Notes under the pieces: generated by a model | Told to the model about the DNA's origin: nothing | What the model saw: only the letters and a program-made list of their open reading frames with translations | The model's database searches: none | Shown here: positions 1-64,000 of the stretch, in pieces | Numbering within the stretch: position 1 is the stretch's first letter | Layout: the number at the start of each line of letters is the position of its first letter | Assembly: GCF_000517085.1 (NCBI RefSeq) | Contig: NZ_KI912107.1 | Location: 5,267,980-5,331,979, forward strand | Source of the DNA: Saccharicrinis fermentans DSM 9555 = JCM 21142 | GTDB taxonomy: Bacteria; Bacteroidota; Bacteroidia; Bacteroidales; Marinilabiliaceae | DNA length: 64,000 bases | Direction: 5' to 3' | Translations under genes and position numbers: made by a program

Positions 1-1095
1 TTGAAAGATGTGAGGGGAAGAGTCTTGTCTAAACTAGGGGAGGATTTATACCATGTTGCAGCCACTGCCGCTTACCAAGAATCTTTCTCCGATGCCGTTG
101 TGGATGCCAGTAGTTTAAGAAATTGGCTGTGGCAAGTGACCCTTGATAAAGATGAAAAGCCACTGATTGCCATGGTAACTATCAATGAGAATAAATCATC
201 GCACGATTATTATTATGCGCGTTGGAATGGTGAAGCTTGGCAAAAATCATTTCTTGCAAATGGCGGAGGGCATTTTCACCAATCGCCTAATATTGAAAAA
301 TGTTATAGTGGAGGAATGGCCATTGATGATCAAAATACCAATGAGGTGTATTGTTCTGTCCCTGTTGATGGTAAGTTCGGTCGTGTGTATGAGATAATTA
401 AGTATGTGCTGGATGTGGATGGTCAGATCTGCTCTTCAGATACGCTTACTAAGAATTCTGAATTCAATAATATTCGTCCTTATGTCATCGCCCAAAGAGG
501 AGATTCTCCTTTGAAACTGACCTGGATGTATGGAGATTACTATGATTGGATTGTGAGTGCTAAACGTCCTAAGGGCTTTTGTACCGGCATCAGGGCCGAC
601 TATAATGTGAAGCGTAAATTAAATATTAGTGAAGGGGATGATGTGTTACATTATGAGGATGCACAAGATAAACAAGTGAAACGGGTTTTTTCCTTGGATC
701 CAGTTGATAATTTTACAGTTCAGTTGGAAGCTTCTTTGGATACAGCAAACTATTGGGGCGATCTAATAACTACCGAATGTTTTTCCTATGGTATTGATCA
801 ACATACATTGAAGGCTTATGTAAGAGTGAAGGATCAAGCGGTTTATTTAAGTACGAATACCTTTGGAAATTCTGATATTTGGAAATATAAGCCGAGAGCA
901 ACCAATGGTGTCTGGTGGAATGTTAGTCCATACTCCAGTGTGAGTTTGACGGTTAGCTATTCTAATAAAGAATTGATAACGTATATTAATGGCGCTATTG
1001 ACCAGGTAATTAATATGAATGTAGCAGAATTAAATGGTATTCAAATTACTGATATAGTGGAAAGGGTTCATTCATTAAATGTTTTTAGTAAATAA
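1..1095 (+). CDS. BNR-4-like beta-propeller protein, C-terminal part (5' partial)
   Basis: The reading frame is already open at the first base, so this is the C-terminal part of a longer protein. The visible 364 residues start with beta-propeller-like sequence (HFHQSP, CYSGGMAIDD, NEVYCSVPV around residues 90-125) of the kind seen in BNR_4-type propellers and some propeller polysaccharide lyases. From about residue 205 a beta-rich domain resembles a concanavalin/LamG-type sandwich. The gene ends 13 bases before the preferred start of a DUF2264 lipoprotein, so the two are probably co-transcribed. Inference: an extracellular or periplasmic protein acting on a polyanionic polysaccharide. Family placement is by eye, and catalytic residues cannot be assigned without the N-terminus. 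Confidence 0.6.
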   Translation: MKDVRGRVLSKLGEDLYHVAATAAYQESFSDAVVDASSLRNWLWQVTLDKDEKPLIAMVTINENKSSHDYYYARWNGEAWQKSFLANGGGHFHQSPNIEKCYSGGMAIDDQNTNEVYCSVPVDGKFGRVYEIIKYVLDVDGQICSSDTLTKNSEFNNIRPYVIAQRGDSPLKLTWMYGDYYDWIVSAKRPKGFCTGIRADYNVKRKLNISEGDDVLHYEDAQDKQVKRVFSLDPVDNFTVQLEASLDTANYWGDLITTECFSYGIDQHTLKAYVRVKDQAVYLSTNTFGNSDIWKYKPRATNGVWWNVSPYSSVSLTVSYSNKELITYINGAIDQVINMNVAELNGIQITDIVERVHSLNVFSK

Positions 1096-1108
1096 AATTT
1101 CATCGGTC

Positions 1109-3157
1109 ATGAAAGTTATAAATAATTTTAGTTCGTTTTTTTTGCTGGCGGTCTTATTGTTGGCAGCGTCATCGTGTAATAGGCAAAAAACAAAGGATCT
1201 TAAACAAGAGAATGGGAAAGTCAATGTTTTTGAAGTAAAGAATCCTGATTATCAATTGAGTCCTGCAACAGGTATGACACGCACACATTGGGTGAATGCG
1301 GCTGAATATATATTAAATGGTGCTTTTTCATATATTAATACATTGGACGACCCTATGAAATTCCCTAAGCAAGCTGGGAAAACGTATCCGCATAATGATA
1401 AACAAGTCCCTACCGAAAAACTGGAAGGTTTATGTAGAACTTTATTTGTGGCAGCTCCTTTGTTAAAGGAAAACCCCGACTTAACATTGAATGGAATTGG
1501 AGTGGCCGATTATTACCGCCATCAAATACTAAACCTGATCAACCCCGAGAGCCCTTCGTTTATTGTGCCCCGTCCTAAAAATGGTGGGCCAAGTCAAAAT
1601 TTGGTAGAATTTGGGGCATTGGCGATCTCGTTATTTGTTGCACCAGAAGTGATATGGGAGCCTTTAACGCAGAATCAAAAAGACGACCTGGCTCATACAA
1701 TGTTAAGCTATGGGGATGGACCAACGGTTCCTTCTAATTGGCGTTTCTTTAATATTTTTATCCTGAGTTTTTTTAAGGATCAGGGATATAAAGTCAATGA
1801 AGAATTGTTATTGGATTATCTAAATAAGAGTATCGAGAAATATAAAGGCTATGGATGGTATAATGATAGTCCTGCATATGATTATTATAGTATGTGGGCA
1901 TTTCAATTATACAGTGTGCTTTGGTCGGATGTTTTTGGATTGAAAAATTATCCAGCGCTTGCTGAAAAACTGATTGCTCATTTTCAGGATCTGAATTATA
2001 ATTATCCCAATATGTTTTCAAAAGAGGGTGAGATGTTGATGTATGGACGTAGTATCTCTTATCGTTTTGGTTCGATAGCGCCTTTTCCTTTTATGGGTAA
2101 GTATGGTGGAGATGCTGCTAATTTAGGTTGGTTACGAAAAATATCGTCACGGACTATCTTGCAGTTCTTGCAGCATCCTGAATTTCTTAAGGATAGTGTT
2201 CCTACCTTGGGTTTTTATGGACCGTATGAGCCGGCAGTGCAAAATTATAGTTGTAGAGGGAGTGTGTATTGGATGGGAAAAGCTTTTCTGGGACTGCTAT
2301 TGCCTAAAGATGATCGCTTTTGGACAGCCATAGAAAATGATGGTCCATGGGAAACATACAGCACAGATAGTGTGTACAATAAATTTGCAAAGGGATCAAA
2401 TGTTCTGATGACAAATTATCCGATTCTGGGAGCTTCGGAGATACGTGCTTGGTGTCATGAAAAGGTAAAGGACGATTGGCAAAAGTTTAGATCCACAGAG
2501 AACTATAATAGATTGTCGTATAGTAGTATATTTCCTTGGCAAGCAGATGGCGAAAATGGAGAGATTGCCATGAATTACGGATTGAAAAATGCCAAAGGGC
2601 AATGGGAAGTTTTTCGTTTGTATTCTTTTAAAAAGTTTGAAGATGGCTGCTATTATAGGGATGCAGTCCTTGAAACGGATGAAAATATTAAAATGAACCT
2701 GGTGGATATTCCTATCACCAACGGAATTTTAAGGGTGGATAGAAATGTTAGTACAAAGCGTGTGGAAATGCGTTTAGGACATTATGCGTTGCCGGAGTTT
2801 GATACTGAAATAAAAGTTTCCACCAGACAGGTTGGGGTTTATCAAGCTACCATCATCGATAATGGTACTTACCAATTGGCCATGGTGCCTTTGCTTGGAT
2901 GGGAATATGTAGTGGTACTTAATACTAAGAACTTACATCCTGTTAGTGATAAGAGTGCCGTCATAGAGGCAATAGGTGGTTCTGAGTATCGTGAAATACC
3001 ACAAATATATGCCACTCTGATGTTGTGGAAAAAATCAGGGGAGGCATGGTCTGATGATGAATTATGTCCGGTTAAGTCCTTTGAAGTGTCTGATAAGGCA
3101 CAACAGGTAAAGGTTCATTTGAATGACCTGGGGATGAAAAGCATTCGTTTTCAGTGA
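1109..3157 (+). CDS. DUF2264 domain lipoprotein
   Basis: An open frame begins at 1079, but it would overlap the upstream gene. ATG at 1109 puts a clean lipoprotein signal at the N-terminus: a hydrophobic run then LLAASSC, with lipidated Cys about 23 residues from this start. The mature protein, about 660 residues, matches the DUF2264 family, an alpha/alpha-barrel-like fold often found in Bacteroidota polysaccharide-utilisation loci. Recognisable stretches include THWVNAAEYILNGAF, GWYNDSPAYDYYSMWAFQLY and RSISYRFGSIAPFPF. Its enzymatic activity is not established to my knowledge. The propeller protein just upstream suggests a shared role in glycan breakdown at the outer membrane or in the periplasm. 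A convergent terminator follows the stop. Confidence 0.75.
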   Translation: MKVINNFSSFFLLAVLLLAASSCNRQKTKDLKQENGKVNVFEVKNPDYQLSPATGMTRTHWVNAAEYILNGAFSYINTLDDPMKFPKQAGKTYPHNDKQVPTEKLEGLCRTLFVAAPLLKENPDLTLNGIGVADYYRHQILNLINPESPSFIVPRPKNGGPSQNLVEFGALAISLFVAPEVIWEPLTQNQKDDLAHTMLSYGDGPTVPSNWRFFNIFILSFFKDQGYKVNEELLLDYLNKSIEKYKGYGWYNDSPAYDYYSMWAFQLYSVLWSDVFGLKNYPALAEKLIAHFQDLNYNYPNMFSKEGEMLMYGRSISYRFGSIAPFPFMGKYGGDAANLGWLRKISSRTILQFLQHPEFLKDSVPTLGFYGPYEPAVQNYSCRGSVYWMGKAFLGLLLPKDDRFWTAIENDGPWETYSTDSVYNKFAKGSNVLMTNYPILGASEIRAWCHEKVKDDWQKFRSTENYNRLSYSSIFPWQADGENGEIAMNYGLKNAKGQWEVFRLYSFKKFEDGCYYRDAVLETDENIKMNLVDIPITNGILRVDRNVSTKRVEMRLGHYALPEFDTEIKVSTRQVGVYQATIIDNGTYQLAMVPLLGWEYVVVLNTKNLHPVSDKSAVIEAIGGSEYREIPQIYATLMLWKKSGEAWSDDELCPVKSFEVSDKAQQVKVHLNDLGMKSIRFQ

Positions 3158-3181
3158 AGTTAGGCTTCGCTAATTTGGGCT

Positions 3182-3241
3182 TACCTGCTCTAGGTGTCAA
3201 TTATTCTGGTTGCGAATATTTTGATTAGAGCAGGTAGCTAT
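3182..3241. terminator. Convergent-gene terminator candidate
   Basis: Perfect 11-bp inverted arms (TACCTGCTCTA at 3182-3192, TAGAGCAGGTA at 3226-3236) flank a 33-nt loop between convergent genes, followed by a short T run on the plus strand. The long loop makes it less typical, but the position fits a bidirectional terminator. Confidence 0.5.
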
Positions 3242-3258
3242 TTTTAGGATGTACTTTT

Positions 3259-3864
3259 TTATTCAAAATGCCTGGAGACAACAGGGTTGCTAAATGGTTT
3301 TGTGCCCAATTGCTTGTCGTAGTAGGCGATTAGCTTGTCATACATCTCTTTGTCAGTCCATTCGTTTTTGATCTCTGAACTAAAAATGATATCCTTCAAC
3401 GAAAAGTTGAACCACTCTAAGTCCTCACGAAAAGCTTCTGCATAGCCTGTTTCTGTTTCGTGAACTCTAACTGAGCGTACACGTACGTCTCCTTCTCCAT
3501 TCTTAAATTCGGTGGCCTGTAATATTTTGTCTATTAAAAATAACAAGGTCAAAGAAAAACACTCAGCCGAAGGACTTACGGGCATGATAATATAACGGTC
3601 GCTGTTGGCTTTTATAAAAGATTTGAAATCATCACTTTCCTTGCTCCACATGGCATAGGCGTGATCAAAGCTATCTATGATATCTTTAATGGTTCCCTTG
3701 GTAAGTCCAAAGTCATATATCATCTGTCCGTAATCCAACTTGTTGGAAGTCAAAAACACTTCCACAATATAACTATGTCCGTGCAATGATTTCTTACACC
3801 TGTTGCTTGAGCAGTCCCTGACAATATGGGCTCCCTCAAACTTGAATTTTTTTCGTATTATCAT
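3259..3864 (-). CDS. queD: 6-carboxytetrahydropterin synthase-like protein (QueD/PTPS family)
   Basis: PTPS-family enzyme expected to convert 7,8-dihydroneopterin triphosphate to 6-carboxytetrahydropterin for queuosine, or a related pterin. The zinc ligands are visible: His13 in FEGAH, and His28 and His30 in SLHGH, with nearby Cys23 as the likely catalytic thiol. The C-terminal VRVHETETGYAE holds the pterin-anchoring Glu. At 201 residues it is longer than the usual QueD of about 120-140; the extra sequence lies in the middle and at the C-terminus, as in some Bacteroidota homologues. The GTP cyclohydrolase gene lies 45 bases upstream on the same strand and would supply the substrate, so the two probably form an operon. 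Folate or tetrahydropterin synthesis remains possible instead of queuosine. Confidence 0.8.
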   Translation of the reverse strand: MIIRKKFKFEGAHIVRDCSSNRCKKSLHGHSYIVEVFLTSNKLDYGQMIYDFGLTKGTIKDIIDSFDHAYAMWSKESDDFKSFIKANSDRYIIMPVSPSAECFSLTLLFLIDKILQATEFKNGEGDVRVRSVRVHETETGYAEAFREDLEWFNFSLKDIIFSSEIKNEWTDKEMYDKLIAYYDKQLGTKPFSNPVVSRHFE

Positions 3865-3909
3865 TTTATACTTGATTCCTTATGATGATTTTTTGTAATG
3901 GTGCTTTCT

Positions 3910-4755
3910 TTATTGATGACTTACCTCTCTTCTTATTTCGAAATTCTTAAAAGCACCTCCGTAATATTCACTGCTAAAAGCGCCTTCATTGCTTTGGGTG
4001 CCTCGTAGTGATTCGCAGGTGTGTACCAGTCCGCTTAGTTTTATATATACTGACTCTGACTCTGCGGCTTGGCAAACTTCATCGTAAATCATTTTAGTAA
4101 GGTTTTCTTGCAGATGACCTCTGCGTGCTACCCAGTCTACAATACGTTGTAATTTAGATATGCCCAGTACTTTCTTGTCGGGTATATAACTGATTAGTGC
4201 ATAGGAACCATCTCGGAATAAGGTGCTGAATGGTGCTGTGTGATGAGAACATACTGATACAATGTCAACCCGTTTGGTGATGGGGTATTTTTGATCGTTC
4301 TCATTGGGAAAGCTGGCCATCTCCGGACGGTGTGACCAACGTCCGGATAATAGTTCAGAAGCGTCGTTAAGATCACTGCCACAGTACATCTTAGCCATTC
4401 TATAGGGTGTGCCTTTTTCTCCACCAACATTCGGATCATTCATGTCAATTTTCATTGCCTTGAAAGCCTGATTAAAATGATATTCAGTGATGGTTCGCAT
4501 GATATAATGCGCCTCTTCTGTAATGCCGCCTACGGTCTCTACATTCTCCGAAATCTTAAAGTTTTGTAGTTGATTGTATGCAGCCCAAGCCTCGTGAAAA
4601 TCTTTTGATGGAAATTTTATTTGAAATTTATTTTTTACATATTCCATTAAATAATCAAAATTACCCTTGGCTTTTGAGTCTTTGGGTAATACTGATGCAC
4701 GTTTTTGTACTTTTTTTATTGTTGTGTTCGCAGTTGTATTTTTCATAACTACCAT
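3910..4755 (-). CDS. folE: GTP cyclohydrolase I
   Basis: Catalyses GTP to 7,8-dihydroneopterin triphosphate plus formate, the first step of folate and 7-deazaguanine synthesis. The zinc site is visible as C169-S-H-H172 (VCSHHTAPFS) and Cys247 (VHTCESLRG). The stretch VLGISKLQRIVDWVARRGHLQE is the family signature. The protein has 281 residues against about 185-220 for typical FolE, with a basic N-terminal extension of some 30 residues and an inserted mid-region. Met4 (4746) is an alternative start. The queD-like gene follows closely on the same strand. Upstream (4756-4984) are a 7-bp-arm inverted repeat and an AAACAATTGTTT palindrome. Confidence 0.88.
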   Translation of the reverse strand: MVVMKNTTANTTIKKVQKRASVLPKDSKAKGNFDYLMEYVKNKFQIKFPSKDFHEAWAAYNQLQNFKISENVETVGGITEEAHYIMRTITEYHFNQAFKAMKIDMNDPNVGGEKGTPYRMAKMYCGSDLNDASELLSGRWSHRPEMASFPNENDQKYPITKRVDIVSVCSHHTAPFSTLFRDGSYALISYIPDKKVLGISKLQRIVDWVARRGHLQENLTKMIYDEVCQAAESESVYIKLSGLVHTCESLRGTQSNEGAFSSEYYGGAFKNFEIRREVSHQ

Positions 4756-4811
4756 ATTTTAAGCTAAAATTGAAAAAGCATTTCCATATAAATAACTCGC
4801 AATTTAAAATA

Positions 4812-4882
4812 ATGTTCTATAAAAAGAACATCGTTTTGGGCAAAGTGTTTAATTCACTTTGAAATATATTAAACAATTGTTT
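4812..4882. promoter_or_regulatory. Inverted repeat and palindrome upstream of folE
   Basis: ATGTTCT and AGAACAT form 7-bp arms at 4812-4818 and 4825-4831. A perfect 12-bp palindrome AAACAATTGTTT lies at 4871-4882. Both are between the divergent-side upstream region and folE, so they could be operator or hairpin elements. No regulator is identified. Confidence 0.3.
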
Positions 4883-4984
4883 GGTTTATTTTGTACTAGC
4901 TGGTATTGTATGATGGTAAGTGCATGATACAGGGAACACAGGTACATAGCTTATGTCAGACTTTTTTTGTAGTTTTTTCTTTGT

Positions 4985-5839
4985 TTAGTGGTGTTCTTCG
5001 TCCAGTTTCCATTTGTCACTACCAAAGCGTTCTGTTAAAATAGTGAGTATTTCATTGGCGGTATATTCAATGGGTTTATTGGTAATGTTCAATACCGTAA
5101 AATTTCCTTTTTTATACAAATTGGCAGCATAGTCAAGTTCCATGCGGACTTTGCGTCTGTCAATATAATCTGTATTGGGGTTCATGTGGATGCGATTGAC
5201 TCTGCTGCTTCGTTGTGCTATTAGGTAAGCCATGGAGATGGTCAGGCCGAAAACCCGTTTGGAATCAATTTGAAAGAGTGTATCCGGTACTGGAGTTCCT
5301 GGAACAATGGGCACATTGGCCACCTTCCAACCAAACATAGCCAGGTAAATACTAAGTGGTGTTTTTCCCGTGCGCGAAACACCTGCTAAAACAATATCTG
5401 CCGTTGCTATTTTGTCGGTGTGTTGACCGTCGTCATGCATCATGGTGAATTCAATGGCACGGACTCTACGGTAATATTCCATATCTCTTAAGCGAAATAA
5501 ACCGGGCTGTTCAACGGGTTTCATATCTAATACCGTATCCAGATAATCGCTCATGCTGCCTACCAGATCAAAGTGTCTTATTTCTTTTTGCTCACAGCTG
5601 TCAATGAGTTTTCTGCGGGCAACATGATTGACCATTGTATGTGCGATTACCCCATTCTTTTCCACTACCTTATCGGTAATTTTATCAATTTGTTCCTGTG
5701 TGCTCACTTCGGGCTCTATGACTACCGGTATTTTATGGTCGGGGTATTGTATTAACATCGACTCAACAATCGTGTGGCCGGCAAGGCCTTTGCCACCGGA
5801 AACAATATATATGGGTGGCATATTTGGTTTGTTTTCCAT
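4985..5839 (-). CDS. ppsR: PEP synthase / PPDK regulatory protein (DUF299 family)
   Basis: A bifunctional kinase/phosphotransferase family (PSRP or PDRP) that switches phosphoenolpyruvate synthase or pyruvate phosphate dikinase off and on by ADP-dependent phosphorylation and Pi-dependent dephosphorylation. The P-loop AGVSRTGKTPLSIYLA is clear. Other family segments are IYIVSGGKG at the N-terminus, FTMMHDDGQ before the P-loop, and SRVNRIHMNPNTDYID. The frame is open from 5887, but ATG at 5839 gives the normal family N-terminus and 284 residues, so I prefer it. It stands alone on the minus strand, with a 145-base gap to folE and divergent to the T9SS gene. Confidence 0.85.
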   Translation of the reverse strand: MENKPNMPPIYIVSGGKGLAGHTIVESMLIQYPDHKIPVVIEPEVSTQEQIDKITDKVVEKNGVIAHTMVNHVARRKLIDSCEQKEIRHFDLVGSMSDYLDTVLDMKPVEQPGLFRLRDMEYYRRVRAIEFTMMHDDGQHTDKIATADIVLAGVSRTGKTPLSIYLAMFGWKVANVPIVPGTPVPDTLFQIDSKRVFGLTISMAYLIAQRSSRVNRIHMNPNTDYIDRRKVRMELDYAANLYKKGNFTVLNITNKPIEYTANEILTILTERFGSDKWKLDEEHH

Positions 5840-6071
5840 TGGAGAAGATTTTTGCTTTAAGATATAATAAAGTTCGCAAGCTGGCAATAGCCTTTTGTTT
5901 GCGAGCCTACATGGTGAATAAAAAATAGTTTTGATGAAAATATGAACTATTTAACGAGATAAGCGTATATCTTATTGAATGATAGATTTTTATTTTGGAG
6001 TTGCTTGTTTCGTATTTAAAGGGTAGCTATCTTGTATACTGTCATTTGTTCACCTTAATTTTTAATATATG

Positions 6072-7922
6072 ATGAAAAATTACTTTGCTTTTTTATGGAG
6101 TGTAAAGGTTTTTATGCTGTTTACATTGCTTTTGTGCTCGCTGGCTCTCTATTCGCAAACAACAGAGGATTTTGAGCTAGAGATCAATGCTACTTCGTTT
6201 ACAAGCGAAGGAGTTTTGTTTAATGTGAGTGGTCAATTGGAGGTTGTTCACTATAATGCCTATGGTGCGAATGCGTCTAATTATTATATGGAATCGGAAT
6301 TTGGAGTTCCGCTGCCTTCTCAGACTTTGGGTTCTATTTCCATTGCGTCAGGTAAAGTCTTTAATTTATACAGTGCGGCGGTATGGCCATCTATTGATGC
6401 TGGTAGTAGCCCAAGTAGTGTGCCTGTGCTTTTTATTGGAAAACGTAATGGCACAGAGGTGAAAAGGCAGGAAATAGAGGTGACCCCGACAGATATAAGC
6501 GGAGGAGTAGGAGGATGGGCAACGGCTACTTTTTCGACGGATTGGAATAGCCTGAATATCGATGAGTTGGAGGTTCAGTCTGTTGGTGCAACTAATTATG
6601 TGGCTTTGGATGATATGAGCTTGGTCATAAAGAATGCTCCTATTGCTGCTACAGTGACTGCTGTAAGTGCCAGCTCTGTTACTTCTTCTTCAGTGAGTGT
6701 GGGAGGTGTGGTTTCTGGTGATGGGGGCGGTAATGTTACTGAGCGTGGTGTGGTGTATGCGCAGACTTCGGTCAATAGCAATCCAGCAGTAGGAGGAACC
6801 GGAGTGACCAAAGTGTCCATAGGTTCTGGTTTGGGTTCCTATAGTACTATGTTGGAGTCCTTAAGTGCGAACACTAGTTATACCTTTAATGTATATGCGA
6901 TCAATGAAAATGGAACCAGCTATGGCTCGGCACAGGAATTTACAACAAAGATGGTTCAAACGATTAGTTTTGGAACATTGCCGGATGTTGTCTATGGTGA
7001 TGTGGATTTCTCGCCCGGAGCTTCTGTCAGCAGTGGATTGGTTGTAAGTTATTCTACGTCTGATGTTAGTGTGGCTACCATTGTTGATGGTAAGGTGCAT
7101 ATTGTTGGTGCAGGATCGTGTACCATATATGCAGATCAAGCTGGAAATGATTCCTACGGGCCTGCACCGCAGATGGAACAGAGTTTAACAGTGGGTAAGG
7201 CTGCATTGACCGCTACGGCTGATAATCAGAGTAAGGTTTATGGAGCAGAGAATCCTGAATTAACAATTTCTTATTCGGGCTTCGTGGCAGGCGATACGGA
7301 AGCTGATCTTGAATCGGTGCCAGACATATTATCCCTGGTTTCTGTTTCAACCCCGCCCGGAGAGTATATTATTGTTATTGGAGATGGTTCAGACGATAAT
7401 TATAACTTTTCGTATGTGGATGGTTTATTTACAATAATGAAGGGAACGTTAACGGTTACTGCACATGATAAGGAGAAGTCTGTGGGTGATGAGAATCCTG
7501 AGTTAACGTATGAAATAAGTGGCTTTGTTAGTGCAGATGACCTGACAGATCTGGAAACCTTGCCTACCATATCTTGCGATGCTACGGCAGCGAGTGTGGC
7601 AGGAACTTATGATATTGTGGTTGACAATGCCATGGATCCTAATTATAACTTTGTTTATGAGAATGGTACGCTAACCGTTCAACTTTCTACTGATGTCAAC
7701 GATATAGGCTCGACGCAGTATGCTGTGTGGCCCAATCCTACACGGGGTATTATTCATGTTTCAGGTGCCAATGCCGGAAGCAAATACAAGGTGTTTGGCG
7801 TGACCGGAAATATAGTGATGGACGGTGAGATGGAGTCCTCTCAAATTGATTTGTCAGATTTGGCCAATGGCGTATATATTTTGGTGGTAGATCAATTTAA
7901 GGTAAAGATTGTTAAGAAGTAA
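6072..7922 (+). CDS. Secreted MBG-repeat protein with T9SS sorting domain
   Basis: Starts with a Sec signal peptide (hydrophobic run then LALYSQT). In order there follow a beta-sandwich-like region (about 30-200), a fibronectin-III-like domain (about 200-295, with TERGVVY and NTSYTFNVYAINENGTSYG), a Big-like domain (about 298-378), and two MBG-type repeats (KAALTATADNQSKVYGAENPE, then TLTVTAHDKEKSVGDENPE; segments near 380 and 462). The C-terminus is a type A T9SS sorting domain (VWPNPTRGIIHVSG...LANGVYILVV...KIVKK). It is therefore exported by the type IX system and anchored or released at the cell surface. Function is unknown; adhesin or matrix protein is a guess. ATG at 6069 is an equally possible start. 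Confidence 0.8.
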   Translation: MKNYFAFLWSVKVFMLFTLLLCSLALYSQTTEDFELEINATSFTSEGVLFNVSGQLEVVHYNAYGANASNYYMESEFGVPLPSQTLGSISIASGKVFNLYSAAVWPSIDAGSSPSSVPVLFIGKRNGTEVKRQEIEVTPTDISGGVGGWATATFSTDWNSLNIDELEVQSVGATNYVALDDMSLVIKNAPIAATVTAVSASSVTSSSVSVGGVVSGDGGGNVTERGVVYAQTSVNSNPAVGGTGVTKVSIGSGLGSYSTMLESLSANTSYTFNVYAINENGTSYGSAQEFTTKMVQTISFGTLPDVVYGDVDFSPGASVSSGLVVSYSTSDVSVATIVDGKVHIVGAGSCTIYADQAGNDSYGPAPQMEQSLTVGKAALTATADNQSKVYGAENPELTISYSGFVAGDTEADLESVPDILSLVSVSTPPGEYIIVIGDGSDDNYNFSYVDGLFTIMKGTLTVTAHDKEKSVGDENPELTYEISGFVSADDLTDLETLPTISCDATAASVAGTYDIVVDNAMDPNYNFVYENGTLTVQLSTDVNDIGSTQYAVWPNPTRGIIHVSGANAGSKYKVFGVTGNIVMDGEMESSQIDLSDLANGVYILVVDQFKVKIVKK

Positions 7923-7968
7923 GTAGTCAACGAAGAGAACCTTAGAAGATTTAAGTTAATTTAAATTC

Positions 7969-8011
7969 AAAAAGAGGCTGTGTCGAATATCTGACATAGC
8001 CTCTTTTTTTT
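7969..8011 (+). terminator. Rho-independent terminator after the MBG protein
   Basis: AAGAGGCT/AGCCTCTT arms with inner TGTC/GACA pairing around a short loop, followed by eight T residues. Confidence 0.85.
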
Positions 8012-8358
8012 GATATATAGGTATCGTATTCTTTATGAAAAATTCTCCATGGGAATCAGCCCTTCTTTTCTCTCTACTCTTTGCAAAAAATACTACAAGT
8101 TGAAGCTTACTGGCAGAAAGAATTAGCTAAAGCAGGTTTGTTACTATATTGTTATTCCTGGAATCGAAAACTTTAAATTACCAGGTAGTTCCACTGAACG
8201 AAGTACAACGAATCTTGGTTGGTCGGTTAATGGAAAGATTACCATAACCGCTTTAAATGAATTAGAATACTATTGAAAAACGGATTATTGCTTTATTTAT
8301 CGAACGATGCATTAGAAAATCTATTACGAAGTTCTCATGCATCATTCGCGTTAAATGA
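8012..8358. other. Intergenic stretch with a fragment of the long repeat family
   Basis: No convincing gene. Positions about 8305-8330 read GATGCATTAGAAAATCTATT and then ACG, identical to an internal block of the long repeats at 21152 and 47335, so this is a short relic of that family. The rest shows only short broken reading frames (for example a 25-codon frame around 8098-8176) and nothing recognisable. Confidence 0.5.
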
Positions 8359-8589
8359 CTAAATAAAGTATTCTGGTTCTTTGGGTTTAGTTTTTCCGTA
8401 GTTAATTTTATTCCAGGCTCTCTCGTGCCAGTAATATAAAAATAACTTTGTAAAAACTTCAACGCCTCCAATGGAAGCTGCCATTCCAATTTTACCGGTT
8501 ATCAAATAGGCTACCAGAAAGGTATCGATGGTGCCTGTTATGCGCCATGAAATCGTTTTAATTAATGTTCGGTATCTTTTTTCTTCCAT
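8359..8589 (-). CDS. DUF2061 small membrane protein
   Basis: 76 residues with two short hydrophobic segments (TIDTFLVAYLITG and MAASIGGVEVFTKLFLYYWHE). The layout RTLIKTISWRITGTIDTF followed by YYWHERAWNKI is typical of the DUF2061 family. It is the last gene of the sulfite-reductase cluster, 18 bases after cysI on the same strand. DUF2061 genes often sit next to sulfate-assimilation genes, so a role in sulfur uptake or enzyme assembly is plausible but unproven. Confidence 0.75.
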   Translation of the reverse strand: MEEKRYRTLIKTISWRITGTIDTFLVAYLITGKIGMAASIGGVEVFTKLFLYYWHERAWNKINYGKTKPKEPEYFI

Positions 8590-8607
8590 AAGAATTAGTG
8601 TGTGAGG

Positions 8608-10323
8608 TTATTCTAATTCTTTTATTTTGCTTTGGTGTTGAATGATGCCAACTCGACCAACAAAATCACCAAAACGTTCGTTTTTTTCTCTTTCCGCGGC
8701 ATATTTACCTAGCAGAACTTTTAGTTCATCTAATATTTGTTCTTCAGATAGTGTTTCTTTGTACAGCGTGTTTAGTCGGTCTCCTGAGAATCCGGCACCC
8801 AGGTACATATTGTATCTACCTAATGAACGACCTACAAAGCCTATTTCGCCTAGGAATGGTCTGCCACAGCCGTTGGGACATCCCGTCATCCGAATTAATA
8901 TTTCATCATTGCTAAGCTTGTTATCTGCCAGAATGACTTCTATTTTGTCCATCAATGATGGGAGGTAACGTTCAGCTTCGGCAAAGGCCAGGCTACAAGT
9001 GTTTAGTGCCACACAGGCCAGTGCGTGTTTACGAGCGCCGCTCAGCTGACCCACAGGCCATATTTTATATTCTTTGAGTAATGCTTCTATCTCTTTCTTG
9101 TCCTCATCTTTTATGGCGCCTAATACCAAACCTTGGTTACCTGTTAGTCTGAAATCACATTTCTTCAGTTCGGCAATCTTTCGCAAACCAGTCTTTAGTG
9201 ACTGTTTATCAGAATCTTTAATTCTGCCGTGTTCTATGTATAAGCCAAGAAACCATTTGCCACTGGCAGCCTTCTTCCACCCAAAAAGGTCGCCATTGGT
9301 TTTAAACTGATAGGGCTTTGATTTTGCCAGCTTGTAGCCCAGCTTTTCTTCAATCATATCTTTAAAGACAGAAGGACCTATACGGTCAACAGTATATTTT
9401 AAACGTGCTTTTCTTCTGTTTTCACGATTACCATAGTCTCGTTGAAGTTTTACAATCTCTTCAATTACCTCAATGGTTTTGTCATAAGGAACATAGCCTA
9501 TTATATCTCCCAGTCGAGGATAGGTGCCTGCCTCGGTAAAGGTCATGCCCAGTCCACCGCCAATGGCGATGTTAAATCCCTCTATCTGATCTCCTTTGCC
9601 AATGGCTATTAGTCCAATGTCATTGGAGAACAGATCGGTGTCGTTATAGGGAGGAATGCTAATGGCAATTTTAAATTTTCGAGGTAGATATGTTTTACCG
9701 TAGATGGGCTCTTCATCCTGTTTTCCGTCTACCAGTATTTTTTTATCCAACCATATTTCATGATAAGCCGATGTTTTGGGTAGTAAATGTGCACTGATGT
9801 CTTTGGCCATTTTATAGGCAGACGGCACCAGAGGTGAGATGGCCTCGTTGGTGGTGCACATCACATTTCTGTTTACATCACCGCAGGCGGCAATGGTATC
9901 CAGCAGTGTTTCGTTGATGTGTTGCATGGTTTCTTTCAGCCTTCTCTTGATTATGCCGTGCAGCTGAAATGCTTGGCGTGTAGTCAGCTTAAGGGTATTG
10001 TTACCATGGGTTTTTGAGAGTTCATCAAAAGCAATCCATTGATCGGCGGTAGCCAGACCTCCGGGTATGCGCACCCTGATCATGAAACTGTACAAAGATT
10101 CTAGTTTTTGTTTTTTACGTTCCACTTCCAGGTCTCGGTCGGTTTGCTGATAGCTGCCGTGAAATTTAATGAGTTGGGTGTCATCCTCCGCAATGGCTCC
10201 TGTAGCGAGATCGTTCAAACTCTTTTCAAGGCTTCCTCTTAAGAAGTTGCTTTGTGTTTTAATTCTTTCTACGTCAGAAGGATTCCAGGATGGTAATATC
10301 TCGTTTTCTGTAATTTTAGCCAT
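8608..10323 (-). CDS. cysI: Sulfite reductase hemoprotein (beta) subunit
   Basis: Reduces sulfite to sulfide with six electrons at a siroheme-[4Fe-4S] centre. The cluster-binding cysteines are visible as CVALNTC (near residue 435) and the later CPNGCGRPFLGEIGFVG block (near 480), the standard C-x5-C...C-x3-C pattern. N-terminal FMIRVRIPGGLATADQW and LKLTTRQAFQLHGI are the sulfite-binding ferredoxin-like repeat. At 571 residues it is of normal length. The flavoprotein gene cysJ lies 30 bases upstream on the same strand, so this is the NADPH-dependent assimilatory enzyme in the cytoplasm. Confidence 0.95.
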   Translation of the reverse strand: MAKITENEILPSWNPSDVERIKTQSNFLRGSLEKSLNDLATGAIAEDDTQLIKFHGSYQQTDRDLEVERKKQKLESLYSFMIRVRIPGGLATADQWIAFDELSKTHGNNTLKLTTRQAFQLHGIIKRRLKETMQHINETLLDTIAACGDVNRNVMCTTNEAISPLVPSAYKMAKDISAHLLPKTSAYHEIWLDKKILVDGKQDEEPIYGKTYLPRKFKIAISIPPYNDTDLFSNDIGLIAIGKGDQIEGFNIAIGGGLGMTFTEAGTYPRLGDIIGYVPYDKTIEVIEEIVKLQRDYGNRENRRKARLKYTVDRIGPSVFKDMIEEKLGYKLAKSKPYQFKTNGDLFGWKKAASGKWFLGLYIEHGRIKDSDKQSLKTGLRKIAELKKCDFRLTGNQGLVLGAIKDEDKKEIEALLKEYKIWPVGQLSGARKHALACVALNTCSLAFAEAERYLPSLMDKIEVILADNKLSNDEILIRMTGCPNGCGRPFLGEIGFVGRSLGRYNMYLGAGFSGDRLNTLYKETLSEEQILDELKVLLGKYAAEREKNERFGDFVGRVGIIQHQSKIKELE

Positions 10324-10353
10324 GAGTCTTTGTTTAAGTTTTTAATTGCATCA

Positions 10354-12153
10354 TTAATAAACATCTTCCTGAAATCTTTTTTCAGTGAATAGTTTTTTAA
10401 GGTATGCATTTGCTTCTTCTTTGGTTTTGTTACCGTACTGTTGAATGATGTTGAGGAGTTCGGCTTTTACATCTTTGGCCATGTTTTTCATGTCACCGCA
10501 TACATAAAAACAAGCGCCATCTTCGAGCCATTTGTACACCAACTCTCCTTTTTCTTTTAAACGATGTTGTACGTATATTTTTTCTTCCTGGTCTCGTGAA
10601 AAAGCAACGTCGATATTCGATAACAGTCCTTTTTTTCTGTATTGAAGCATCTCGGCCTGGTATAGAAAATCGGTCTGAAAATGCTGGTCGCCAAAGAATA
10701 GCCAGTTCTTACCACTAGCCTGGTTGTTTTCTCTTTGTTGCAAGAAGGCTCTGAAGGGGGCTATTCCGGTGCCGGGTCCCACCATGATTAGATTTGTATC
10801 GTCGGAGGGGAGGCGAAAGCCTTCGTTTTTCTTTACACGAACCGAAACATGATCGCCGATATTAATTCTGTCCGATAAAAAGCTAGAACATACGCCAAAG
10901 TGATCTCTGTTGTTTAATTGGTATTTGACAGCACCAACTGTAACATGAACTTCGTCGGGGTTATAGTCATAGCTGGACGATATGGAATATACGCGTGCTG
11001 GTAATTTTCGTAATATGGCAGGTAGGTCTTTTGCTTCTAGTGAAACAGGAAAATGTGTCACTAGATCTAAGAAATCTAAGCCGTATAGAAAATCGGCTAG
11101 CTTGCTTTTGTTCTCAAGGATGGCTGAAAGCTGATCGTTATGCGCAAATTCAGCATATTTTTTAAGAACGGGTACTGTTATTGTCGTGATTTCGTATCCG
11201 GTTTTTAAAGCTTCTTTTATTTTTTTTGTATCTCCATCTGCTTCAATCGTTTCATCCTCTGGGATATTTAATTGGTTGAGTATGGACAGGATAAGCTTGT
11301 CGTCATTATCTGCTCTTATTTCCAAAGCATCACCGGGTAAATAGCTAAGTCCGGTGTCTTCAATGTCTAATTCTATATGGTATGTTTTTTTACTGGAACC
11401 TCTTCCGTTTAATAATACTTTGTCGAGTACTTCTACTTCTATCCACTCATCACTGTTGAGTTCGTTGTTGGTAGTCCGAACCAATGGGTTTGTGGCAGTT
11501 GAGCTGGAGCCTGCGAATTTATTGGCTAAGGCTGGAAGAACCTCATCCAGCTGCTCCTTAAAGTCTATATCCAGCTCAATTAATTCGTGAACTTCGTTTG
11601 AACCCAGGGATTTGAGCTGATTGAATATGTCGCGACCTGTTTGGCAAAAGTTAATGTAACTGCTGTCGCCAAGGGCGATAACTGCATGATTTAACTGGTT
11701 AATTTTGGGCGCTTTTTTTCCGAAGATGTAGTTGTAGAAATCTTCTGCCGAAGCCGGAGGGTCTCCCTCGCCATGTGTAGAAACAATGACAAGTAAATTT
11801 TTTTCTTCTTTGAGCTTGCGGTTTTTGTATTCGGGCATGCTGGTTAAAGAAACATCAATGCCTTTTGCCTCTGCCAAGACAGCGAATTGCTCGGCAATTA
11901 GTTTCGAGTTACCCGTATGGGTCCCGTAAATAATGCTGAGCTTATTGGCTACAGCCACTTCAGAGGCACCGTTGGAGCCAATAATAGAAGCGCTGCTTTC
12001 TTGTAAAGCACCATCCAGGAGGCCGCCGCTCTGATTTAGTCCGGCCATATATCCCGACAACCAAAATCTTTGTTTGTCTGTCAGGCCTTCGTAAAGTTGC
12101 TTTGCCTGAGATATTTGTTCTTGCGTAAATATTTTATTGATAGCGTCAATCAT
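10354..12153 (-). CDS. cysJ: Sulfite reductase flavoprotein (alpha) subunit
   Basis: Carries electrons from NADPH through FAD and FMN to CysI. Domains run in the usual order: a flavodoxin-like FMN domain at about 70-210 (IIYGTHTGNSKLIAEQF, STHGEGDPP), an FAD-binding domain at about 230-450 (RVYSISSSYDYNPDEVHVTVG), and an NADPH-binding domain at about 455-599 (MVGPGTGIAPFRAFLQQR, FYVCGDMKNMAKDV, C-terminal RFQEDVY). 599 residues is the expected length. It lies between cysK and cysI on the same strand. The 136-base gap to cysK holds a GGCCGTT/AACGGCC inverted repeat. Confidence 0.95.
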   Translation of the reverse strand: MIDAINKIFTQEQISQAKQLYEGLTDKQRFWLSGYMAGLNQSGGLLDGALQESSASIIGSNGASEVAVANKLSIIYGTHTGNSKLIAEQFAVLAEAKGIDVSLTSMPEYKNRKLKEEKNLLVIVSTHGEGDPPASAEDFYNYIFGKKAPKINQLNHAVIALGDSSYINFCQTGRDIFNQLKSLGSNEVHELIELDIDFKEQLDEVLPALANKFAGSSSTATNPLVRTTNNELNSDEWIEVEVLDKVLLNGRGSSKKTYHIELDIEDTGLSYLPGDALEIRADNDDKLILSILNQLNIPEDETIEADGDTKKIKEALKTGYEITTITVPVLKKYAEFAHNDQLSAILENKSKLADFLYGLDFLDLVTHFPVSLEAKDLPAILRKLPARVYSISSSYDYNPDEVHVTVGAVKYQLNNRDHFGVCSSFLSDRINIGDHVSVRVKKNEGFRLPSDDTNLIMVGPGTGIAPFRAFLQQRENNQASGKNWLFFGDQHFQTDFLYQAEMLQYRKKGLLSNIDVAFSRDQEEKIYVQHRLKEKGELVYKWLEDGACFYVCGDMKNMAKDVKAELLNIIQQYGNKTKEEANAYLKKLFTEKRFQEDVY

Positions 12154-12182
12154 AATTTAGTCTAAATATATGACAAACCCAT

Positions 12183-12208
12183 GGCCGTTCAATTTGTTCA
12201 GAACGGCC
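12183..12208 (-). promoter_or_regulatory. Hairpin between cysK and cysJ
   Basis: 7-bp arms GGCCGTT and AACGGCC around a 12-nt loop, upstream of cysJ. No T run follows on the minus strand, so it is more likely an mRNA processing or regulatory hairpin than a terminator. Confidence 0.3.
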
Positions 12209-12289
12209 TAAGGTGTTCATTTTTTTATTATTAAGGAGTTGCTGGGGATGGGGGAGGAGTTGAGAGGGGCAATAAGTGTGCAGGTGCGC

Positions 12290-13207
12290 TTAAATCTCAA
12301 AACTACTCAAGTATCTTTCGCCGGTGTCGGGTAATAATACTACTATTCTTTTCCCTTTAAACTCTTCTCTTTTTGATACGCTTAGTGCTGCCCAAAGTGC
12401 TGCCCCTGATGAATAACCACATAGTAGCCCTTCGCTTATGGCTGCCTGATGACTGGTTTGAACAGCATCTTCGTTGCTCACTTGCACGACCTCGTCGATG
12501 ATGGCTGTGTTTAGGTTGGTGGGGATAAAGCCTGCTCCAATTCCTTGAATTTTATGGGGGCCTGCTTGTCCTCCGGAAATCACGGGCGAATCGCTTGGCT
12601 CTACGGCAATCACCTTTAATGCTGGGTTGCGTGCTTTGAGTACTTCACCTACTCCTGTGATGGTACCCCCAGTTCCTACTCCGGAAATAAACACATCAAC
12701 CTTGCCATCTGTATCTTTCCATATTTCTTCAGCAGTGGTAGTTCTGTGAATGGATGGATTCGCCGGGTTGTTGAATTGTTGTGGAATAAATGATTTTTCG
12801 TGTTCCTTCGCTAAGTCTTCGGCTTTGTCAATGGCGCCTTTCATCCCTTTGGGTGCTGGAGTTAGTACTAACTCGGCTCCAAATTTCTTTAGGAGTTTTC
12901 TGCGTTCAATACTCATGCTCTCCGGCATGGTCAAAATAAGTCGGTATCCTTTTATGGCTGAAACCAATGCAAGTCCAACTCCTGTATTTCCACTGGTGGG
13001 TTCTATGATAACTGTTTCTTTGTCTAGTTTTCCCGTCTTTTCTGCGTCTTCTATCATGGCAAGCGCAATCCTGTCCTTTACGGAACTAGCCGGATTGAAA
13101 AATTCTAACTTGGCTACTACCTGGGCTTTTCCTTCGTTTAGTTTGTTGATTTGTACCAAAGGGGTATTTCCTATTAAAGCACTAGTACTATTTGCAATTC
13201 CGCTCAT
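12290..13207 (-). CDS. cysK: Cysteine synthase A (O-acetylserine sulfhydrylase)
   Basis: PLP enzyme joining O-acetylserine and sulfide to give cysteine, using the sulfide made by CysJI. The PLP lysine lies in [11 protein letters not shown], the substrate loop is [11 protein letters not shown], and the phosphate-binding loop is [17 protein letters not shown]. The frame opens at 13246, but ATG at 13207 ([18 protein letters not shown]) matches the family N-terminus and gives 305 residues. First gene of the minus-strand cysK-cysJ-cysI-DUF2061 set. The C-terminal DTGERYLSS is conserved. Confidence 0.93.
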
Positions 13208-13891
13208 ATTAAATGTTTTTGTATGTTTCTTAATTGTCTGGTACAAACATAGTAGATGAGAGTTTTAAAAAGAAATGCCAATGAAGTTAAAAGCATACTA
13301 ATTAAGTATGTAAACAGACTTTGGTGGATGTGTTTTTGCTGTGTTGTATTTTTTATGTATTTAATAATTAGGTGATTGTGTTTTTGTTTTTGGCGGGGTT
13401 TTATATTCATATAAAAATAGTAGGTCTATATGTGTGCTGTAGGGAATCTACTTGTTTATATGGAGGCTCCAAGAATACTACAGTTTTTTCTGTCTTTGAG
13501 AAGAAAGATTCAAAGACAAGGTTTTGATTTTTTTTTGAAAGCAAGGTGTTTGCTGCTTATAAATGACTGTTTTAAAAATGAGCATAACGTAGTGTTTGGA
13601 GTTTCTTGTAAAGATTATATTGGTGGTATTATGTAGGGTAGCGGACGGTAACAAAGTGTTGCATGTACACCTCTAAATATTCAACAAAATGAGGTGAAAA
13701 GTCCACATTCTTTATCTTGGGTATTGTGTTTATTTTACATTTGTGTTGTGGTATAACATTCATGTTGTTAGTTTGTTGTGTGTCTTTTATTTCTTGCTTG
13801 TTTTAGTTTGGCACTACTTTTATTTATAATAGGTCAGTACGGTACCATAGTGTAACCGATTTTTAGTTTTTAACCATTAAAAATTTTCAAG
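13208..13891. other. Long intergenic region with a dispersed repeat copy
   Basis: No credible gene is seen. A 68-codon frame at 13430-13636 overlaps a repeat and has no family resemblance. Positions about 13461-13616 are an inverted, diverged copy of 49913-50070. The rest is AT-rich and must hold the promoters for cysK (minus strand) and the small exported protein (plus strand). Confidence 0.55.
13461..13616 (-). repeat. Dispersed intergenic repeat, copy 1
   Basis: Read on the minus strand it aligns with 49913-50070 over about 155 bases. Shared blocks include CTCCAAACACT, TCTCATTTTT, AACAGTCATTTA, CCTTGTCTTTGAA and TCAAAGACAGAAAA. Each copy carries an internal CTTTGA/TCAAAG inverted repeat. 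Confidence 0.65.
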
Positions 13892-14209
13892 ATGAAAAGT
13901 ATTGTAATTATGGCCTTCGTGGCATTACTTGGATCAACAGCTTTATTTGCAACTATGAATGTACAAGTAAAACAAGCTCAGGTTGTTGCAGTGGAAGATG
14001 AATTAGCATTTACCGAGATTGCTGTGGATAAAATTCCTCAGCTGGTGGCTGATAAATTTGCCAAGGAAAATGAAGGGGTTGCTATTTTTAAAGCATATAC
14101 GGCTACAAAGGCAGATGGGAAAGTAGTTTACAAAATCAGTGTAAAAGATGCAGAGGGACAGGTGCAGGATTTCTTTTACAATGAAGACGGTTCGGCATGT
14201 AGTAAGTAG
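13892..14209 (+). CDS. Small exported protein, PepSY-like
   Basis: 105 residues with a signal peptide (MKSIVIMAFVALLGSTALFA). The mature part is a single small alpha/beta domain, with ...KIPQLVADKFAKENEG followed by VYKISVKDAEGQVQDFFYNEDG. This resembles PepSY-like or putative beta-lactamase-inhibitor-like (DUF2874) domains common in Bacteroidota, where such proteins are periplasmic and of unknown function. A single gene with its own upstream region. Confidence 0.6.
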   Translation: MKSIVIMAFVALLGSTALFATMNVQVKQAQVVAVEDELAFTEIAVDKIPQLVADKFAKENEGVAIFKAYTATKADGKVVYKISVKDAEGQVQDFFYNEDGSACSK

Positions 14210-14313
14210 AAAGAGGAGAATGCTCATTCGTTTTTTTGCAAGGAGAGTGCGTCGTGATGGTGCACTCTCTTTTGCATTGGGCGGACGTTATTGTAATGGA
14301 GAAGCTGCGGAGT

Positions 14314-15630
14314 TTATCTTGAGATTCTGATTTTTAGTTTCTTGCCTTTTATTTTTTCATTTTGCAGTAGATTGATCAGTTGCTTCACTTTTTTACGTTC
14401 AACCGCAATGTAAGCGCTGTGATCCAGTACGTCAATAAGTCCCAGCTCATCTTTTTTGAGTTTTCCTTTTTTTAGGAATAAACCTACGATGTCTATTTTG
14501 TTTATTTTGTCTTTCTTGCCATGGTCTAAATAGATTGTTTGCCATTGGGGAGGGGAAGGGGGTGTGTTGTAGTTGTTTAATGCTTCAAATTGTAGCTCTC
14601 CTTCTATATATTCAGGCAGTGTTTCTTGTTCTGCGAGTATTAGATAGGCAGTGCCGGATGCTTTCATGCGGGCAGTGCGTCCATTACGGTGGATAAATGC
14701 TTCTTTTTCCTTGGGGAGGTGGTAGTGAATTACGTATTTTATGTCCGGTATATCCAGGCCGCGCGATGCTAAATCGGTGGTGAGTAACAGGTGGTGACTG
14801 CCGTTTCTGAATTTTATCAGTGCGCGTTCGCGTTCTTCTTGTTTGAGACCTCCGTGAAAAAGGTCGTGTGCTAAGCCCATTTCGTGCAGGTGTTTACTGA
14901 TGCGGTCGGCTGCTTCTCGATGATTAACGAAAACCACCATGGGTTCGTTGCCCAATATGCAGACTAAGCTAAAAAAAGCCTCCAGTTTATCTTTCCCTTC
15001 TGAGCGAACGGCTTTTAGGCTTAGGTTTTCCTGAAGCTGCTCTTGGGGCAGGAAATCGAGGATCTTGTGTTTACGTAAGCGTACAAAGGATGGGATCTCT
15101 TGCATATTGGTGGCGGATGTCAGTATGCGCAGATTAAGTTCTTTGAGCTGTCCGATGATGTCCCGCATTTCTTGATGAAAACCTAGTTCCAGTGCTTTGT
15201 CAAACTCGTCTAAAACCAAATATTGAATGTGTTGTGTCGAAATATGACCTCTTCGTACATGATCCGCTATTCGACCAGGTGTTCCTACTATGATTTCGGC
15301 TGGATGTCTTAGGCTGTTTCTTTCGGTTTGAATCATATGCCCGCCATAACAACATAAAACCTTGTGACCGGTTCCTAGGTTTTTGATGACTTGTTCAATT
15401 TGTATGGCTAGTTCTCGGGCGGGGGCGAGAATCAGTAGTTGGGTTTTTTCTGTGCTGCCTTTAATTTTGTCTACCAAGGGGAGTAGGAATGCGAGTGTTT
15501 TGCCAGATCCTGTTGGAGACAGTAGTACTAGGTCGGTATTGCTTTCGATCATTTCGATCGATGCTGTTTGCATGGGATTGAGTGCGGTGATACCTAGCTT
15601 ATTTAAATATTTGCTTCTGTTGTTTTGCAT
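14314..15630 (-). CDS. dbpA: DbpA-type ATP-dependent RNA helicase
   Basis: Superfamily 2 DEAD-box protein. Motif I is SPTGSGKT, motif Ia PARELA, motif II the unusual VLDEFD instead of DEAD, motif III SAT, and motif VI HRNGRTAR. The C-terminal 75 residues (WQTIYLDHGKKDKINKIDIVG...KLKIRISR) form a DbpA RNA-binding domain, which in E. coli binds 23S rRNA helix 92 during ribosome assembly. The frame opens at 15672. ATG at 15630 (MQNNRSKYLNKLGI) is the more normal start and gives 438 residues. A single gene, convergent with the upstream small exported protein. Confidence 0.85.
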   Translation of the reverse strand: MQNNRSKYLNKLGITALNPMQTASIEMIESNTDLVLLSPTGSGKTLAFLLPLVDKIKGSTEKTQLLILAPARELAIQIEQVIKNLGTGHKVLCCYGGHMIQTERNSLRHPAEIIVGTPGRIADHVRRGHISTQHIQYLVLDEFDKALELGFHQEMRDIIGQLKELNLRILTSATNMQEIPSFVRLRKHKILDFLPQEQLQENLSLKAVRSEGKDKLEAFFSLVCILGNEPMVVFVNHREAADRISKHLHEMGLAHDLFHGGLKQEERERALIKFRNGSHHLLLTTDLASRGLDIPDIKYVIHYHLPKEKEAFIHRNGRTARMKASGTAYLILAEQETLPEYIEGELQFEALNNYNTPPSPPQWQTIYLDHGKKDKINKIDIVGLFLKKGKLKKDELGLIDVLDHSAYIAVERKKVKQLINLLQNEKIKGKKLKIRISR

Positions 15631-15842
15631 GGTGTAAAGATACAGCAAGGATTGGAATAAAATATGATTCATCTTATTTACTGTTCTGTGTGGAGTGTTT
15701 CGGGAGTTTTTTTTGAATGTTTAGCCTTGGTCTTGGTGTTGGTAGTGAAATATTTTTATTGTGTTAAGATGTTGATATTTGGTGTTTTGTTAGGTTTGTG
15801 AAGACTGTGAACGTGCAGAAGCTTTTAATTTTATATATTTCA

Positions 15843-15874
15843 TTTGGCTTTCTCAATAAAAGACTCTATATTTG
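15843..15874 (+). promoter_or_regulatory. Bacteroidota-type promoter of the initiator tRNA pair
   Basis: TTTG at 15843-15846, then 20 bases, then TATATTTG at 15867-15874. This is an exact match to the -33 TTTG / -7 TAnnTTTG consensus. It ends 40 bases before the first tRNA. Confidence 0.7.
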
Positions 15875-15913
15875 CAACCGCAAAAAAGGAAACTATTTAA
15901 GTTAAAAATATAT

Positions 15914-15986
<73 letters not shown>

Positions 15987-15990
15987 CTAC

Positions 15991-16020
15991 AAACCGATAG
16001 ACTTAAAGCTATCGGTTTTT
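15991..16020 (+). terminator. Hairpin after the first initiator tRNA
   Basis: AACCGATAG/CTATCGGTT arms followed by a T run, between the two tRNA genes. Confidence 0.7.
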
Positions 16021-16058
16021 ATCTGACAAAACAGTGATGTAAGTCACTCAAAATATAT

Positions 16059-16131
16059 TGCGGGATGGAGCAGTTGGTAGCTCGTTGGGCTCATAACCCA
16101 AAGGCCGTCAGTTCGAGTCTGGCTCCCGCTA
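16059..16131 (+). tRNA. tRNA-fMet (CAU), copy 2
   Basis: Same cloverleaf as the first copy and nearly identical in sequence. The acceptor's seventh pair has changed from G-C to A-T (TGCGGGA/TCCCGCT) by two compensating substitutions, and the variable loop differs by one base (AGGCC for AGGTC). The preservation of pairing argues that both genes are functional. Confidence 0.95.
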
Positions 16132-16136
16132 CTAAA

Positions 16137-16170
16137 AAAGCCGAAGGATTTGTTTCTTTCGGCTTTTTTT
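16137..16170 (+). terminator. Terminator after the second initiator tRNA
   Basis: AAGCCGAA/TTCGGCTT hairpin followed by a long T run. Confidence 0.85.
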
Positions 16171-16210
16171 TAACTTTGCCTTCATCTAAATTCACCATCA
16201 CAATAATTCG

Positions 16211-17086
16211 ATGAGTAATACAAAAGTTAAAAAGAGCTTCTTTCACAAGTTACGCAACAAGTATCGTCTGGCTATTTTCAATGAGCAAACCTACGAAGAG
16301 GTTTGGCAAATGCGTTTGTCCAGGTTAAATGTTTTTACCGTAGTGGGGTCTTCAGCAATCATATTGGTGCTGTTGATTATTCTTTTAATTGCCTACACCG
16401 GTTTGAGAGAGTATATTCCCGGTTATCCGGATGGGGATCAGCGTAGGATGTTGGTACGTAATTATAACAGGGTAGATTCGCTGGTGGCAGAAATAGAAAA
16501 GCGTGATAAGTTTTTTGAGTCCATCAAGGCTGTAGTGCAAGGAGAAGTGCCTCCTTCTGAAGAAGAGATGCTGCAAGATAATGGCATCTCAAAACCACAA
16601 AAGGTGGACTTTGAAATAAGTAAGGAGGATGAGGCCTTTAGGCAACGTGTAGAGGCAGAAGAGAAATATAATCTTGCGGTGCTTCCTGAGGGGAAAATGA
16701 TTCCGGAACTAAACCAGATTTATTTTTATTCTCCACTGAAAGGTATTGTGGTCAAGGAGTTTAGAGAGAGCGAAAGTCATTATGGAATTGATATTGTTGC
16801 TAAACCAGGTGATACTGTGCTGTCCATCATGGATGGAACGGTTATTTTTTCTGGATGGACTGTAGAGACTGGTTATACCATGATGGTGCAACATAGTAGT
16901 GATTTGATTTCAGCATACAAACATAATGCGAAGCTCTTGAAGAAAGCGGGTGATAAAATTGCCGCCGGTGAAGCAATTGCCAATGTGGGTAATTCGGGAG
17001 AGCTCACCACTGGACCGCACCTTCATTTTGAATTGTGGTACCAAGGCAATGCAGTTGATCCTACTAAATATATAATTTTTGAATAA
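16211..17086 (+). CDS. Membrane-anchored M23 family peptidase
   Basis: 291 residues: a short cytoplasmic N-terminus, one membrane segment at about 39-62 (VVGSSAIILVLLIILLIAY), an envelope linker with likely helical character (about 75-150), and a C-terminal LytM/M23 domain. The zinc motifs are HYGIDI (H-x3-D) and HLHFELW (H-x-H). Family members cut peptidoglycan cross-links or act as regulators of cell-wall hydrolysis. All metal ligands seem to be present, so it may be catalytic. It is followed after 15 bases by dxr, which suggests co-transcription. Confidence 0.85.
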   Translation: MSNTKVKKSFFHKLRNKYRLAIFNEQTYEEVWQMRLSRLNVFTVVGSSAIILVLLIILLIAYTGLREYIPGYPDGDQRRMLVRNYNRVDSLVAEIEKRDKFFESIKAVVQGEVPPSEEEMLQDNGISKPQKVDFEISKEDEAFRQRVEAEEKYNLAVLPEGKMIPELNQIYFYSPLKGIVVKEFRESESHYGIDIVAKPGDTVLSIMDGTVIFSGWTVETGYTMMVQHSSDLISAYKHNAKLLKKAGDKIAAGEAIANVGNSGELTTGPHLHFELWYQGNAVDPTKYIIFE

Positions 17087-17101
17087 TATACCCGGTAACA
17101 T

Positions 17102-18256
17102 ATGAAGAAGAGGATAGCGGTGTTGGGTTCTACCGGATCCATCGGAACGCAAACGCTGGATGTGATATCAAAGCATCCGGATAAATTTGAAGTAGAGGTA
17201 TTAACGGCCAATAATAGAATTGGTAAACTGGTAGAACAGTGTCGTAAATTTGTACCTAATACAGTAGTCATTGGCAATGAGGCAAAATATAAACAGTTGC
17301 AGGATGCACTAGAGGATTTGCCCATTAAGGTATATGCTGGTGCCGATGCCATCGCTCAGGTGGTGGAGATGGGCACGGTTGATGTGGTCTTGACAGCTAT
17401 GGTTGGTTTCTCTGGATTACAGCCTACCATGAACGCCATTAAGGCAGGCAAATGTATTGCATTGGCCAACAAAGAAACACTGGTGGTGGCCGGAGATATC
17501 ATAACGGAGATGGCGGCCAGTAATAAGGTGCCTATTCTTCCGGTTGATTCTGAACATTCGGCCATATTCCAATGTTTGGTTGGTGAGTTTCAAAATCCAA
17601 TCGAGAAAATTTATCTCACGGCCTCTGGTGGACCCTTTAGAGGAAAAGACCGGGCCTTTTTGGAAAACGTTACGCCGGAACAGGCCTTGAATCATCCTAA
17701 TTGGGAGATGGGAAATAAAATCACCATTGACTCAGCAAGTATGATGAATAAAGGACTAGAGGTGATTGAGGCACGTTGGTTGTTTGGGCTGACGCTGGAT
17801 CAGATTGATGTGATTGTGCATCCTCAGAGTATTGTACATAGTATTGTTCAGTATACCGACGGCTCAATGAAAGCACAAATGGGATTACCCGATATGCGAT
17901 TGCCTATTCAGTATGCGCTTACCTACCCGGAAAGATGTAAGGTGGATTTTCCCAGGTTTAATTTCTTGGATTATCCGAACCTGAGTTTTGAAAAAACCGA
18001 CCTGGAGGCCTTTAGGAATTTAGCCATTGCCTACGAAGCGCTGCGTAAAGGGGGTAATATGCCATGCATTATGAATGCGGCCAACGAAATTGTGGTGGAA
18101 GCCTTTCTGGAAAAGAAAATCGCTTTCCTAGATATGCCAGGAATTATTGAAGAAACCATGGTGAAAAGCAGTTTCTTGTCTAAACCTACCATGGATGATT
18201 ATTTTGAAACGGATGCCGAGGCCAGAAAAATAGCACAGTCCTTTATCGGTTTTTAA
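17102..18256 (+). CDS. dxr: 1-deoxy-D-xylulose 5-phosphate reductoisomerase
   Basis: NADPH-dependent conversion of DXP to 2-C-methyl-D-erythritol 4-phosphate in the MEP isoprenoid pathway. The N-terminal NADPH fold is GSTGSIGTQTLDVI. Catalytic and substrate segments are PVDSEHSAIFQCL, TASGGPFRGKD and SASMMNKGLEVIEARWLFG, followed by HPQSIVHSIVQYTDGS. 384 residues is the standard length. Start ATG directly follows the M23 gene and precedes rseP, the common gene neighbourhood in Bacteroidota. Confidence 0.96.
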   Translation: MKKRIAVLGSTGSIGTQTLDVISKHPDKFEVEVLTANNRIGKLVEQCRKFVPNTVVIGNEAKYKQLQDALEDLPIKVYAGADAIAQVVEMGTVDVVLTAMVGFSGLQPTMNAIKAGKCIALANKETLVVAGDIITEMAASNKVPILPVDSEHSAIFQCLVGEFQNPIEKIYLTASGGPFRGKDRAFLENVTPEQALNHPNWEMGNKITIDSASMMNKGLEVIEARWLFGLTLDQIDVIVHPQSIVHSIVQYTDGSMKAQMGLPDMRLPIQYALTYPERCKVDFPRFNFLDYPNLSFEKTDLEAFRNLAIAYEALRKGGNMPCIMNAANEIVVEAFLEKKIAFLDMPGIIEETMVKSSFLSKPTMDDYFETDAEARKIAQSFIGF

Positions 18257-18396
18257 AGCTAGGCTGTGTTTCTGAGGGGAGGATATGCTTGCTAACATAA
18301 AAAGAGTTGTCGTATGTAGCTATCTTTGGGGTTAATTACTATTATAATAGCAAAAAAGGAATATATTTGTAGCTCAAAAAAACGAATTTTATATAG

Positions 18397-19716
18397 ATGG
18401 ATATTGTTATAAAAGCAGGGCAGTTATTATTAAGCCTTTCGATATTAGTTATTTTGCATGAGTTTGGACATTTCTTTTTTGCCAAGCTTTTTAAAACCAG
18501 GGTAGAGAAATTTTATCTGTTCTTTGATCCTTGGTTTTCTTTGTTTAAAGTAAAAAAAGGTGATACGGAATATGGTATTGGCTGGCTTCCGTTGGGTGGA
18601 TATGTGAAAATATCCGGAATGATTGATGAATCAATGGACAAGGAAGCGCTGAAAGAGGAGCCTAAACCTTATGAGTTCCGTTCAAAACCGGCATACCAAC
18701 GATTGCTGATCATGATTGGTGGGGTGTTGGTAAATTTTTTGTTGGCATTTTTTATCTTTTGGATGGTTCTTTTTACTTGGGGAGAATCATATATTCATGT
18801 AGATGATGCTAAATATGGGCTTACTTATCACTCAATGGCGCATGATATTGGACTGGAAGAGGGTGATGTGGTTACTGCCGTTGATACTTTTCAGGTGAAA
18901 TCATCATCTGATATCGTGTCTTTTATTTTATTGGAAGATGCAACTCAGCTTACTGTAAAAAGAGCTGACTCTACATTTGTTTTAGCTATACCCGAGAATT
19001 TTGGAAAAAATCTGCTTGACCAGGAGGTGAAAAGCCTGGCGGCTATTCGTATGCCTTTTGTGGTAGATTCTGTGTTGAAAGGTGGAAATGCTTATGAAGC
19101 CGGAATGAAGTCGGGCGACAGAGTGGTGGCTATAAATGGTGTGGATGCCGAATACTATCGTCAAGCAACAAAGTTGCTGGGTGATAACAAAGAGAAAAGG
19201 GTGACATTGGGCCTGATCAGAAATGGTAAAAGGGATAGTGTGAGATGTTTGGTGTCTAAAAAAGGAACCATCGGGGTATATGCCGAAGCTCCTTCGAGCT
19301 TCTTTGATGTAACTTATTTGAAATATGGTTTCTGGGAGGCCTTGCCTGCTGGTATCGCTAAGGGTATTAATACCTTGGTGGGGTATGTGAAACAATTGAA
19401 ATTAGTATTCTCTAAAGAAGGCGTGAAGCAAATAGGTGGGTTTGGTGCTATCGGTGGCTTGTTCCCTGCTACATGGAACTGGCAAGCATTCTGGGAATTG
19501 ACAGGTTTTCTGTCGGTTATTCTGGCCTTTATGAATATCTTACCTATACCTGCATTGGACGGTGGACATGTGTTGTTCTTGTTGTATGAAATGGTATCGG
19601 GCCGTAAGCCTAGCGATAAGTTCTTGGAATATGCTACCATAGCAGGTATGGTTATATTGTTTAGTCTGCTCATCTTTGCGAATGGAAATGATATATTTAG
19701 AGCATTTTTTAAATAA
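18397..19716 (+). CDS. rseP: Site-2 intramembrane protease RseP
   Basis: Zinc-dependent regulated intramembrane protease. The active site HEFGH is at residues 21-25 in the first membrane helix, and the second metal site, ALDGGH, is near residue 387 in a C-terminal helix. A PDZ region lies between (SVLKGGNAYEAGMKSGDRVVAINGV, about 226-250). 439 residues is typical. It probably cleaves anti-sigma factors or leftover signal peptides in the inner membrane. A TATATTTG box at 18362-18369 could serve as its own -7 element, although no clear -33 partner is seen. Confidence 0.93.
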   Translation: MDIVIKAGQLLLSLSILVILHEFGHFFFAKLFKTRVEKFYLFFDPWFSLFKVKKGDTEYGIGWLPLGGYVKISGMIDESMDKEALKEEPKPYEFRSKPAYQRLLIMIGGVLVNFLLAFFIFWMVLFTWGESYIHVDDAKYGLTYHSMAHDIGLEEGDVVTAVDTFQVKSSSDIVSFILLEDATQLTVKRADSTFVLAIPENFGKNLLDQEVKSLAAIRMPFVVDSVLKGGNAYEAGMKSGDRVVAINGVDAEYYRQATKLLGDNKEKRVTLGLIRNGKRDSVRCLVSKKGTIGVYAEAPSSFFDVTYLKYGFWEALPAGIAKGINTLVGYVKQLKLVFSKEGVKQIGGFGAIGGLFPATWNWQAFWELTGFLSVILAFMNILPIPALDGGHVLFLLYEMVSGRKPSDKFLEYATIAGMVILFSLLIFANGNDIFRAFFK

Positions 19717-19758
19717 ATATCCTGATTAATTGTTATTTTTGAAAAAAAAGAAATCGTT

Positions 19759-19968
19759 ATGGAATTAAATGCAATATATATAGGTGGCTTCATGGGAGGT
19801 TACGAATGGATTTTAATTATTATTGCTATTGTGCTTTTATTTGGTGGTCGTAAAATACCAGAGCTGATGAAAGGACTGGGACAGGGGATGAAGGAATTTA
19901 AAAATGCCCGTAACGAAAGTCAAAATGATAAAGCTGAAAGAGATATAAATTCTGACGATAAAAAGTAA
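19759..19968 (+). CDS. tatA: Twin-arginine translocase TatA/E subunit
   Basis: 69 residues: one N-terminal membrane helix (YEWILIIIAIVLLFGGRKIPEL), a short hinge, then an amphipathic helix (MKGLGQGMKEFKNA) and a charged tail, the classical TatA layout. It forms the pore of the Tat pathway for folded proteins. No tatC is in the window. A TATTTTTG box lies at 19734-19741. Confidence 0.9.
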   Translation: MELNAIYIGGFMGGYEWILIIIAIVLLFGGRKIPELMKGLGQGMKEFKNARNESQNDKAERDINSDDKK

Positions 19969-20006
19969 AAAAATACTATTTTATTGTTTATCAACGAAAA
20001 GATAAT

Positions 20007-20036
20007 GCCGCTCCTGTTATTGGGGCGGCTTTTTTG
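20007..20036 (+). terminator. Terminator after tatA
   Basis: GCCGCTCC/GGGGCGGC arms (one G-T pair) around TGTTATT, followed by six T residues. Confidence 0.8.
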
Positions 20037-20040
20037 TTGG

Positions 20041-21199
20041 TGTGCGTCGGCCGGAATTACTACTGGCTCTATTTTTCCAGAAGCGATATTTAGTTGGGGA
20101 GTTGTTATAGTTGTTAAGTCGTTGGAGTTGTTGAGTTGTTCAGTTGTGTTTCTCATTTAATGAGTAATTCTCATTTGAATATCCAACTACCAGTAAAAGA
20201 CTGCAGGGTAGGCCAGAACAATAGCCCCGGGGCCGGCGGTGGAGAGAAGCTTTCCTGGGCGCACTTGAGGAGGATGTGCGCCAGACGGAATTCATACCCA
20301 AAAGATGCATTAGATAATCTATTGCGAATTAAAATTACTGCCAATCAAGTCGCGAGCTAACTTGTTTCAATTCACCATAGCTGGTGCTATGCCTCATCTC
20401 AACAAGTTCTTGATTGTTTGCACTTTTAATTCTCATGACGAAGTCCTAATACATCATTTGGGTTGGCTGATGCAGGGTAAGGTAGTGATCTATTGTTCTA
20501 GACTTTTTTGGTCCTTTTTGTGGCAATGATAAACTAGCGAAGTTTGTTCATGAGGGCCTTTTAAAATATACCTCCCCGAGTAAAAAGATCATATGAAGAC
20601 AGTTCAATCTCGAAAATATCTTCAATTAAAACATAGAGGGTGACAACGTATTCATAACCATATTCAATAATTTTCAATCAATGAGTAATCCCCATTTAAA
20701 TACACAACAATCAGTAAAAGACCGCAGGGTAGGCCAGAACAATAGCCCCGGGGCCGGCGTTGGCGAGAGGGCTTCAAGGGCGCACTTGAGGTGGTCGTGC
20801 GTCGGACGGAATTGGAGCTCGCTGTAGGGGAGGTAGTGATCTATTGTTCTAGACTTTTTTGGTTCTTTTTGTGGCAATGACAAAAAGAACATATGAGGAC
20901 AATTCAATCTCGAAATATCTTCAATTAAAACATGGAGGGTGACAACGTATCTATAACCATATTCAATAACTCTCAATGAATGAATAATCCCTATTTAAAC
21001 ACACAACAATCAGTAAAAGACCGCAGAGTTGGCCAGGACAATAGCCCCGGGGCCGGCGTTGGCGAGAGGGCTTCAAGGGCGCACTTGAGGTGGTCGTGCG
21101 GTTGGCTTAGCGCGAAAGAAGTGTGTGCCGGACGGAATTATTACCCAAAAGATGCATTAGAAAATCTATTACGTCTTAAAATGGCTTCAAAAGAAGTCA
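20041..21199 (+). repeat. Three diverged copies of a long intergenic repeat
   Basis: Three tandem, unequal copies (about 20158-20670, 20671-20975, 20976-21199) share the order AATGAGTAAT - CAACAATCAGTAAAAGACC-like - GCAGGGTAGGCCAGAACA - ATAGCCCCGGGGCCGGCG - GGGCGCACTTGAGG - CGGACGGAATT. Copies 1 and 3 continue to GATGCATTAGA(A/T)AATCTATT. Copies 1 and 2 have TGTTCTAGACTTTTTTGG leading into a hairpin, intact at 20863-20891 in copy 2. No conserved reading frame is kept between copies, so this is probably non-coding. The same family recurs at 45748-47445 and, inverted, at 62725-62870. Confidence 0.75.
20863..20891 (+). other. Hairpin inside the long repeat
   Basis: Perfect 11-bp arms GTTCTTTTTGT and ACAAAAAGAAC around the loop GGCAATG. 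The related copies at 45939-45967 have GTCCTTTTTGT and ACAAAAAGGAC, a compensating base-pair change. Confidence 0.7.
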
Positions 21200-22006
21200 T
21201 TGATCCCTCATTCGTTCTAGGTCTTTTGCTTCCACAACCTCGCCGTTCTTATAATGGGTAATAGATGTTAAGTGACCTTCTTTATCATAGTGGTGTTTTT
21301 CTCCATTATATAATTTACCCTTTACAAAAAAGCCTTTCTTATCAATCTGTCCATCCATATTTATGATGGTGTGAAAGCCAGTTTCTGTAAACTTAGCCGT
21401 GCTATGGCGAGGTTTATGTGTGGTAGGCCTCTCTATCTGTGACAAGGTGCCATTATTGTAAAATTTTTCCTGTATCAATTGGCCATTCTCATCATATACT
21501 TTCAGGGCGCCTTCTGTATTTCCATTTTCCCATTGGCCTTGGTACATGACTTGTCCATTGGCATGGAAGTAACGCTGCTCTCCTTGTCGCTTACCATTGT
21601 CGTTGTAAAACCAATCGTAGGATATGGTACCCGATTCGTAATAGTATTGATAGCTTCCTTCCCAATGATCCTTCTGCCAGTTTCCTGATTCACGTAGCTT
21701 ACCGTTTTCATAATAAAAGTGAGCCGGCCCTTGTGCTTCGCCATTGACAAAGGTAATCTCGTGCTTCAACTTGCGGTTTTCGTAATAGGCTTTCCAAATG
21801 CCATGTTTCTTATTGTTGACATAGTTGCCTTCTTCCACAACACGGTCATCCTTTTTAATTTCCCAATAGCCTTGTTTCATGCCGGCTTCATCTATCTTGT
21901 TTAGATACTCTTTGTTACTCTGCCCCAGTATATTTATTGATGCACAGTTTCCTATGATGATGGATGATATCAAAAAGCAGCTAAAAAATCTTAATAAATG
22001 AGACAT
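21197..22006 (-). CDS. MORN/YwqK-type repeat protein, exported
   Basis: 269 residues: N-terminal hydrophobic export signal (FFSCFLISSIIIGNCAS, possibly a weak lipobox), then a series of about eight short antiparallel repeats of the MORN_2/YwqK type (for example KAYYENRKLKHEITF, HFYYENGKLRESGNW, YYYESGTISYDWFY, YFHANGQVMYQGQW). Such proteins are often annotated as toxin-antitoxin YwqK family, but this one has no toxin partner here and its role is unknown. Its last codons and stop lie within the edge of the adjacent long repeat: the TGA is in bases shared with the other repeat copies. Confidence 0.65.
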   Translation of the reverse strand: MSHLLRFFSCFLISSIIIGNCASINILGQSNKEYLNKIDEAGMKQGYWEIKKDDRVVEEGNYVNNKKHGIWKAYYENRKLKHEITFVNGEAQGPAHFYYENGKLRESGNWQKDHWEGSYQYYYESGTISYDWFYNDNGKRQGEQRYFHANGQVMYQGQWENGNTEGALKVYDENGQLIQEKFYNNGTLSQIERPTTHKPRHSTAKFTETGFHTIINMDGQIDKKGFFVKGKLYNGEKHHYDKEGHLTSITHYKNGEVVEAKDLERMRDQ

Positions 22007-22527
22007 AGTATTGTTGTAAATGGTTCTGTCACTAGGTGTATTTGCTTACATGTTGTTGTTGCTTATACTTGTTTTTATTTTATAAGGTTAGGGTATTCTG
22101 ATTTATTTTGCTCATGTGAACCGGTGACCTAAATTATTAGGTCGTCTATCCTTGTTTTTCTGTATAAAGTTCATAGCACACAAAACTTCACCTCTTTCTT
22201 TTTTTGTTATTGTTTTGTATATTTAAATGGTTTTTAACCTAACCTAATACTTATGCAAGAATACAATGTACCCCAAAATCTGCTGAAGCAAAATTGTATA
22301 AATAAGCTTTATGTTCTTTATGATTTTGATAGGGTTGACAATAGGATCGTAAATCCAACATGTTTGATAAACATTCATCAGTTCCTATTAGCCATTAAAT
22401 ATAAGTTTAAAGAATTCTTAGTGATTTGCCAACAGCAAGTCGCAAAAATAACTTGTGCTAGAAGTTTTGGATTTTATCAGCAATTATAAAATAAGAGAAT
22501 CGTACTATTATTTAAAATCGTATCGTA
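22007..22527. other. Upstream region of the cas operon
   Basis: 521 bases separate the divergent YwqK-like gene from cas6. A 78-codon frame at 22253-22489 has no recognisable family and no clear ribosome site, so I do not call it a gene. A perfect inverted repeat GACCTAA-ATTA-TTAGGTC lies at 22126-22143 and may be an operator. No exact TTTG/TAnnTTTG promoter pair is found. Confidence 0.45.
22126..22143. promoter_or_regulatory. Operator-like palindrome upstream of cas genes
   Basis: 7-bp arms GACCTAA/TTAGGTC around ATTA, about 385 bases upstream of cas6. The size and symmetry fit a dimeric repressor site. It could instead serve the divergent gene. Confidence 0.35.
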
Positions 22528-23331
22528 ATGAGATTTGAATTAACACTTAACCGCACCACAAAGCAACGAATGTTACCCATGGATTATCAATATTATATCA
22601 GTGCCTGGATATATAAAGTCCTGAAACAAGCGGATGCTGACTTTGCTAATTTTTTACATAACAAAGGCTATGGAAAAGGTGATAGCGATACAAAACTCTA
22701 CAAACTATTCTGTTTTTCGAGGTTGAATTTTGGAAAACCCAAAATGTGGAAGGAGAAAAAATTATTTGAAATATCAACGCACGAAATAAAATTGCAGATT
22801 TCATTCGATGTAAATGAAGTGGCCTGCAACTTTATAAAAGGATTATTTATGGCACAGGAATTTTACTTAGGCGATAAATTCAATGGAATTGATTTTACAG
22901 TTGCCAATGTAGCTGCACTGTCCGAACCTGAATTTACCGAAACAATGCGCTACCGCTTGCAAACGCCTTGGGTAGTCAGCTATCAAAAAGAAAATGATAA
23001 ATACCCCAGCTATTTATCGCCGAAAGATGAGTTATTCGAGGGACTGTCTATGAAGCATTTAATTGAGAAATATAACAATACACACCACGATTTATTTATA
23101 GAGCCAGACCAAATTAAGGTTAAAAGATTAAATGATTTCAAACGCTCAGGTTTTGTGATAAAACCAGACACACCCCAGCAATCTCGTATTGTGGGTAATT
23201 TATTTGACTTTGAACTGTATGCACCTGTAGATGTGCATAAAATGATTTGGAATGCTGGGGTTAGTGAAAAAAGTAGCAGTGGTTTTGGATGGGTGGAAGT
23301 AAGTACCGATTATATGACTTCATCAAAATGA
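22528..23331 (+). CDS. cas6: CRISPR RNA endonuclease Cas6
   Basis: 267 residues. N-terminal MRFELTLNRTTKQRMLPMDYQYYIS is the first ferredoxin-like fold of Cas6. The C-terminal GNLFDFELYAPVDVHKMIWNAGVSEKSSSGFGWVEV contains the glycine-rich loop (the G-x-G pattern near the end) that is diagnostic of the family. It should cut the long pre-crRNA inside each 30-nt repeat, leaving the usual 8-nt handle (ATTGAAAC in this repeat). First gene of the cas operon. A 125-base gap follows before cas5. Confidence 0.88.
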   Translation: MRFELTLNRTTKQRMLPMDYQYYISAWIYKVLKQADADFANFLHNKGYGKGDSDTKLYKLFCFSRLNFGKPKMWKEKKLFEISTHEIKLQISFDVNEVACNFIKGLFMAQEFYLGDKFNGIDFTVANVAALSEPEFTETMRYRLQTPWVVSYQKENDKYPSYLSPKDELFEGLSMKHLIEKYNNTHHDLFIEPDQIKVKRLNDFKRSGFVIKPDTPQQSRIVGNLFDFELYAPVDVHKMIWNAGVSEKSSSGFGWVEVSTDYMTSSK

Positions 23332-23456
23332 TATAGCCATATATTTTGCAACATCTATTTTTACGGGGTAGGTAATAGAGATATGTTTAAGTAAACAGGT
23401 TTTAGATGTTAATGTTAAAGCAGAAGCGGAGATTGATAAATAATAAACATAAAGTT

Positions 23457-24197
23457 ATGAAAAAAGAAATTGACATTTCAATTTTAAAAGAACCTCCGAA
23501 GATTACTGAAAAAGTAATTTTAGAGATTGAACCATTGGCTCCGTTGTCGATGGTGAGTGATTTACCCGGCTCTTTTTACAAATCGTTAAAAAGCCCGAAT
23601 AAAAAAATGATATGTGGCCTTTTCGAAAATATTCTGGGGTGGCACATTGATATTGCCGACAGAAAAGCTATTCGAAAAGAATTAATCAGTATTCGACAAA
23701 AAGGGTTAAGAGACAGAGATGAAAAGCGAGCTATAAAGACTCGTATAGAAAATTTTCAATCTGGCTCAACATACATTCCTTTATTGTATGAGTACTTTGA
23801 AGTTGGCTTATCTGTTTTACCAGAAATTGTAAGTTATAATGATCTATGGAGTAAGGCGTACCGTAGGTCAGATGCAGATGTTCACCCAAGAGGAACAATG
23901 AATATTAGTTATGAATTGATTCCTGAAAAAAGGAAAAGACCACGTGATGAAAAGAATCCAAAAAGAATAGCGACGTCGGAATTATTTGACATTTTTAAAA
24001 ACAATACTGGTGCATTTCCGCAATATTATTCTACGCCGGTAAATAGAGAATATATTTCATGTTCAGGAGTGATACACGTAGGACTTGATATTGATATGAA
24101 TTTATTAAGCCGGCTAAAAAAAGCATTAATTGAAAACAATGCTTGTTACTTAGGAAATTCAGAAGGGTGGATTAATTTAAAATTTAATGAGTTATGA
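23457..24197 (+). CDS. cas5: Cascade subunit Cas5
   Basis: The frame is open from 23406, but ATG at 23457 (MKKEIDISILKEPPKITEKV) is the natural start and gives 246 residues. The N-terminal strand, VILEIEPLAPLSMVSDLPGSFYKS, and the following MICGLFENILGWHI are Cas5-like (the family has a beta strand, then a P-rich loop and a G-L-x-x-x-L-E-x-x-L-G helix). It should cap the 5' end of the crRNA in the effector complex. It overlaps the next gene by 4 bases (ATGA), showing translational coupling. From gene order I suspect the divergent Cas5 of the PGING-type Bacteroidota systems, but cannot confirm that by eye. Confidence 0.7.
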   Translation: MKKEIDISILKEPPKITEKVILEIEPLAPLSMVSDLPGSFYKSLKSPNKKMICGLFENILGWHIDIADRKAIRKELISIRQKGLRDRDEKRAIKTRIENFQSGSTYIPLLYEYFEVGLSVLPEIVSYNDLWSKAYRRSDADVHPRGTMNISYELIPEKRKRPRDEKNPKRIATSELFDIFKNNTGAFPQYYSTPVNREYISCSGVIHVGLDIDMNLLSRLKKALIENNACYLGNSEGWINLKFNEL

Positions 24198-25726
24198 AGA
24201 ATTTACATCCATTTAGTAGGTATGGTTTAGCATTAATTATGGAAACATATTGTATTTCTGACGGTAACGCTATCAGTAAAAAACACATCTCTGAAACGAT
24301 AGAACTATCCAGATCTAAATTCCGATTAAAACCGGCGAAAACCATTGAAGGAAATAATTCAGTTTTGTACGATTTCTGTGCCGATGAAAAAGGAAACCCT
24401 AAAAAAGGAGTTTTTCTTTCTCCAAACGTTATCTCTTCAGATAAACTAGCAAAAAATATTTTTAAAGCTTCGTCTGAATTATTAAATGAACTAAACAAAG
24501 ATAAAGCTCCAATAAAGAAAGAAGCAAAAATGGCAACTACACCTATCGCAGGAGAATATCTGTCATTTTCAACAAATGGAGGAATTGGAAGAGGAAAACC
24601 TAAAATTGATATAGAAGAACTAGGCTATAATATATTAACAACATTAACCCATTGCAAGCCCTGTTTGCAATATAGGATTGATAAAAAAGGGATGCCTGAG
24701 TTGTATAACTGTTGCATTATTCCTGATTTGTCTTTAAAAGATACAATTCAGTTTATCAAACTTTTTAAGAAACTACAGATTTCACAAGCAAGTGCAAATC
24801 TTATGATTGGTAATGTATTAAAAAATGAATCAGGGAAGGGAGAAAAGCTTAAAGTCACGTATGAAGCCAAACGCCCATTAATATTTAAAGGCAATTTCCC
24901 AAATCCCCCACGAAGCAGTGCTCTCGGGAGTATCGCATTGCTGGGAGCGATAGGTGAATTTGCTAAACAAGCTGAAGTCTCGGATTTAGCACAAAGCGTA
25001 TTAGATAGTTTAAAGGGAGCTACTATTTACATGATTAAATATGGAGATGCACAAACCTTTACCTACAACCATCATGTAATTGATTTAGCAAAAGGAGGAA
25101 ATCTCAGAAAAATGGTTGATGCTGTTTACTATTCAAAACTGTACAATCAAGGTAGACGAACGGCAACCAATACTGAATATCAAAAATTCGACCTATTCAG
25201 TAGTCGTTTTTTGCAATTGTTTAATGCACCAGCCTTTCAAGATTTTCTGGCCTTTAGGGCAGAATACTCACACGAATTAGAATTATTATTTAAAACATAT
25301 TTCATCAAGATGGAAAATATTAAACCGGAAATTGTCACTTCTGTCAGATTTTTGGGCAAGTGGCTAAACAATGTTGCATATCATGCAGCAAAGAGAGAAA
25401 TCAAAGAAGGTTCTCCGAATTATCATGAGAAGATTCGAGAACAGAAAGCAAAAGTGCTTATCGAATTAGAAAGTGCTGCGTTCGCCGCCAAATCAGGTGA
25501 TGCACTAGTAGCGCAAGTTGTAACTAGAGCAGGCAGATTATCTGGTATGGATGCTCCTAGCGAATCTGATGTTTTTATGGAAGCAACTATGAATGGAGAG
25601 TTAAAATTATCGCAAGCACAAAACCTAATTATTGCCTTTTCAAGACTAAAAAGCAACAAGGCTTCAGAAAATGAAAGTGTAGCGCAAAATGAGAATGAGG
25701 GAAAAGAAGAATTAGACATAGTATAA
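24194..25726 (+). CDS. cas8: Large subunit of a type I effector complex (Cas8-like)
   Basis: 510 residues, no motif I can name with certainty. Position between cas5 and cas7, size, and absence of any other large-subunit gene make it the Cas8 of this Cascade. The C-terminal third (about 385-490) is rich in helices (FLGKWLNNVAYHAAKRE, KAKVLIELESAAFAAKSGD), as expected for a Cas8 C-terminal domain that substitutes for the small subunit Cas11. A low-complexity acidic tail (SVAQNENEGKEELDIV) follows. The layout resembles the Csp2 gene of PGING-type systems described from Porphyromonas. Start ATG overlaps the cas5 stop. Confidence 0.6.
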   Translation: MKNLHPFSRYGLALIMETYCISDGNAISKKHISETIELSRSKFRLKPAKTIEGNNSVLYDFCADEKGNPKKGVFLSPNVISSDKLAKNIFKASSELLNELNKDKAPIKKEAKMATTPIAGEYLSFSTNGGIGRGKPKIDIEELGYNILTTLTHCKPCLQYRIDKKGMPELYNCCIIPDLSLKDTIQFIKLFKKLQISQASANLMIGNVLKNESGKGEKLKVTYEAKRPLIFKGNFPNPPRSSALGSIALLGAIGEFAKQAEVSDLAQSVLDSLKGATIYMIKYGDAQTFTYNHHVIDLAKGGNLRKMVDAVYYSKLYNQGRRTATNTEYQKFDLFSSRFLQLFNAPAFQDFLAFRAEYSHELELLFKTYFIKMENIKPEIVTSVRFLGKWLNNVAYHAAKREIKEGSPNYHEKIREQKAKVLIELESAAFAAKSGDALVAQVVTRAGRLSGMDAPSESDVFMEATMNGELKLSQAQNLIIAFSRLKSNKASENESVAQNENEGKEELDIV

Positions 25727-25746
25727 ACTTTAAAAAAATAAGCAAA

Positions 25747-26670
25747 ATGATAATCAAAGGAATTTTAGTGTCAGTTTTAGCACCATTTGAAAACCATATA
25801 GCAAATGGAGGAGAAAAATTATTAGGTAATGCATCATCTATCAAACGTCGTCCTGATGGGAAAGTATATGTTTCGGGGCAAATGCAACGTCATGTATTAT
25901 TTTCTGCAATTAAGCGATTAAATGAGGCTGACGAAAATAAGGGAACGACTTTCGTATCCAATGGTGATGGAATTACCAACCAAATCGAAAATGATTTGCG
26001 TGCCGATATGGGAGGTTTTATGCACCCATCAAAAGGCGATTATTCAGGAAGGAGAACTGCACCTTTATCAGTTACCCCTGCTGTTGCAATGGATAAAAGT
26101 GAGGTGGGTCGTGATTTATTGGTGCGAGTTAAAATGGATCAATCTGATGATTCAAAAGACCAGGCATTGGCAACAAAAGAATTCAGCGAGTACGATTTAA
26201 TGCATATGAATTTCTTTTTAGATGTTAGTGGTTTAAGCATCTCAAAAGCTTTTACTTACGAGAACAGTTTTAACATAGCGACAAACTATTTCAAACACGC
26301 CAACGATGATGAACGAATGCGCAGGGTAAAACTATATCTTCAAGGAACCAGATATATGAACGACTATGCAAGTCAAGCGCGAAATGCAGTTAGTGGGGAG
26401 CCTCAAAAAGTATTAATTGTTTTTGATCCTTTATTAGGAAGGAAAGCGAGTCGATATTTTACAGCATCAGAACTGGAACAAAAAAATATACTTGCTGAAT
26501 TGGACGCAAAAAATGCTATGTATTTTTTAGGTGACGACCAGTCGGAGTATAGTGTACACCAAGCATATTCTGAAGCTTTGGAGTTTTTGAATCAAGAGAA
26601 CAACATCTTGTTTGATCCGTCAGGTAATGCTAAAGTTCAAACATTTTCCAAGGCTTTTGGTAATGAATAA
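25747..26670 (+). CDS. cas7: Cascade backbone subunit Cas7 (DevR/Cst2-like)
   Basis: 307 residues. MIIKGILVSVLAPFENHIANGG starts the RRM-like fold, IKRRPDGKVYVSGQMQRHVLFSAI matches the Cas7/DevR region after the first strand, and ADMGGFMHPSKG is the thumb-like segment (D-x-x-G-F-M). SRRTAPLSVTPAVA-type sequence follows. Several copies line up along the crRNA in Cascade. The following cas3 start codon lies 8 bases inside this gene, so the two are translationally coupled. Confidence 0.8.
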   Translation: MIIKGILVSVLAPFENHIANGGEKLLGNASSIKRRPDGKVYVSGQMQRHVLFSAIKRLNEADENKGTTFVSNGDGITNQIENDLRADMGGFMHPSKGDYSGRRTAPLSVTPAVAMDKSEVGRDLLVRVKMDQSDDSKDQALATKEFSEYDLMHMNFFLDVSGLSISKAFTYENSFNIATNYFKHANDDERMRRVKLYLQGTRYMNDYASQARNAVSGEPQKVLIVFDPLLGRKASRYFTASELEQKNILAELDAKNAMYFLGDDQSEYSVHQAYSEALEFLNQENNILFDPSGNAKVQTFSKAFGNE

Positions 26671-28948
26671 CAAAGGACAAAAAATACTAGCAAAGCCATC
26701 AGGCATTTCGTTAGAAGAACATACTTCGAATGTAATGTCTGAGGCTCACGCTATACTTAAAACAAAGCCATTTGTAGTTCAAAAGTATCTTGATTTCGCA
26801 GGTGCTTCTCTTGAGAAACGGTTGGAAATAGCAGTACGTTTTCATGATGAAGGGAAGAAGCACCCTAAATGGCAGGATGCCTGCCAAAAAGATTATTTTG
26901 ATTTTAAACAATGGCAAAAGTATAATGATGGTACTTTTCAAGATTATGAAAAGGCCGTTAATAAAAATGCCGGAGCTAATATTCGAAAAGCAGGAGTACG
27001 GCATGAATGGAACTCGGTTAAACGACTCGAAGACCAATTCAAAATAAAAAAAGAACAAGAGGAGGTTCTCTCAATTATTGAAGCAGCTATTGTTTCTCAT
27101 CATTCCAAATTAAGCCATCAATTTCAAGAACGATGGCAAAGAGAAGGAATGGATGTTTTTTGGAAGAAATTTGATAGGCTGAGTAATAATGTTAGCGAAA
27201 AGGAGGACTTTGTTTATCTTCTTAAAAAGTATTACAATTATTCCGCTCTACGGGTACTTTTGCAAGTTGCAGACAGACGTGCAAGTGCAATTGAAGGAAG
27301 CAATATTCCTTGTCCATTTAGTGAGTTTTCGTATGAATTTCCGTGGGAGGAAAAACGGGGAGTACAATCATTAGTCGAAAAACATTGGCAAGATGATTTC
27401 CTTTTGGTTCGAGCTCCTACGGGTGCAGGAAAAACCGATGCTTCATTATTGTGGGCATCACTACAAATCAAAAACAATAGAGCAGATCGTCTGGTTATTG
27501 CAATGCCAACTCGTTTTACTTCAAATGCACTGGCCATTAATGTAACCGAAACTTTATCTGAAACTGGTCTTTACCATTCAAGTGCTTGGTTTAATCGTTA
27601 TGACAAAAAGGTAAGAGAGAACTCGATTGAAAAACTGGAAGCTATTAAACAACATCAGTTTGCTCGTCACTTGAATACCTCAACTACTGTTTGTACAATC
27701 GATCATTTACTTACAGCACTAACATTTAGTAGAGAGGATCATCATCATATTGCATTTAATTTGGCCAATTCCTGTTTGGTCATTGACGAAGCGGATTTTT
27801 ACGATGATTTTACACAAGCCAACATCCTTGTATTATTAGAAGTGTTGAAGGAATGGAAAGTGCCTGTATTGTTAATGAGTGCATCCTTGCCAGAATCGGT
27901 ATTGTACGACTATAAAAAAAATGGATTAAATGTTACAGACATCAAGGAGGATACTTCTGACTCTTCAAGAGTGCGGTTTGCAATTGAATCAATAGAAGAT
28001 TACGAAACTCCTGATGATATTGGTTATTTGCTTGATAAATGTATAGAAAAAGGCACAGCGATTATTTATGCGAATACTGTTGATAAAGCAATGGAATTTT
28101 ACAATTATTTCGAAAAAAGAAATGTTATTCCAATTGTATATCATAGCCGTTTTACGGAACCCGACAAACAAAAAAAAGAAGAGCTTTTAATTGAGTGTTT
28201 GGGAAAAGAAGCATGGCAAAACGGAAGAGCGAAGGGGATTGCAATTATGACACAAATTGGAGAAATGAGTATCAATATTAGTGCAGGCCTCATGATCTCA
28301 GATTTATGTCCGATAGATCGACTAGCTCAAAGAGCAGGAAGGCTTTGTCGTTTTGATAAAAATAAAATTGGGAGTCTGCACGTGATAGTTCCTCAGAAGA
28401 ATGGTTTTCTTTATCCTGCTCCCTATGGGGAATTTGACAGGCGAGAAAAAAGATGGATTCCTTTTGATGCATTATCTGCAACCCTAAAAATGATTGAGCT
28501 AAAAGATTATAGTCCAGATGAATTGGTGGAACTGCTTAATGAAGTGTACAAAAATGAGCAAGCGTTTTCATCTAAAGCTATAGCAAATGCCAAGCTTTTA
28601 AAAGAACACATTTTCGCCAATTGGTTAATCAATCCAATGCAAAAAATCGAAGAAGATGATAACACTACTAACTTTTGGAAAAGTAGAAACATTACTTCTC
28701 AAAGTAGTATTTGTGTTTGTAAACCAGAAAATTCATACTTTAAAAGCTATTCAGATTTTCAATCGTGGAAACTGATAAATGCAATTGAAGTTCCAATGTA
28801 CCTTATTGAAAAATATAGAAAAGCAAAAATTTTAGATCTTAAGCCTATTCAGATATACGATGAAAAGAGTAGTATTTGGGTAATCAGAGAGGGATTTTAT
28901 GATTTTGAAAAAGGTGTATTTTTCCCTGATGATGATCACTTTCTATAG
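26663..28948 (+). CDS. cas3: CRISPR nuclease-helicase Cas3
   Basis: The frame is open from 26612, but ATG at 26663 (MNNKGQKILAKPSG) is the likely start, overlapping the cas7 end by 8 bases; it gives 761 residues. N-terminal HD nuclease: LEEHTSNV, AVRFHDEGKKHPKWQ (the HD pair) and VSHHSKLSH. SF2 helicase: motif I APTGAGKTDASL, motif II IDEADFYDD, motif III MSASLP, and motif VI QRAGRLCRF. It is recruited to the R-loop to nick and unwind target DNA. Single-chain HD-helicase order is normal for types I-B and I-C. Confidence 0.93.
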   Translation: MNNKGQKILAKPSGISLEEHTSNVMSEAHAILKTKPFVVQKYLDFAGASLEKRLEIAVRFHDEGKKHPKWQDACQKDYFDFKQWQKYNDGTFQDYEKAVNKNAGANIRKAGVRHEWNSVKRLEDQFKIKKEQEEVLSIIEAAIVSHHSKLSHQFQERWQREGMDVFWKKFDRLSNNVSEKEDFVYLLKKYYNYSALRVLLQVADRRASAIEGSNIPCPFSEFSYEFPWEEKRGVQSLVEKHWQDDFLLVRAPTGAGKTDASLLWASLQIKNNRADRLVIAMPTRFTSNALAINVTETLSETGLYHSSAWFNRYDKKVRENSIEKLEAIKQHQFARHLNTSTTVCTIDHLLTALTFSREDHHHIAFNLANSCLVIDEADFYDDFTQANILVLLEVLKEWKVPVLLMSASLPESVLYDYKKNGLNVTDIKEDTSDSSRVRFAIESIEDYETPDDIGYLLDKCIEKGTAIIYANTVDKAMEFYNYFEKRNVIPIVYHSRFTEPDKQKKEELLIECLGKEAWQNGRAKGIAIMTQIGEMSINISAGLMISDLCPIDRLAQRAGRLCRFDKNKIGSLHVIVPQKNGFLYPAPYGEFDRREKRWIPFDALSATLKMIELKDYSPDELVELLNEVYKNEQAFSSKAIANAKLLKEHIFANWLINPMQKIEEDDNTTNFWKSRNITSQSSICVCKPENSYFKSYSDFQSWKLINAIEVPMYLIEKYRKAKILDLKPIQIYDEKSSIWVIREGFYDFEKGVFFPDDDHFL

Positions 28949-28978
28949 CTTACCATTTCGGCTGGGATAATGAAGTGT

Positions 28979-29004
28979 AAGGTTTTTAAAACCTTGAAGG
29001 TCTA
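28979..29004 (+). repeat. REP-like palindrome upstream of the RAYT gene
   Basis: AAGGTTTT-T-AAAACCTT (8-bp arms) followed by GAAGGTCT. A similar block, GGGTTTTAAAACCTTGAGGG, is at 47601-47620. REP-type palindromes beside a RAYT gene fit the known mobilisation relationship. Confidence 0.5.
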
Positions 29005-29017
29005 AAAAACGAAAAAA

Positions 29018-29614
29018 ATGGCGAATCCAAAATTACCTCTGGAGCCAGATCAGTTTTATCATATTTATAATCGTGGAATAAATGGTTGTGCCATATTTAA
29101 AGAAACAACTAATTATGAGCATTTTCTAAGATTGTATGATAAATATATTTCACCAGTGGCCAAAACGTTTGCCTGGGTATTGATGGGAAATCATTTCCAT
29201 TTGTTGGTATACATTACAAAACCTGTGGGCATAGAAGATCTTCGTCCTTTGGATGTTAAAAAACGTATTAATCAACAATTCTCCAATCTTTTTAATGCTT
29301 ATACAAAAGCATTCAATAAAAGATATAAACGTACAGGGAGTCTTTTTGAGCATAGTTTTCGACGAAAAAGAATTGATACTAAAGACTATTTAAGGCAAGT
29401 GGTATTGTATATACATAATAATCCCGTGCATCACAATTTTTGTGAGCATCCCATAGAGTATCCTTGGTCATCCTACTTGAGTTGCGTCTCGGCGCAGTCA
29501 ACAAAGCTAAATCGAGATGCAGTAATAGGTTGGTTTGATCATCAAGCAAATTTTAAATTAATGCACAATAAAAAGCTTAATTTCGAAAATTTCGAAAAGT
29601 GGCTGGATTTGTAA
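29018..29614 (+). CDS. REP-associated tyrosine transposase (IS200-like, RAYT)
   Basis: 198 residues, Y1_Tnp (HUH) fold. DQFYHIYNRGINGCAIFKE opens the domain. The metal-binding His-hydrophobic-His motif is in MGNHFHLLVYI. The likely catalytic Tyr is in YLRQVVLYIHNNPVHHNF. A single-copy HUH domain without IS605 partner genes, next to a REP-like palindrome, suggests a RAYT rather than an active IS. It sits in the cas operon, 69 bases after cas3 and 33 bases before cas4, on the same strand, and is intact. Whether it has any tie to CRISPR adaptation is unknown; chance insertion is the simple explanation. Confidence 0.85.
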   Translation: MANPKLPLEPDQFYHIYNRGINGCAIFKETTNYEHFLRLYDKYISPVAKTFAWVLMGNHFHLLVYITKPVGIEDLRPLDVKKRINQQFSNLFNAYTKAFNKRYKRTGSLFEHSFRRKRIDTKDYLRQVVLYIHNNPVHHNFCEHPIEYPWSSYLSCVSAQSTKLNRDAVIGWFDHQANFKLMHNKKLNFENFEKWLDL

Positions 29615-29647
29615 CGTCTCACCAAAACACGTCTAATTCTATAAATT

Positions 29648-30160
29648 ATGGACATCACTGGAACTCATTTTAATTATTACATGGTTTGTCATCGGAAATT
29701 GTGGCTGTTTGCAAATAATATTCAAATGGAACATTCGTCGGATCTTGTTTTTGAAGGCAAATTGATTCATGAAACCAGTTATCAACAACGAAGCGCTACA
29801 TACGAAGAAGTTGCGATAGATGGTATTAAGGTGGATTATTTTGATACGAAAAATAAGGTAATACATGAGATTAAAAAGTCTAGTAAACTATTGGATTCTC
29901 ATGCCTGGCAGGTGAAATACTATATCTATGTTATGGAATTAAACGGAATGGAAGGTGTAACAGGCGTACTTGAATATCCGAAAGAACGAAAGACAGAAGA
30001 GGTGTTTTTAAGCATGCCCGATAGGGAGCGAATAAAGGAATTGTTGGTGGAGATTGACAAAGTTATACATTCAGATAAATGTCCGGGGGTGATCCATAAA
30101 CCCAAATGTAAAAAATGTTCCTACTATGATTTTTGTTATAGTGCTGAAAGTGAAGGATAA
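29648..30160 (+). CDS. cas4: CRISPR adaptation exonuclease Cas4
   Basis: 170 residues, PD-(D/E)XK fold with an iron-sulfur cluster. The four Cys ligands are Cys14 (VCHRKLW) and three near the C-terminus in KPKCKKCSYYDFC. The nuclease core shows KVDYFDTKNKVIHEIKKSS (D...E-x-K). Cas4 trims prespacers and helps select the PAM and orientation with Cas1-Cas2. Followed after 11 bases by cas1. Confidence 0.92.
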   Translation: MDITGTHFNYYMVCHRKLWLFANNIQMEHSSDLVFEGKLIHETSYQQRSATYEEVAIDGIKVDYFDTKNKVIHEIKKSSKLLDSHAWQVKYYIYVMELNGMEGVTGVLEYPKERKTEEVFLSMPDRERIKELLVEIDKVIHSDKCPGVIHKPKCKKCSYYDFCYSAESEG

Positions 30161-30171
30161 AATTTAAACGC

Positions 30172-31176
30172 ATGAAAAAAACCTACTATCTATTCAACCC
30201 GGGTCGTTTATCCAGAAAGGACAATACCCTAAAATTTACACCGGTTGATGAAGAAGGCAACGAATTAAAACCGAGATATCTGCCTGTTGAACATGTTGAT
30301 CAATTGTATGTCTTGGGTTCTTTAGATGCCAATTCGGCACTTTATAATTTTCTGGGGAAGAATGATATTGCTGTACATTTTTACGATTACTATGAAAATT
30401 ATACTGGATCATTTGCTCCTAAATGTAAGCTTTTGTCAGGCAAAATGTTAATCGCTCAAACGCAGAGCTATTTAAAAAAATCAAAGCGTTTAGAGATTGC
30501 CCAATCTTTTATTGAAGGAGCTTCGTTTAATATGCTAAAAAATCTGAAGTATTACGATAATAGAGGCAAAGACTTAATGCCGGTCATTGATAGCATTGAA
30601 CTTCTTCGAAAAAAGCTTCATTCAACCATGGATGTTAATGAGTTGATGGGGATCGAGGGGAATATTCGTAAAAACTATTATGATGCGTTCAATTTAATTA
30701 TTAATGATCATGAAATGGGAATCCGAACAAAACAGCCCCCTTTAAATATTGTAAACAGTCTGCTTTCCTTTGGTAATATGATGTGCTATTCAGAATGTTT
30801 ACGTGCCATTCAGAAAACGCAATTGGAGCCTACTATTAGTTTTTTACATGAACCTGGGGAACGACGGTTTAGCTTGGCCCTTGATTTGGCTGAGGTGTTT
30901 AAGCCCTTTTTAGTGGATCGGGTTATTTTTAAAGTATTAAACAAAAAAGAGATACAAGTGCATGATTTTGAGGAGAAATTAAATCGTATTGTGCTGAAGG
31001 AGAAGGGAAAGAAAAAATTTATTCAGGCATTTGAAAAACGTTTGGAAGAAACCATCAAACACAGGAGTTTGAAAAGAAATGTAAGTTACAAGCACTTAAT
31101 AAAATTAGAGTGTTATAAGCTGCAAAAACACCTTTTAGGAATGGATCTGTATAAACCTTTTAAAATTTATTGGTGA
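30172..31176 (+). CDS. cas1: CRISPR integrase Cas1
   Basis: 334 residues. The N-terminal beta-domain is followed by the helical catalytic domain, with the metal ligands Glu in LMGIEGNIRKNYYDAF, His in FLHEPGERRFSLALDLAE and the later acidic residue in that block (D of LALDLAE). Length and sequence style match the type I-B Cas1. Its stop TGA overlaps the cas2 start (TGATG), so the two are co-translated. Confidence 0.96.
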   Translation: MKKTYYLFNPGRLSRKDNTLKFTPVDEEGNELKPRYLPVEHVDQLYVLGSLDANSALYNFLGKNDIAVHFYDYYENYTGSFAPKCKLLSGKMLIAQTQSYLKKSKRLEIAQSFIEGASFNMLKNLKYYDNRGKDLMPVIDSIELLRKKLHSTMDVNELMGIEGNIRKNYYDAFNLIINDHEMGIRTKQPPLNIVNSLLSFGNMMCYSECLRAIQKTQLEPTISFLHEPGERRFSLALDLAEVFKPFLVDRVIFKVLNKKEIQVHDFEEKLNRIVLKEKGKKKFIQAFEKRLEETIKHRSLKRNVSYKHLIKLECYKLQKHLLGMDLYKPFKIYW

Positions 31177-31442
31177 TGTATGTGATATTAATGTACGATA
31201 TGGGTGAAAAACGAGTGGGGAAAATGTTAAAATTGTGCCGGCAATATTTAAATTGGATTCAAAACTCGGTTTTTGAAGGTGAAATAACAGAGGTGAAATT
31301 AAAAGAGCTCATTTCAAAAGCTGAGATGATCATGAATGAAGAAGAGCAGGATAGTCTAATTTTATTTAAAAGCCGAGAGCAAAAATGGCTTGAAAAAGAG
31401 GTGGTTGGATATGAAAAAAATGACCTCGATCAATTTTTATAG
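31176..31442 (+). CDS. cas2: CRISPR adaptation protein Cas2
   Basis: 88 residues from ATG at 31176. A TTG frame opening at 31170 is less likely. MYVILMYDMGEKRVGKMLK is the Cas2 N-terminus, with the conserved Asp after the first strand (YD). WIQNSVFEGEIT is the second typical segment. It forms the central dimer of the Cas1-Cas2 integrase. The last codons (31441-31453) are half of a 13-bp inverted repeat whose other half is in the leader. Last gene of the operon. Confidence 0.93.
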   Translation: MYVILMYDMGEKRVGKMLKLCRQYLNWIQNSVFEGEITEVKLKELISKAEMIMNEEEQDSLILFKSREQKWLEKEVVGYEKNDLDQFL

Positions 31443-31665
31443 TTGTCGATGTGTATTTTGGGGCCTCCAGTGACTATTTTTTTGGGGGGTTCATTCTGAT
31501 CATTGCGTTCTTTGACATATTGAAATAACTAATGTTTTGACAATGTTGTCGAAACCCAGTATATTTTATACTTTTGCACATCGACAACTTAAATAGCTCG
31601 TTTTAGTGCTATTTGTGAATCTTATTGTATTGAATATCAGATATTTTTTTTGAGTCGTCGGTCGA
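31443..31665 (+). promoter_or_regulatory. CRISPR leader
   Basis: 223 AT-rich bases between cas2 and the first repeat. It contains an arm of a 13-bp inverted repeat (31577-31589, partner 31441-31453) and a Bacteroidota-type promoter. Orientation is supported by the degenerate repeat at the far end of the array and by the GAAAC 3' end of the repeat. Confidence 0.8.
31546..31576 (+). promoter_or_regulatory. Promoter inside the CRISPR leader
   Basis: TTG at 31546-31548, 20-base gap, then TACTTTTG at 31569-31576, an exact TAnnTTTG -7 box. Transcription would start near 31583 and read into the array. Confidence 0.6.
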
Positions 31666-34600
31666 CCCTTAATCGTACCATACTGGAATTGAAACTCTTC
31701 CAGAGCACCAGTGTAACGGTTGCCCATCATCCCCCCTTAATCGTACCATACTGGAATTGAAACAAGGGAAGTAGCGGAAGTTATAAGCGTAGAAGAATCC
31801 CTTAATCGTACCATACTGGAATTGAAACAATAAAAAGCTTAGTTTTTTCTTCTAATTCGTAAGTCCCCTTAATCGTACCATACTGGAATTGAAACTAGCT
31901 TGTTAAGGCTATAGCTATATCCGAAACCTCGCCCTTAATCGTACCATACTGGAATTGAAACGATATCATCGGCACTGTTGTAGCAAGGAATTTCGCCCCT
32001 TAATCGTACCATACTGGAATTGAAACTTTGCATCCGCGCCTCTGATAAAACCTTGATCAATTCCCTTAATCGTACCATACTGGAATTGAAACTGGATCCT
32101 ATAGACGTTGAGGCTCTTGTAAAACAACCCTTAATCGTACCATACTGGAATTGAAACTTCGGAAAATATAGAGATAAAACTGTAGATTTTTTAATCCCTT
32201 AATCGTACCATACTGGAATTGAAACACTCTAGTCCAACCGTTATTTTTATCTATACACATGCCCTTAATCGTACCATACTGGAATTGAAACATTGGAATG
32301 TTGTCTTTAATAGTAAACACAACACGATCCCTTAATCGTACCATACTGGAATTGAAACGGTGTTAAAGAATCCTGCCCCCTATTCCTTATCCAAGCCCTT
32401 AATCGTACCATACTGGAATTGAAACGATGGCGATGATCGAATAGCGTTTGGTCAACCATACCCTTAATCGTACCATACTGGAATTGAAACTCGAAAATTT
32501 GTTTAAATAAACCATCGAAGTAGTTGTAACCCTTAATCGTACCATACTGGAATTGAAACTATCTTTTTACTATTTTTTACGTTTGTAACTGAATGCCCTT
32601 AATCGTACCATACTGGAATTGAAACTACCTAGGAGGGTAGTTTGTCACATCATCATCATATGGCCCTTAATCGTACCATACTGGAATTGAAACTGCGTTG
32701 GCAGTACTTAATTCCTTCCTCTTGTGTTTTCCCTTAATCGTACCATACTGGAATTGAAACGAAAATAAAAATGCCTTATTTGTGACGTTAACATTTACCC
32801 TTAATCGTACCATACTGGAATTGAAACTGATGTTAGAGCATCGTAATCTTATTATAGAACAAACCCCTTAATCGTACCATACTGGAATTGAAACGTAAGC
32901 GCTAAGAAATCTCGATTAACACCAGACAGTCCCTTAATCGTACCATACTGGAATTGAAACTATCTATTATCTTTAGTTAGAGAAGTTAATTTGTCAACCC
33001 TTAATCGTACCATACTGGAATTGAAACCGCTCATGAGCGTGCCGTCGGTGCGCTCATGAGCGACCCTTAATCGTACCATACTGGAATTGAAACAGCTTTA
33101 GTTTTCCCTCGGCCTGCCCCTTCTCGATCACCCTTAATCGTACCATACTGGAATTGAAACAATATTGTGTGAACATTTGATCTCTTTCCTCATCGTTCCC
33201 TTAATCGTACCATACTGGAATTGAAACATTGTTTTTTCGTTCACATATTCGCCAACCCTTATAACCCTTAATCGTACCATACTGGAATTGAAACTTTAGT
33301 CTCAAGTTCTTTACGTTCTGCATCTGATTTACCCCTTAATCGTACCATACTGGAATTGAAACAACCAATATGATGACTATTGGACATTAACAATTTAATC
33401 CCTTAATCGTACCATACTGGAATTGAAACAAGGCCAGCTTGTAGGCTTCCCTGACGAGGTTATTACCCTTAATCGTACCATACTGGAATTGAAACGGAAC
33501 AACGGCTTCACACATAATTGGTACAAGTTGTCCCCTTAATCGTACCATACTGGAATTGAAACACAGGAATGTTGTCTTTAATAGTAAACACAACACGCCC
33601 TTAATCGTACCATACTGGAATTGAAACTTGAGTGTAGGTTTATGAGAACAGTAATGGGGGCAACCCTTAATCGTACCATACTGGAATTGAAACGATGGTG
33701 TTGGAATATAGCTAGTATCTTTACCATCTCCCTTAATCGTACCATACTGGAATTGAAACATGAACTACATTATCGATAGTCTTAAATTGCTCTGACCCTT
33801 AATCGTACCATACTGGAATTGAAACTTGGGCTATTGATTCGCTTTTATTCGTTCCAGTCATCCCTTAATCGTACCATACTGGAATTGAAACTTCGTGGTA
33901 TCCCCGCTATACTTATCGACTACGAACACCCTTAATCGTACCATACTGGAATTGAAACACGTTCATGTCCGATCTCCATGCTTTACTTAAGTTGAAACCC
34001 TTAATCGTACCATACTGGAATTGAAACTCGACTATTACGGCCTGTCCAGCTTCGACCTGTTCCCTTAATCGTACCATACTGGAATTGAAACTCAATAGCT
34101 AAATAATACAACATCCCAGAATCATAACACCCTTAATCGTACCATACTGGAATTGAAACTACGAGGTGGCATTGATGAAGTATGTAAATAGTTTCCCTTA
34201 ATCGTACCATACTGGAATTGAAACTCAGGAAGAACAAGGTAATAAGAGAGATGTAAGTGTGCCCTTAATCGTACCATACTGGAATTGAAACTAGTGAGTT
34301 ATCTAAGGAAGAAAAATTCATGCATGCCCTTAATCGTACCATACTGGAATTGAAACCTATAAACGTATAAACACAGCTACCTTGCCTGTAAGCCCTTAAT
34401 CGTACCATACTGGAATTGAAACTTCTTATATTGTTTTTTAATCCGCTTTCCCAATTAGCCCCTTAATCGTACCATACTGGAATTGAAACGCGCTATATCA
34501 ATGTCTATTTCGAATAATTTTACAGTCCCTTAATCGTACCATACTGGAATTGAAACAATTATGTTATAGCTGGAAGGCGACACCCCCCGTCCCCTTAATC

Positions 34601-35736
34601 GTACCATACTGGAATTGAAACTTGCGATTGATTACGAACATGGACTACTTCTTTAACTCCCTTAATCGTACCATACTGGAATTGAAACCAAACAGCCCGT
34701 TACTCAAGGTGGGATGGTTTTAACCCTTAATCGTACCATACTGGAATTGAAACATTTATTGATTTAGATCTTAGATTTCAGGAGATCGAATCCCTTAATC
34801 GTACCATACTGGAATTGAAACGATTTAACAGCAAATATTACAGCATCGGCTACTACATCCCTTAATCGTACCATACTGGAATTGAAACAGAGTACGATGC
34901 TCTAGTGCTAGAACAAAAAGCTTTCCCTTAATCGTACCATACTGGAATTGAAACTTGCCAGCAGGATGTATTTTTATTAAGGATAGATACTCCCTTAATC
35001 GTACCATACTGGAATTGAAACTTCTTATATTGTTTTTTAATCCGCTTTCCCAATTAGCCCCTTAATCGTACCATACTGGAATTGAAACGCGCTATATCAA
35101 TGTCTATTTCGAATAATTTTACAGTCCCTTAATCGTACCATACTGGAATTGAAACAATTATGTTATAGCTGGAAGGCGACACCCCCCGTCCCCTTAATCG
35201 TACCATACTGGAATTGAAACTTGCGATTGATTACGAACATGGACTACTTCTTTAACTCCCTTAATCGTACCATACTGGAATTGAAACCAAACAGCCCGTT
35301 ACTCAAGGTGGGATGGTTTTAACCCTTAATCGTACCATACTGGAATTGAAACATTTATTGATTTAGATCTTAGATTTCAGGAGATCGAATCCCTTAATCG
35401 TACCATACTGGAATTGAAACGATTTAACAGCAAATATTACAGCATCGGCTACTACATCCCTTAATCGTACCATACTGGAATTGAAACAGAGTACGATGCT
35501 CTAGTGCTAGAACAAAAAGCTTTCCCTTAATCGTACCATACTGGAATTGAAACTTGCCAGCAGGATGTATTTTTATTAAGGATAGATACTCCCTTAATCG
35601 TACCATACTGGAATTGAAACAGTTATGGTCCTTATTTTAGTGTTTTTCGTAAAAACCCTTAATCGTACCATACTGGAATTGAAACTTTAATCCATTTTTT
35701 ATGTCATTGTTTACAAACCTTACCCTTAATCGTACC
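31666..35736 (+). CRISPR. CRISPR array, leader-proximal part (61 full repeats)
   Basis: Repeat is 30 bp, starting CCCTTAATCG and ending GGAATTGAAAC. Spacers are 34-39 bp. By hand count there are 61 complete repeats and 61 spacers, then the first 14 bases of the 62nd repeat (35723-35736), where an IS66 copy is inserted. Spacers 42-50 (34423-35021) are repeated exactly as spacers 51-59 (35022-35620). Spacers 10 (32292) and 29 (33563) are near-identical. Spacer 21 (33028-33063) holds two copies of a 12-bp palindrome. All repeats here look identical, fitting a leader-proximal, recently extended array. The Cas6 handle would be ATTGAAAC. Confidence 0.98.
34423..35620 (+). repeat. Tandem duplication of nine CRISPR spacers
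   Basis: 34423-35021 and 35022-35620 are identical by eye, a 599-bp unit with nine spacers and nine repeats. Unequal recombination between repeats is the likely cause. Confidence 0.95.
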
Positions 35737-35800
35737 GTAAGTCTTCGGTCTTTCACATATTGCGACCTTCATACTAGCGCTGTTTCTTTGATGGCAAAAA

Positions 35801-36151
35801 ATGAGAATGACATTAATAACATTTAAGCGTTTGTATAAGGATTACCAGGAATCAGATTTGAACATAAAAGATTTCTGTACCAACCAAGATTTGGCTCCTT
35901 CCACTTTTTATTACTGGCGAAACAAATTGGAAGAGGCACTAGCACATGAGCCAGATAGCTTTGTTCCACTAGAATTTGACAGTAATCCGTTAGCGACGAA
36001 CAATCAATCGAGTCCATCTATCATCAAGAGTAAGCCTACTTTAAATAATGATGCTCCCATTGAATTCGTATTTCCCAATGGCACCAAGATGCTACTAAGA
36101 GATAATATAAACACGCAAGTATTAAAAACAATTGTTCACTTATTTGATTAA
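35801..36151 (+). CDS. tnpA: IS66 accessory protein TnpA (C-terminus altered)
   Basis: 116 residues. Helix-turn-helix-like N-terminus (ITFKRLYKDYQESDLNIKDFCTNQDLAPSTFYYWRNKLEEAL), the standard small first protein of IS66 elements. Compared with copy 2, one extra A in an A run near 36124-36128 changes the C-terminus to LKTIVHLFD instead of LKQLFTYLIKS. So the last residues are not native, and function may be lost or reduced. Confidence 0.8.
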   Translation: MRMTLITFKRLYKDYQESDLNIKDFCTNQDLAPSTFYYWRNKLEEALAHEPDSFVPLEFDSNPLATNNQSSPSIIKSKPTLNNDAPIEFVFPNGTKMLLRDNINTQVLKTIVHLFD

Positions 36152-36156
36152 GTCTG

Positions 36157-36492
36157 ATGTTTCATTTACACGATAAACTTAAATACTTTCTATATCCGGC
36201 ACCAGTGGATATGCGTAAAAGCTTTTACACACTCAGCGGCATTGTAAGCTCCTTGATGAAGCGTAATGTTCAGGACGGTGAAGTTTTTATATTTGTTAAC
36301 CGTAGGCTGACCACCATGAAAATACTTCATCTAGAACACGGCGGGTTGGTAATTTACCATAAGAAGCTCGATAGTGGTGTTTTCAAACTTCCTGCATTTG
36401 ATGAAAGCCTCACATCTCACATTATAAGTTGGCACGATTTAATGTTGATTGTACAGAATGTGAAGCCAAAAAAAGGACTTTTAAAGAGGTGA
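36157..36492 (+). CDS. tnpB: IS66 accessory protein TnpB
   Basis: 111 residues of the IS66 Orf2-like family: YFLYPAPVDMRKSFYTLSGIV and DGEVFIFVNRRLTTMKILHLEHGGLVIYHKKL are its signatures. The product is needed for IS66 transposition together with TnpA and TnpC; its biochemical role is not well defined. It differs from the second copy's TnpB by only a few residues near the C-terminus. Confidence 0.9.
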   Translation: MFHLHDKLKYFLYPAPVDMRKSFYTLSGIVSSLMKRNVQDGEVFIFVNRRLTTMKILHLEHGGLVIYHKKLDSGVFKLPAFDESLTSHIISWHDLMLIVQNVKPKKGLLKR

Positions 36493-36586
36493 CAAAAAGA
36501 AGCAATTTTTTAGGATTTTTAGATCGATAAAATTGGCTATAAGCCTTGATTTTACTATCTTTAAGCTCGTAATCAAGCAGTGATAA

Positions 36587-38267
36587 ATGAGCGATTTTTC
36601 AAGCAATAAAGATGTGTTAATACAGGAGCTTCTCCAGGAACGTGACGAGATGTTTCAGGAGCTTTCCCGCTTGCGAAAAAATGACAATAGGGTTCTGGAC
36701 ACTTTGGAAGCTAAAAACAAAAAATTAGAGGCTATAGTCGCTAAAAAGAGCAGCAAATTAAAAAGCTGATCGACCAGCTTGCTTGGTTTCGCCATAAGTT
36801 TTTTGGCAATTCTAGTGAAAAGCATATTGCCGAAGATCCCGATCAACGAAAGATCGATTGGGACGGACTGGAGGTCGTTGCAGAAGAGAAAGCTATCATT
36901 GAAAACGCAGAAAAAGAGCTTATCGAATATGAGCGCCGCAAGCCTGTAAAAAACAAGCAGAGGCCAGTTCGTCAACCACTTCCTGACCACCTTAGACGAG
37001 AGGTAGAAGTTATTGAACCGGAAGGTAAACAAGATAACTGGGTGCGTATTGGCGAAGAAGTAACAGAAATACTCGAACACAAGCCCGGAGAGGGTATATG
37101 TACGTCGTATAGAACGTCCTAAATATGCAGTAAAGCAAGAATCAGTATCACCGGATATTGCTACAGATCAAAACACCGAAGAAGCATCAGCTATCCGTAT
37201 TGGTTCAATGCCATTATTGCCTTTGCCACGCAGCAATGCAGGGCCTTCTTTATTGAGCGAGCTGATGATGAATAAATATTATTTCCACCAGCCCTTTAAT
37301 CGCCAAATGGCCATGTTCAAAATGATTGGTATAAAATTACCTGCATCCACCATTAATGGTTGGTTTCAAGGAAGCTGTGATTTACTAAGAGCTCTTTATG
37401 CACGTTTAAAAGAAATCGTTCTAAAATCTGATTATATTCAGGTTGACGAAAGTACCATTCCTGTTATTAGCAACGAAAAGCACAAAGCACAAAAGGCTTA
37501 TCTGTGGATGGTTCGATCAGTAATGAATAACTTGGTTTTCTTTCACTACGACAAAGGCTCCCGAGCACAAAAAGTGATACTTCCTTTATTAAAGGATTTT
37601 CAGGGAGCTCTTCAAACCGATGGATATCAGGCATATTCAGTCTATGAGCAAAAGAAAGGTGTTTTGCTTCTGGGTTGTTGGGCTCATGCGCGCAGGAAAT
37701 TCTCCGAAAGTCTAAAAGAAGACAAAACGGGGGCTGAATACGCATTGGCACAAATTGCTAAAAATCTATCAAGTTGAGCAAATGGCCACCGATCAGAACA
37801 TGAATTACAAGCAAAGAGCTGAACTACGAAAGCGCTTGGCTTATCCAATCATGCGTGCTTTTGAAAAATGGATCGAAGGCTATTACCCCAAAGCGCTACA
37901 AGGAGGAAAGATGAGTAAGGCGCTGGCTTATACATACAATCTTTTCTTACGTCTGTCTCGCTATCATCTTGATGGCCGATATCTGCCTGACAACAACGGA
38001 GCTGAAAATGCAATTAGGCCGGTAGCTGTTGGAAGAAAAGGCTATCTCTTTTGTGGCAACCATGATGCCGCAGAAAATGCAGCAATTATGTACTCACTAC
38101 TGGGATGCTGCAAAGCCAGTGATGTAAATCCTCGCGAATGGCTTACGGATGTATTTTCTAAGATTGCGTTATACAACAGCAATTATGATTTAGACTTGGC
38201 TGATCTTTTGCCGCACAATTGGAAAAAGTCTAATAGTTGTCAGAATATTCCAAAAAACACCCACTAA
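36587..38267 (+). pseudogene. tnpC: IS66 transposase TnpC, three frameshifts
   Basis: DDE transposase of IS66 in three pieces of different frames: 36587-36769, 37208-37777 and 37755-38267. Against copy 2, one A is missing in a run near 36745, one G is extra near 37090, and one A is extra near 37764. The DDE segments are readable (YIQVDESTIPV, LQTDGYQAY, NNGAENAIRPVAVG). With three breaks it cannot make a full protein unless some are sequencing errors; all lie in or beside homopolymers. Confidence 0.88.
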
Positions 38268-38314
38268 TTTCGATTAATTCCAAAAGATTCCAGTAAAACT
38301 TAGAGATTTCCAAC

Positions 38315-38349
38315 GCTCCAATCGACATCCGGATTGGAGCATTTTTTTA
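38315..38349 (+). terminator. Terminator inside IS66 copy 1
   Basis: GCTCCAATC/GATTGGAGC hairpin followed by A and a run of seven T. It should stop transcription moving from the leader side into the distal array. Confidence 0.8.
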
Positions 38350-38380
38350 CTTTGCAATATGTAGCAGACCGCATATTTAC

Positions 38381-39487
38381 ATCGTACCATACTGGAATTG
38401 AAACTTATTCCGACTTCGTAAAACAGACTTTTCCAAAATCCCTTAATCGTACCATACTGGAATTGAAACTTATTCCGACTTCGTAAAACAGACTTTTCCA
38501 AAATCCCTTAATCGTACCATACTGGAATTGAAACGAACAATCTAAATCAGAAGTTGAAAGAGAGAAGGCACCCTTAATCGTACCATACTGGAATTGAAAC
38601 TCGTGTAAATGTTACAACGCATTTCTTTTTTGTACCACCCTTAATCGTACCATACTGGAATTGAAACGAAGTAAAATAATCTTTCTGCCAAGCACGATTA
38701 CGCATCCCTTAATCGTACCATACTGGAATTGAAACGATTAAACTCTATGTTTAACGTAATACAATTTCCGTCTCCCTTAATCGTACCATACTGGAATTGA
38801 AACTGAAAAGGAGGAGCTGTTTAAACAGCTCAAAGAAGAGGCCCTTAATCGTACCATACTGGAATTGAAACAAATTTGAAAATGTTGTTTCGTTGTCCAT
38901 GATTATCCCTTAATCGTACCATACTGGAATTGAAACGAGGATTTTGCAACCTTGAAAGATGGTGTATATGAGCCCTTAATCGTACCATACTGGAATTGAA
39001 ACGAATTATAATTTTGGGAAATGCCTTAATACTAAAATGTCCCTTAATCGTACCATACTGGAATTGAAACAGATTAGAAAATGCAGGATTAAACCCAGCG
39101 TTAGCCATCCCTTAATCGTACCATACTGGAATTGAAACCACCCAGACGCTGTTTTTATGGTTTCGAACGAGATTCCCTTAATCGTACCATACTGGAATTG
39201 AAACATCTTCCTGTTGTAATTAGTAAGCTAGAGTTAAGTACCCTTAATCGTACCATACTGGAATTGAAACAGGCATAGGTTTTCCGTCCCATCCTTTCTT
39301 AGCTGTAACCCTTAATCGTACCATACTGGAATTGAAACTTGTTGACGGAAAAATAAGCTTAGTTGAGGGGGCGCCCTTAATCGTACCATACTGGAATTGA
39401 AACATATGTCGTGGGGGAAAATGTTTCTGGAATTATTAGTCCCTTAATCGTACCATACTGGAATTGAAACATTGAAACAAATGTAGA
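38381..39487 (+). CRISPR. CRISPR array, middle part between two IS66 copies
   Basis: Begins with the last 24 bases of the IS-split 62nd repeat, then 16 full repeats and 16 full spacers, and ends with the first 17 bases of a spacer cut by the second IS66. The first two spacers (38405 and 38470) are identical, so there was a one-unit duplication. Spacer 68 contains a perfect 18-bp palindrome (38814-38831). No promoter of its own is evident. Confidence 0.97.
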
Positions 39488-39551
39488 GTAAGTCTTCGGT
39501 CTTTCACATATTGCGACCTTCATACTAGAGCTGTTTCTTTGATGGCAAAAA

Positions 39552-39927
39552 ATGAGAATGACATTAACAACATTTAAGCGTTTGTATAAGGATTACCAGG
39601 AATCAGGTTTGAACATAAAAGATTTCTGTACCAACCAAGATTTGGCTCCTTCCACTTTTTACTATTGGCGAAATAAATTGGAAGAGGCATTAGCACATGA
39701 GCCAGATAGCTTTGTTCCACTAGAATTTGACAGTAATACCGTTAACGACGAATAACCAATCGAGTCCATCTATCATCAAGAGTAAGCCTACTTTAAACAA
39801 TGATGCTCCCATTGAATCCGTATTTCCCAATGGCACCAAGATGCTACTAAGGGATAATATAAACACGCAAGTATTAAAACAATTGTTCACTTATTTGATT
39901 AAGTCTGATGTTTCATTTACACGATAA
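39552..39927 (+). pseudogene. tnpA: IS66 TnpA, frameshifted
   Basis: Two overlapping pieces (39552-39755 and 39727-39927) encode the N- and C-terminal halves. An extra base near 39736-39740 (AATACCG for AATCCG in copy 1) breaks the frame. The C-terminal end, VLKQLFTYLIKS, is here in its native form, unlike in copy 1. Confidence 0.85.
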
Positions 39928-40243
39928 ACTTAAATACTTTCTATATCCGGCACCAGTGGATATGCGTAAAAGCTTTTACACACTCAGCGGCATTGTAAGC
40001 TCCTTAATGAAGCGTAATGTTCAGGACGGTGAAGTTTTTATATTTGTCAACCGTAGGCTGACCACCATGAAAATACTTCATCTAGAACACGGCGGGTTGG
40101 TAATTTACCATAAGAAGCTCGACAGTGGTGTTTTCAAACTTCCTGCATTTGATGAAAGCCTCACATCTCACATTATAAGTTGGCACGATTTAATGTTGAT
40201 TGTAAAGAATGTGAAGCCTAAAAAAAGGCTCTTAAAGAGGTGA
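39908..40243 (+). CDS. tnpB: IS66 accessory protein TnpB
   Basis: 111 residues, intact, same family signature as in copy 1 (FLYPAPVDMRKSFY). It overlaps the end of tnpA by about 20 bases, normal for IS66 and likely translationally coupled. Confidence 0.9.
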   Translation: MFHLHDKLKYFLYPAPVDMRKSFYTLSGIVSSLMKRNVQDGEVFIFVNRRLTTMKILHLEHGGLVIYHKKLDSGVFKLPAFDESLTSHIISWHDLMLIVKNVKPKKRLLKR

Positions 40244-40337
40244 CAAAAAGAAGCATTTTTTTAGGATTTTTAGATTGATAAAATTGGCTATAAGCCTTGA
40301 TTTTACTATCTTTAAGCTCGTAATCAAGCAGTGATAA

Positions 40338-42030
40338 ATGAGCGATTTTTCAAGCAATAAAGATGTGTTAATACAGGAGCTTCTCCAGGAACGTGACGAG
40401 ATGTTTCAGGAGCTTTCCCGCTTGCGAAAAAATGACAATAGGGTTCTGGACACTTTGGAAGCTAAAAACAAAAAATTAGAGGCTATAGTCGCTAAAAAAG
40501 AGCAGCAAATTAAAAAGCTGATCGACCAGCTCGCTTGGTTTCGCCATAAGTTTTTTGGCAATTCTAGTGAAAAGCATATTGCCGAAGATCCCGATCAACG
40601 AAAGATCGATTGGGACGGACTGGAGGTCGTTGCAGAAGAGAAAGCTATCATTGAAAACGCAGAAAAAGAGCTTATCGAATATGAGCGCCGCAAGCCTGTA
40701 AAAAACAAGCAGAGGCCAGTTCGTCAACCACTTCCTGACCACCTTAGACGAGAGGTAGAAGTTATTGAACCGGAAGGTAAACAAGATAACTGGGTGCGTA
40801 TTGGCGAAGAAGTAACAGAAATACTCGAACACAAGCCCGGAGAGGTATATGTACGTCGTATAGAACGTCCTAAATATGCAGTAAAGCAAGAATCAGTATC
40901 ACCGGATATTGCTACAGATCAAAACACCGAAGAAGCATCAGCTATCCGTATTGGTTCAATGCCATTATTGCCTTTGCCACGCAGCAATGCAGGGCCTTCT
41001 TTATTGAGCGAGCTGATGATGAATAAATATTATTTCCACCAGCCTTTTAATCGCCAAATGGCCATGTTCAAAATGATTGGTATAAAATTACCTGCATCCA
41101 CCATTAATGGTTGGTTTCAAGGAAGCTGTGATTTACTAAGAGCTCTTTATGCACGTTTAAAAGAAATCGTTCTAAAATCTGATTATATTCAGGTTGACGA
41201 AAGTACCATTCCTGTTATTAGCAACGAAAAGCACAAAGCACAAAAGGCTTATCTGTGGATGGTTCGATCAGTAATGAATAACTTGGTTTTCTTTCACTAC
41301 GACAAAGGCTCCCGAGCACAAAAAGTGATACTTCCTTTATTAAAGGATTTTCAGGGAGCTCTTCAAACCGATGGATATCAGGCATATTCAATCTATGAGC
41401 AAAAGAAAGGTGTTTTGCTTCTGGGTTGTTGGGCTCATGCGCGCAGGAAATTCTCCGAAAGTCTAAAAGAAGACAAAACGGGGGCTGAATACGCATTGGC
41501 ACAAATTGCTAAAATCTATCAAGTTGAGCAAATGGCCACCGATCAGAACATGAATTACAAGCAAAGAGCTGAACTACGAAAGCGCTTGGCTTATCCAATC
41601 ATGCGTGCTTTTGAAAAATGGATCGAAGGCTATTACCCCAAAGCGCTACAAGGAGGAAAGATGAGTAAGGCGCTGGCTTATACATACAATCTTTTCTTAC
41701 GTCTGTCTCGCTATCATCTTGATGGCCGATATCTGCCTGACAACAACGGAGCTGAAAATGCAATTAGGCCGGTAGCTGTTGGAAGAAAAGGCTATCTGTT
41801 TTTGTGGCAACCATGATGCCGCAGAAAATGCAGCAATTATGTACTCACTACTGGGATGCTGCAAAGCCAGTGATGTAAATCCTCGCGAATGGCTTACAGA
41901 TGTATTTTCTAAGATTGCGTTATACAACAGCAATTATGATTTAGACTTGGCTGATCTTTTGCCGCACAATTGGAAAAAGTCTAATAGTTGTACAGAATAT
42001 TCCAAAAAAACACCCACTAATTTCGATTAA
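40338..42030 (+). pseudogene. tnpC: IS66 transposase TnpC, one late frameshift
   Basis: Open for 492 codons (40338-41816): N-terminal leucine-zipper-like coiled coil (about 1-75), zinc-ribbon/helical middle, and the DDE core with DESTIPV, TDGYQAY and GAENAIRPVAVGRKGYLF. An extra T near 41797-41802 then shifts the frame. The lost C-terminus (GNHDAAENAAIMYSLLG... to the end) is readable in another frame to 42030. About 65 C-terminal residues are missing, including the region after the catalytic Glu. It might keep part of its activity, but probably not. Confidence 0.85.
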
Positions 42031-42067
42031 TTCCAAAAGATTCCAGTAAAACTTAGAGATTTCCAAC

Positions 42068-42101
42068 GCTCCAATCGACATCCGGATTGGAGCATTTTTT
42101 T
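42068..42101 (+). terminator. Terminator inside IS66 copy 2
   Basis: Same GCTCCAATC/GATTGGAGC hairpin and T run as in copy 1. Confidence 0.8.
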
Positions 42102-42133
42102 ACTTTGCAATATGTAGCAGACCGCATATTTAC

Positions 42134-42455
42134 AATGTAGATGCGAACCTTTTCGCTAACCCTTAATCGTACCATACTGGAATTGAAACAAAACAACTAC
42201 CAAATTGGCTTTAGAGAGGACTTCACCCTTAATCGTACCATACTGGAATTGAAACTAAAGATAGGAACAGAAAGAAGCTCTCTCGCTAATAAACCCTTAA
42301 TCGTACCATACTGGAATTGAAACGGGCTTCAGATAGCTTTTTTTCGCCGGCTTCTTTTTCCTTAATCGTACCATACTGGAATTGAAACTTGTAATGTCTC
42401 TTGTATTAAATCTGCGCTTATGTCCCCCTTAATCGTACCATGCTGGAATTGAAAT
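42134..42455 (+). CRISPR. CRISPR array, trailer end
   Basis: Remainder of the IS-split spacer (18 bases after the target duplicate), five repeats and four spacers. The last two repeats are degenerate: the one at 42359 has T for its first C, and the one at 42426 has a G in place of A (ATGCTGG) and ends GAAAT instead of GAAAC. This marks the old, leader-distal end. Confidence 0.95.
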
Positions 42456-42479
42456 TTATCGATGTTATATGGAATATAG

Positions 42480-43719
42480 TGGGTAATCAAATTTTAATTT
42501 TCCGCATGTAAAATAGATCATGTTGATAAAATTGTTAATATTCCGATATCTTCTGGCTCTTTTTTTTGCCAGTTGTATCTTGGAATTAATACCTTCTAAA
42601 ATTCCATTGTTTATTTAGCTTTCGATATAATTAAAGATACCACTCCAATGTGCTTTTATGGTGTTGACGACCTTTACAAAAGGGGCGATTTTACTTTCTG
42701 ATGCTATGTCGCACCAATAAGCTAAATATCCTTCTGCTTCTTCTGTGTTTTCAATATCCCAAAAGTCTTTAAACAAGTGCATAAGCCTATAGCCGTCACC
42801 TAGCCTTGGATACATCTCTAACAATAAGTCGCGCTCGTTCTGCAGCTTAGGAACCAACTTGTTTTTGAGGAATGTATACCTATGTCCTTTTAACATGTCG
42901 TTACCTTTGCGTTCCACTTTACAACTCATCCATAGCATTATTAACCTCCTAAATGACATGAAACTTGTCAAAGGTAATTGCAGCTTTAGGCAAGTGTTCC
43001 AAGCAACCAGAAATAAAAGCTGGGAACATATCTATGCTGACTTGTTTAATGCATTCTGTATCAATAGATTTCTCTTTTAAATATTTAACTGACTCTTCTA
43101 TATTATCAGCTCCTTTGCCAGGACTTGCAAATAATACCCTACGCTGTTCGATATCAACCATTGTCGTGACATAATTGTGTCCCTTTTTACTGGATGTCTC
43201 ATCGAACCGAACAGCTTCAAGCTCCTCAATGTCATCTGCATCATGGGCTTTAGACACCCAAAAAGAAAAAATATTCCATAGCCGTTGGGGATAGATGCCC
43301 ATAATACTTGAGGCTTTTTTTACTGGCATTTCATTTTCAATTAACAACATAGAATATGCTTCGAACAGTAGTGTAAAGCCGCTGCCCTTACGTGCCCAAG
43401 GCACTTGTTGCGTAACAACTTTTCCATCCTTTTGCTTTACCCGTGGTACAGAGACATGTATAAAACATTTGTGTTCGAAAAAATTTAAGTGTTGCCAAGT
43501 CCGCTCTACTGTATCGTATGCTGTATAAGAATCTCCATCCGTAGAAACAAATTGGCTTCCTCGCTCAAAAGATAAATCTATATGTAGTTCTCTTGTATTA
43601 TCATTTCTTTTAAAACTTACTGATGAAACTTGCCATGGCAGATTCAACCCTAGTGCTATCGAGAATATTTCTTTGCTGTTATCCATAACATAAAAGTAAC
43701 ATCTTTTTATGATTACCCA
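42480..43719 (-). mobile_element. ISL3-family element remnant
   Basis: Inverted TGGGTAATCA at 42480-42489 and TGATTACCCA at 43710-43719 bound a region of about 1.24 kb carrying a broken ISL3 transposase. The flanks show no matching 8-bp duplication, so the outer ends or the insertion site have changed. Confidence 0.65.
42615..43686 (-). pseudogene. ISL3-family transposase, broken
   Basis: The N-terminal piece (43686 to 42949) includes the zinc-finger/HTH part and the DDE core (VRFDETSSKKGHNYVTTMVD, FASPGKGADNIEESVKYL, VSIDMFPAFISGCLEHLPKAAITFDKFHVI). It ends at a TAG where a Lys or similar codon is expected. The rest (KVERKGNDMLKGHRYTFLKNK... WCDIASESKIAPFVKVVNTIKAHWSGI) continues in another frame to 42615. 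One nonsense codon plus one frameshift make it inactive. Confidence 0.85.
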
Positions 43720-43785
43720 TTATAAATCATACAGAGCCAAAATTTTATTTTGTATCTTTAGTTCTATTAATAAAAAACTTAATCA

Positions 43786-44040
43786 ATGACTAGTATAAAT
43801 ATCACCGTAGGACACAAAGTAAAAAGATTTCTTGATAACGCAGCTATTAGGGACATCCAAAAAGATTTTAAGAGTCGTGCTGTCAATAAGCTGTCACCCA
43901 TAAAAGACCTAATCGAAGAAGAGGGTGGTACTATTGTTATTCATCTCTCTGACCTTGACTCTATGAAAATTAATATTAGTCTTTCTGGGTTTTCTCCTGA
44001 GCTTCATGCCAAGATTCAGAATTCTCTTGAAAATATTTAA
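43786..44040 (+). CDS. Small protein of unknown function
   Basis: 84 residues, not recognised. Charged and predicted mixed helix/strand (MTSINITVGHKVKRFLDNAAIRD..., then EEEGGTIVIHLSDLDSMKINISLSG). No signal or membrane segment. It lies between a dead ISL3 element and a putative abortive-infection gene, on the same strand as the latter but 209 bases away. It might be part of that defence unit or a relic. Confidence 0.45.
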   Translation: MTSINITVGHKVKRFLDNAAIRDIQKDFKSRAVNKLSPIKDLIEEEGGTIVIHLSDLDSMKINISLSGFSPELHAKIQNSLENI

Positions 44041-44249
44041 CCGCTAATGGTTTTCATCAAGAAACTGTTTTAATATAAGAAACTGTTTTAATTTACCTAT
44101 TTCCTCTGTAAGCTCTTGTATTTTTGTAATGTCTTGAAGTACTCATCATAGTGAGTAAATTCATGCTTAAAGTGTATTGTAAAATGCAACTCAAACTGGT
44201 AAGGTCAACACTTACTTACTAAAATAGACAAAACCAAAAAACAGATCTA

Positions 44250-44915
44250 ATGAAAAATATATACAAAAGAGAATATACAGGTTTTATCCTAATTGCTTTA
44301 GGAATTATGCTTTCATTCTATTTTTTAATAGAGGGAAACTTCTTGATTTGGGACGGAGTATTAGATCCTGAACAATTAGCACGTTTCGGAGGGTTAATAG
44401 GAGGGACTATAGGTGTAATATTTTCACTTGCTGCTTACATTCTTATTTATGAAACATTCCGTTTACAAAAGAAGCAACAATTTGAATCGATGTTTTTTTC
44501 TTTGTTCAATGAATTCAATAATTTTAGATATAATTATTTTTCTATTGATCATTCATGTGAAAAAATAGCACCAGGAATAAAGGCATTTACTTATTTCATT
44601 GAAGGGACTGATTGCTTAGGTTTAAAAACTTCGAAACATACCATTTCTGAGAAAGATTTTAAGAATATTGCAATTAAATTTAAATCACAATTAAATAAGT
44701 TTTGTAGCCATCTAGATATGATACTGTATTTGCTAAATAAGCAATCTGAACTTAATAATACAGAGAAAAAGTATTACTTAAAATACATATTAAGCCAGTT
44801 GACAGAACATGAACGTTTTCTACTTTATTATCGCAATAAAATAGAAGGTATAGAGTATAACAATATAGATTCTTTAGAAATTAAAGACCCTGAAAAAGTA
44901 ATACCAGACAAATAA
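44250..44915 (+). CDS. Putative phage abortive-infection protein, AbiC-like
   Basis: 221 residues. Two N-terminal membrane segments (FILIALGIMLSFYFLIEG and LIGGTIGVIFSLAAYILIYETF) are followed by RLQKKQQFESMFFSLFNEFNNFRYN and, later, KKYYLKYILSQLTEHERFLLYYRNKI. This topology and these two blocks resemble the putAbiC family (two membrane helices then a helical cytosolic domain), many members of which are annotated as phage-exclusion proteins. The assignment is by eye. Location just past the CRISPR array supports a defence role. Expected to act at the inner membrane. Confidence 0.55.
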   Translation: MKNIYKREYTGFILIALGIMLSFYFLIEGNFLIWDGVLDPEQLARFGGLIGGTIGVIFSLAAYILIYETFRLQKKQQFESMFFSLFNEFNNFRYNYFSIDHSCEKIAPGIKAFTYFIEGTDCLGLKTSKHTISEKDFKNIAIKFKSQLNKFCSHLDMILYLLNKQSELNNTEKKYYLKYILSQLTEHERFLLYYRNKIEGIEYNNIDSLEIKDPEKVIPDK

Positions 44916-44974
44916 TAATATACTCAAAAAATCCAACGAGACGCATATCTAATAGAAACCAAGTTATTTATCAG

Positions 44975-45127
44975 ATGAACAATCAAGAAACAAATAAATC
45001 TCTTATAAGAGTAGAAGCAACGTTACTGATAGGTGCTTTTTTTGTCATAATTATGCCTTATATATTCATCCAAGAATCATTATTTGGTAAGTCTTCGGTC
45101 TTTCACATATTGCGACCTTCATACTAG
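44975..45127 (+). pseudogene. Membrane-protein gene truncated by an IS66 relic
   Basis: 50 codons: MNNQETNKSLIRVEATLLIG then a hydrophobic helix (AFFVIIMPYIFI). The frame runs into the IS at 45087, so the last dozen residues are IS-derived, and stops at 45127. The rest of the gene is absent. It follows the AbiC-like gene after 59 bases on the same strand, so it may have been the second gene of a two-gene defence unit. Confidence 0.55.
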
Positions 45128-45746
45128 AGCAGTTTCTTTGATGGCAAAAAATGAGAATGACATTAACAACATTTAAGCGTCTGTATAAAGATTATCAGGA
45201 ATCAGGTTTGAACATAAAAGATTTCTGTAACAACCAAGATTTGGCTCCTTCCACTTTTTATTACTGGCGAAACAAATTGGAAGAGGCATTAGCACATGAG
45301 CCAGAAAGCTAAAATCTATCAGGTTGAGCAAATGGCCACCGATCAGAACATGAATTACAAGCAAAGAGCTGAAAATGCAATTAGGCCGTTAGCAGTTGGA
45401 AGAAAAGGCTATCTGTTTTGTGGCAACCATGATGCCGCAGAAAATGCAGCAATTATGTACTCACTACTGGGATGCTGCAAAGCCAGTGATGTAAATCCTC
45501 GCGAATGGCTTACAGATGTATTTTCTAAGATTGCGTTATACAACAGCAATTATGATTTAGACTTGGCTGATCTTTTGCCGCACAATTGGAAAAAGTCTAA
45601 TAGTTGTCAGAATATTCCAAAAACACCCACTAATTTCGATTAATTCCAAAAGATTCCAGTAAAACTTAGAGAATTCCAACGCTCCAATCGACATCCAGAT
45701 TGGAGCATTTTTTTACTTTGCAATATGTAGCAGATCGCATATTTAC
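45087..45746 (+). mobile_element. IS66 relic with internal deletions
   Basis: Both IS ends are kept (GTAAGTCTTCGG at the left, GATCGCATATTTAC at the right), but only 660 bp remain of about 2,645. The first part codes for the start of TnpA (to HEPES), and the second for the TnpC C-terminus. Junctions lie at short matches (AGCTAAAATC region, and GAGCTGA). The flanks ATTATTTG and TGAATATT do not match, so no target duplication. Confidence 0.92.
45681..45714 (+). terminator. Terminator inside the IS66 relic
   Basis: GCTCCAATC/GATTGGAGC with one internal change in the loop side, followed by a T run, as in the full copies. Confidence 0.7.
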
Positions 45747-45747
45747 T

Positions 45748-47445
45748 GAATATTAAACTATCAATAAAACGACCGCAGGGCAGGCCAGAACAATAGCCCC
45801 GGGGCCGGCGTTGGCGAGAGAGCTTCAAGGGCGCACTCGAGGTGGTAGTGTGGCTGGCCTAGCGCGAAAGAAGAGTGTGCAGGATGGAATTGGAGCTCGG
45901 TGTGGGTTGATAGCGATCTATTGTTCTAGACTTTTTTGGTCCTTTTTGTGGCAATGACAAAAAGGACATGACGATAATTTTCAATCAATGAGTGATTCTC
46001 ATTTGAAAGCTCAACTATCAGGTTAACGAGCGCAGGGTTGGCCAGAACAATAGCCGTGGTCGGCGGCGAGAGCTGTAACCCGGAGAATGCATTAGAAAAT
46101 CTATTACGTCTTTAAATGGCTTCAAAAGAAGTCACTACGTTACTTTTCTTCAACTCACCATAGTAGTTGCTATGGCTCGTCTCAGAAAATTCTTCTTTTA
46201 TGGCCATTTAGTTGGCGAGTTGTCTAAATCGTTGTAGTTGGCGAGTTGGGAAGTTGTGTTTCTCAGATATTGGAAACCTACGTTTTAAATATAAATCCAG
46301 GTAGAACATAGAAGCTCTCAGTTATAAAAATCCGTATTTAAGCTTTCTCAATTAAAGGATATCTTCCATTTAAATAAGAAAGTTTCAATTTAAAAACCGC
46401 AGGGCAGGCCAGAACAATAGCCCCGGGGCCAGCGTTGGCGAGAGAGCTTCAAGGGCGCACTCGAGGTGGTAGTGTGGCTGGCCTAGCGCGAAAGAAGAGT
46501 GTGCAGGATGGAATTGGAGCTCGGTGCGGGTTGATAGCGATCTATTGTTCTAGACTTTTTTGGTCCTTTTTGTGGCAATGACAAAAAGGACATGACGATA
46601 ATTTTCAATCAATGAGTGATTTTCATTTGAAAGCTCAACTATCAGGTTAACGAGTGCAGGGTTGGCCAGAACAATAGCCGTGGTCGGCGGCGAGAGCTGT
46701 AACCCGGAAAATGCATTAGAACATCTATTACGTCTTTAAATGGCTTCAAAAGAAGTCACTACGTTACTTTTCTTCAACTCACCATAGTAGTTGCTATGGC
46801 TCGTCTCAGAAAATTCTTCTTTTATGGCCATTTAGTTGGCGAGTTGTCTAAATCGTTGTAGTTGGCGAGTTGGGAAGTTGTGTTTCTCAGATATTGGAAA
46901 CCTACGTTTTAAATATAAATCTAGGTAGAACATAGAAGCTCTCAGTTATAAAAACCCGTATTTAAGATTTCTCAATTAAAGGATATCTTCCATTTAAATA
47001 AGAAAGTTTCAATTTAAAAACCGCAGGGCAGGCCAGAACAATAGCCCCGGGGCCGGCGTTGGCGAGAGAGCTTCAAGGGCGCACTCGAGGAGGTAGTGTG
47101 GCTGGCCTAGCGCGAAAGAAGAGTGTGCAGGATGGAATTGGAGCTCGGTGCGGGTTGATAGCGATCTATTGTTCTAGACTTTTTTGGTCCTTTTTGTGGC
47201 AATGACAAAAAGGACATGACGATAATTTTCAATCAATGAGTGATTCTCATTTGAAAGCTCAACTATCAGGTTAACGAGCGCAGGGTTGGCCAGAACAATA
47301 GCCGTGGTCGGCGGCGAGAGCTGTAACCCGGAAAATGCATTAGAAAATCTATTACGTCTTTAAATGGCTTCAAAAGAAGTCACTACGTTACTTTTCTTCA
47401 ACTCACCATAGTAGTCGCTATGCCTCGTCTCAGAAAAGCCTTCTT
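45748..47445 (+). repeat. Three tandem copies of the long intergenic repeat
   Basis: Units start near 45773, 46397 and 47031 (periods of about 624 and 634 bp); the third is truncated near 47445. Each unit has two related halves, each with a GCAGGGxxGGCCAGAACAATAGCC core. The first half continues CCCGGGGCCGGCG and the second GTGGTCGGCGGCGAG. Each also has the hairpin at GTCCTTTTTGT/ACAAAAAGGAC (45939-45967 in unit 1), ATGCATTAGAAAATCTATT, CTTCAAAAGAAG, and CCATAGtagttgCTATGG. No frame is conserved. Units are nearly identical to each other, unlike the diverged set at 20041-21199. Confidence 0.85.
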
Positions 47446-47497
47446 TTTTGTAGTAACCATGATGCCGCAGAAAATGCAGCAATTATGTACTTACTAC
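47446..47497 (+). other. IS66 tnpC fragment
   Basis: ACCATGATGCCGCAGAAAATG onwards to TTATGTACTTACTAC matches the tnpC end of the IS66 copies (the segment coding for NHDAAENAAIMYSL). It joins the truncated long repeat on the left and a CRISPR-repeat piece on the right. Confidence 0.8.
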
Positions 47498-47516
47498 ACC
47501 ATACTGGAATTGAAAT
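47498..47516 (+). repeat. Orphan CRISPR-repeat fragment
   Basis: ACCATACTGGAATTGAAAT, the last 19 bases of the CRISPR repeat, with the same final C-to-T change as the terminal degenerate repeat. About 5 kb past the array end. Confidence 0.85.
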
Positions 47517-47600
47517 GTGGCATAATAGGGGAGAGGGAGTGGAAATATTTATACATACCTCTATAATTTAATATTCTCCTTAATGGTAGCAAATCGTTTT

Positions 47601-47623
47601 AGGGTTTTAAAACCTTGAGGGAC
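47601..47623 (+). repeat. Solitary REP-like palindrome
   Basis: GGTTTTAAAACC (12-bp palindrome) within AGGGTTTTAAAACCTTGAGG, like the block upstream of the RAYT gene at 28979. Confidence 0.4.
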
Positions 47624-47697
47624 TATGTGATTATATTGGTATAAAATAGCTATTGTCAATAGAAAATTTGTTATTTTGCAGTTAGTAATATTAATAA

Positions 47698-49872
47698 ATG
47701 AAGATACCCATGAGTGGTAAAAAGAAAACAAAAAAAAGAAGTAGGGGATTGAAGAAAAGTCAGATAGTAGGTCTTGTACAAGGCGTATTTACGAATAACC
47801 CTAAAAATACATATAACTACAAACAGATATCGGAGCTGCTGGGCCTAAAAAAAATGGTTTTGAAGCAAACAGTGGTGGAGGTTCTGTACGAATTATTGGA
47901 GAGTGGTTTTTTATCAGAAGTAAGCAAGGGAAAATTTAAGTTGTTGTCACGAGGTGCTTTTGTGGTGGGCAGGGTTGATGCTACCAGCACAGGTACTGCT
48001 TACATAGTGCCCCAGGACGGTATTGGAGATGATGTTTTTGTGAGTCAGCAAAACCTGCGAAATGCTTTAAATGGTGATTTGGTTAAGGTGCATACTTTTG
48101 CAAAACGCCGAAGGAAGTCCCTTGAGGGTGAAGTTGTTGAAGTCCTGGAGCGTAAACGGAATACCTTTGTGGGACGAGTGGAGATATCAAAGAGCTTTGC
48201 TTTTCTGGTAACAGATAAAAAAGTCATGTTCAAGGATTTGTTTATCCCAATGGCTAAATTGAATGGTGCAGAGAATGGCCAGTTGGCTGTGGGTCGGATA
48301 ACCGATTGGGATGATTATACGAAGAATCCTTTTGGTGAGATTGTGGATGTGCTGGGTGATGCTGGAGAGAACAATGCCGAAATACATGCTATCCTGGCCG
48401 AATTTGATTTGCCATATGAATATCCGGAAAAAGTAATAGAAGCTGCTGAGAAAATAGGTGATAAGATTAGTGAAGAAGAGATAAAAAAGCGACGCGACTT
48501 CAGAAAAGTGACCACCTTTACCATTGATCCTAAAGATGCCAAGGACTTTGATGACGCGCTATCCATACAAAAATTGGATAATGGAAATTGGGAGGTGGGC
48601 GTACATATTGCCGATGTAACGCATTACGTAAAACCCAAGACTATTATCGATAAAGAAGGTTATGAGCGTGCTACCTCTGTTTATTTGGTTGATAGAGTTG
48701 TGCCGATGTTGCCAGAGAGACTTAGTAATGGGGTGTGCTCTTTACGACCCCATGAAGAAAAATTGTGTTTCTCAGTCGTGTTTGAATTGGACGACAATGC
48801 GAATTTGGTGGATACCTGGTATGGCAAAACCATTATCTATAGCGATAGGCGTTTTACCTATGAAGAGGCCCAGTCCATTATTGAAACAGGTAGCGGTGAC
48901 TTTAAAAATGAGGTATTGACATTGGATCGCTTGGCTAAAGAACTCAGAAAACAACGTTTTGCCCATGGAGCCATATCCTTTGAGCGTGTGGAAGTGAAAT
49001 TTGATATCGATGAAAAAGGGCATCCGGTGAGTGTCTTTTTTAAAGAGTCGAAAGATGCCAATAAGTTGATAGAGGAATTTATGTTATTGGCCAATAAGCG
49101 AGTGGCTGAATTTATTGGTAAAAATGAAATATCTAGTGGTCGCGGAACTAAGGCCAAGACCTTTGTTTACAGAGTACATAATAATCCGGATCCGGATAAG
49201 TTTGAGAACTTTGCGCGCTTTGTGCGTAAATTTGGTTACGAGGCCATGCCTATGGGAGAGGAGCGAATCAGTAGTTCTATCAATCGACTGTTAAAGGAGG
49301 TAGAAGGAAAGAAAGAACAAAATATTATTGAAACCTTGGCCATACGAACCATGGCTAAAGCTACCTATTCTACCCATAATGTAGGTCACTATGGTCTTGC
49401 TTTTAAACACTATTCGCACTTTACTTCTCCCATACGTCGTTATCCCGATATGATGGTTCATCGTCTATTGGAATCCTATTTAGAAGGTGGTCGTTCGGCT
49501 AATATTGAAAAAATAGAAGACCAATGTAAACATTGCTCTAAGATGGAAATGACGGCTGCAGAAGCAGAAAGAGCTTCCATTAAACTAAAACAAGTAGAGT
49601 TTATGAAAGAGCATGTAGGGGGCGAATTTACGGGTGTTATATCCGGCGTTACCGAATGGGGATTCTACGTGGAATTGGATGATAATAAATGTGAGGGAAT
49701 GGTTTCTATACGTAATTTGGGTGATGACTTTTATCGCTTTGATGAAGAAAATTACTGTATCGTAGGTCGAAGATATAAGAAAAAATACCAACTGGGTGAT
49801 CCGGTTACTATACTTGTAGCCAAGGCCAATCTAATCAAGAAACAATTGGATTTTGAGTTGGTGTCTGACTAG
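47698..49872 (+). CDS. rnr: Ribonuclease R
   Basis: 3'-5' processive exoribonuclease for structured RNA, mRNA decay and ribosome quality control. Lysine-rich N-terminus, a winged-helix region, two cold-shock domains (about 80-230, VGRVDATSTGTAYIVPQDG), then the RNB catalytic domain with FTIDPKDAKDFDDALSI (the metal-binding Asp cluster near residue 280). The C-terminal S1 domain is GEFTGVISGVTEWGFYVELDD. 724 residues is of normal length. ATG at 47710 is an alternative start. First housekeeping gene after the mobile region. Confidence 0.94.
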   Translation: MKIPMSGKKKTKKRSRGLKKSQIVGLVQGVFTNNPKNTYNYKQISELLGLKKMVLKQTVVEVLYELLESGFLSEVSKGKFKLLSRGAFVVGRVDATSTGTAYIVPQDGIGDDVFVSQQNLRNALNGDLVKVHTFAKRRRKSLEGEVVEVLERKRNTFVGRVEISKSFAFLVTDKKVMFKDLFIPMAKLNGAENGQLAVGRITDWDDYTKNPFGEIVDVLGDAGENNAEIHAILAEFDLPYEYPEKVIEAAEKIGDKISEEEIKKRRDFRKVTTFTIDPKDAKDFDDALSIQKLDNGNWEVGVHIADVTHYVKPKTIIDKEGYERATSVYLVDRVVPMLPERLSNGVCSLRPHEEKLCFSVVFELDDNANLVDTWYGKTIIYSDRRFTYEEAQSIIETGSGDFKNEVLTLDRLAKELRKQRFAHGAISFERVEVKFDIDEKGHPVSVFFKESKDANKLIEEFMLLANKRVAEFIGKNEISSGRGTKAKTFVYRVHNNPDPDKFENFARFVRKFGYEAMPMGEERISSSINRLLKEVEGKKEQNIIETLAIRTMAKATYSTHNVGHYGLAFKHYSHFTSPIRRYPDMMVHRLLESYLEGGRSANIEKIEDQCKHCSKMEMTAAEAERASIKLKQVEFMKEHVGGEFTGVISGVTEWGFYVELDDNKCEGMVSIRNLGDDFYRFDEENYCIVGRRYKKKYQLGDPVTILVAKANLIKKQLDFELVSD

Positions 49873-49912
49873 TAAATAGCACCTGATTGTGACTTGCTTT
49901 ATTCCCATTTAG

Positions 49913-50070
49913 TCTTTGCAAGAATACTCCAAACACTGCGTTATTCTCATTTTTGAAACAGTCATTTACAAACAGTAAACTGCTTAGTTTCAAAAATATA
50001 GAAAGCCTTGTCTTTGAAACTTTTTGTCAAAGACAGAAAAGACGGTTGTTTTCTTGCAGCCACTATTTAT
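49913..50070 (+). repeat. Dispersed intergenic repeat, copy 2
   Basis: Aligns with the reverse complement of 13461-13616. Shared blocks are CTCCAAACACT, TCTCATTTTTGAAACAGTC-like, CCTTGTCTTTGAA and TCAAAGACAGAAAA. Confidence 0.65.
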
Positions 50071-50277
50071 TATGCGCTATTTACCTTTTGCAAACAGTAC
50101 GCAATTGTACATAGCCGTATTTTTATTGAAATATGGAGTGGTTTTACCAGGATATTCATGATCGAACAATTGACTTTTTATGTCAAATACCATAAGCCAC
50201 CTTATTTTATTGACTTATTTCTTCGAACAAAATGTTCAACTAAATATTAGGGCGATGTATATTCAGAGGTGAAAGTC

Positions 50278-50308
50278 TTTTAATTGCCATTGTAATTTCG
50301 TATATTTG
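50278..50308 (+). promoter_or_regulatory. Promoter of the TetR gene
   Basis: TATATTTG at 50301-50308 is an exact -7 box. TTTT(A) about 19 bases upstream is a weak -33. A start site near 50315 would lie inside the longer frame and so favours ATG 50339 as the gene start. Confidence 0.45.
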
Positions 50309-50338
50309 TATATAAACGTAAAAATCCCGATATGCCGT

Positions 50339-50938
50339 ATGACAACTGAAAGCCTTAATTACAATGAATCTGTACGTGTTTCCATATTGGAAGCTGCGCA
50401 GAGCTTGTTTGCCAAATTTGGCTACAAGAAAACCACGATGGAAGATATTGCTCTTGAACTCCATAAGGGAAAGAGTTCTTTGTATTATTATTTTAAGAAC
50501 AAAGAAGAGATATTTCAAGCGGTTATAGACAAGGAACAAGGAGAGTTGATCTCTAAGCTGAAGGTTGTTGTGGAATCAGACAAGAATCCGCAAGAAAAGC
50601 TAAATGATTATGTGCTCACCAGAATGAAAACCATCAGTGAGCAAAATAATTATTTTAAGGCCCTTACCGATGAGAGATTTGGGGGGATTGAATTTGTTAA
50701 AACAGTGAAGGAAACCACCGAGAAAGCAGAAGTTGAAATGATAGAGCTGATCATCAATGAAGGTATTGCTGATGGTTCGTTCCATATGAAAAATGTTCAT
50801 ATGGGTGCTATGGCCATTGCCTTGGCTTTAAAGGGTGTTGAAATACCTATGTTTAAGGCAGCCAATAAATATGAAGATATGGTTGAGCAAGTTCAAAATA
50901 TACTTAATATTTTGTTTTTTGGGTTAATAAAACGGTAA
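50339..50938 (+). CDS. TetR-family transcriptional regulator
   Basis: 199 residues from ATG 50339. A frame opening at 50306 would begin inside the promoter. N-terminal HTH: SILEAAQSLFAKFGYKKTTMEDIALELHKGKSSLYYYFKNKEEIF, the usual TetR recognition helix. The C-terminal ligand domain is diverged. The target cannot be inferred; no efflux gene is adjacent. A hairpin follows the stop. Confidence 0.88.
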   Translation: MTTESLNYNESVRVSILEAAQSLFAKFGYKKTTMEDIALELHKGKSSLYYYFKNKEEIFQAVIDKEQGELISKLKVVVESDKNPQEKLNDYVLTRMKTISEQNNYFKALTDERFGGIEFVKTVKETTEKAEVEMIELIINEGIADGSFHMKNVHMGAMAIALALKGVEIPMFKAANKYEDMVEQVQNILNILFFGLIKR

Positions 50939-50961
50939 AATATCATTGTAAATTAAGAAAT

Positions 50962-50983
50962 AAGGCCGTAATTTACGGCCTTT
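50962..50983 (+). terminator. Hairpin between tetR and metA
   Basis: AAGGCCGT/ACGGCCTT arms around AATTT, then TTG. The T run is short, so it is a weak terminator or an attenuator in front of metA. Confidence 0.55.
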
Positions 50984-51002
50984 GTTGCTAAAAAAAATTA
51001 AT

Positions 51003-51920
51003 ATGCCTATAAAAATCCCGGATAAATTACCTGCACGTAATGTGTTGGAAAGTGAAAATGTTTTTGTGATGGATGAATCGCGCGCATGTCAGCAGGATAT
51101 TCGTCCATTAAAAATTGTCGTTTTTAACCTGATGCCCTTAAAGATTACCACAGAGGCACAGATTATGCGGGTATTATCCAACACACCTTTGCAGGTGGAA
51201 GTGGATCTATTGATGACAAGTACACATGCTCCAAAGTCTACTCCCAAAGAACATTTGCTTAATTTTTATAAGACCTTTGAGGAGGTGAAAGGAGACAAAT
51301 ATGATGGTATGATTGTTACCGGTGCACCTGTTGAACATCTGGAGTTTGATGAGGTTACCTATTGGGAGGAGTTGAAAGAGATAATGGAGTGGAGTAGACG
51401 AAATGTAACCAGTACTCTCCATATTTGCTGGGGTGCCCAGGCTGGCTTATATTATCATTATGGGGTTCCTAAGTACCAACTTAGCGAAAAGCTCTTTGGT
51501 GTCTTTGAACATAGGGTCATTGATAAAAAGGAGCCACTGATGAGAGGTTTTGATGATGTTTTTTATGCACCACACTCCCGTTTCACAGGTGTCAGGGCTA
51601 AGGATATAGATAAAATACAGGGTATCAAAATTCTGGCAGAGTCAGACGAAGCTGGTGTTCATATTGTGGCTTCACCCGACAAACGATTGATTTTTGTTAC
51701 CGGTCATGCAGAGTACGATCCTTTTACATTGCGTGAGGAATATTTTAGAGACCTGGAAAAGGGAGATAATATTTCTATCCCGAAAAACTATTTTCCCAAT
51801 GATGATACAGCCAACGATCCTATTGTTCGTTGGAGGAGCCATGCCAGCTTGATGTTTACAAACTGGTTGAACTATTACGTTTATCAGGAAACCCCTTATA
51901 AACTGGACGAAATAAATTAG
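51003..51920 (+). CDS. metA: Homoserine O-acyltransferase MetA
   Basis: Acylates homoserine in methionine synthesis. From ATG 51003 it has 305 residues; the longer frame (50982) would overlap a hairpin. The nucleophile Cys142 is in HICWGAQAG. His235 and Glu237 of the catalytic set are in VTGHAEYDP, at the same numbers as in E. coli MetA. Whether it uses succinyl- or acetyl-CoA cannot be told by eye (the residue at 111 is Glu, the context GAPVEHLEF, which in studied MetA proteins tracks with acetyl preference when it is Glu and succinyl when it is Gly). Single gene. Confidence 0.92.
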
Positions 51921-52033
51921 TCGTGGACTTGTAGTAGCTAGTTAGTAGCGAAATAGTAAACCATGACATTTACCATGAATTGCAATAGTATTTTGTTTTA
52001 ATTTTGATACTCATAATTTAAAAAAGCAGACAA

Positions 52034-52411
52034 ATGAATGTTCCCGAGAATTTAAAGTATACAAAAGATCATGAATGGGTTTTAATTGAAGGCGATAAAG
52101 CAACTGTTGGTATCACAGATTTTGCACAAGGTGAACTGGGTGACATTGTTTTTATCGAAATAGAAACCGAAGGTGAAGACTTGGATAAAGAAGAGGTTTT
52201 TGGTACCATTGAGGCAGTAAAAACCGTTTCTGATCTTTACATGCCTGTTAAGGGTAAGGTGCTTGAAGTGAATCCTGCATTGGAGGATCAGCCTGAATTA
52301 GTAAATAAGGCACCTTATGAAGGTGGTTGGATGGTTAAAATTCAAGCTGAGGATGCAGCTGATTTTGATCAGCTATTATCAGCAGAGCAATACAAGGAAT
52401 TGATTGGGTAG
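52034..52411 (+). CDS. gcvH: Glycine cleavage system H protein
   Basis: 125 residues. Carries the methylamine group on a lipoyl lysine, Lys63 in [22 protein letters not shown] at the N-terminus and GGWMVKIQ near the C-terminus are conserved. Works with GcvP and GcvT, which are not in the window. A TAATTTTG box lies at 51999-52006. Confidence 0.95.
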
Positions 52412-52440
52412 TTATACCACCTAATATAATCGCATATACT

Positions 52441-52468
52441 AACCCGGGGATTTTCTTCGGGTTTTTTA
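52441..52468 (+). terminator. Terminator after gcvH
   Basis: AACCCG/CGGGTT hairpin followed by six T residues. Confidence 0.75.
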
Positions 52469-52510
52469 TTGCCCTATTGTTAAGGTGGAGGCATATTCGA
52501 AATTAAGGGC

Positions 52511-52545
52511 AAAAAAAATCCCTGTTCAATAAAATGAACAGGGAT
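52511..52545 (-). terminator. Terminator after infB
   Basis: On the minus strand, ATCCCTGTTCA/TGAACAGGGAT hairpin followed by a run of T. Confidence 0.9.
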
Positions 52546-52571
52546 GCTATATAAAGAATTTTTATTTCAGC

Positions 52572-55500
52572 TTATAGTTTTCTTGAAACCTCAACTTCTT
52601 CAAATGCTTCAATAAGGTCGCCTTCTTTAATGTCATTGTAGTTGGTGATACTTACACCACACTCATAACCAGAAGCTACTTCTTTCACGTCGTCTTTAAA
52701 GCGTTTCAAGGCAGCCAAATCACCGGTATAGATAACGATACCATCTCTGATCAAGCGGACTTTTGAATTGCGCTTGATTTTACCCTCTTTCACCATACAT
52801 CCGGCAATGGTACCCACTTTGGTGATTTTAAATGTTTCACGTACTTCAAGTGTAGAAGTAACTTGCTCCTTAATTTCCGGAGAAAGCATTCCTTCCATTG
52901 CCCCTTTAAGCTCCTCAATGGCATCGTAGATGATTGAGTACAGTCGTATGTCGATTTCTTCTTTCTCGGCTATCTTACGAGCTGCCATAGATGGGCGCAC
53001 TTGGAAACCAATGACCAAGGCGTTGGAAGCTGTGGCAAGCATGATGTCCGATTCTGAGATTTGCCCCACGGCTTTGTGAATTACATTTACTTGTATTTCG
53101 TCGGTGGATAGCTTGATCAGGGAATCAGAAAGAGCCTCAATGGATCCATCCACATCACCTTTCACAATCACGTTCAGTTCTTGGAAGTTACCAATGGCAA
53201 TACGACGACCTATTTCGTCTAGTGTAATATGCTTTTTGGTTCTCATGCCCTGTTCGCGTTGCAACTGAGTACGTTTGTTAGTGATTTCTTTGGCTTCACG
53301 TTCACTTTCCATCACATTAAACTTCTCACCTGCTTGTGCAGCTCCATTCAGACCCAGCATTAAAACAGGTTCCGAAGGCCCGGCAGATTTAATCCTTTGG
53401 TTACGTTCGTTGAACATAGCCTTCACGTGTCCCATATAGCTTCCAGCCAATATGATATCACCAATATGTAAGGTACCTGATTGTACCAGCACTGTGGTCA
53501 CATAACCACGACCTTTATCTAATGATGATTCAATAACTGAACCAACAGCTCTTTTGTCTTTGACAGCTTTCAGCTCCAGTAGATCAGCTTCTAGCAATAC
53601 CTTTTCCAACAGCTCTTCGATGTTAACACCATTTTTGGCTGAGATCTCCTGACACTGGTACTTACCACCCCAGTCTTCCACCAGGTAGTTCATATTGGCA
53701 AGTTCTTCTTTGATCCTATCCGGATTGGCGCCCGGTTTATCAATTTTGTTGATGGCAAACACGATGGGTACACCAGCTGCTGAAGCGTGGTTAATGGCCT
53801 CAACGGTTTGGGGCATCACATTATCGTCTGCTGCGACTATAATAATAGCGATATCAGTAACCTGTGCACCACGAGCACGCATGGCGGTAAAGGCTTCGTG
53901 ACCCGGAGTATCCAAGAAGGTTATTTTTCTACCTGAATCCAATGACACAGAGTATGCACCAATATGCTGGGTAATCCCCCCAGCTTCACCTTGAATAACG
54001 TTGGCTTTACGAATATGGTCAAGCAAAGAAGTCTTACCGTGGTCAACGTGTCCCATTACTGTTACGATAGGAGAACGCTCTTCCAACATTGTTTCATCTT
54101 CTTCCTCTTCCTCTTCAATGGCTGCTGCCACCTCAACACTGATGAATTCTACCGTATGGTCAAATTCCTCCGCTACCAAGGAGATGGTTTCAGCGTCCAA
54201 ACGCTGGTTGATTGATACAAACAAACCAAGACTCATACAGGAGGCAATAATTTGATTTACCTGTACATCCATCATGGAAGCCAATTCGGCAACCGTAACA
54301 AACTCAGTAACCTGTATAATATTCTTTTCTTGGTGTGCCAATTCTGCTTCGGCCATTTGTTTTTGGCTTACAGCATCACGCTTATCTCTTCTGTGTCGAG
54401 AAGCTTTTGACTTACCTTTATTGGCCGTTAACCTAGCCAATGTGTCTTTGATTTGCTTTTGTACGTCTTGTTCGCTAATCTCAGCTTTAACCGGACGGCG
54501 GTGGGCTGGTTTGCCTCTGCGAGGTCCTTTGTTATTCTGACTGCGATTATCTTGTGTACGCTGGCCGGCAGGACCACGGTTAGGTCTGTTTCCACTTTGT
54601 CCACCTTGACCACTCTGGCCACCTTGTCCTTGTGTACGTTGACCTTGCGATCTTTGTCCTCCCTGCTGGTTCGACTTTTCATTGATATTAACGCGTTCTT
54701 TATCCTTGCGGATTCTTTTGCGTTTTTTCTTTTTCTTGTCGGCGTTATGATCCGATTTTGTGGGCGTTGTTGGCAGTACAATCTTTCCAACCACTGTTGG
54801 ACCCGAAAGTTTTTTTACCTGAGTAGGTTTAAATACTGAATCATCTTCAGTAGATTCTTTTTTGCCAGGTTCAGCCTTTGTTTCAGTATTAGCCACCTTT
54901 TCTTTTGTTGGTTTATTTTCTGTTGGTGTTTTCGCTTCCACCTTTGTTTCAGGTTTTGGCTTTTGTTCAGCAACAGTGTTTTTCGCTTTCACTTCTTTAG
55001 TGGGTTCAGTTTTAGCGGTTTTGTTTTTTTCTGGTTGAGATGCCGGCGTTTTTTTAGGCTTTTTGAGAGAATCGATATCGATTTTTCCTACCACCTTAGG
55101 TTCCTCAATATTTTGTTTGGCAGTTGGTATATGAGGAGCTTCTACCGGTTTCTTCTCTTCCTTTTTGGGTTCAGCAGTTTTTTCCTGAACAGGCTTTTCT
55201 GCTATTTTATTTGGTGCTGCAGCAGCATGAGTTTCCTTGGGAGTCTCTTTGGGAGCTTCCACTTTTTTAGGTTCCTCTTGTTTTTTCTCGGCGGCAGGCT
55301 TTTTCTTGCTAAATTGATTTAAGTCAATTTTGCCTAATACCTTAGGTTCCTCCGTCTTGGGAGTCTCTGTTTTTTCTACAACAGCCTCTTTCTTAGCCTT
55401 AGCAGGTTCTTGTTTGGGAGCCAGGTCTTTTCTCACATCTTCAATGGAGATGGTCTCCTTTTGAGGTTTTTGCTTGCTAAGAGCCTCTGATCTCTTACGC

Positions 55501-55679
55501 ACATTAAGGTCGGTGTTATATTCGTTTTGAATATGGTTGTACATTTCATCCGACACCTTAGTGTTAGGGTTCGTTTCAACATCGAAACCTTTTTTATGTA
55601 GAAATTCCACTATCGTGTGAATTCCTACATTAAATTCTCGAGCTACTTTACTTAGTCTATTTGTTTTACCAACTGCCAT
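52572..55679 (-). CDS. infB: Translation initiation factor IF-2
   Basis: 1,035 residues. A small IF2_N domain at the start ([20 protein letters not shown]), a very long Lys/Pro/Glu-rich linker (about 75-400), a second IF2_N domain (about 455-510), then the GTPase: [14 protein letters not shown] (G1), [11 protein letters not shown] (G3), and [11 protein letters not shown] (G4). C-terminal domains follow (about 710-1035). It places initiator tRNA on the ribosome, a useful link to the two tRNA-fMet genes here. Third gene of rimP-nusA-infB, 67 bases after nusA. Confidence 0.97.
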
Positions 55680-55746
55680 ATTGGGAATTAATGATTTTCT
55701 CTAAAATTAGTTACATAAACTATTGATATCCGCAAAAATAATACAT

Positions 55747-56982
55747 TTATTCAAATTCTGCGCTCAATATTTTTATTACATCTCTGATGGTTTCTTCCTC
55801 GAGATCCGTTCTTTTTACCAAATCTGATATACTAAGATCGAGTACCGATTTAGCGGTGTCACAACCAATAGCTTTTATCTCGTCAAGAATCCACCCTTCA
55901 ATTTCATCTGTAAACTCGTCTAAGCTTACATCCTCATCGTCCACTTCCATTTCGCGGTAAACATCTATCTCGTAACCTGTTAGTTGGCTGGCTAGCTTAA
56001 TGTTTAAACCTCCCTTACCAATGGCAAGGCTTACTTCATCGGGACGTAAATATACCTGTGCTCTTTTGTCATCTTCAAAAAGCTTGATGCTGTTAATTTT
56101 TGCCGGGTTCAACGATCGTTGTATAAATAGTTGAACATTGGTTGTGTAGTTAATAACATCAATATTCTCATTGCGTAGTTCACGGACAATGCCATGAATT
56201 CTTGATCCCTTCATACCCACGCAAGCACCTACTGGGTCAATTCGTTCGTCATATGATTCTACTGCTACCTTGGCTCTCTCGCCCGGTATACGTACAATCT
56301 TTTTAATCGTAATCAATCCGTCAAAAATTTCAGGTACTTCCAATTCAAATAATCTCTCAAGAAATACCGGAGAAGTACGTGATACTATAATTAATGGATT
56401 GTTATTTCTTATTTCTACCTTTACCACTACAGCTCTTAGATTATCTCCTTTGCGGAAAAAATCGGAAGGAATCTGTTCTGCCTTGGGTAGAATTAATTCA
56501 TTGCCTTCGTCATCCTGAATAAGAATCTCTCTCTTCCATATTTGATATACCTCCCCTGTGATGATGTCACCAATCCTGTCTTTATATTTATGGTAGATGT
56601 TATCTTTTTCAAGCTCTAAAATACGTGCCGATAAATTTTGGCGTAGACTCAATATGGCCCTTCGTCCAAAATCCAGGAAACGAACTTCGTCGGTAACTTC
56701 TTCACCTATTTCGTAATCTTCATCAATTTTTTTAGCGTCTGTCAACGAAATTTGAAGATTGTCGTCTTCTAATTCATCGTCTCCAACAATTTCGCGGTTA
56801 CGCCAAATCTCAAAGTCTCCCTTGTCCGTGTTTATTATAACATCGAAATTCTCGTCAGTTCCAAAACGTTTAATCAAAACGCTTCTAAAAGAGTCTTCGA
56901 GCACTCTAATCATAGTTGCTCTGTCAATGCTCTTCAGTTCTTTAAACTCCGAAAAAGTATCAATTAAATTAATGTTTTCCAT
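55747..56982 (-). CDS. nusA: Transcription factor NusA
   Basis: 411 residues: N-terminal RNAP-binding domain (about 1-125), S1 (IGDIITGEVYQIWKREILIQDDEGNELILPKAEQ), and KH1/KH2 (PVGACVGMKGSRIHGIVRELRNENIDVI and VSLAIGKGGLNIKLASQLTGYEIDV). A short helical tail follows, without the E. coli-type acidic repeats. Acts in transcription pausing, termination and antitermination. Located 21 bases after rimP. Confidence 0.97.
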   Translation of the reverse strand: MENINLIDTFSEFKELKSIDRATMIRVLEDSFRSVLIKRFGTDENFDVIINTDKGDFEIWRNREIVGDDELEDDNLQISLTDAKKIDEDYEIGEEVTDEVRFLDFGRRAILSLRQNLSARILELEKDNIYHKYKDRIGDIITGEVYQIWKREILIQDDEGNELILPKAEQIPSDFFRKGDNLRAVVVKVEIRNNNPLIIVSRTSPVFLERLFELEVPEIFDGLITIKKIVRIPGERAKVAVESYDERIDPVGACVGMKGSRIHGIVRELRNENIDVINYTTNVQLFIQRSLNPAKINSIKLFEDDKRAQVYLRPDEVSLAIGKGGLNIKLASQLTGYEIDVYREMEVDDEDVSLDEFTDEIEGWILDEIKAIGCDTAKSVLDLSISDLVKRTDLEEETIRDVIKILSAEFE

Positions 56983-57003
56983 GACTTTATATTTGCCGGC
57001 TCG

Positions 57004-57468
57004 TTAAAACGAAACAATTATTTTTACCGATTTAACCTCGTCGAACTTATAGTTGCGATTAAATACTTTCAATTCTTTTTTCTTCTTTCCTTCAATTTTA
57101 ACCTTTTTCTCTTCTTTTACCAAAAAATCGGCATCATTTACTTCCATAAGTGTGCCTTTGAAGGGTGCATTCTCAAACGGTGTTACTTCCACTTCTCGTC
57201 CAATATTCTTTTTATACTGATCTAGTACTTTTAATGGTTGTCCTAATCCGGGTGTGGAAACTTCAAGTTCAAAATCTTCTTCTTCGCGATCGAACGATGA
57301 TTCTATTAAACGGCTTATCTGTATACAGTAGTCAATGCTGATGCCGTCCATGCTGTCTATTAGAACCGTTATTTTATTAGCGGTAGAAACTTTTACTTCA
57401 ACAATAAAACAACCGTCAGCCTCAATCTTCTGAGTTATTATTTCGAGTATTTGTTCTTTTGTAATCAT
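57004..57468 (-). CDS. rimP: Ribosome maturation factor RimP
   Basis: 154 residues, family layout: N-terminal alpha/beta domain (ADGCFIVEVKVSTANKITVLIDSMDGISIDYCIQISRLIE) and a C-terminal SH3-like domain. LEVSTPGLGQPLK is the typical signature before the second domain. Needed for 30S assembly. First gene of the operon, divergent from the HD phosphohydrolase gene. Confidence 0.9.
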   Translation of the reverse strand: MITKEQILEIITQKIEADGCFIVEVKVSTANKITVLIDSMDGISIDYCIQISRLIESSFDREEEDFELEVSTPGLGQPLKVLDQYKKNIGREVEVTPFENAPFKGTLMEVNDADFLVKEEKKVKIEGKKKKELKVFNRNYKFDEVKSVKIIVSF

Positions 57469-57560
57469 CGCCTATTGGTAATAAAATAGGGGACATCCGC
57501 CCCCTATCCTTAAGATATTTAGTTAAAAACCGCTGCAAAGATAGTTATTATGCTTTTAAT

Positions 57561-58967
57561 ATGCAACAAGGTGCCAATACTATCAATCAAATGAAGACTA
57601 AAATTATAGCTCGTATTTTTTTTATCGTGTGTTATAGGGTTCTTTTAGTGGTTGTTTTGCACATAAAATTCTATATTGCGATTGTATTATTTAAATTGTT
57701 TTTTGTGAAAAGAATAGTCGCATCTAATAAATTGAAAATTATTAATGATCCTGTTTATGGATTCGTGAAAATACCGTTTGATTTAATCTTCGACCTATTA
57801 CAACATAGATATTTTCAGCGTTTAAGAGGTATTAAACAATTGGGCTTAACCTCAATGGTGTATCCTGGTGCTATGCACAACCGGTTTCAACATGCGGTGG
57901 GGGCCATGCATCTGATGGGGCAGGCGGTGAGTGTGCTTCGTTCTAAAGGGGTGGATATTACCGAAGAGGAATCAAAGGCTGTTCATATGGCTATCTTGTT
58001 GCATGACATTGGACATGGGCCTTTTTCACATGTGCTGGAACATTCAGTGGTGGGGGGTGTTAGTCATGAGGAGATATCTGTTATGTTTATGGAACGTTTA
58101 AATGTGGCATTTGATCGGCAGCTTGATTTGGCAATCCAAATATTTAAAAATTCTTATTCCAAAAAATTCCTTCACCAGCTGGTGAGTAGTCAGTTGGATA
58201 TGGATAGACTGGATTATTTAAGGCGTGATAGTTTTTTTACCGGTGTTACGGAAGGAACCATCGGCTCGGATAGAATTATTAAGATGTTGCATGTTTTCAA
58301 TGACCAGTTGGTGGTAGAATCAAAGGGTATTTATTCCATCGAAAAATTTTTAATTGCACGAAGGTTAATGTATTGGCAAGTGTATTTACACAAAACGGCG
58401 GTGGTGGCCGAAACTATATTGGTGAGTGTGTTAAAGAGGGCCAAGTATTTGAGTCATCGGGGTGAGCGATTGTTTGCCACGCCGCATCTAAGCTTTTTTT
58501 TAGAAAATGATATTTGTGGGGAAGACTTTAAAAGGGATGTAGGTGTGTTAGATAAGTTTTCCCTGTTGGATGATGGAGATATTATGTCGGCCATTAAAAT
58601 CTGGACACAGCATGATGATTTTGTTTTGTCCACATTGTCTAAAGCCATTATGAACCGAGATTTGTTTCATATTGAATTGCAAAAAGAGCCCTTTGATAAG
58701 CGTAGAACCAAACGCATTGAAAAGAAAGTGAGTGAAGAGTTGGGCCTTCATAACGAAGAGGTGGCATATTTTGTAAATACCAAGAGTATTCAAAATCATG
58801 CCTATAGTTTAACCGACGAGAAGATAAATATTTTATTTTCGGGAGGTGTCTTAAAGGATATTTCAAAAGCATCGGATATTTTAAATGTATCTGTGTTAAG
58901 TAAAAATGTTAGAAAAAACGTGCTTATTTACCCTAAATCTATTCGTAACTGGGCACAAGAAGTATAA
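57561..58967 (+). CDS. HD-domain phosphohydrolase
   Basis: Up to 468 residues. From residue 58 the sequence (LKIINDPVYGFVKIPFDLIFDLLQH) matches the start of many Bacteroidota HD proteins. The metal motif H...HD...D is visible in HNRFQHAVGAMHLM, LLHDIGHGPFSHVLEH and SQLDMDRLDYLRRD. This is the dNTPase-like (YdhJ/dGTPase-related) HD family. The 57-residue hydrophobic N-terminus in the long frame looks unnatural; a TTG at 57732 would give a normal 411-residue protein. Substrate unknown. It precedes lpxD, a common neighbour in the phylum. Confidence 0.8.
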   Translation: MQQGANTINQMKTKIIARIFFIVCYRVLLVVVLHIKFYIAIVLFKLFFVKRIVASNKLKIINDPVYGFVKIPFDLIFDLLQHRYFQRLRGIKQLGLTSMVYPGAMHNRFQHAVGAMHLMGQAVSVLRSKGVDITEEESKAVHMAILLHDIGHGPFSHVLEHSVVGGVSHEEISVMFMERLNVAFDRQLDLAIQIFKNSYSKKFLHQLVSSQLDMDRLDYLRRDSFFTGVTEGTIGSDRIIKMLHVFNDQLVVESKGIYSIEKFLIARRLMYWQVYLHKTAVVAETILVSVLKRAKYLSHRGERLFATPHLSFFLENDICGEDFKRDVGVLDKFSLLDDGDIMSAIKIWTQHDDFVLSTLSKAIMNRDLFHIELQKEPFDKRRTKRIEKKVSEELGLHNEEVAYFVNTKSIQNHAYSLTDEKINILFSGGVLKDISKASDILNVSVLSKNVRKNVLIYPKSIRNWAQEV

Positions 58968-59089
58968 TTAAACTTTATGGTCGAATGGTTCTTTGTGTGG
59001 AGTCCGCAAGGCGCTGACGAAGAAAAATGGTTCAAACCATGGGCTTAATGAAGATAATATTATTAGATTTGCACCAAATTTTTTAAAAA

Positions 59090-60130
59090 ATGGAATTCTC
59101 AGCTAAGCAAATTGCAGAATTAATTGATGGAGAGATTGTTGGAAATCAGGACGTTACTATTAGTGATGTTTCAAAAATAGAGGACGGTAAACCTGGAACT
59201 ATCTCTTTTTTAGCCAACCCTAAATATACTAAATACATATATGATACACGCGCCTCAGTGGTGATTGTGAATAATACTTTTGAACCGGAGAGGGAGGTTC
59301 AGGCCACCATGATTAGGGTGGAGGATGCCTATAGTTCGATTGCGAAACTGATGCAGATGTATGCAGAAATGAAGCCTCGTAAAACAGGTATTGAACAACC
59401 TTCGTTTATTTCGGATACTGCTTCTCTGGGCGATTTTCCTTATGTGGGTGCCTTTGCCTATATTGGTGATCATGTAAAAATTGGAAATAATGTAAGTATT
59501 TTTCCCAATGTGTACATTGGCGATCATGTAAGCATCGGTGATAATTGTATTTTGTATCCAGGAGCAAAGATTTATAATTCATGTGTTATTGGAAACAATT
59601 GCATTTTACATGCCGGGTCGGTTGTGGGATCTGATGGATTTGGATTTGCGCCCGGGGCCGACGGGGAATTTACCAAGATACCCCAATTGGGTAATGTGGT
59701 GTTGGAAGATAACTGTGAGATTGGTGCAAATACCGCTTTAGACAGAGCTACAATGGGCTCAACAGTTTTAAAAAGGGGTGTGAAACTGGATAACTTTGTC
59801 CAGATTGCCCATAATGTTGAAGTGGGCGAAAATACGGTGATCGCAGCCATGTCGGGAGTCGCTGGCTCTACGGTGATTGGAAAAAACTGTATGTTTGGTG
59901 GTCATACCGGTGTTGTAGGCCACTTGAAAGTGGCTGATGGCGTTAAGATGGGGGCTTATACGGGTATCGGAAATAACGTAAAAAAAGAAGGAGTGTTGCT
60001 TAGAGGTACTCCCGCCATTGAAGCAAAAGCTTTTTCCCGTTCGTGGGTAGGTTTTAAAAATCTGCCTGACTTGATGAAGGATGTGCGAACACTTAAGCAA
60101 GAGGTGAAAAAATTAAAAGGCGAAGAATAA
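59090..60130 (+). CDS. lpxD: UDP-3-O-acylglucosamine N-acyltransferase
   Basis: Third acyl-transfer step of lipid A synthesis. 346 residues: an N-terminal uridine-binding domain ([26 protein letters not shown]), a left-handed beta-helix of hexapeptide repeats ([25 protein letters not shown]), the SDGFGFAP loop, and the catalytic His in [17 protein letters not shown]-terminal helix ([18 protein letters not shown]). First gene of the lpxD - lpxC/fabZ - lpxA set. Confidence 0.96.
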
Positions 60131-60170
60131 ACTATGAATAGTAGTTGTTATTTAGCAATGATATTTTAAT

Positions 60171-61571
60171 ATGGTAGAAAATCAGAATACACTGGCAAAA
60201 GAGGCTACTCTGCAAGGGACAGGGTTGCACACTGGAGCAATGGTCACGATGGTGCTAAAACCGGCACCGGAGAATCATGGATTTAAGTTTAAAAGAACCG
60301 ATCTGGAAGATCAACCTGTTATAGCTGCTTATGCAGAAAATGTGACTTACACTCAACGGGGTACCGTACTGCAAAAAAATGATGTGTCGGTGAGTACGAT
60401 TGAACATTGTTTGGCTGCGTTGCGTGGTTTAGGCGTAGATAATTGCCTGATAGAAGTGGATGGTCCGGAGATTCCCATATTGGATGGTAGTGCAAAGTAT
60501 TTTGTGTCAGCTATTAAAGAAGCCGGTATTCAGGCACAAGCAGCCGAAAGAAAATATTTTGTAGTGAAAGAAAAAATGGTATTTGAGGATAAGGAAAAGG
60601 GAATCAAATTGGTGGCGATGCCGGATGATTCTTTTAGTATCGATACCATGATATCATTTGAAAACTCCGTTTTACTGGGAAGTCAGTTTGCCTCTCTGGC
60701 TTCATTAAGCGATTTTGAAGAAGAAGTAAGTGCATGTCGTACGTTTGTGTTTTTACACGAGGTGGAAATGCTGATGAAGCATAACCTGATTAAGGGCGGA
60801 GATCTTGAAAATGCAATCGTTATTATAGATAGAGATGTAAATCAAGAGGAGTTGGATAGATTGGCCGACTTGTTTCATCAGCCCAGAGTGGAGGTGAAAC
60901 CTATTGGTATATTAAATAACCTGGAGCTGGTGCATCATAACGAACCTGCCCGCCATAAATTATTAGATGTGATCGGTGATTTGTGTTTGGCCGGTCTACC
61001 CATCAAAGGTAAGATTATAGCTACACGACCCGGACACCAGTCTAACGTTGAGTTTGCTAAGATCATACGTGCTGAAATAAAGCGCCAGGCTAATAGACCA
61101 GAGGTGCCACATTATGATCCGAATAAAGAACCTATTTGCGATATCAATAAGATAAGAAGTATGTTACCTCATAGATATCCGTTCTTGTTGGTGGATAAGA
61201 TTATTGATATCCAGGATAATTCAGTGGTGGGGGTTAAGAATATAACCTTGAATGAGCCATTTTTTCAAGGACATTTTCCCACAGAACCAGTGATGCCAGG
61301 TGTGTTATTAGTAGAAGCCATGGCGCAATGTGGCGGAATATTTGTTTTGAATCAAGTGGAAGATCCAGAGAACTATTCTACTTATTTTATGAAGCTGGAT
61401 AATATTAAGTTCCGTAAAAAAGTAGTGCCCGGTGATACCGTTATTTTTAAGTTAGTATTGGTAACCCCTATGAGACGTGGTGTCGCTAATATGAAAGGGA
61501 CTGCTTTTGTAGGTGATGCAGTGGTGGCAGAAGGAGAATTCATGGCCAATGTAACCAGAAATAAAGCTTAA
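60171..61571 (+). CDS. lpxC/fabZ: Bifunctional LpxC deacetylase - FabZ dehydratase
   Basis: 466 residues. Residues about 5-305 are LpxC, the zinc-dependent UDP-3-O-acyl-GlcNAc deacetylase that commits to lipid A: the zinc ligands are in STIEHCLAALRG and HKLLDVIGDLCLAG, and the catalytic loop is GHQSNVEFAKII. Residues about 320-466 are FabZ, a hot-dog dehydratase: LPHRYPFLLVDKI, His in GHFPTEPVMPG and Glu in LLVEAMAQCGG. The fusion joins fatty-acid and lipid A synthesis and is normal for Bacteroidota. Confidence 0.97.
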   Translation: MVENQNTLAKEATLQGTGLHTGAMVTMVLKPAPENHGFKFKRTDLEDQPVIAAYAENVTYTQRGTVLQKNDVSVSTIEHCLAALRGLGVDNCLIEVDGPEIPILDGSAKYFVSAIKEAGIQAQAAERKYFVVKEKMVFEDKEKGIKLVAMPDDSFSIDTMISFENSVLLGSQFASLASLSDFEEEVSACRTFVFLHEVEMLMKHNLIKGGDLENAIVIIDRDVNQEELDRLADLFHQPRVEVKPIGILNNLELVHHNEPARHKLLDVIGDLCLAGLPIKGKIIATRPGHQSNVEFAKIIRAEIKRQANRPEVPHYDPNKEPICDINKIRSMLPHRYPFLLVDKIIDIQDNSVVGVKNITLNEPFFQGHFPTEPVMPGVLLVEAMAQCGGIFVLNQVEDPENYSTYFMKLDNIKFRKKVVPGDTVIFKLVLVTPMRRGVANMKGTAFVGDAVVAEGEFMANVTRNKA

Positions 61572-61840
61572 AATAAGTAGTTAACAAGAATAAATATAAA
61601 CGGTTCTCATTGCTTGGTTTTTAAAAGCCATTATATGTCAATTTGTTAAGTGCTGTTGTGATTAATAGCGTATTATTTTTTTTATTAGGATTCTTAGTTT
61701 ATTTTCGCAGCGGAAAAAAATGGGGAATTATTAAGCGAAATAGATACGAAAACCTCAGTATGAACGATTATAATGAATCAGGAGAGAACCAAACAGCTCT
61801 GTTGGAGCTGGAACAGTTGGAGAAAAGAAAAACATATCAG

Positions 61841-62632
61841 ATGAAACAACCATTGGCATACATCCACCCAGAGGCAAAAATAGCGCCTAACGTGGTAATT
61901 GAACCCTTTGTTACTATAGATAAAAATGTGGTGATTGAGGAAGGAACCAGAATTGGATCCAATGTTACTATTCTGGAGGGTGCTAGAATTGGTAAGAACT
62001 GTAATATATTTCCAGGGGCTGTCATTTCTGCAATACCGCAGGATTTAAAGTTTGCTGGCGAAGATACCGTTGCTATAATAGGAGATAATACTACCATTAG
62101 AGAATGTGTGACTGTTAACAGAGGTACTGCATCCAAAGGAAAGACGGTGGTGGGTAATAATTGTTTGTTGATGGCATACGTGCATATCGCACATGATGTT
62201 ATTGTTGGAAATAATGTGATAATTGCCAATGCTACACAGGTGGCCGGTGAGGTGCGTATTGATGATTATGCTATCATGGGTGGATCGTCAGCGATTCATC
62301 AGTTTGTGCACGTTGGGGCACATGTGATGGTGCAGGGAGGTGCTCTCCTGAGTAAAGACGTTCCTCCGTATGTGAAAGTAGGTAATACTAAAATGTCATA
62401 TGGTGGTATCAATTCTATCGGTTTAAGAAGAAGGGGTTATACCAATGAGCAAATTAATGGTATACAAAATATTTATAGGGTGCTTTATCAAAGTGGATTG
62501 AATAATTCGGATGCCACAGAAAAGATTGAAGCAGAACTGCCCGCATCGAAAGAACGTGACGAGATTGTTCTTTTTGTGAAAAATTCTCAACGTGGTATCA
62601 TAAAAGGATATTCCGCAAGTAGTGATAGATAA
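61841..62632 (+). CDS. lpxA: UDP-N-acetylglucosamine acyltransferase
   Basis: First step of lipid A synthesis, using 3-hydroxyacyl-ACP. The frame opens at 61643, but ATG 61841 (MKQPLAYIHPEAKIAPN) is the family start and gives 263 residues, as in E. coli (262). Hexapeptide repeats run through TIDKNVVIEEGTRIGSNVTI and IIGDNTTIRECVTVNRGT. The catalytic His is in MAYVHIAHDVIVGNN, and the family block is IGLRRRGYTNEQI. A strong terminator follows. Confidence 0.96.
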   Translation: MKQPLAYIHPEAKIAPNVVIEPFVTIDKNVVIEEGTRIGSNVTILEGARIGKNCNIFPGAVISAIPQDLKFAGEDTVAIIGDNTTIRECVTVNRGTASKGKTVVGNNCLLMAYVHIAHDVIVGNNVIIANATQVAGEVRIDDYAIMGGSSAIHQFVHVGAHVMVQGGALLSKDVPPYVKVGNTKMSYGGINSIGLRRRGYTNEQINGIQNIYRVLYQSGLNNSDATEKIEAELPASKERDEIVLFVKNSQRGIIKGYSASSDR

Positions 62633-62654
62633 CTACCCAATGTTATAAAAAGTA

Positions 62655-62692
62655 AAAAAAACGATCTAATGAAAATTAGATCGTTTTTTTTT
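62655..62692 (+). terminator. Terminator after lpxA
   Basis: ACGATCTAAT/ATTAGATCG hairpin with A run before and nine or more T after. Confidence 0.9.
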
Positions 62693-62724
62693 ATCTTATT
62701 TGTAACTTTCTTTGTGTTGGGTCG

Positions 62725-62870
62725 TCATCAGAATGATGTGTTAGAATTTCGTCATGAGAATAGAAAGTGCCATCTATCAAGAACTTATTCAAATAAAGCA
62801 TAGCATCGCTATGGTGAATAGAAGCAAGCTAGCTGGCAATTTGAATGGCAATCTTATTAAAAATTGAACT
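62725..62870 (-). repeat. Inverted partial copy of the long repeat
   Basis: Read on the minus strand it aligns with about 20340-20470 of repeat copy 1: TTCACCATAG...GCTATG, AAGTTCTTGAT, GCACTTT, ATTCTCATGACGAA, and CTAA(T/C)ACATCATT are shared. Diverged but clear. Confidence 0.75.
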
Positions 62871-62892
62871 TAACCTGTTAGCGAGTTAAATT

Positions 62893-64000
62893 ATGAACTA
62901 TAAAATTTTAATCCTTTTAGTATGCTTTATTTTTGTTGGAGGATATCGTGTAAAGGGTGATTCTAAAGTGACGGCCGATAAGGATTTGGTGGTGCTGAGT
63001 GGACATATAAAAGATGGGGATACGGGGGAGCTACTGATTGCTGCTTCAGTTCTTTTTAAGAATCTTAAAACCGGTACCGTTTCTAATCTTTATGGCTTTT
63101 ATTCTTATAGTGTTAAACCCGGTACTTACCAGGTCGAGTTTGTATATCTGGGTTATAAGAGGCTGGTGAAAACCATTGAGATTACAAAAGATATTACATT
63201 GAATGTGGAACTTTTTGAGGACACAGAAACTATTGAAGAGGTGGTGGTGAGCTCCAAAAAGGCGGATGCCCATGTGCGCGATCCTCAAATGAGTGTTCAG
63301 AAATTACAAAATAAGGATATTAAGGCTGTGCCTGCTCTGATGGGAGAGGTGGATGTGATAAAAGTGCTTCAGATGATGCCCGGGGTTCAGGCTTCGAGTG
63401 AGGGATCCAGTGGTTTCAGTGTGCGTGGGGGTAACCCTGATCAAAATCTTATCTTGTTGGATGAGGCTATCGTATATAATGCAGGGCATATGTTGGGGTT
63501 TTTCTCCGTATTTAATAATGATGCCATTAAAGATGTGCAATTATTCAAGGGCGATATACCTGCTAGTAATGGTGGACGCCTGGCCTCGCTTGTGGATGTG
63601 CGGATGAACGATGGAAATAATAAAAAATGGGAAGGAAACGGTGGTATCGGTATTATATCTTCCAGGTTAACATTGCAAGGTCCCATCGTAAAAGATAAAA
63701 CGTCTGTTATTTTGAGTGCTCGGCGTACTTATGCTGACATGTTTCTGCCTTTGTTGGGCGATGAGGATAATAAGGATAATAAAATATTCTTTTATGATAT
63801 TAATGCCAAAATAAAACATGTGATTAATAATAATAACCGTTTGTATTTTAGCTTTTACAATGGACGGGATGTTTTTAAAGAAACACGCTCCAGTATTGAC
63901 TACGGCAATCGTACTTTTACCCTTAGATGGAATCATGTGTATAGCCCAAAATTATTTTCTAATGTTACCGTGATAAACAGTAATTATGATTATCATCTGG
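62893..64000 (+). CDS. TonB-dependent receptor with CarboxypepD-regulatory domain (3' partial)
   Basis: Starts at ATG 62893 and runs off the window, 369 codons visible. Signal peptide (YKILILLVCFIFVGGYRVKG), then a CarboxypepD_reg-like domain (LSGHIKDGDTGELLIAASVLFKNLKTGTVSNLYGFYS..., about 33-115), then a plug domain (about 130-240, MMPGVQASSEGSSGFSVRGGNPDQNLILLDEAIVYN) and the first barrel strands. This is a SusC/FecA-like outer-membrane transporter energised by TonB. The substrate cannot be inferred. Confidence 0.9.
   Translation, partial: MNYKILILLVCFIFVGGYRVKGDSKVTADKDLVVLSGHIKDGDTGELLIAASVLFKNLKTGTVSNLYGFYSYSVKPGTYQVEFVYLGYKRLVKTIEITKDITLNVELFEDTETIEEVVVSSKKADAHVRDPQMSVQKLQNKDIKAVPALMGEVDVIKVLQMMPGVQASSEGSSGFSVRGGNPDQNLILLDEAIVYNAGHMLGFFSVFNNDAIKDVQLFKGDIPASNGGRLASLVDVRMNDGNNKKWEGNGGIGIISSRLTLQGPIVKDKTSVILSARRTYADMFLPLLGDEDNKDNKIFFYDINAKIKHVINNNNRLYFSFYNGRDVFKETRSSIDYGNRTFTLRWNHVYSPKLFSNVTVINSNYDYHL

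Follow-up and report, generated by a model that had tools for sequence, protein, structure and literature searches.

How can a chromosome that carries an open CRISPR-Cas locus also keep two prophages that one of its own spacers matches perfectly? This question is raised by the array of Saccharicrinis fermentans DSM 9555 found within the window, i.e. the whole stretch of 64,000 nucleotides analysed here, where a leader and an open cas operon of type I-PGING (I-B-like) precede the array, which is interrupted by two IS66-family copies, denoted IS1 and IS2 (Table 1).

The array spans positions 31666-42455, as had been proposed in a previous reading of the letters alone (the sequence-only reading). 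Eighty-two unbroken repeats were found, every one on the + strand, and a genome-wide search for the repeat (≤3 mismatches) returned 82 matches with none outside this array (reversed control, 0). When both IS66 copies were excised together with one 8-bp duplicate each, and the flanks were joined at both sites, a single regular array of 5484 bp resulted, in which 83 repeats alternate with 82 spacers (34-39 bp each), the same count as claimed earlier. Among the 83 repeats 81 are exact, including the rebuilt no. 62, and the degenerate ones lie at the array end (one change in no. 82 and two in no. 83). The reading as a single array with two simple insertions was supported. The contents are more complex than described: nine repeat-spacer units form an exact 599-bp tandem duplication (34393-34991 = 34992-35590) and spacer 62 is identical to spacer 63, so that the 82 spacers reduce to 72 distinct ones (10 redundant). 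This redundancy had been missed by the sequence-only reading, as had the self-matching spacers behind the insertion.

Table 1. Features of the cas operon, leader, interrupted array and insertions (window coordinates).
Feature	Position	Strand	Remarks
cas6	22528..23331	+	TIGR01877, 90.4 bits, over cut-off
cas5 (Cas5p, type I-PGING)	23406..24197	+	TIGR03488, 233.9 bits, over cut-off
cas8 (Cas8c/Csp2, type I-PGING)	24194..25726	+	TIGR03487, 649.9 bits, over cut-off
cas7 (Csp1, type I-PGING)	25747..26670	+	TIGR03489, 539.9 bits, over cut-off
cas3 helicase-nuclease, 778 aa, open	26612..28948	+	TIGR01587, 303 bits (cut-off 102.45)
cas4	29648..30160	+	TIGR00372
cas1	30172..31176	+	TIGR03641, type I-B Cas1 model
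cas2	31170..31442	+	TIGR01573
Leader	31443..31665	+	cas2-repeat 1 interval; alignable with same-place leaders of two genus-mates
boxA-like GTTCTTTGACAT	31507..31518	+	Kept in three leaders; name tentative
Sigma-70-like promoter	31537..31565	+	Top score of region (11/12); consensus match only, scan overall at chance level
Array segment 1	31666..35736	+	Spacers 1-61 (52 distinct) with repeats 1-61; ends in the left portion of repeat 62
Tandem duplication of nine units	34393..35590	+	Two exact 599-bp copies
Target duplicate ATCGTACC, left of IS1	35729..35736
IS1, IS66 family, 2644 bp	35737..38380	+	Inside repeat 62, sense to array
Terminator-like hairpin and T run, IS1 end	38315..38348	+	Top score of terminator-like scan
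Target duplicate ATCGTACC, right of IS1	38381..38388
Array segment 2	38381..39487	+	From the right portion of repeat 62 to the left portion of spacer 78, with spacers 62-77 complete
Spacer 66	38668..38705	+	Nearly matches major capsid genes of microviruses
Spacer 68, self-matching	38804..38841	+	Perfect match (38/38) in two prophage regions
Target duplicate AATGTAGA, left of IS2	39480..39487
IS2, IS66 family, 2646 bp	39488..42133	+	Inside spacer 78, sense to array
Terminator-like hairpin in IS2	42068..42101	+	Same as that of IS1
Target duplicate AATGTAGA, right of IS2	42134..42141
Array segment 3	42134..42455	+	Right-hand remainder of spacer 78, then spacers 79-82 and repeats 79-83, of which the final two are degenerate
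Spacer 81, self-matching	42324..42358	+	32/35 at the two spacer-68 prophage regions

The ends of the inserted element are GTAAGTCTTCGGTC and GTAAATATGCGGTC, and its assignment to IS66 was borne out in the IS2 copy, the one tested, by TnpB (NF033819) and TnpC (NF033517) matches over cut-off and by PF03050. IS66 transposition yields 8-bp target duplicates, and the duplicates at both copies proved to be exact, as claimed; likewise one copy lies in a repeat (IS1, repeat 62) and the other in a spacer (IS2, spacer 78), the latter being restored to 35 bp. The claim that the insertions are recent was not upheld. Exact duplicates flank six of the nine full-length copies in the genome and do not prove recency by themselves, for which reason this argument was rejected; furthermore, IS1 and IS2 differ from each other (25 substitutions and 10 indels pairwise; 28 and 8 when all nine copies are aligned), and tnpC, open in five of the nine full-length copies, has a broken frame in both array copies, which may be due either to decay or to assembly error. 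Among the full-length copies the nearest to IS1 is C3:1439533 (16 substitutions) and the nearest to IS2 is C3:4317499 (10 substitutions). Since the nearest copies differ, a local duplication of the pair was rejected, and from these alignments IS1 and IS2 look like two separate arrivals. A search of plasmids for near matches to the element found none. Comparison with related genomes, as had been suggested, did not help to date the insertions: the repeat (≤2 mismatches) occurs in this genome alone among nine of the genus (own included), and the arrays of the genus-mates G002 and G007, which have a related repeat, have no spacer in common with it (best matches 10-15 bp).

Private changes among the nine copies amount to 8 substitutions and 3 indels in IS1 and 1 substitution and 5 indels in IS2, and the remaining seven full-length copies have 0, 0, 0, 0, 1, 1 and 3 private indels. 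So many private indels in the array copies, together with 100-N gaps elsewhere in the genome, would fit an assembly artefact in which the IS copies or the nine-unit duplication are misplaced. Such an artefact is exceedingly improbable, however, given that the exact 8-bp duplicate, the flanking repeat and the flanking spacers are particular to each junction, that the window has no N and that the repeats are so nearly uniform.

With Csp1, Csp2 and Cas5p all over curated cut-offs, the system is, by these model matches, a type I-PGING (I-B-like) CRISPR-Cas system; the cas set of array 30.1 in Porphyromonas gingivalis ATCC 33277 is the PGING set. The HD domain of Cas3 scored just under its cut-off (TIGR01596, 43.3 bits against 43.45, E 3.9e-11), and Cas3 is 53-62% identical over 752-784 aa to the proteins of the three Cas8-relative loci compared (L052-L054). 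The adaptation genes cas1, cas2 and cas4 adjoin the leader and the array, and this Cas1 is the only match in the genome (7/7 candidates scored). The boxA-like word in the leader agrees at 9 of 11 letters with the Legionella CRISPR boxA quoted in an excerpt of PMC7862264; a link to rRNA is unconfirmed, the 12-mer occurring twice in the genome and the 3 kb of the second site being without an Rfam match.

The perfect matches of spacer 68 are at C3:8017-8054 and C3:2418796-2418833, both on the same chromosome. The three differences of spacer 81 from its targets are all synonymous (frame read in L091), and with a mismatch at position 8 this spacer may be harmless alone. Both self-targets are immediately preceded by CA (5' flanks GCA and CCA), which is likely to be the PAM. 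In L091, one of the two regions, nine proteins were scanned, and genes close to the spacer-68 target match phrog_310 (transposase, MuA-like), phrog_296 (DNA transposition protein, MuB-like) and phrog_4 (repressor) in one cluster; the other region, L090, has eight blocks in common with it (88-99%). Both are Mu-like prophage regions, L090 being so judged from the common blocks. There are 100-N gaps in both prophage loci, so the assembly is imperfect there. For spacers 1-61 nothing better than E 0.47 was found in the own genome outside the array (22/22 candidates scored), and no source of spacer 21, a palindromic one, was found there. Two 25-bp own-genome matches of segment 2 (E 0.037) straddle repeat and spacer and were taken as chance.

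A scan for terminator-like sites over positions 31100-43000 gave 13 sites against 8.5 expected, the hairpins of IS1 and IS2 having the two top scores. The hairpin folds at -16.1 kcal/mol (z -4.27; 0/200 shuffles as good) and, by a strict pattern, is present in seven of the nine full-length IS copies, not in all. Strong and sense to the array, such a structure at the IS1 end suggests that the 21 leader-distal spacers would be cut off from the pre-crRNA. The Bacteroidetes-type promoter consensus is TAnnTTTG. On the + strand neither this word nor any promoter-like site was found from the IS1 hairpin to spacer 68 (38340-38804) or from the IS2 hairpin to spacer 81 (42093-42324). Given that the promoter scan was overall at chance level (41 sites against 37.6 expected), little weight can be put on the missing hits, and an outward promoter of a kind unknown to these scans could come with the IS.

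We propose that a single leader-fed type I-PGING (I-B-like) array received two IS66-family elements by independent transpositions, both in the part distal to the leader. Pre-crRNA started from the leader would then stop at the IS1 end and spacers 62-82 would give little or no crRNA, which would make the self-matching spacers harmless and allow an active leader-proximal array and the prophages to persist in the same cell. We give an even chance to the reading that polar silencing by IS66 in the split array lets self-targeting spacers be tolerated, in which case a mobile element may have turned off an attack of the cell on its own chromosome. IS1 could have been selected owing to the prophages, or it could have come first and the prophages been admitted afterwards. 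More tentatively, an IS that lands in the array with its own terminator might be a natural off-switch for all older spacers together, the perfectly self-targeting one among them, by which leader-proximal immunity and the two Mu-like prophages are kept with no loss of cas genes, spacer or PAM.

The reverse effect, in which cis signals of the IS keep or raise the transcription of distal spacers, might be considered by analogy with E. coli ATCC 8739, where CRISPR2 likewise has an IS within a long array and enhanced distal transcription was suggested (PMC2886076, in the portion available). Although both copies are sense to the array, we find it very hard to credit here: the terminator-like IS end predicts the opposite, no promoter-like site was found from there to spacer 68, and such transcription should be harmful given the perfect self-match.

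Polar silencing meets objections: far from the leader, transcription of a long array may be weak in any case, and the tolerance would also be accounted for by an anti-CRISPR or by low Cas expression. The insertions might be neutral, two copies having landed in an already little-used distal segment of an IS-rich genome (9 full-length copies among 65 IS matches), with the self-matches coincidental. Two of the 72 distinct spacers are self-matching and 20 distinct ones lie behind IS1; the probability that both would be distal by chance is p = 0.074, so that the link between IS and self-match is suggestive only, and the IS in the E. coli array was reported without such a consequence in the same portion of PMC2886076. 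Neutrality nevertheless seems rather unlikely to us, since with a perfect self-match, a likely PAM and open cas genes the survival of the cell still needs explaining. Anti-CRISPRs are carried by phages, and the self-targets lie in prophages. A prophage-borne anti-CRISPR, or low Cas expression, might thus block interference while the distal crRNAs are made, and the abstract of PMC10732046 names AcrIB2 as an anti-CRISPR against a type I-B system. This explanation is improbable in our judgement, as a terminator-like hairpin with no promoter hit behind it would lead one to expect little crRNA from the distal spacers.

Several known systems resemble parts of this locus. In Mycobacterium tuberculosis IS6110 splits a repeat so that one ancestral array appears as two, and the joining spacer is missed by the usual tools; unlike here, that element belongs to the IS3 family and its duplicates are of 3 bp, the locus includes csm genes, and the sections of PMC7820667 consulted mention no self-matching spacers. 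ISC1359 within a spacer of Sulfolobus solfataricus inactivates a memory whose target the cell must keep (PMC4390879, excerpts), but in that case the insertion arose under plasmid selection in the laboratory and the spacer was hit directly, whereas the present insertion is natural, lies upstream and would act on all spacers behind it. In Haloquadratum walsbyi HBSQ001 a spacer was likewise rebuilt by removing an element (a MITE) and then matched to its target, although cas genes are lacking and the target is in another strain (PMC3119063, in part). Array 30.1 of Porphyromonas gingivalis ATCC 33277, linked to type I-B, is also long (119 spacers), with several spacers resembling the own genome, but no IS split is described in the parts of PMC13055991 at hand. 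What is new here is the perfect self-match of spacer 68 behind IS1, together with spacer 81; in the open-licence PMC literature no report was found of an IS in an array silencing a self-targeting spacer. The escape routes listed in section 13 of the self-targeting review PMC6990116 are mutation of target or PAM, deletion of the target, changes in the array by mutation or deletion (as spacer loss), and cas genes that are lost or mutated. If the proposed silencing is true, an IS that silences an array tail in a polar manner would add another route, one in which neither the spacer nor the cas genes are given up, and silent spacers would be predictable from sequence; RNA data should then be required before spacers behind an IS are regarded as active immunity.

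Spacer-to-phage searches, suggested for dating the segments, led nowhere. Against 50,697 phage records spacers 1-61 matched only two records (E 4) and segment 3 only three (E 4), and segment 2 matched 145 records at E ≤ 10, with 16 of the best 20 of 145 at spacer 66; four Enterococcus phage matches of segment 2 within the same best 20 (E 0.3) were taken as chance. Scans of viral contigs for the patterns of spacers 10/29, 66, 68 and 81 gave 0 in each of five scans, and in 393 genomes of the order the core of spacer 10/29 was found in its own array only. An order-wide array search, in which two candidates were scored per genome, matched 21 of 149 genomes but yielded arrays with related repeats and is therefore uninformative on protospacers. 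Spacer 66 itself matched 113 of the 50,697 phage records at E ≤ 0.1, all of them capsid genes among the 30 matches listed, and of the five microvirus targets that were read CA adjoins three, CC the closest and CG one.

With the 30-bp repeat as query, a scan of the window found 82 intact copies, each on the + strand. When the flanks were joined at two IS66-family insertions (IS1, left; IS2, right; see table) and one 8-bp duplicate was dropped per insertion, a single array of 83 repeats and 82 spacers, 34-39 bp each, was regained (5484 bp in total), in agreement with the count made in the sequence-only reading. Its placement of one IS in a repeat and the other in a spacer also held: IS1 lies inside repeat 62, flanked on both sides by ATCGTACC, and IS2 inside spacer 78, flanked on both sides by AATGTAGA (numbering from the leader). 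Including the rebuilt one, 81 repeats are exact; the final two are degenerate, an expected feature of the old end of an array. At up to three mismatches, the repeat was absent elsewhere in the 5.98-Mb genome (82/82 matches in the array; reversed control, 0). Given an exact tandem duplication of nine units (599 bp) and the identity of spacers 62 and 63, 72 spacers are distinct.

Coordinates of features (window positions unless a handle is given; C3, own chromosome)
Feature	Position	Remark
REP-associated-type transposase gene	29018-29614	between cas3 and cas4; 59.8 bits (cut-off 80 bits)
Top promoter-like score of the region	31537-31565	within leader
CRISPR array	31666-42455	
Spacer 10	32292-32328	
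Spacer 21	33028-33063	GC-rich; two CGCTCATGAGCG palindromes
Spacer 29	33563-33597	
IS1	35737-38380	sense to array
Spacer 66	38668-38705	
Spacer 68	38804-38841	38/38 at C3:8017-8054 and C3:2418796-2418833
Spacer 78	39471-39487 + 42134-42159	IS2 target
IS2	39488-42133	sense to array
Spacer 81	42324-42358	32/35 in both regions matched by spacer 68
ISL3-type transposase pieces	42615-43686	directly behind array; two frames, both below family cut-off
Third IS66 piece	45087-45746	internal deletion, both ends kept
Prophage locus L090	C3:1-18000	two runs of exactly 100 N
Prophage locus L091	C3:2409000-2428900	seven runs of exactly 100 N
Repeat copies in G035, another genome of the order	L083:11222-11387	two near-identical copies, starts 136 bp apart

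The own genome was searched with each of the three array segments separated by the insertions, and the main new result of the analysis is that spacers 68 and 81 match it. For segment 1 (spacers 1-61), nothing outside the array was better than E 0.47 (22/22 candidates scored). Both target regions are Mu-like prophages: near the spacer 68 target, itself in a phrog_846 gene, L091 encodes proteins that match phrog_310 (transposase), phrog_296 (DNA transposition protein) and phrog_4 (repressor). This protein scan was made on L091, where 2/9 proteins had no match, and L090 was assigned by eight blocks common to both loci (88-99%). The order and copy number of the prophages in the assembly are doubtful because of the runs of N in both loci. 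None of the three mismatches of spacer 81 changes the protein encoded by the L091 target gene (KKEAGEKKLSEA for both), so this spacer was probably derived from a relative of these phages. Two further 25-bp matches of segment 2 (E 0.037) span repeat-spacer borders and were taken as chance.

The 5' flanks of the self-targets are GCA for spacer 68 and CCA for spacer 81, in both regions each. In a set of 50,697 phage records, spacer 66 had matches in 113 (E ≤ 0.1), and among the matches listed (30 of 113) all were major capsid genes. Five target records were fetched, all Microviridae, with flanks GCA (3/5), GCC (1/5) and GCG (1/5); the closest of the five has three mismatches (35/38) and the GCC flank. 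CA, shared by the self-targets and three of the five microvirus targets, is thus the likely PAM, a call resting on three spacers. A repeat ending in AC precedes every spacer, which would protect the array from its own interference. Spacer 66 is a memory of a capsid gene of a microvirus (single-stranded DNA phage), suggesting that this lineage is a host of microviruses.

Upstream of the array, the + strand carries cas6, cas5p, cas8 (Csp2), cas7 (Csp1), cas3, the REP-type transposase gene, cas4, cas1 and cas2, a set corresponding to NCBIfam type I-PGING, with Cas1 (one match in the whole genome) matching the type I-B model. The cas reading frames are open, and the Cas proteins found in three of the five Cas8-relative loci align over most of their length; the Cas3 HD domain score (43.3) is marginally below the cut-off (43.45). 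Two genus-mates (G002, G007) match the own cas4-cas1-cas2 at 64-73% and cas3 at only 25-27%, over parts, and the interference part may therefore have been exchanged near the transposase gene. The leader, lying between cas2 and repeat 1, aligns with its counterparts in two genus-mates, which occupy the same position, and CGTTCTTTGACAT is conserved; this tentatively boxA-like word has 9/11 letters in common with the Legionella CRISPR boxA, an antitermination site reported at CRISPR arrays (PMC7862264). The promoter-like scan as a whole was about at chance (41 sites versus 37.6 expected). Given the upstream cas genes, the leader and its promoter-like site, the array is most likely read with the + strand, both IS lying far from the leader.

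The 3' ends of IS1 and IS2 carry the two top-scoring terminator-like sites in 31100-43000 (13 sites versus 8.5 expected). The IS hairpin (-16.1 kcal/mol, z -4.27) beats 200/200 shuffles and is present, by a strict pattern, in 7/9 full-length copies. Between the IS1 hairpin and spacer 68, and between the IS2 hairpin and spacer 81, neither a sigma-70-like site nor a Bacteroidetes-type promoter word was found on the + strand. Sense insertions with such a hairpin and no promoter word downstream predict that pre-crRNA would stop within IS1, leaving spacers 62-82 (21; 20 distinct) silent.

Where the type I operon is open, a spacer that matches its own chromosome in full, next to a likely PAM, should do harm if its crRNA is made. 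Lying between the leader and spacer 68, IS1 could let the cell survive without losing cas, spacer or PAM, a bold but unproven explanation. Selection in lysogens may have favoured IS1, or the insertion may have come first and then let the phages in. Distal spacers may also be weakly transcribed without any IS effect, and the chance of 2/2 self-matches falling among the distal 20/72 distinct spacers (p = 0.074) cautions against over-reading the link to silencing.

Mobile elements inside CRISPR arrays are already known. IS6110 splits a repeat in M. tuberculosis (PMC7820667), CRISPR2 of E. coli ATCC 8739 holds an IS (PMC2886076), a MITE is located in a Haloquadratum spacer (PMC3119063), and such insertions are described as very rare in Sulfolobales in a review that cites spacer inactivation by ISC1359 under plasmid selection (PMC4390879); escape from self-targeting via target, array or cas changes has been reviewed (PMC6990116). 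In the accessible text of the open-licence literature searched, no report was found of a natural array in which an IS has a polar silencing effect on self-matching spacers.

The own genome holds at least nine full-length copies among at least 65 matches of this IS66 element (40/85 candidates scored), with exact target duplicates at 6/9. In a pairwise alignment, 25 substitutions and 10 indels separate IS1 from IS2 (nine-copy alignment: 28 and 8). Each also has its own nearest copy among the nine (at 16 substitutions for IS1 and 10 for IS2), so the two probably arrived separately. The tnpC gene is open in 5/9 full-length copies and broken in both IS1 and IS2. IS2 has one private substitution but five private indels, a pattern that fits sequence error in a repeat better than it fits age.

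From position 4 onwards, spacers 10 and 29 agree over 32 bases, and their differences lie at positions 2 and 3 (by hand reading of other-strand codons, one change synonymous and one Ile/Met-to-Val), as if one site in two related phages had been sampled twice; no source was found in the searches. The exact 12-mer of the spacer 21 palindrome had no further occurrence in the own genome. In the 18.6 kb fetched around the G035 repeat copies, tblastn with nine query proteins gave 0 matches. Spacer 78 starts with ATTGAAAC, the final 8 bases of the repeat, so that the repeat end is doubled there.
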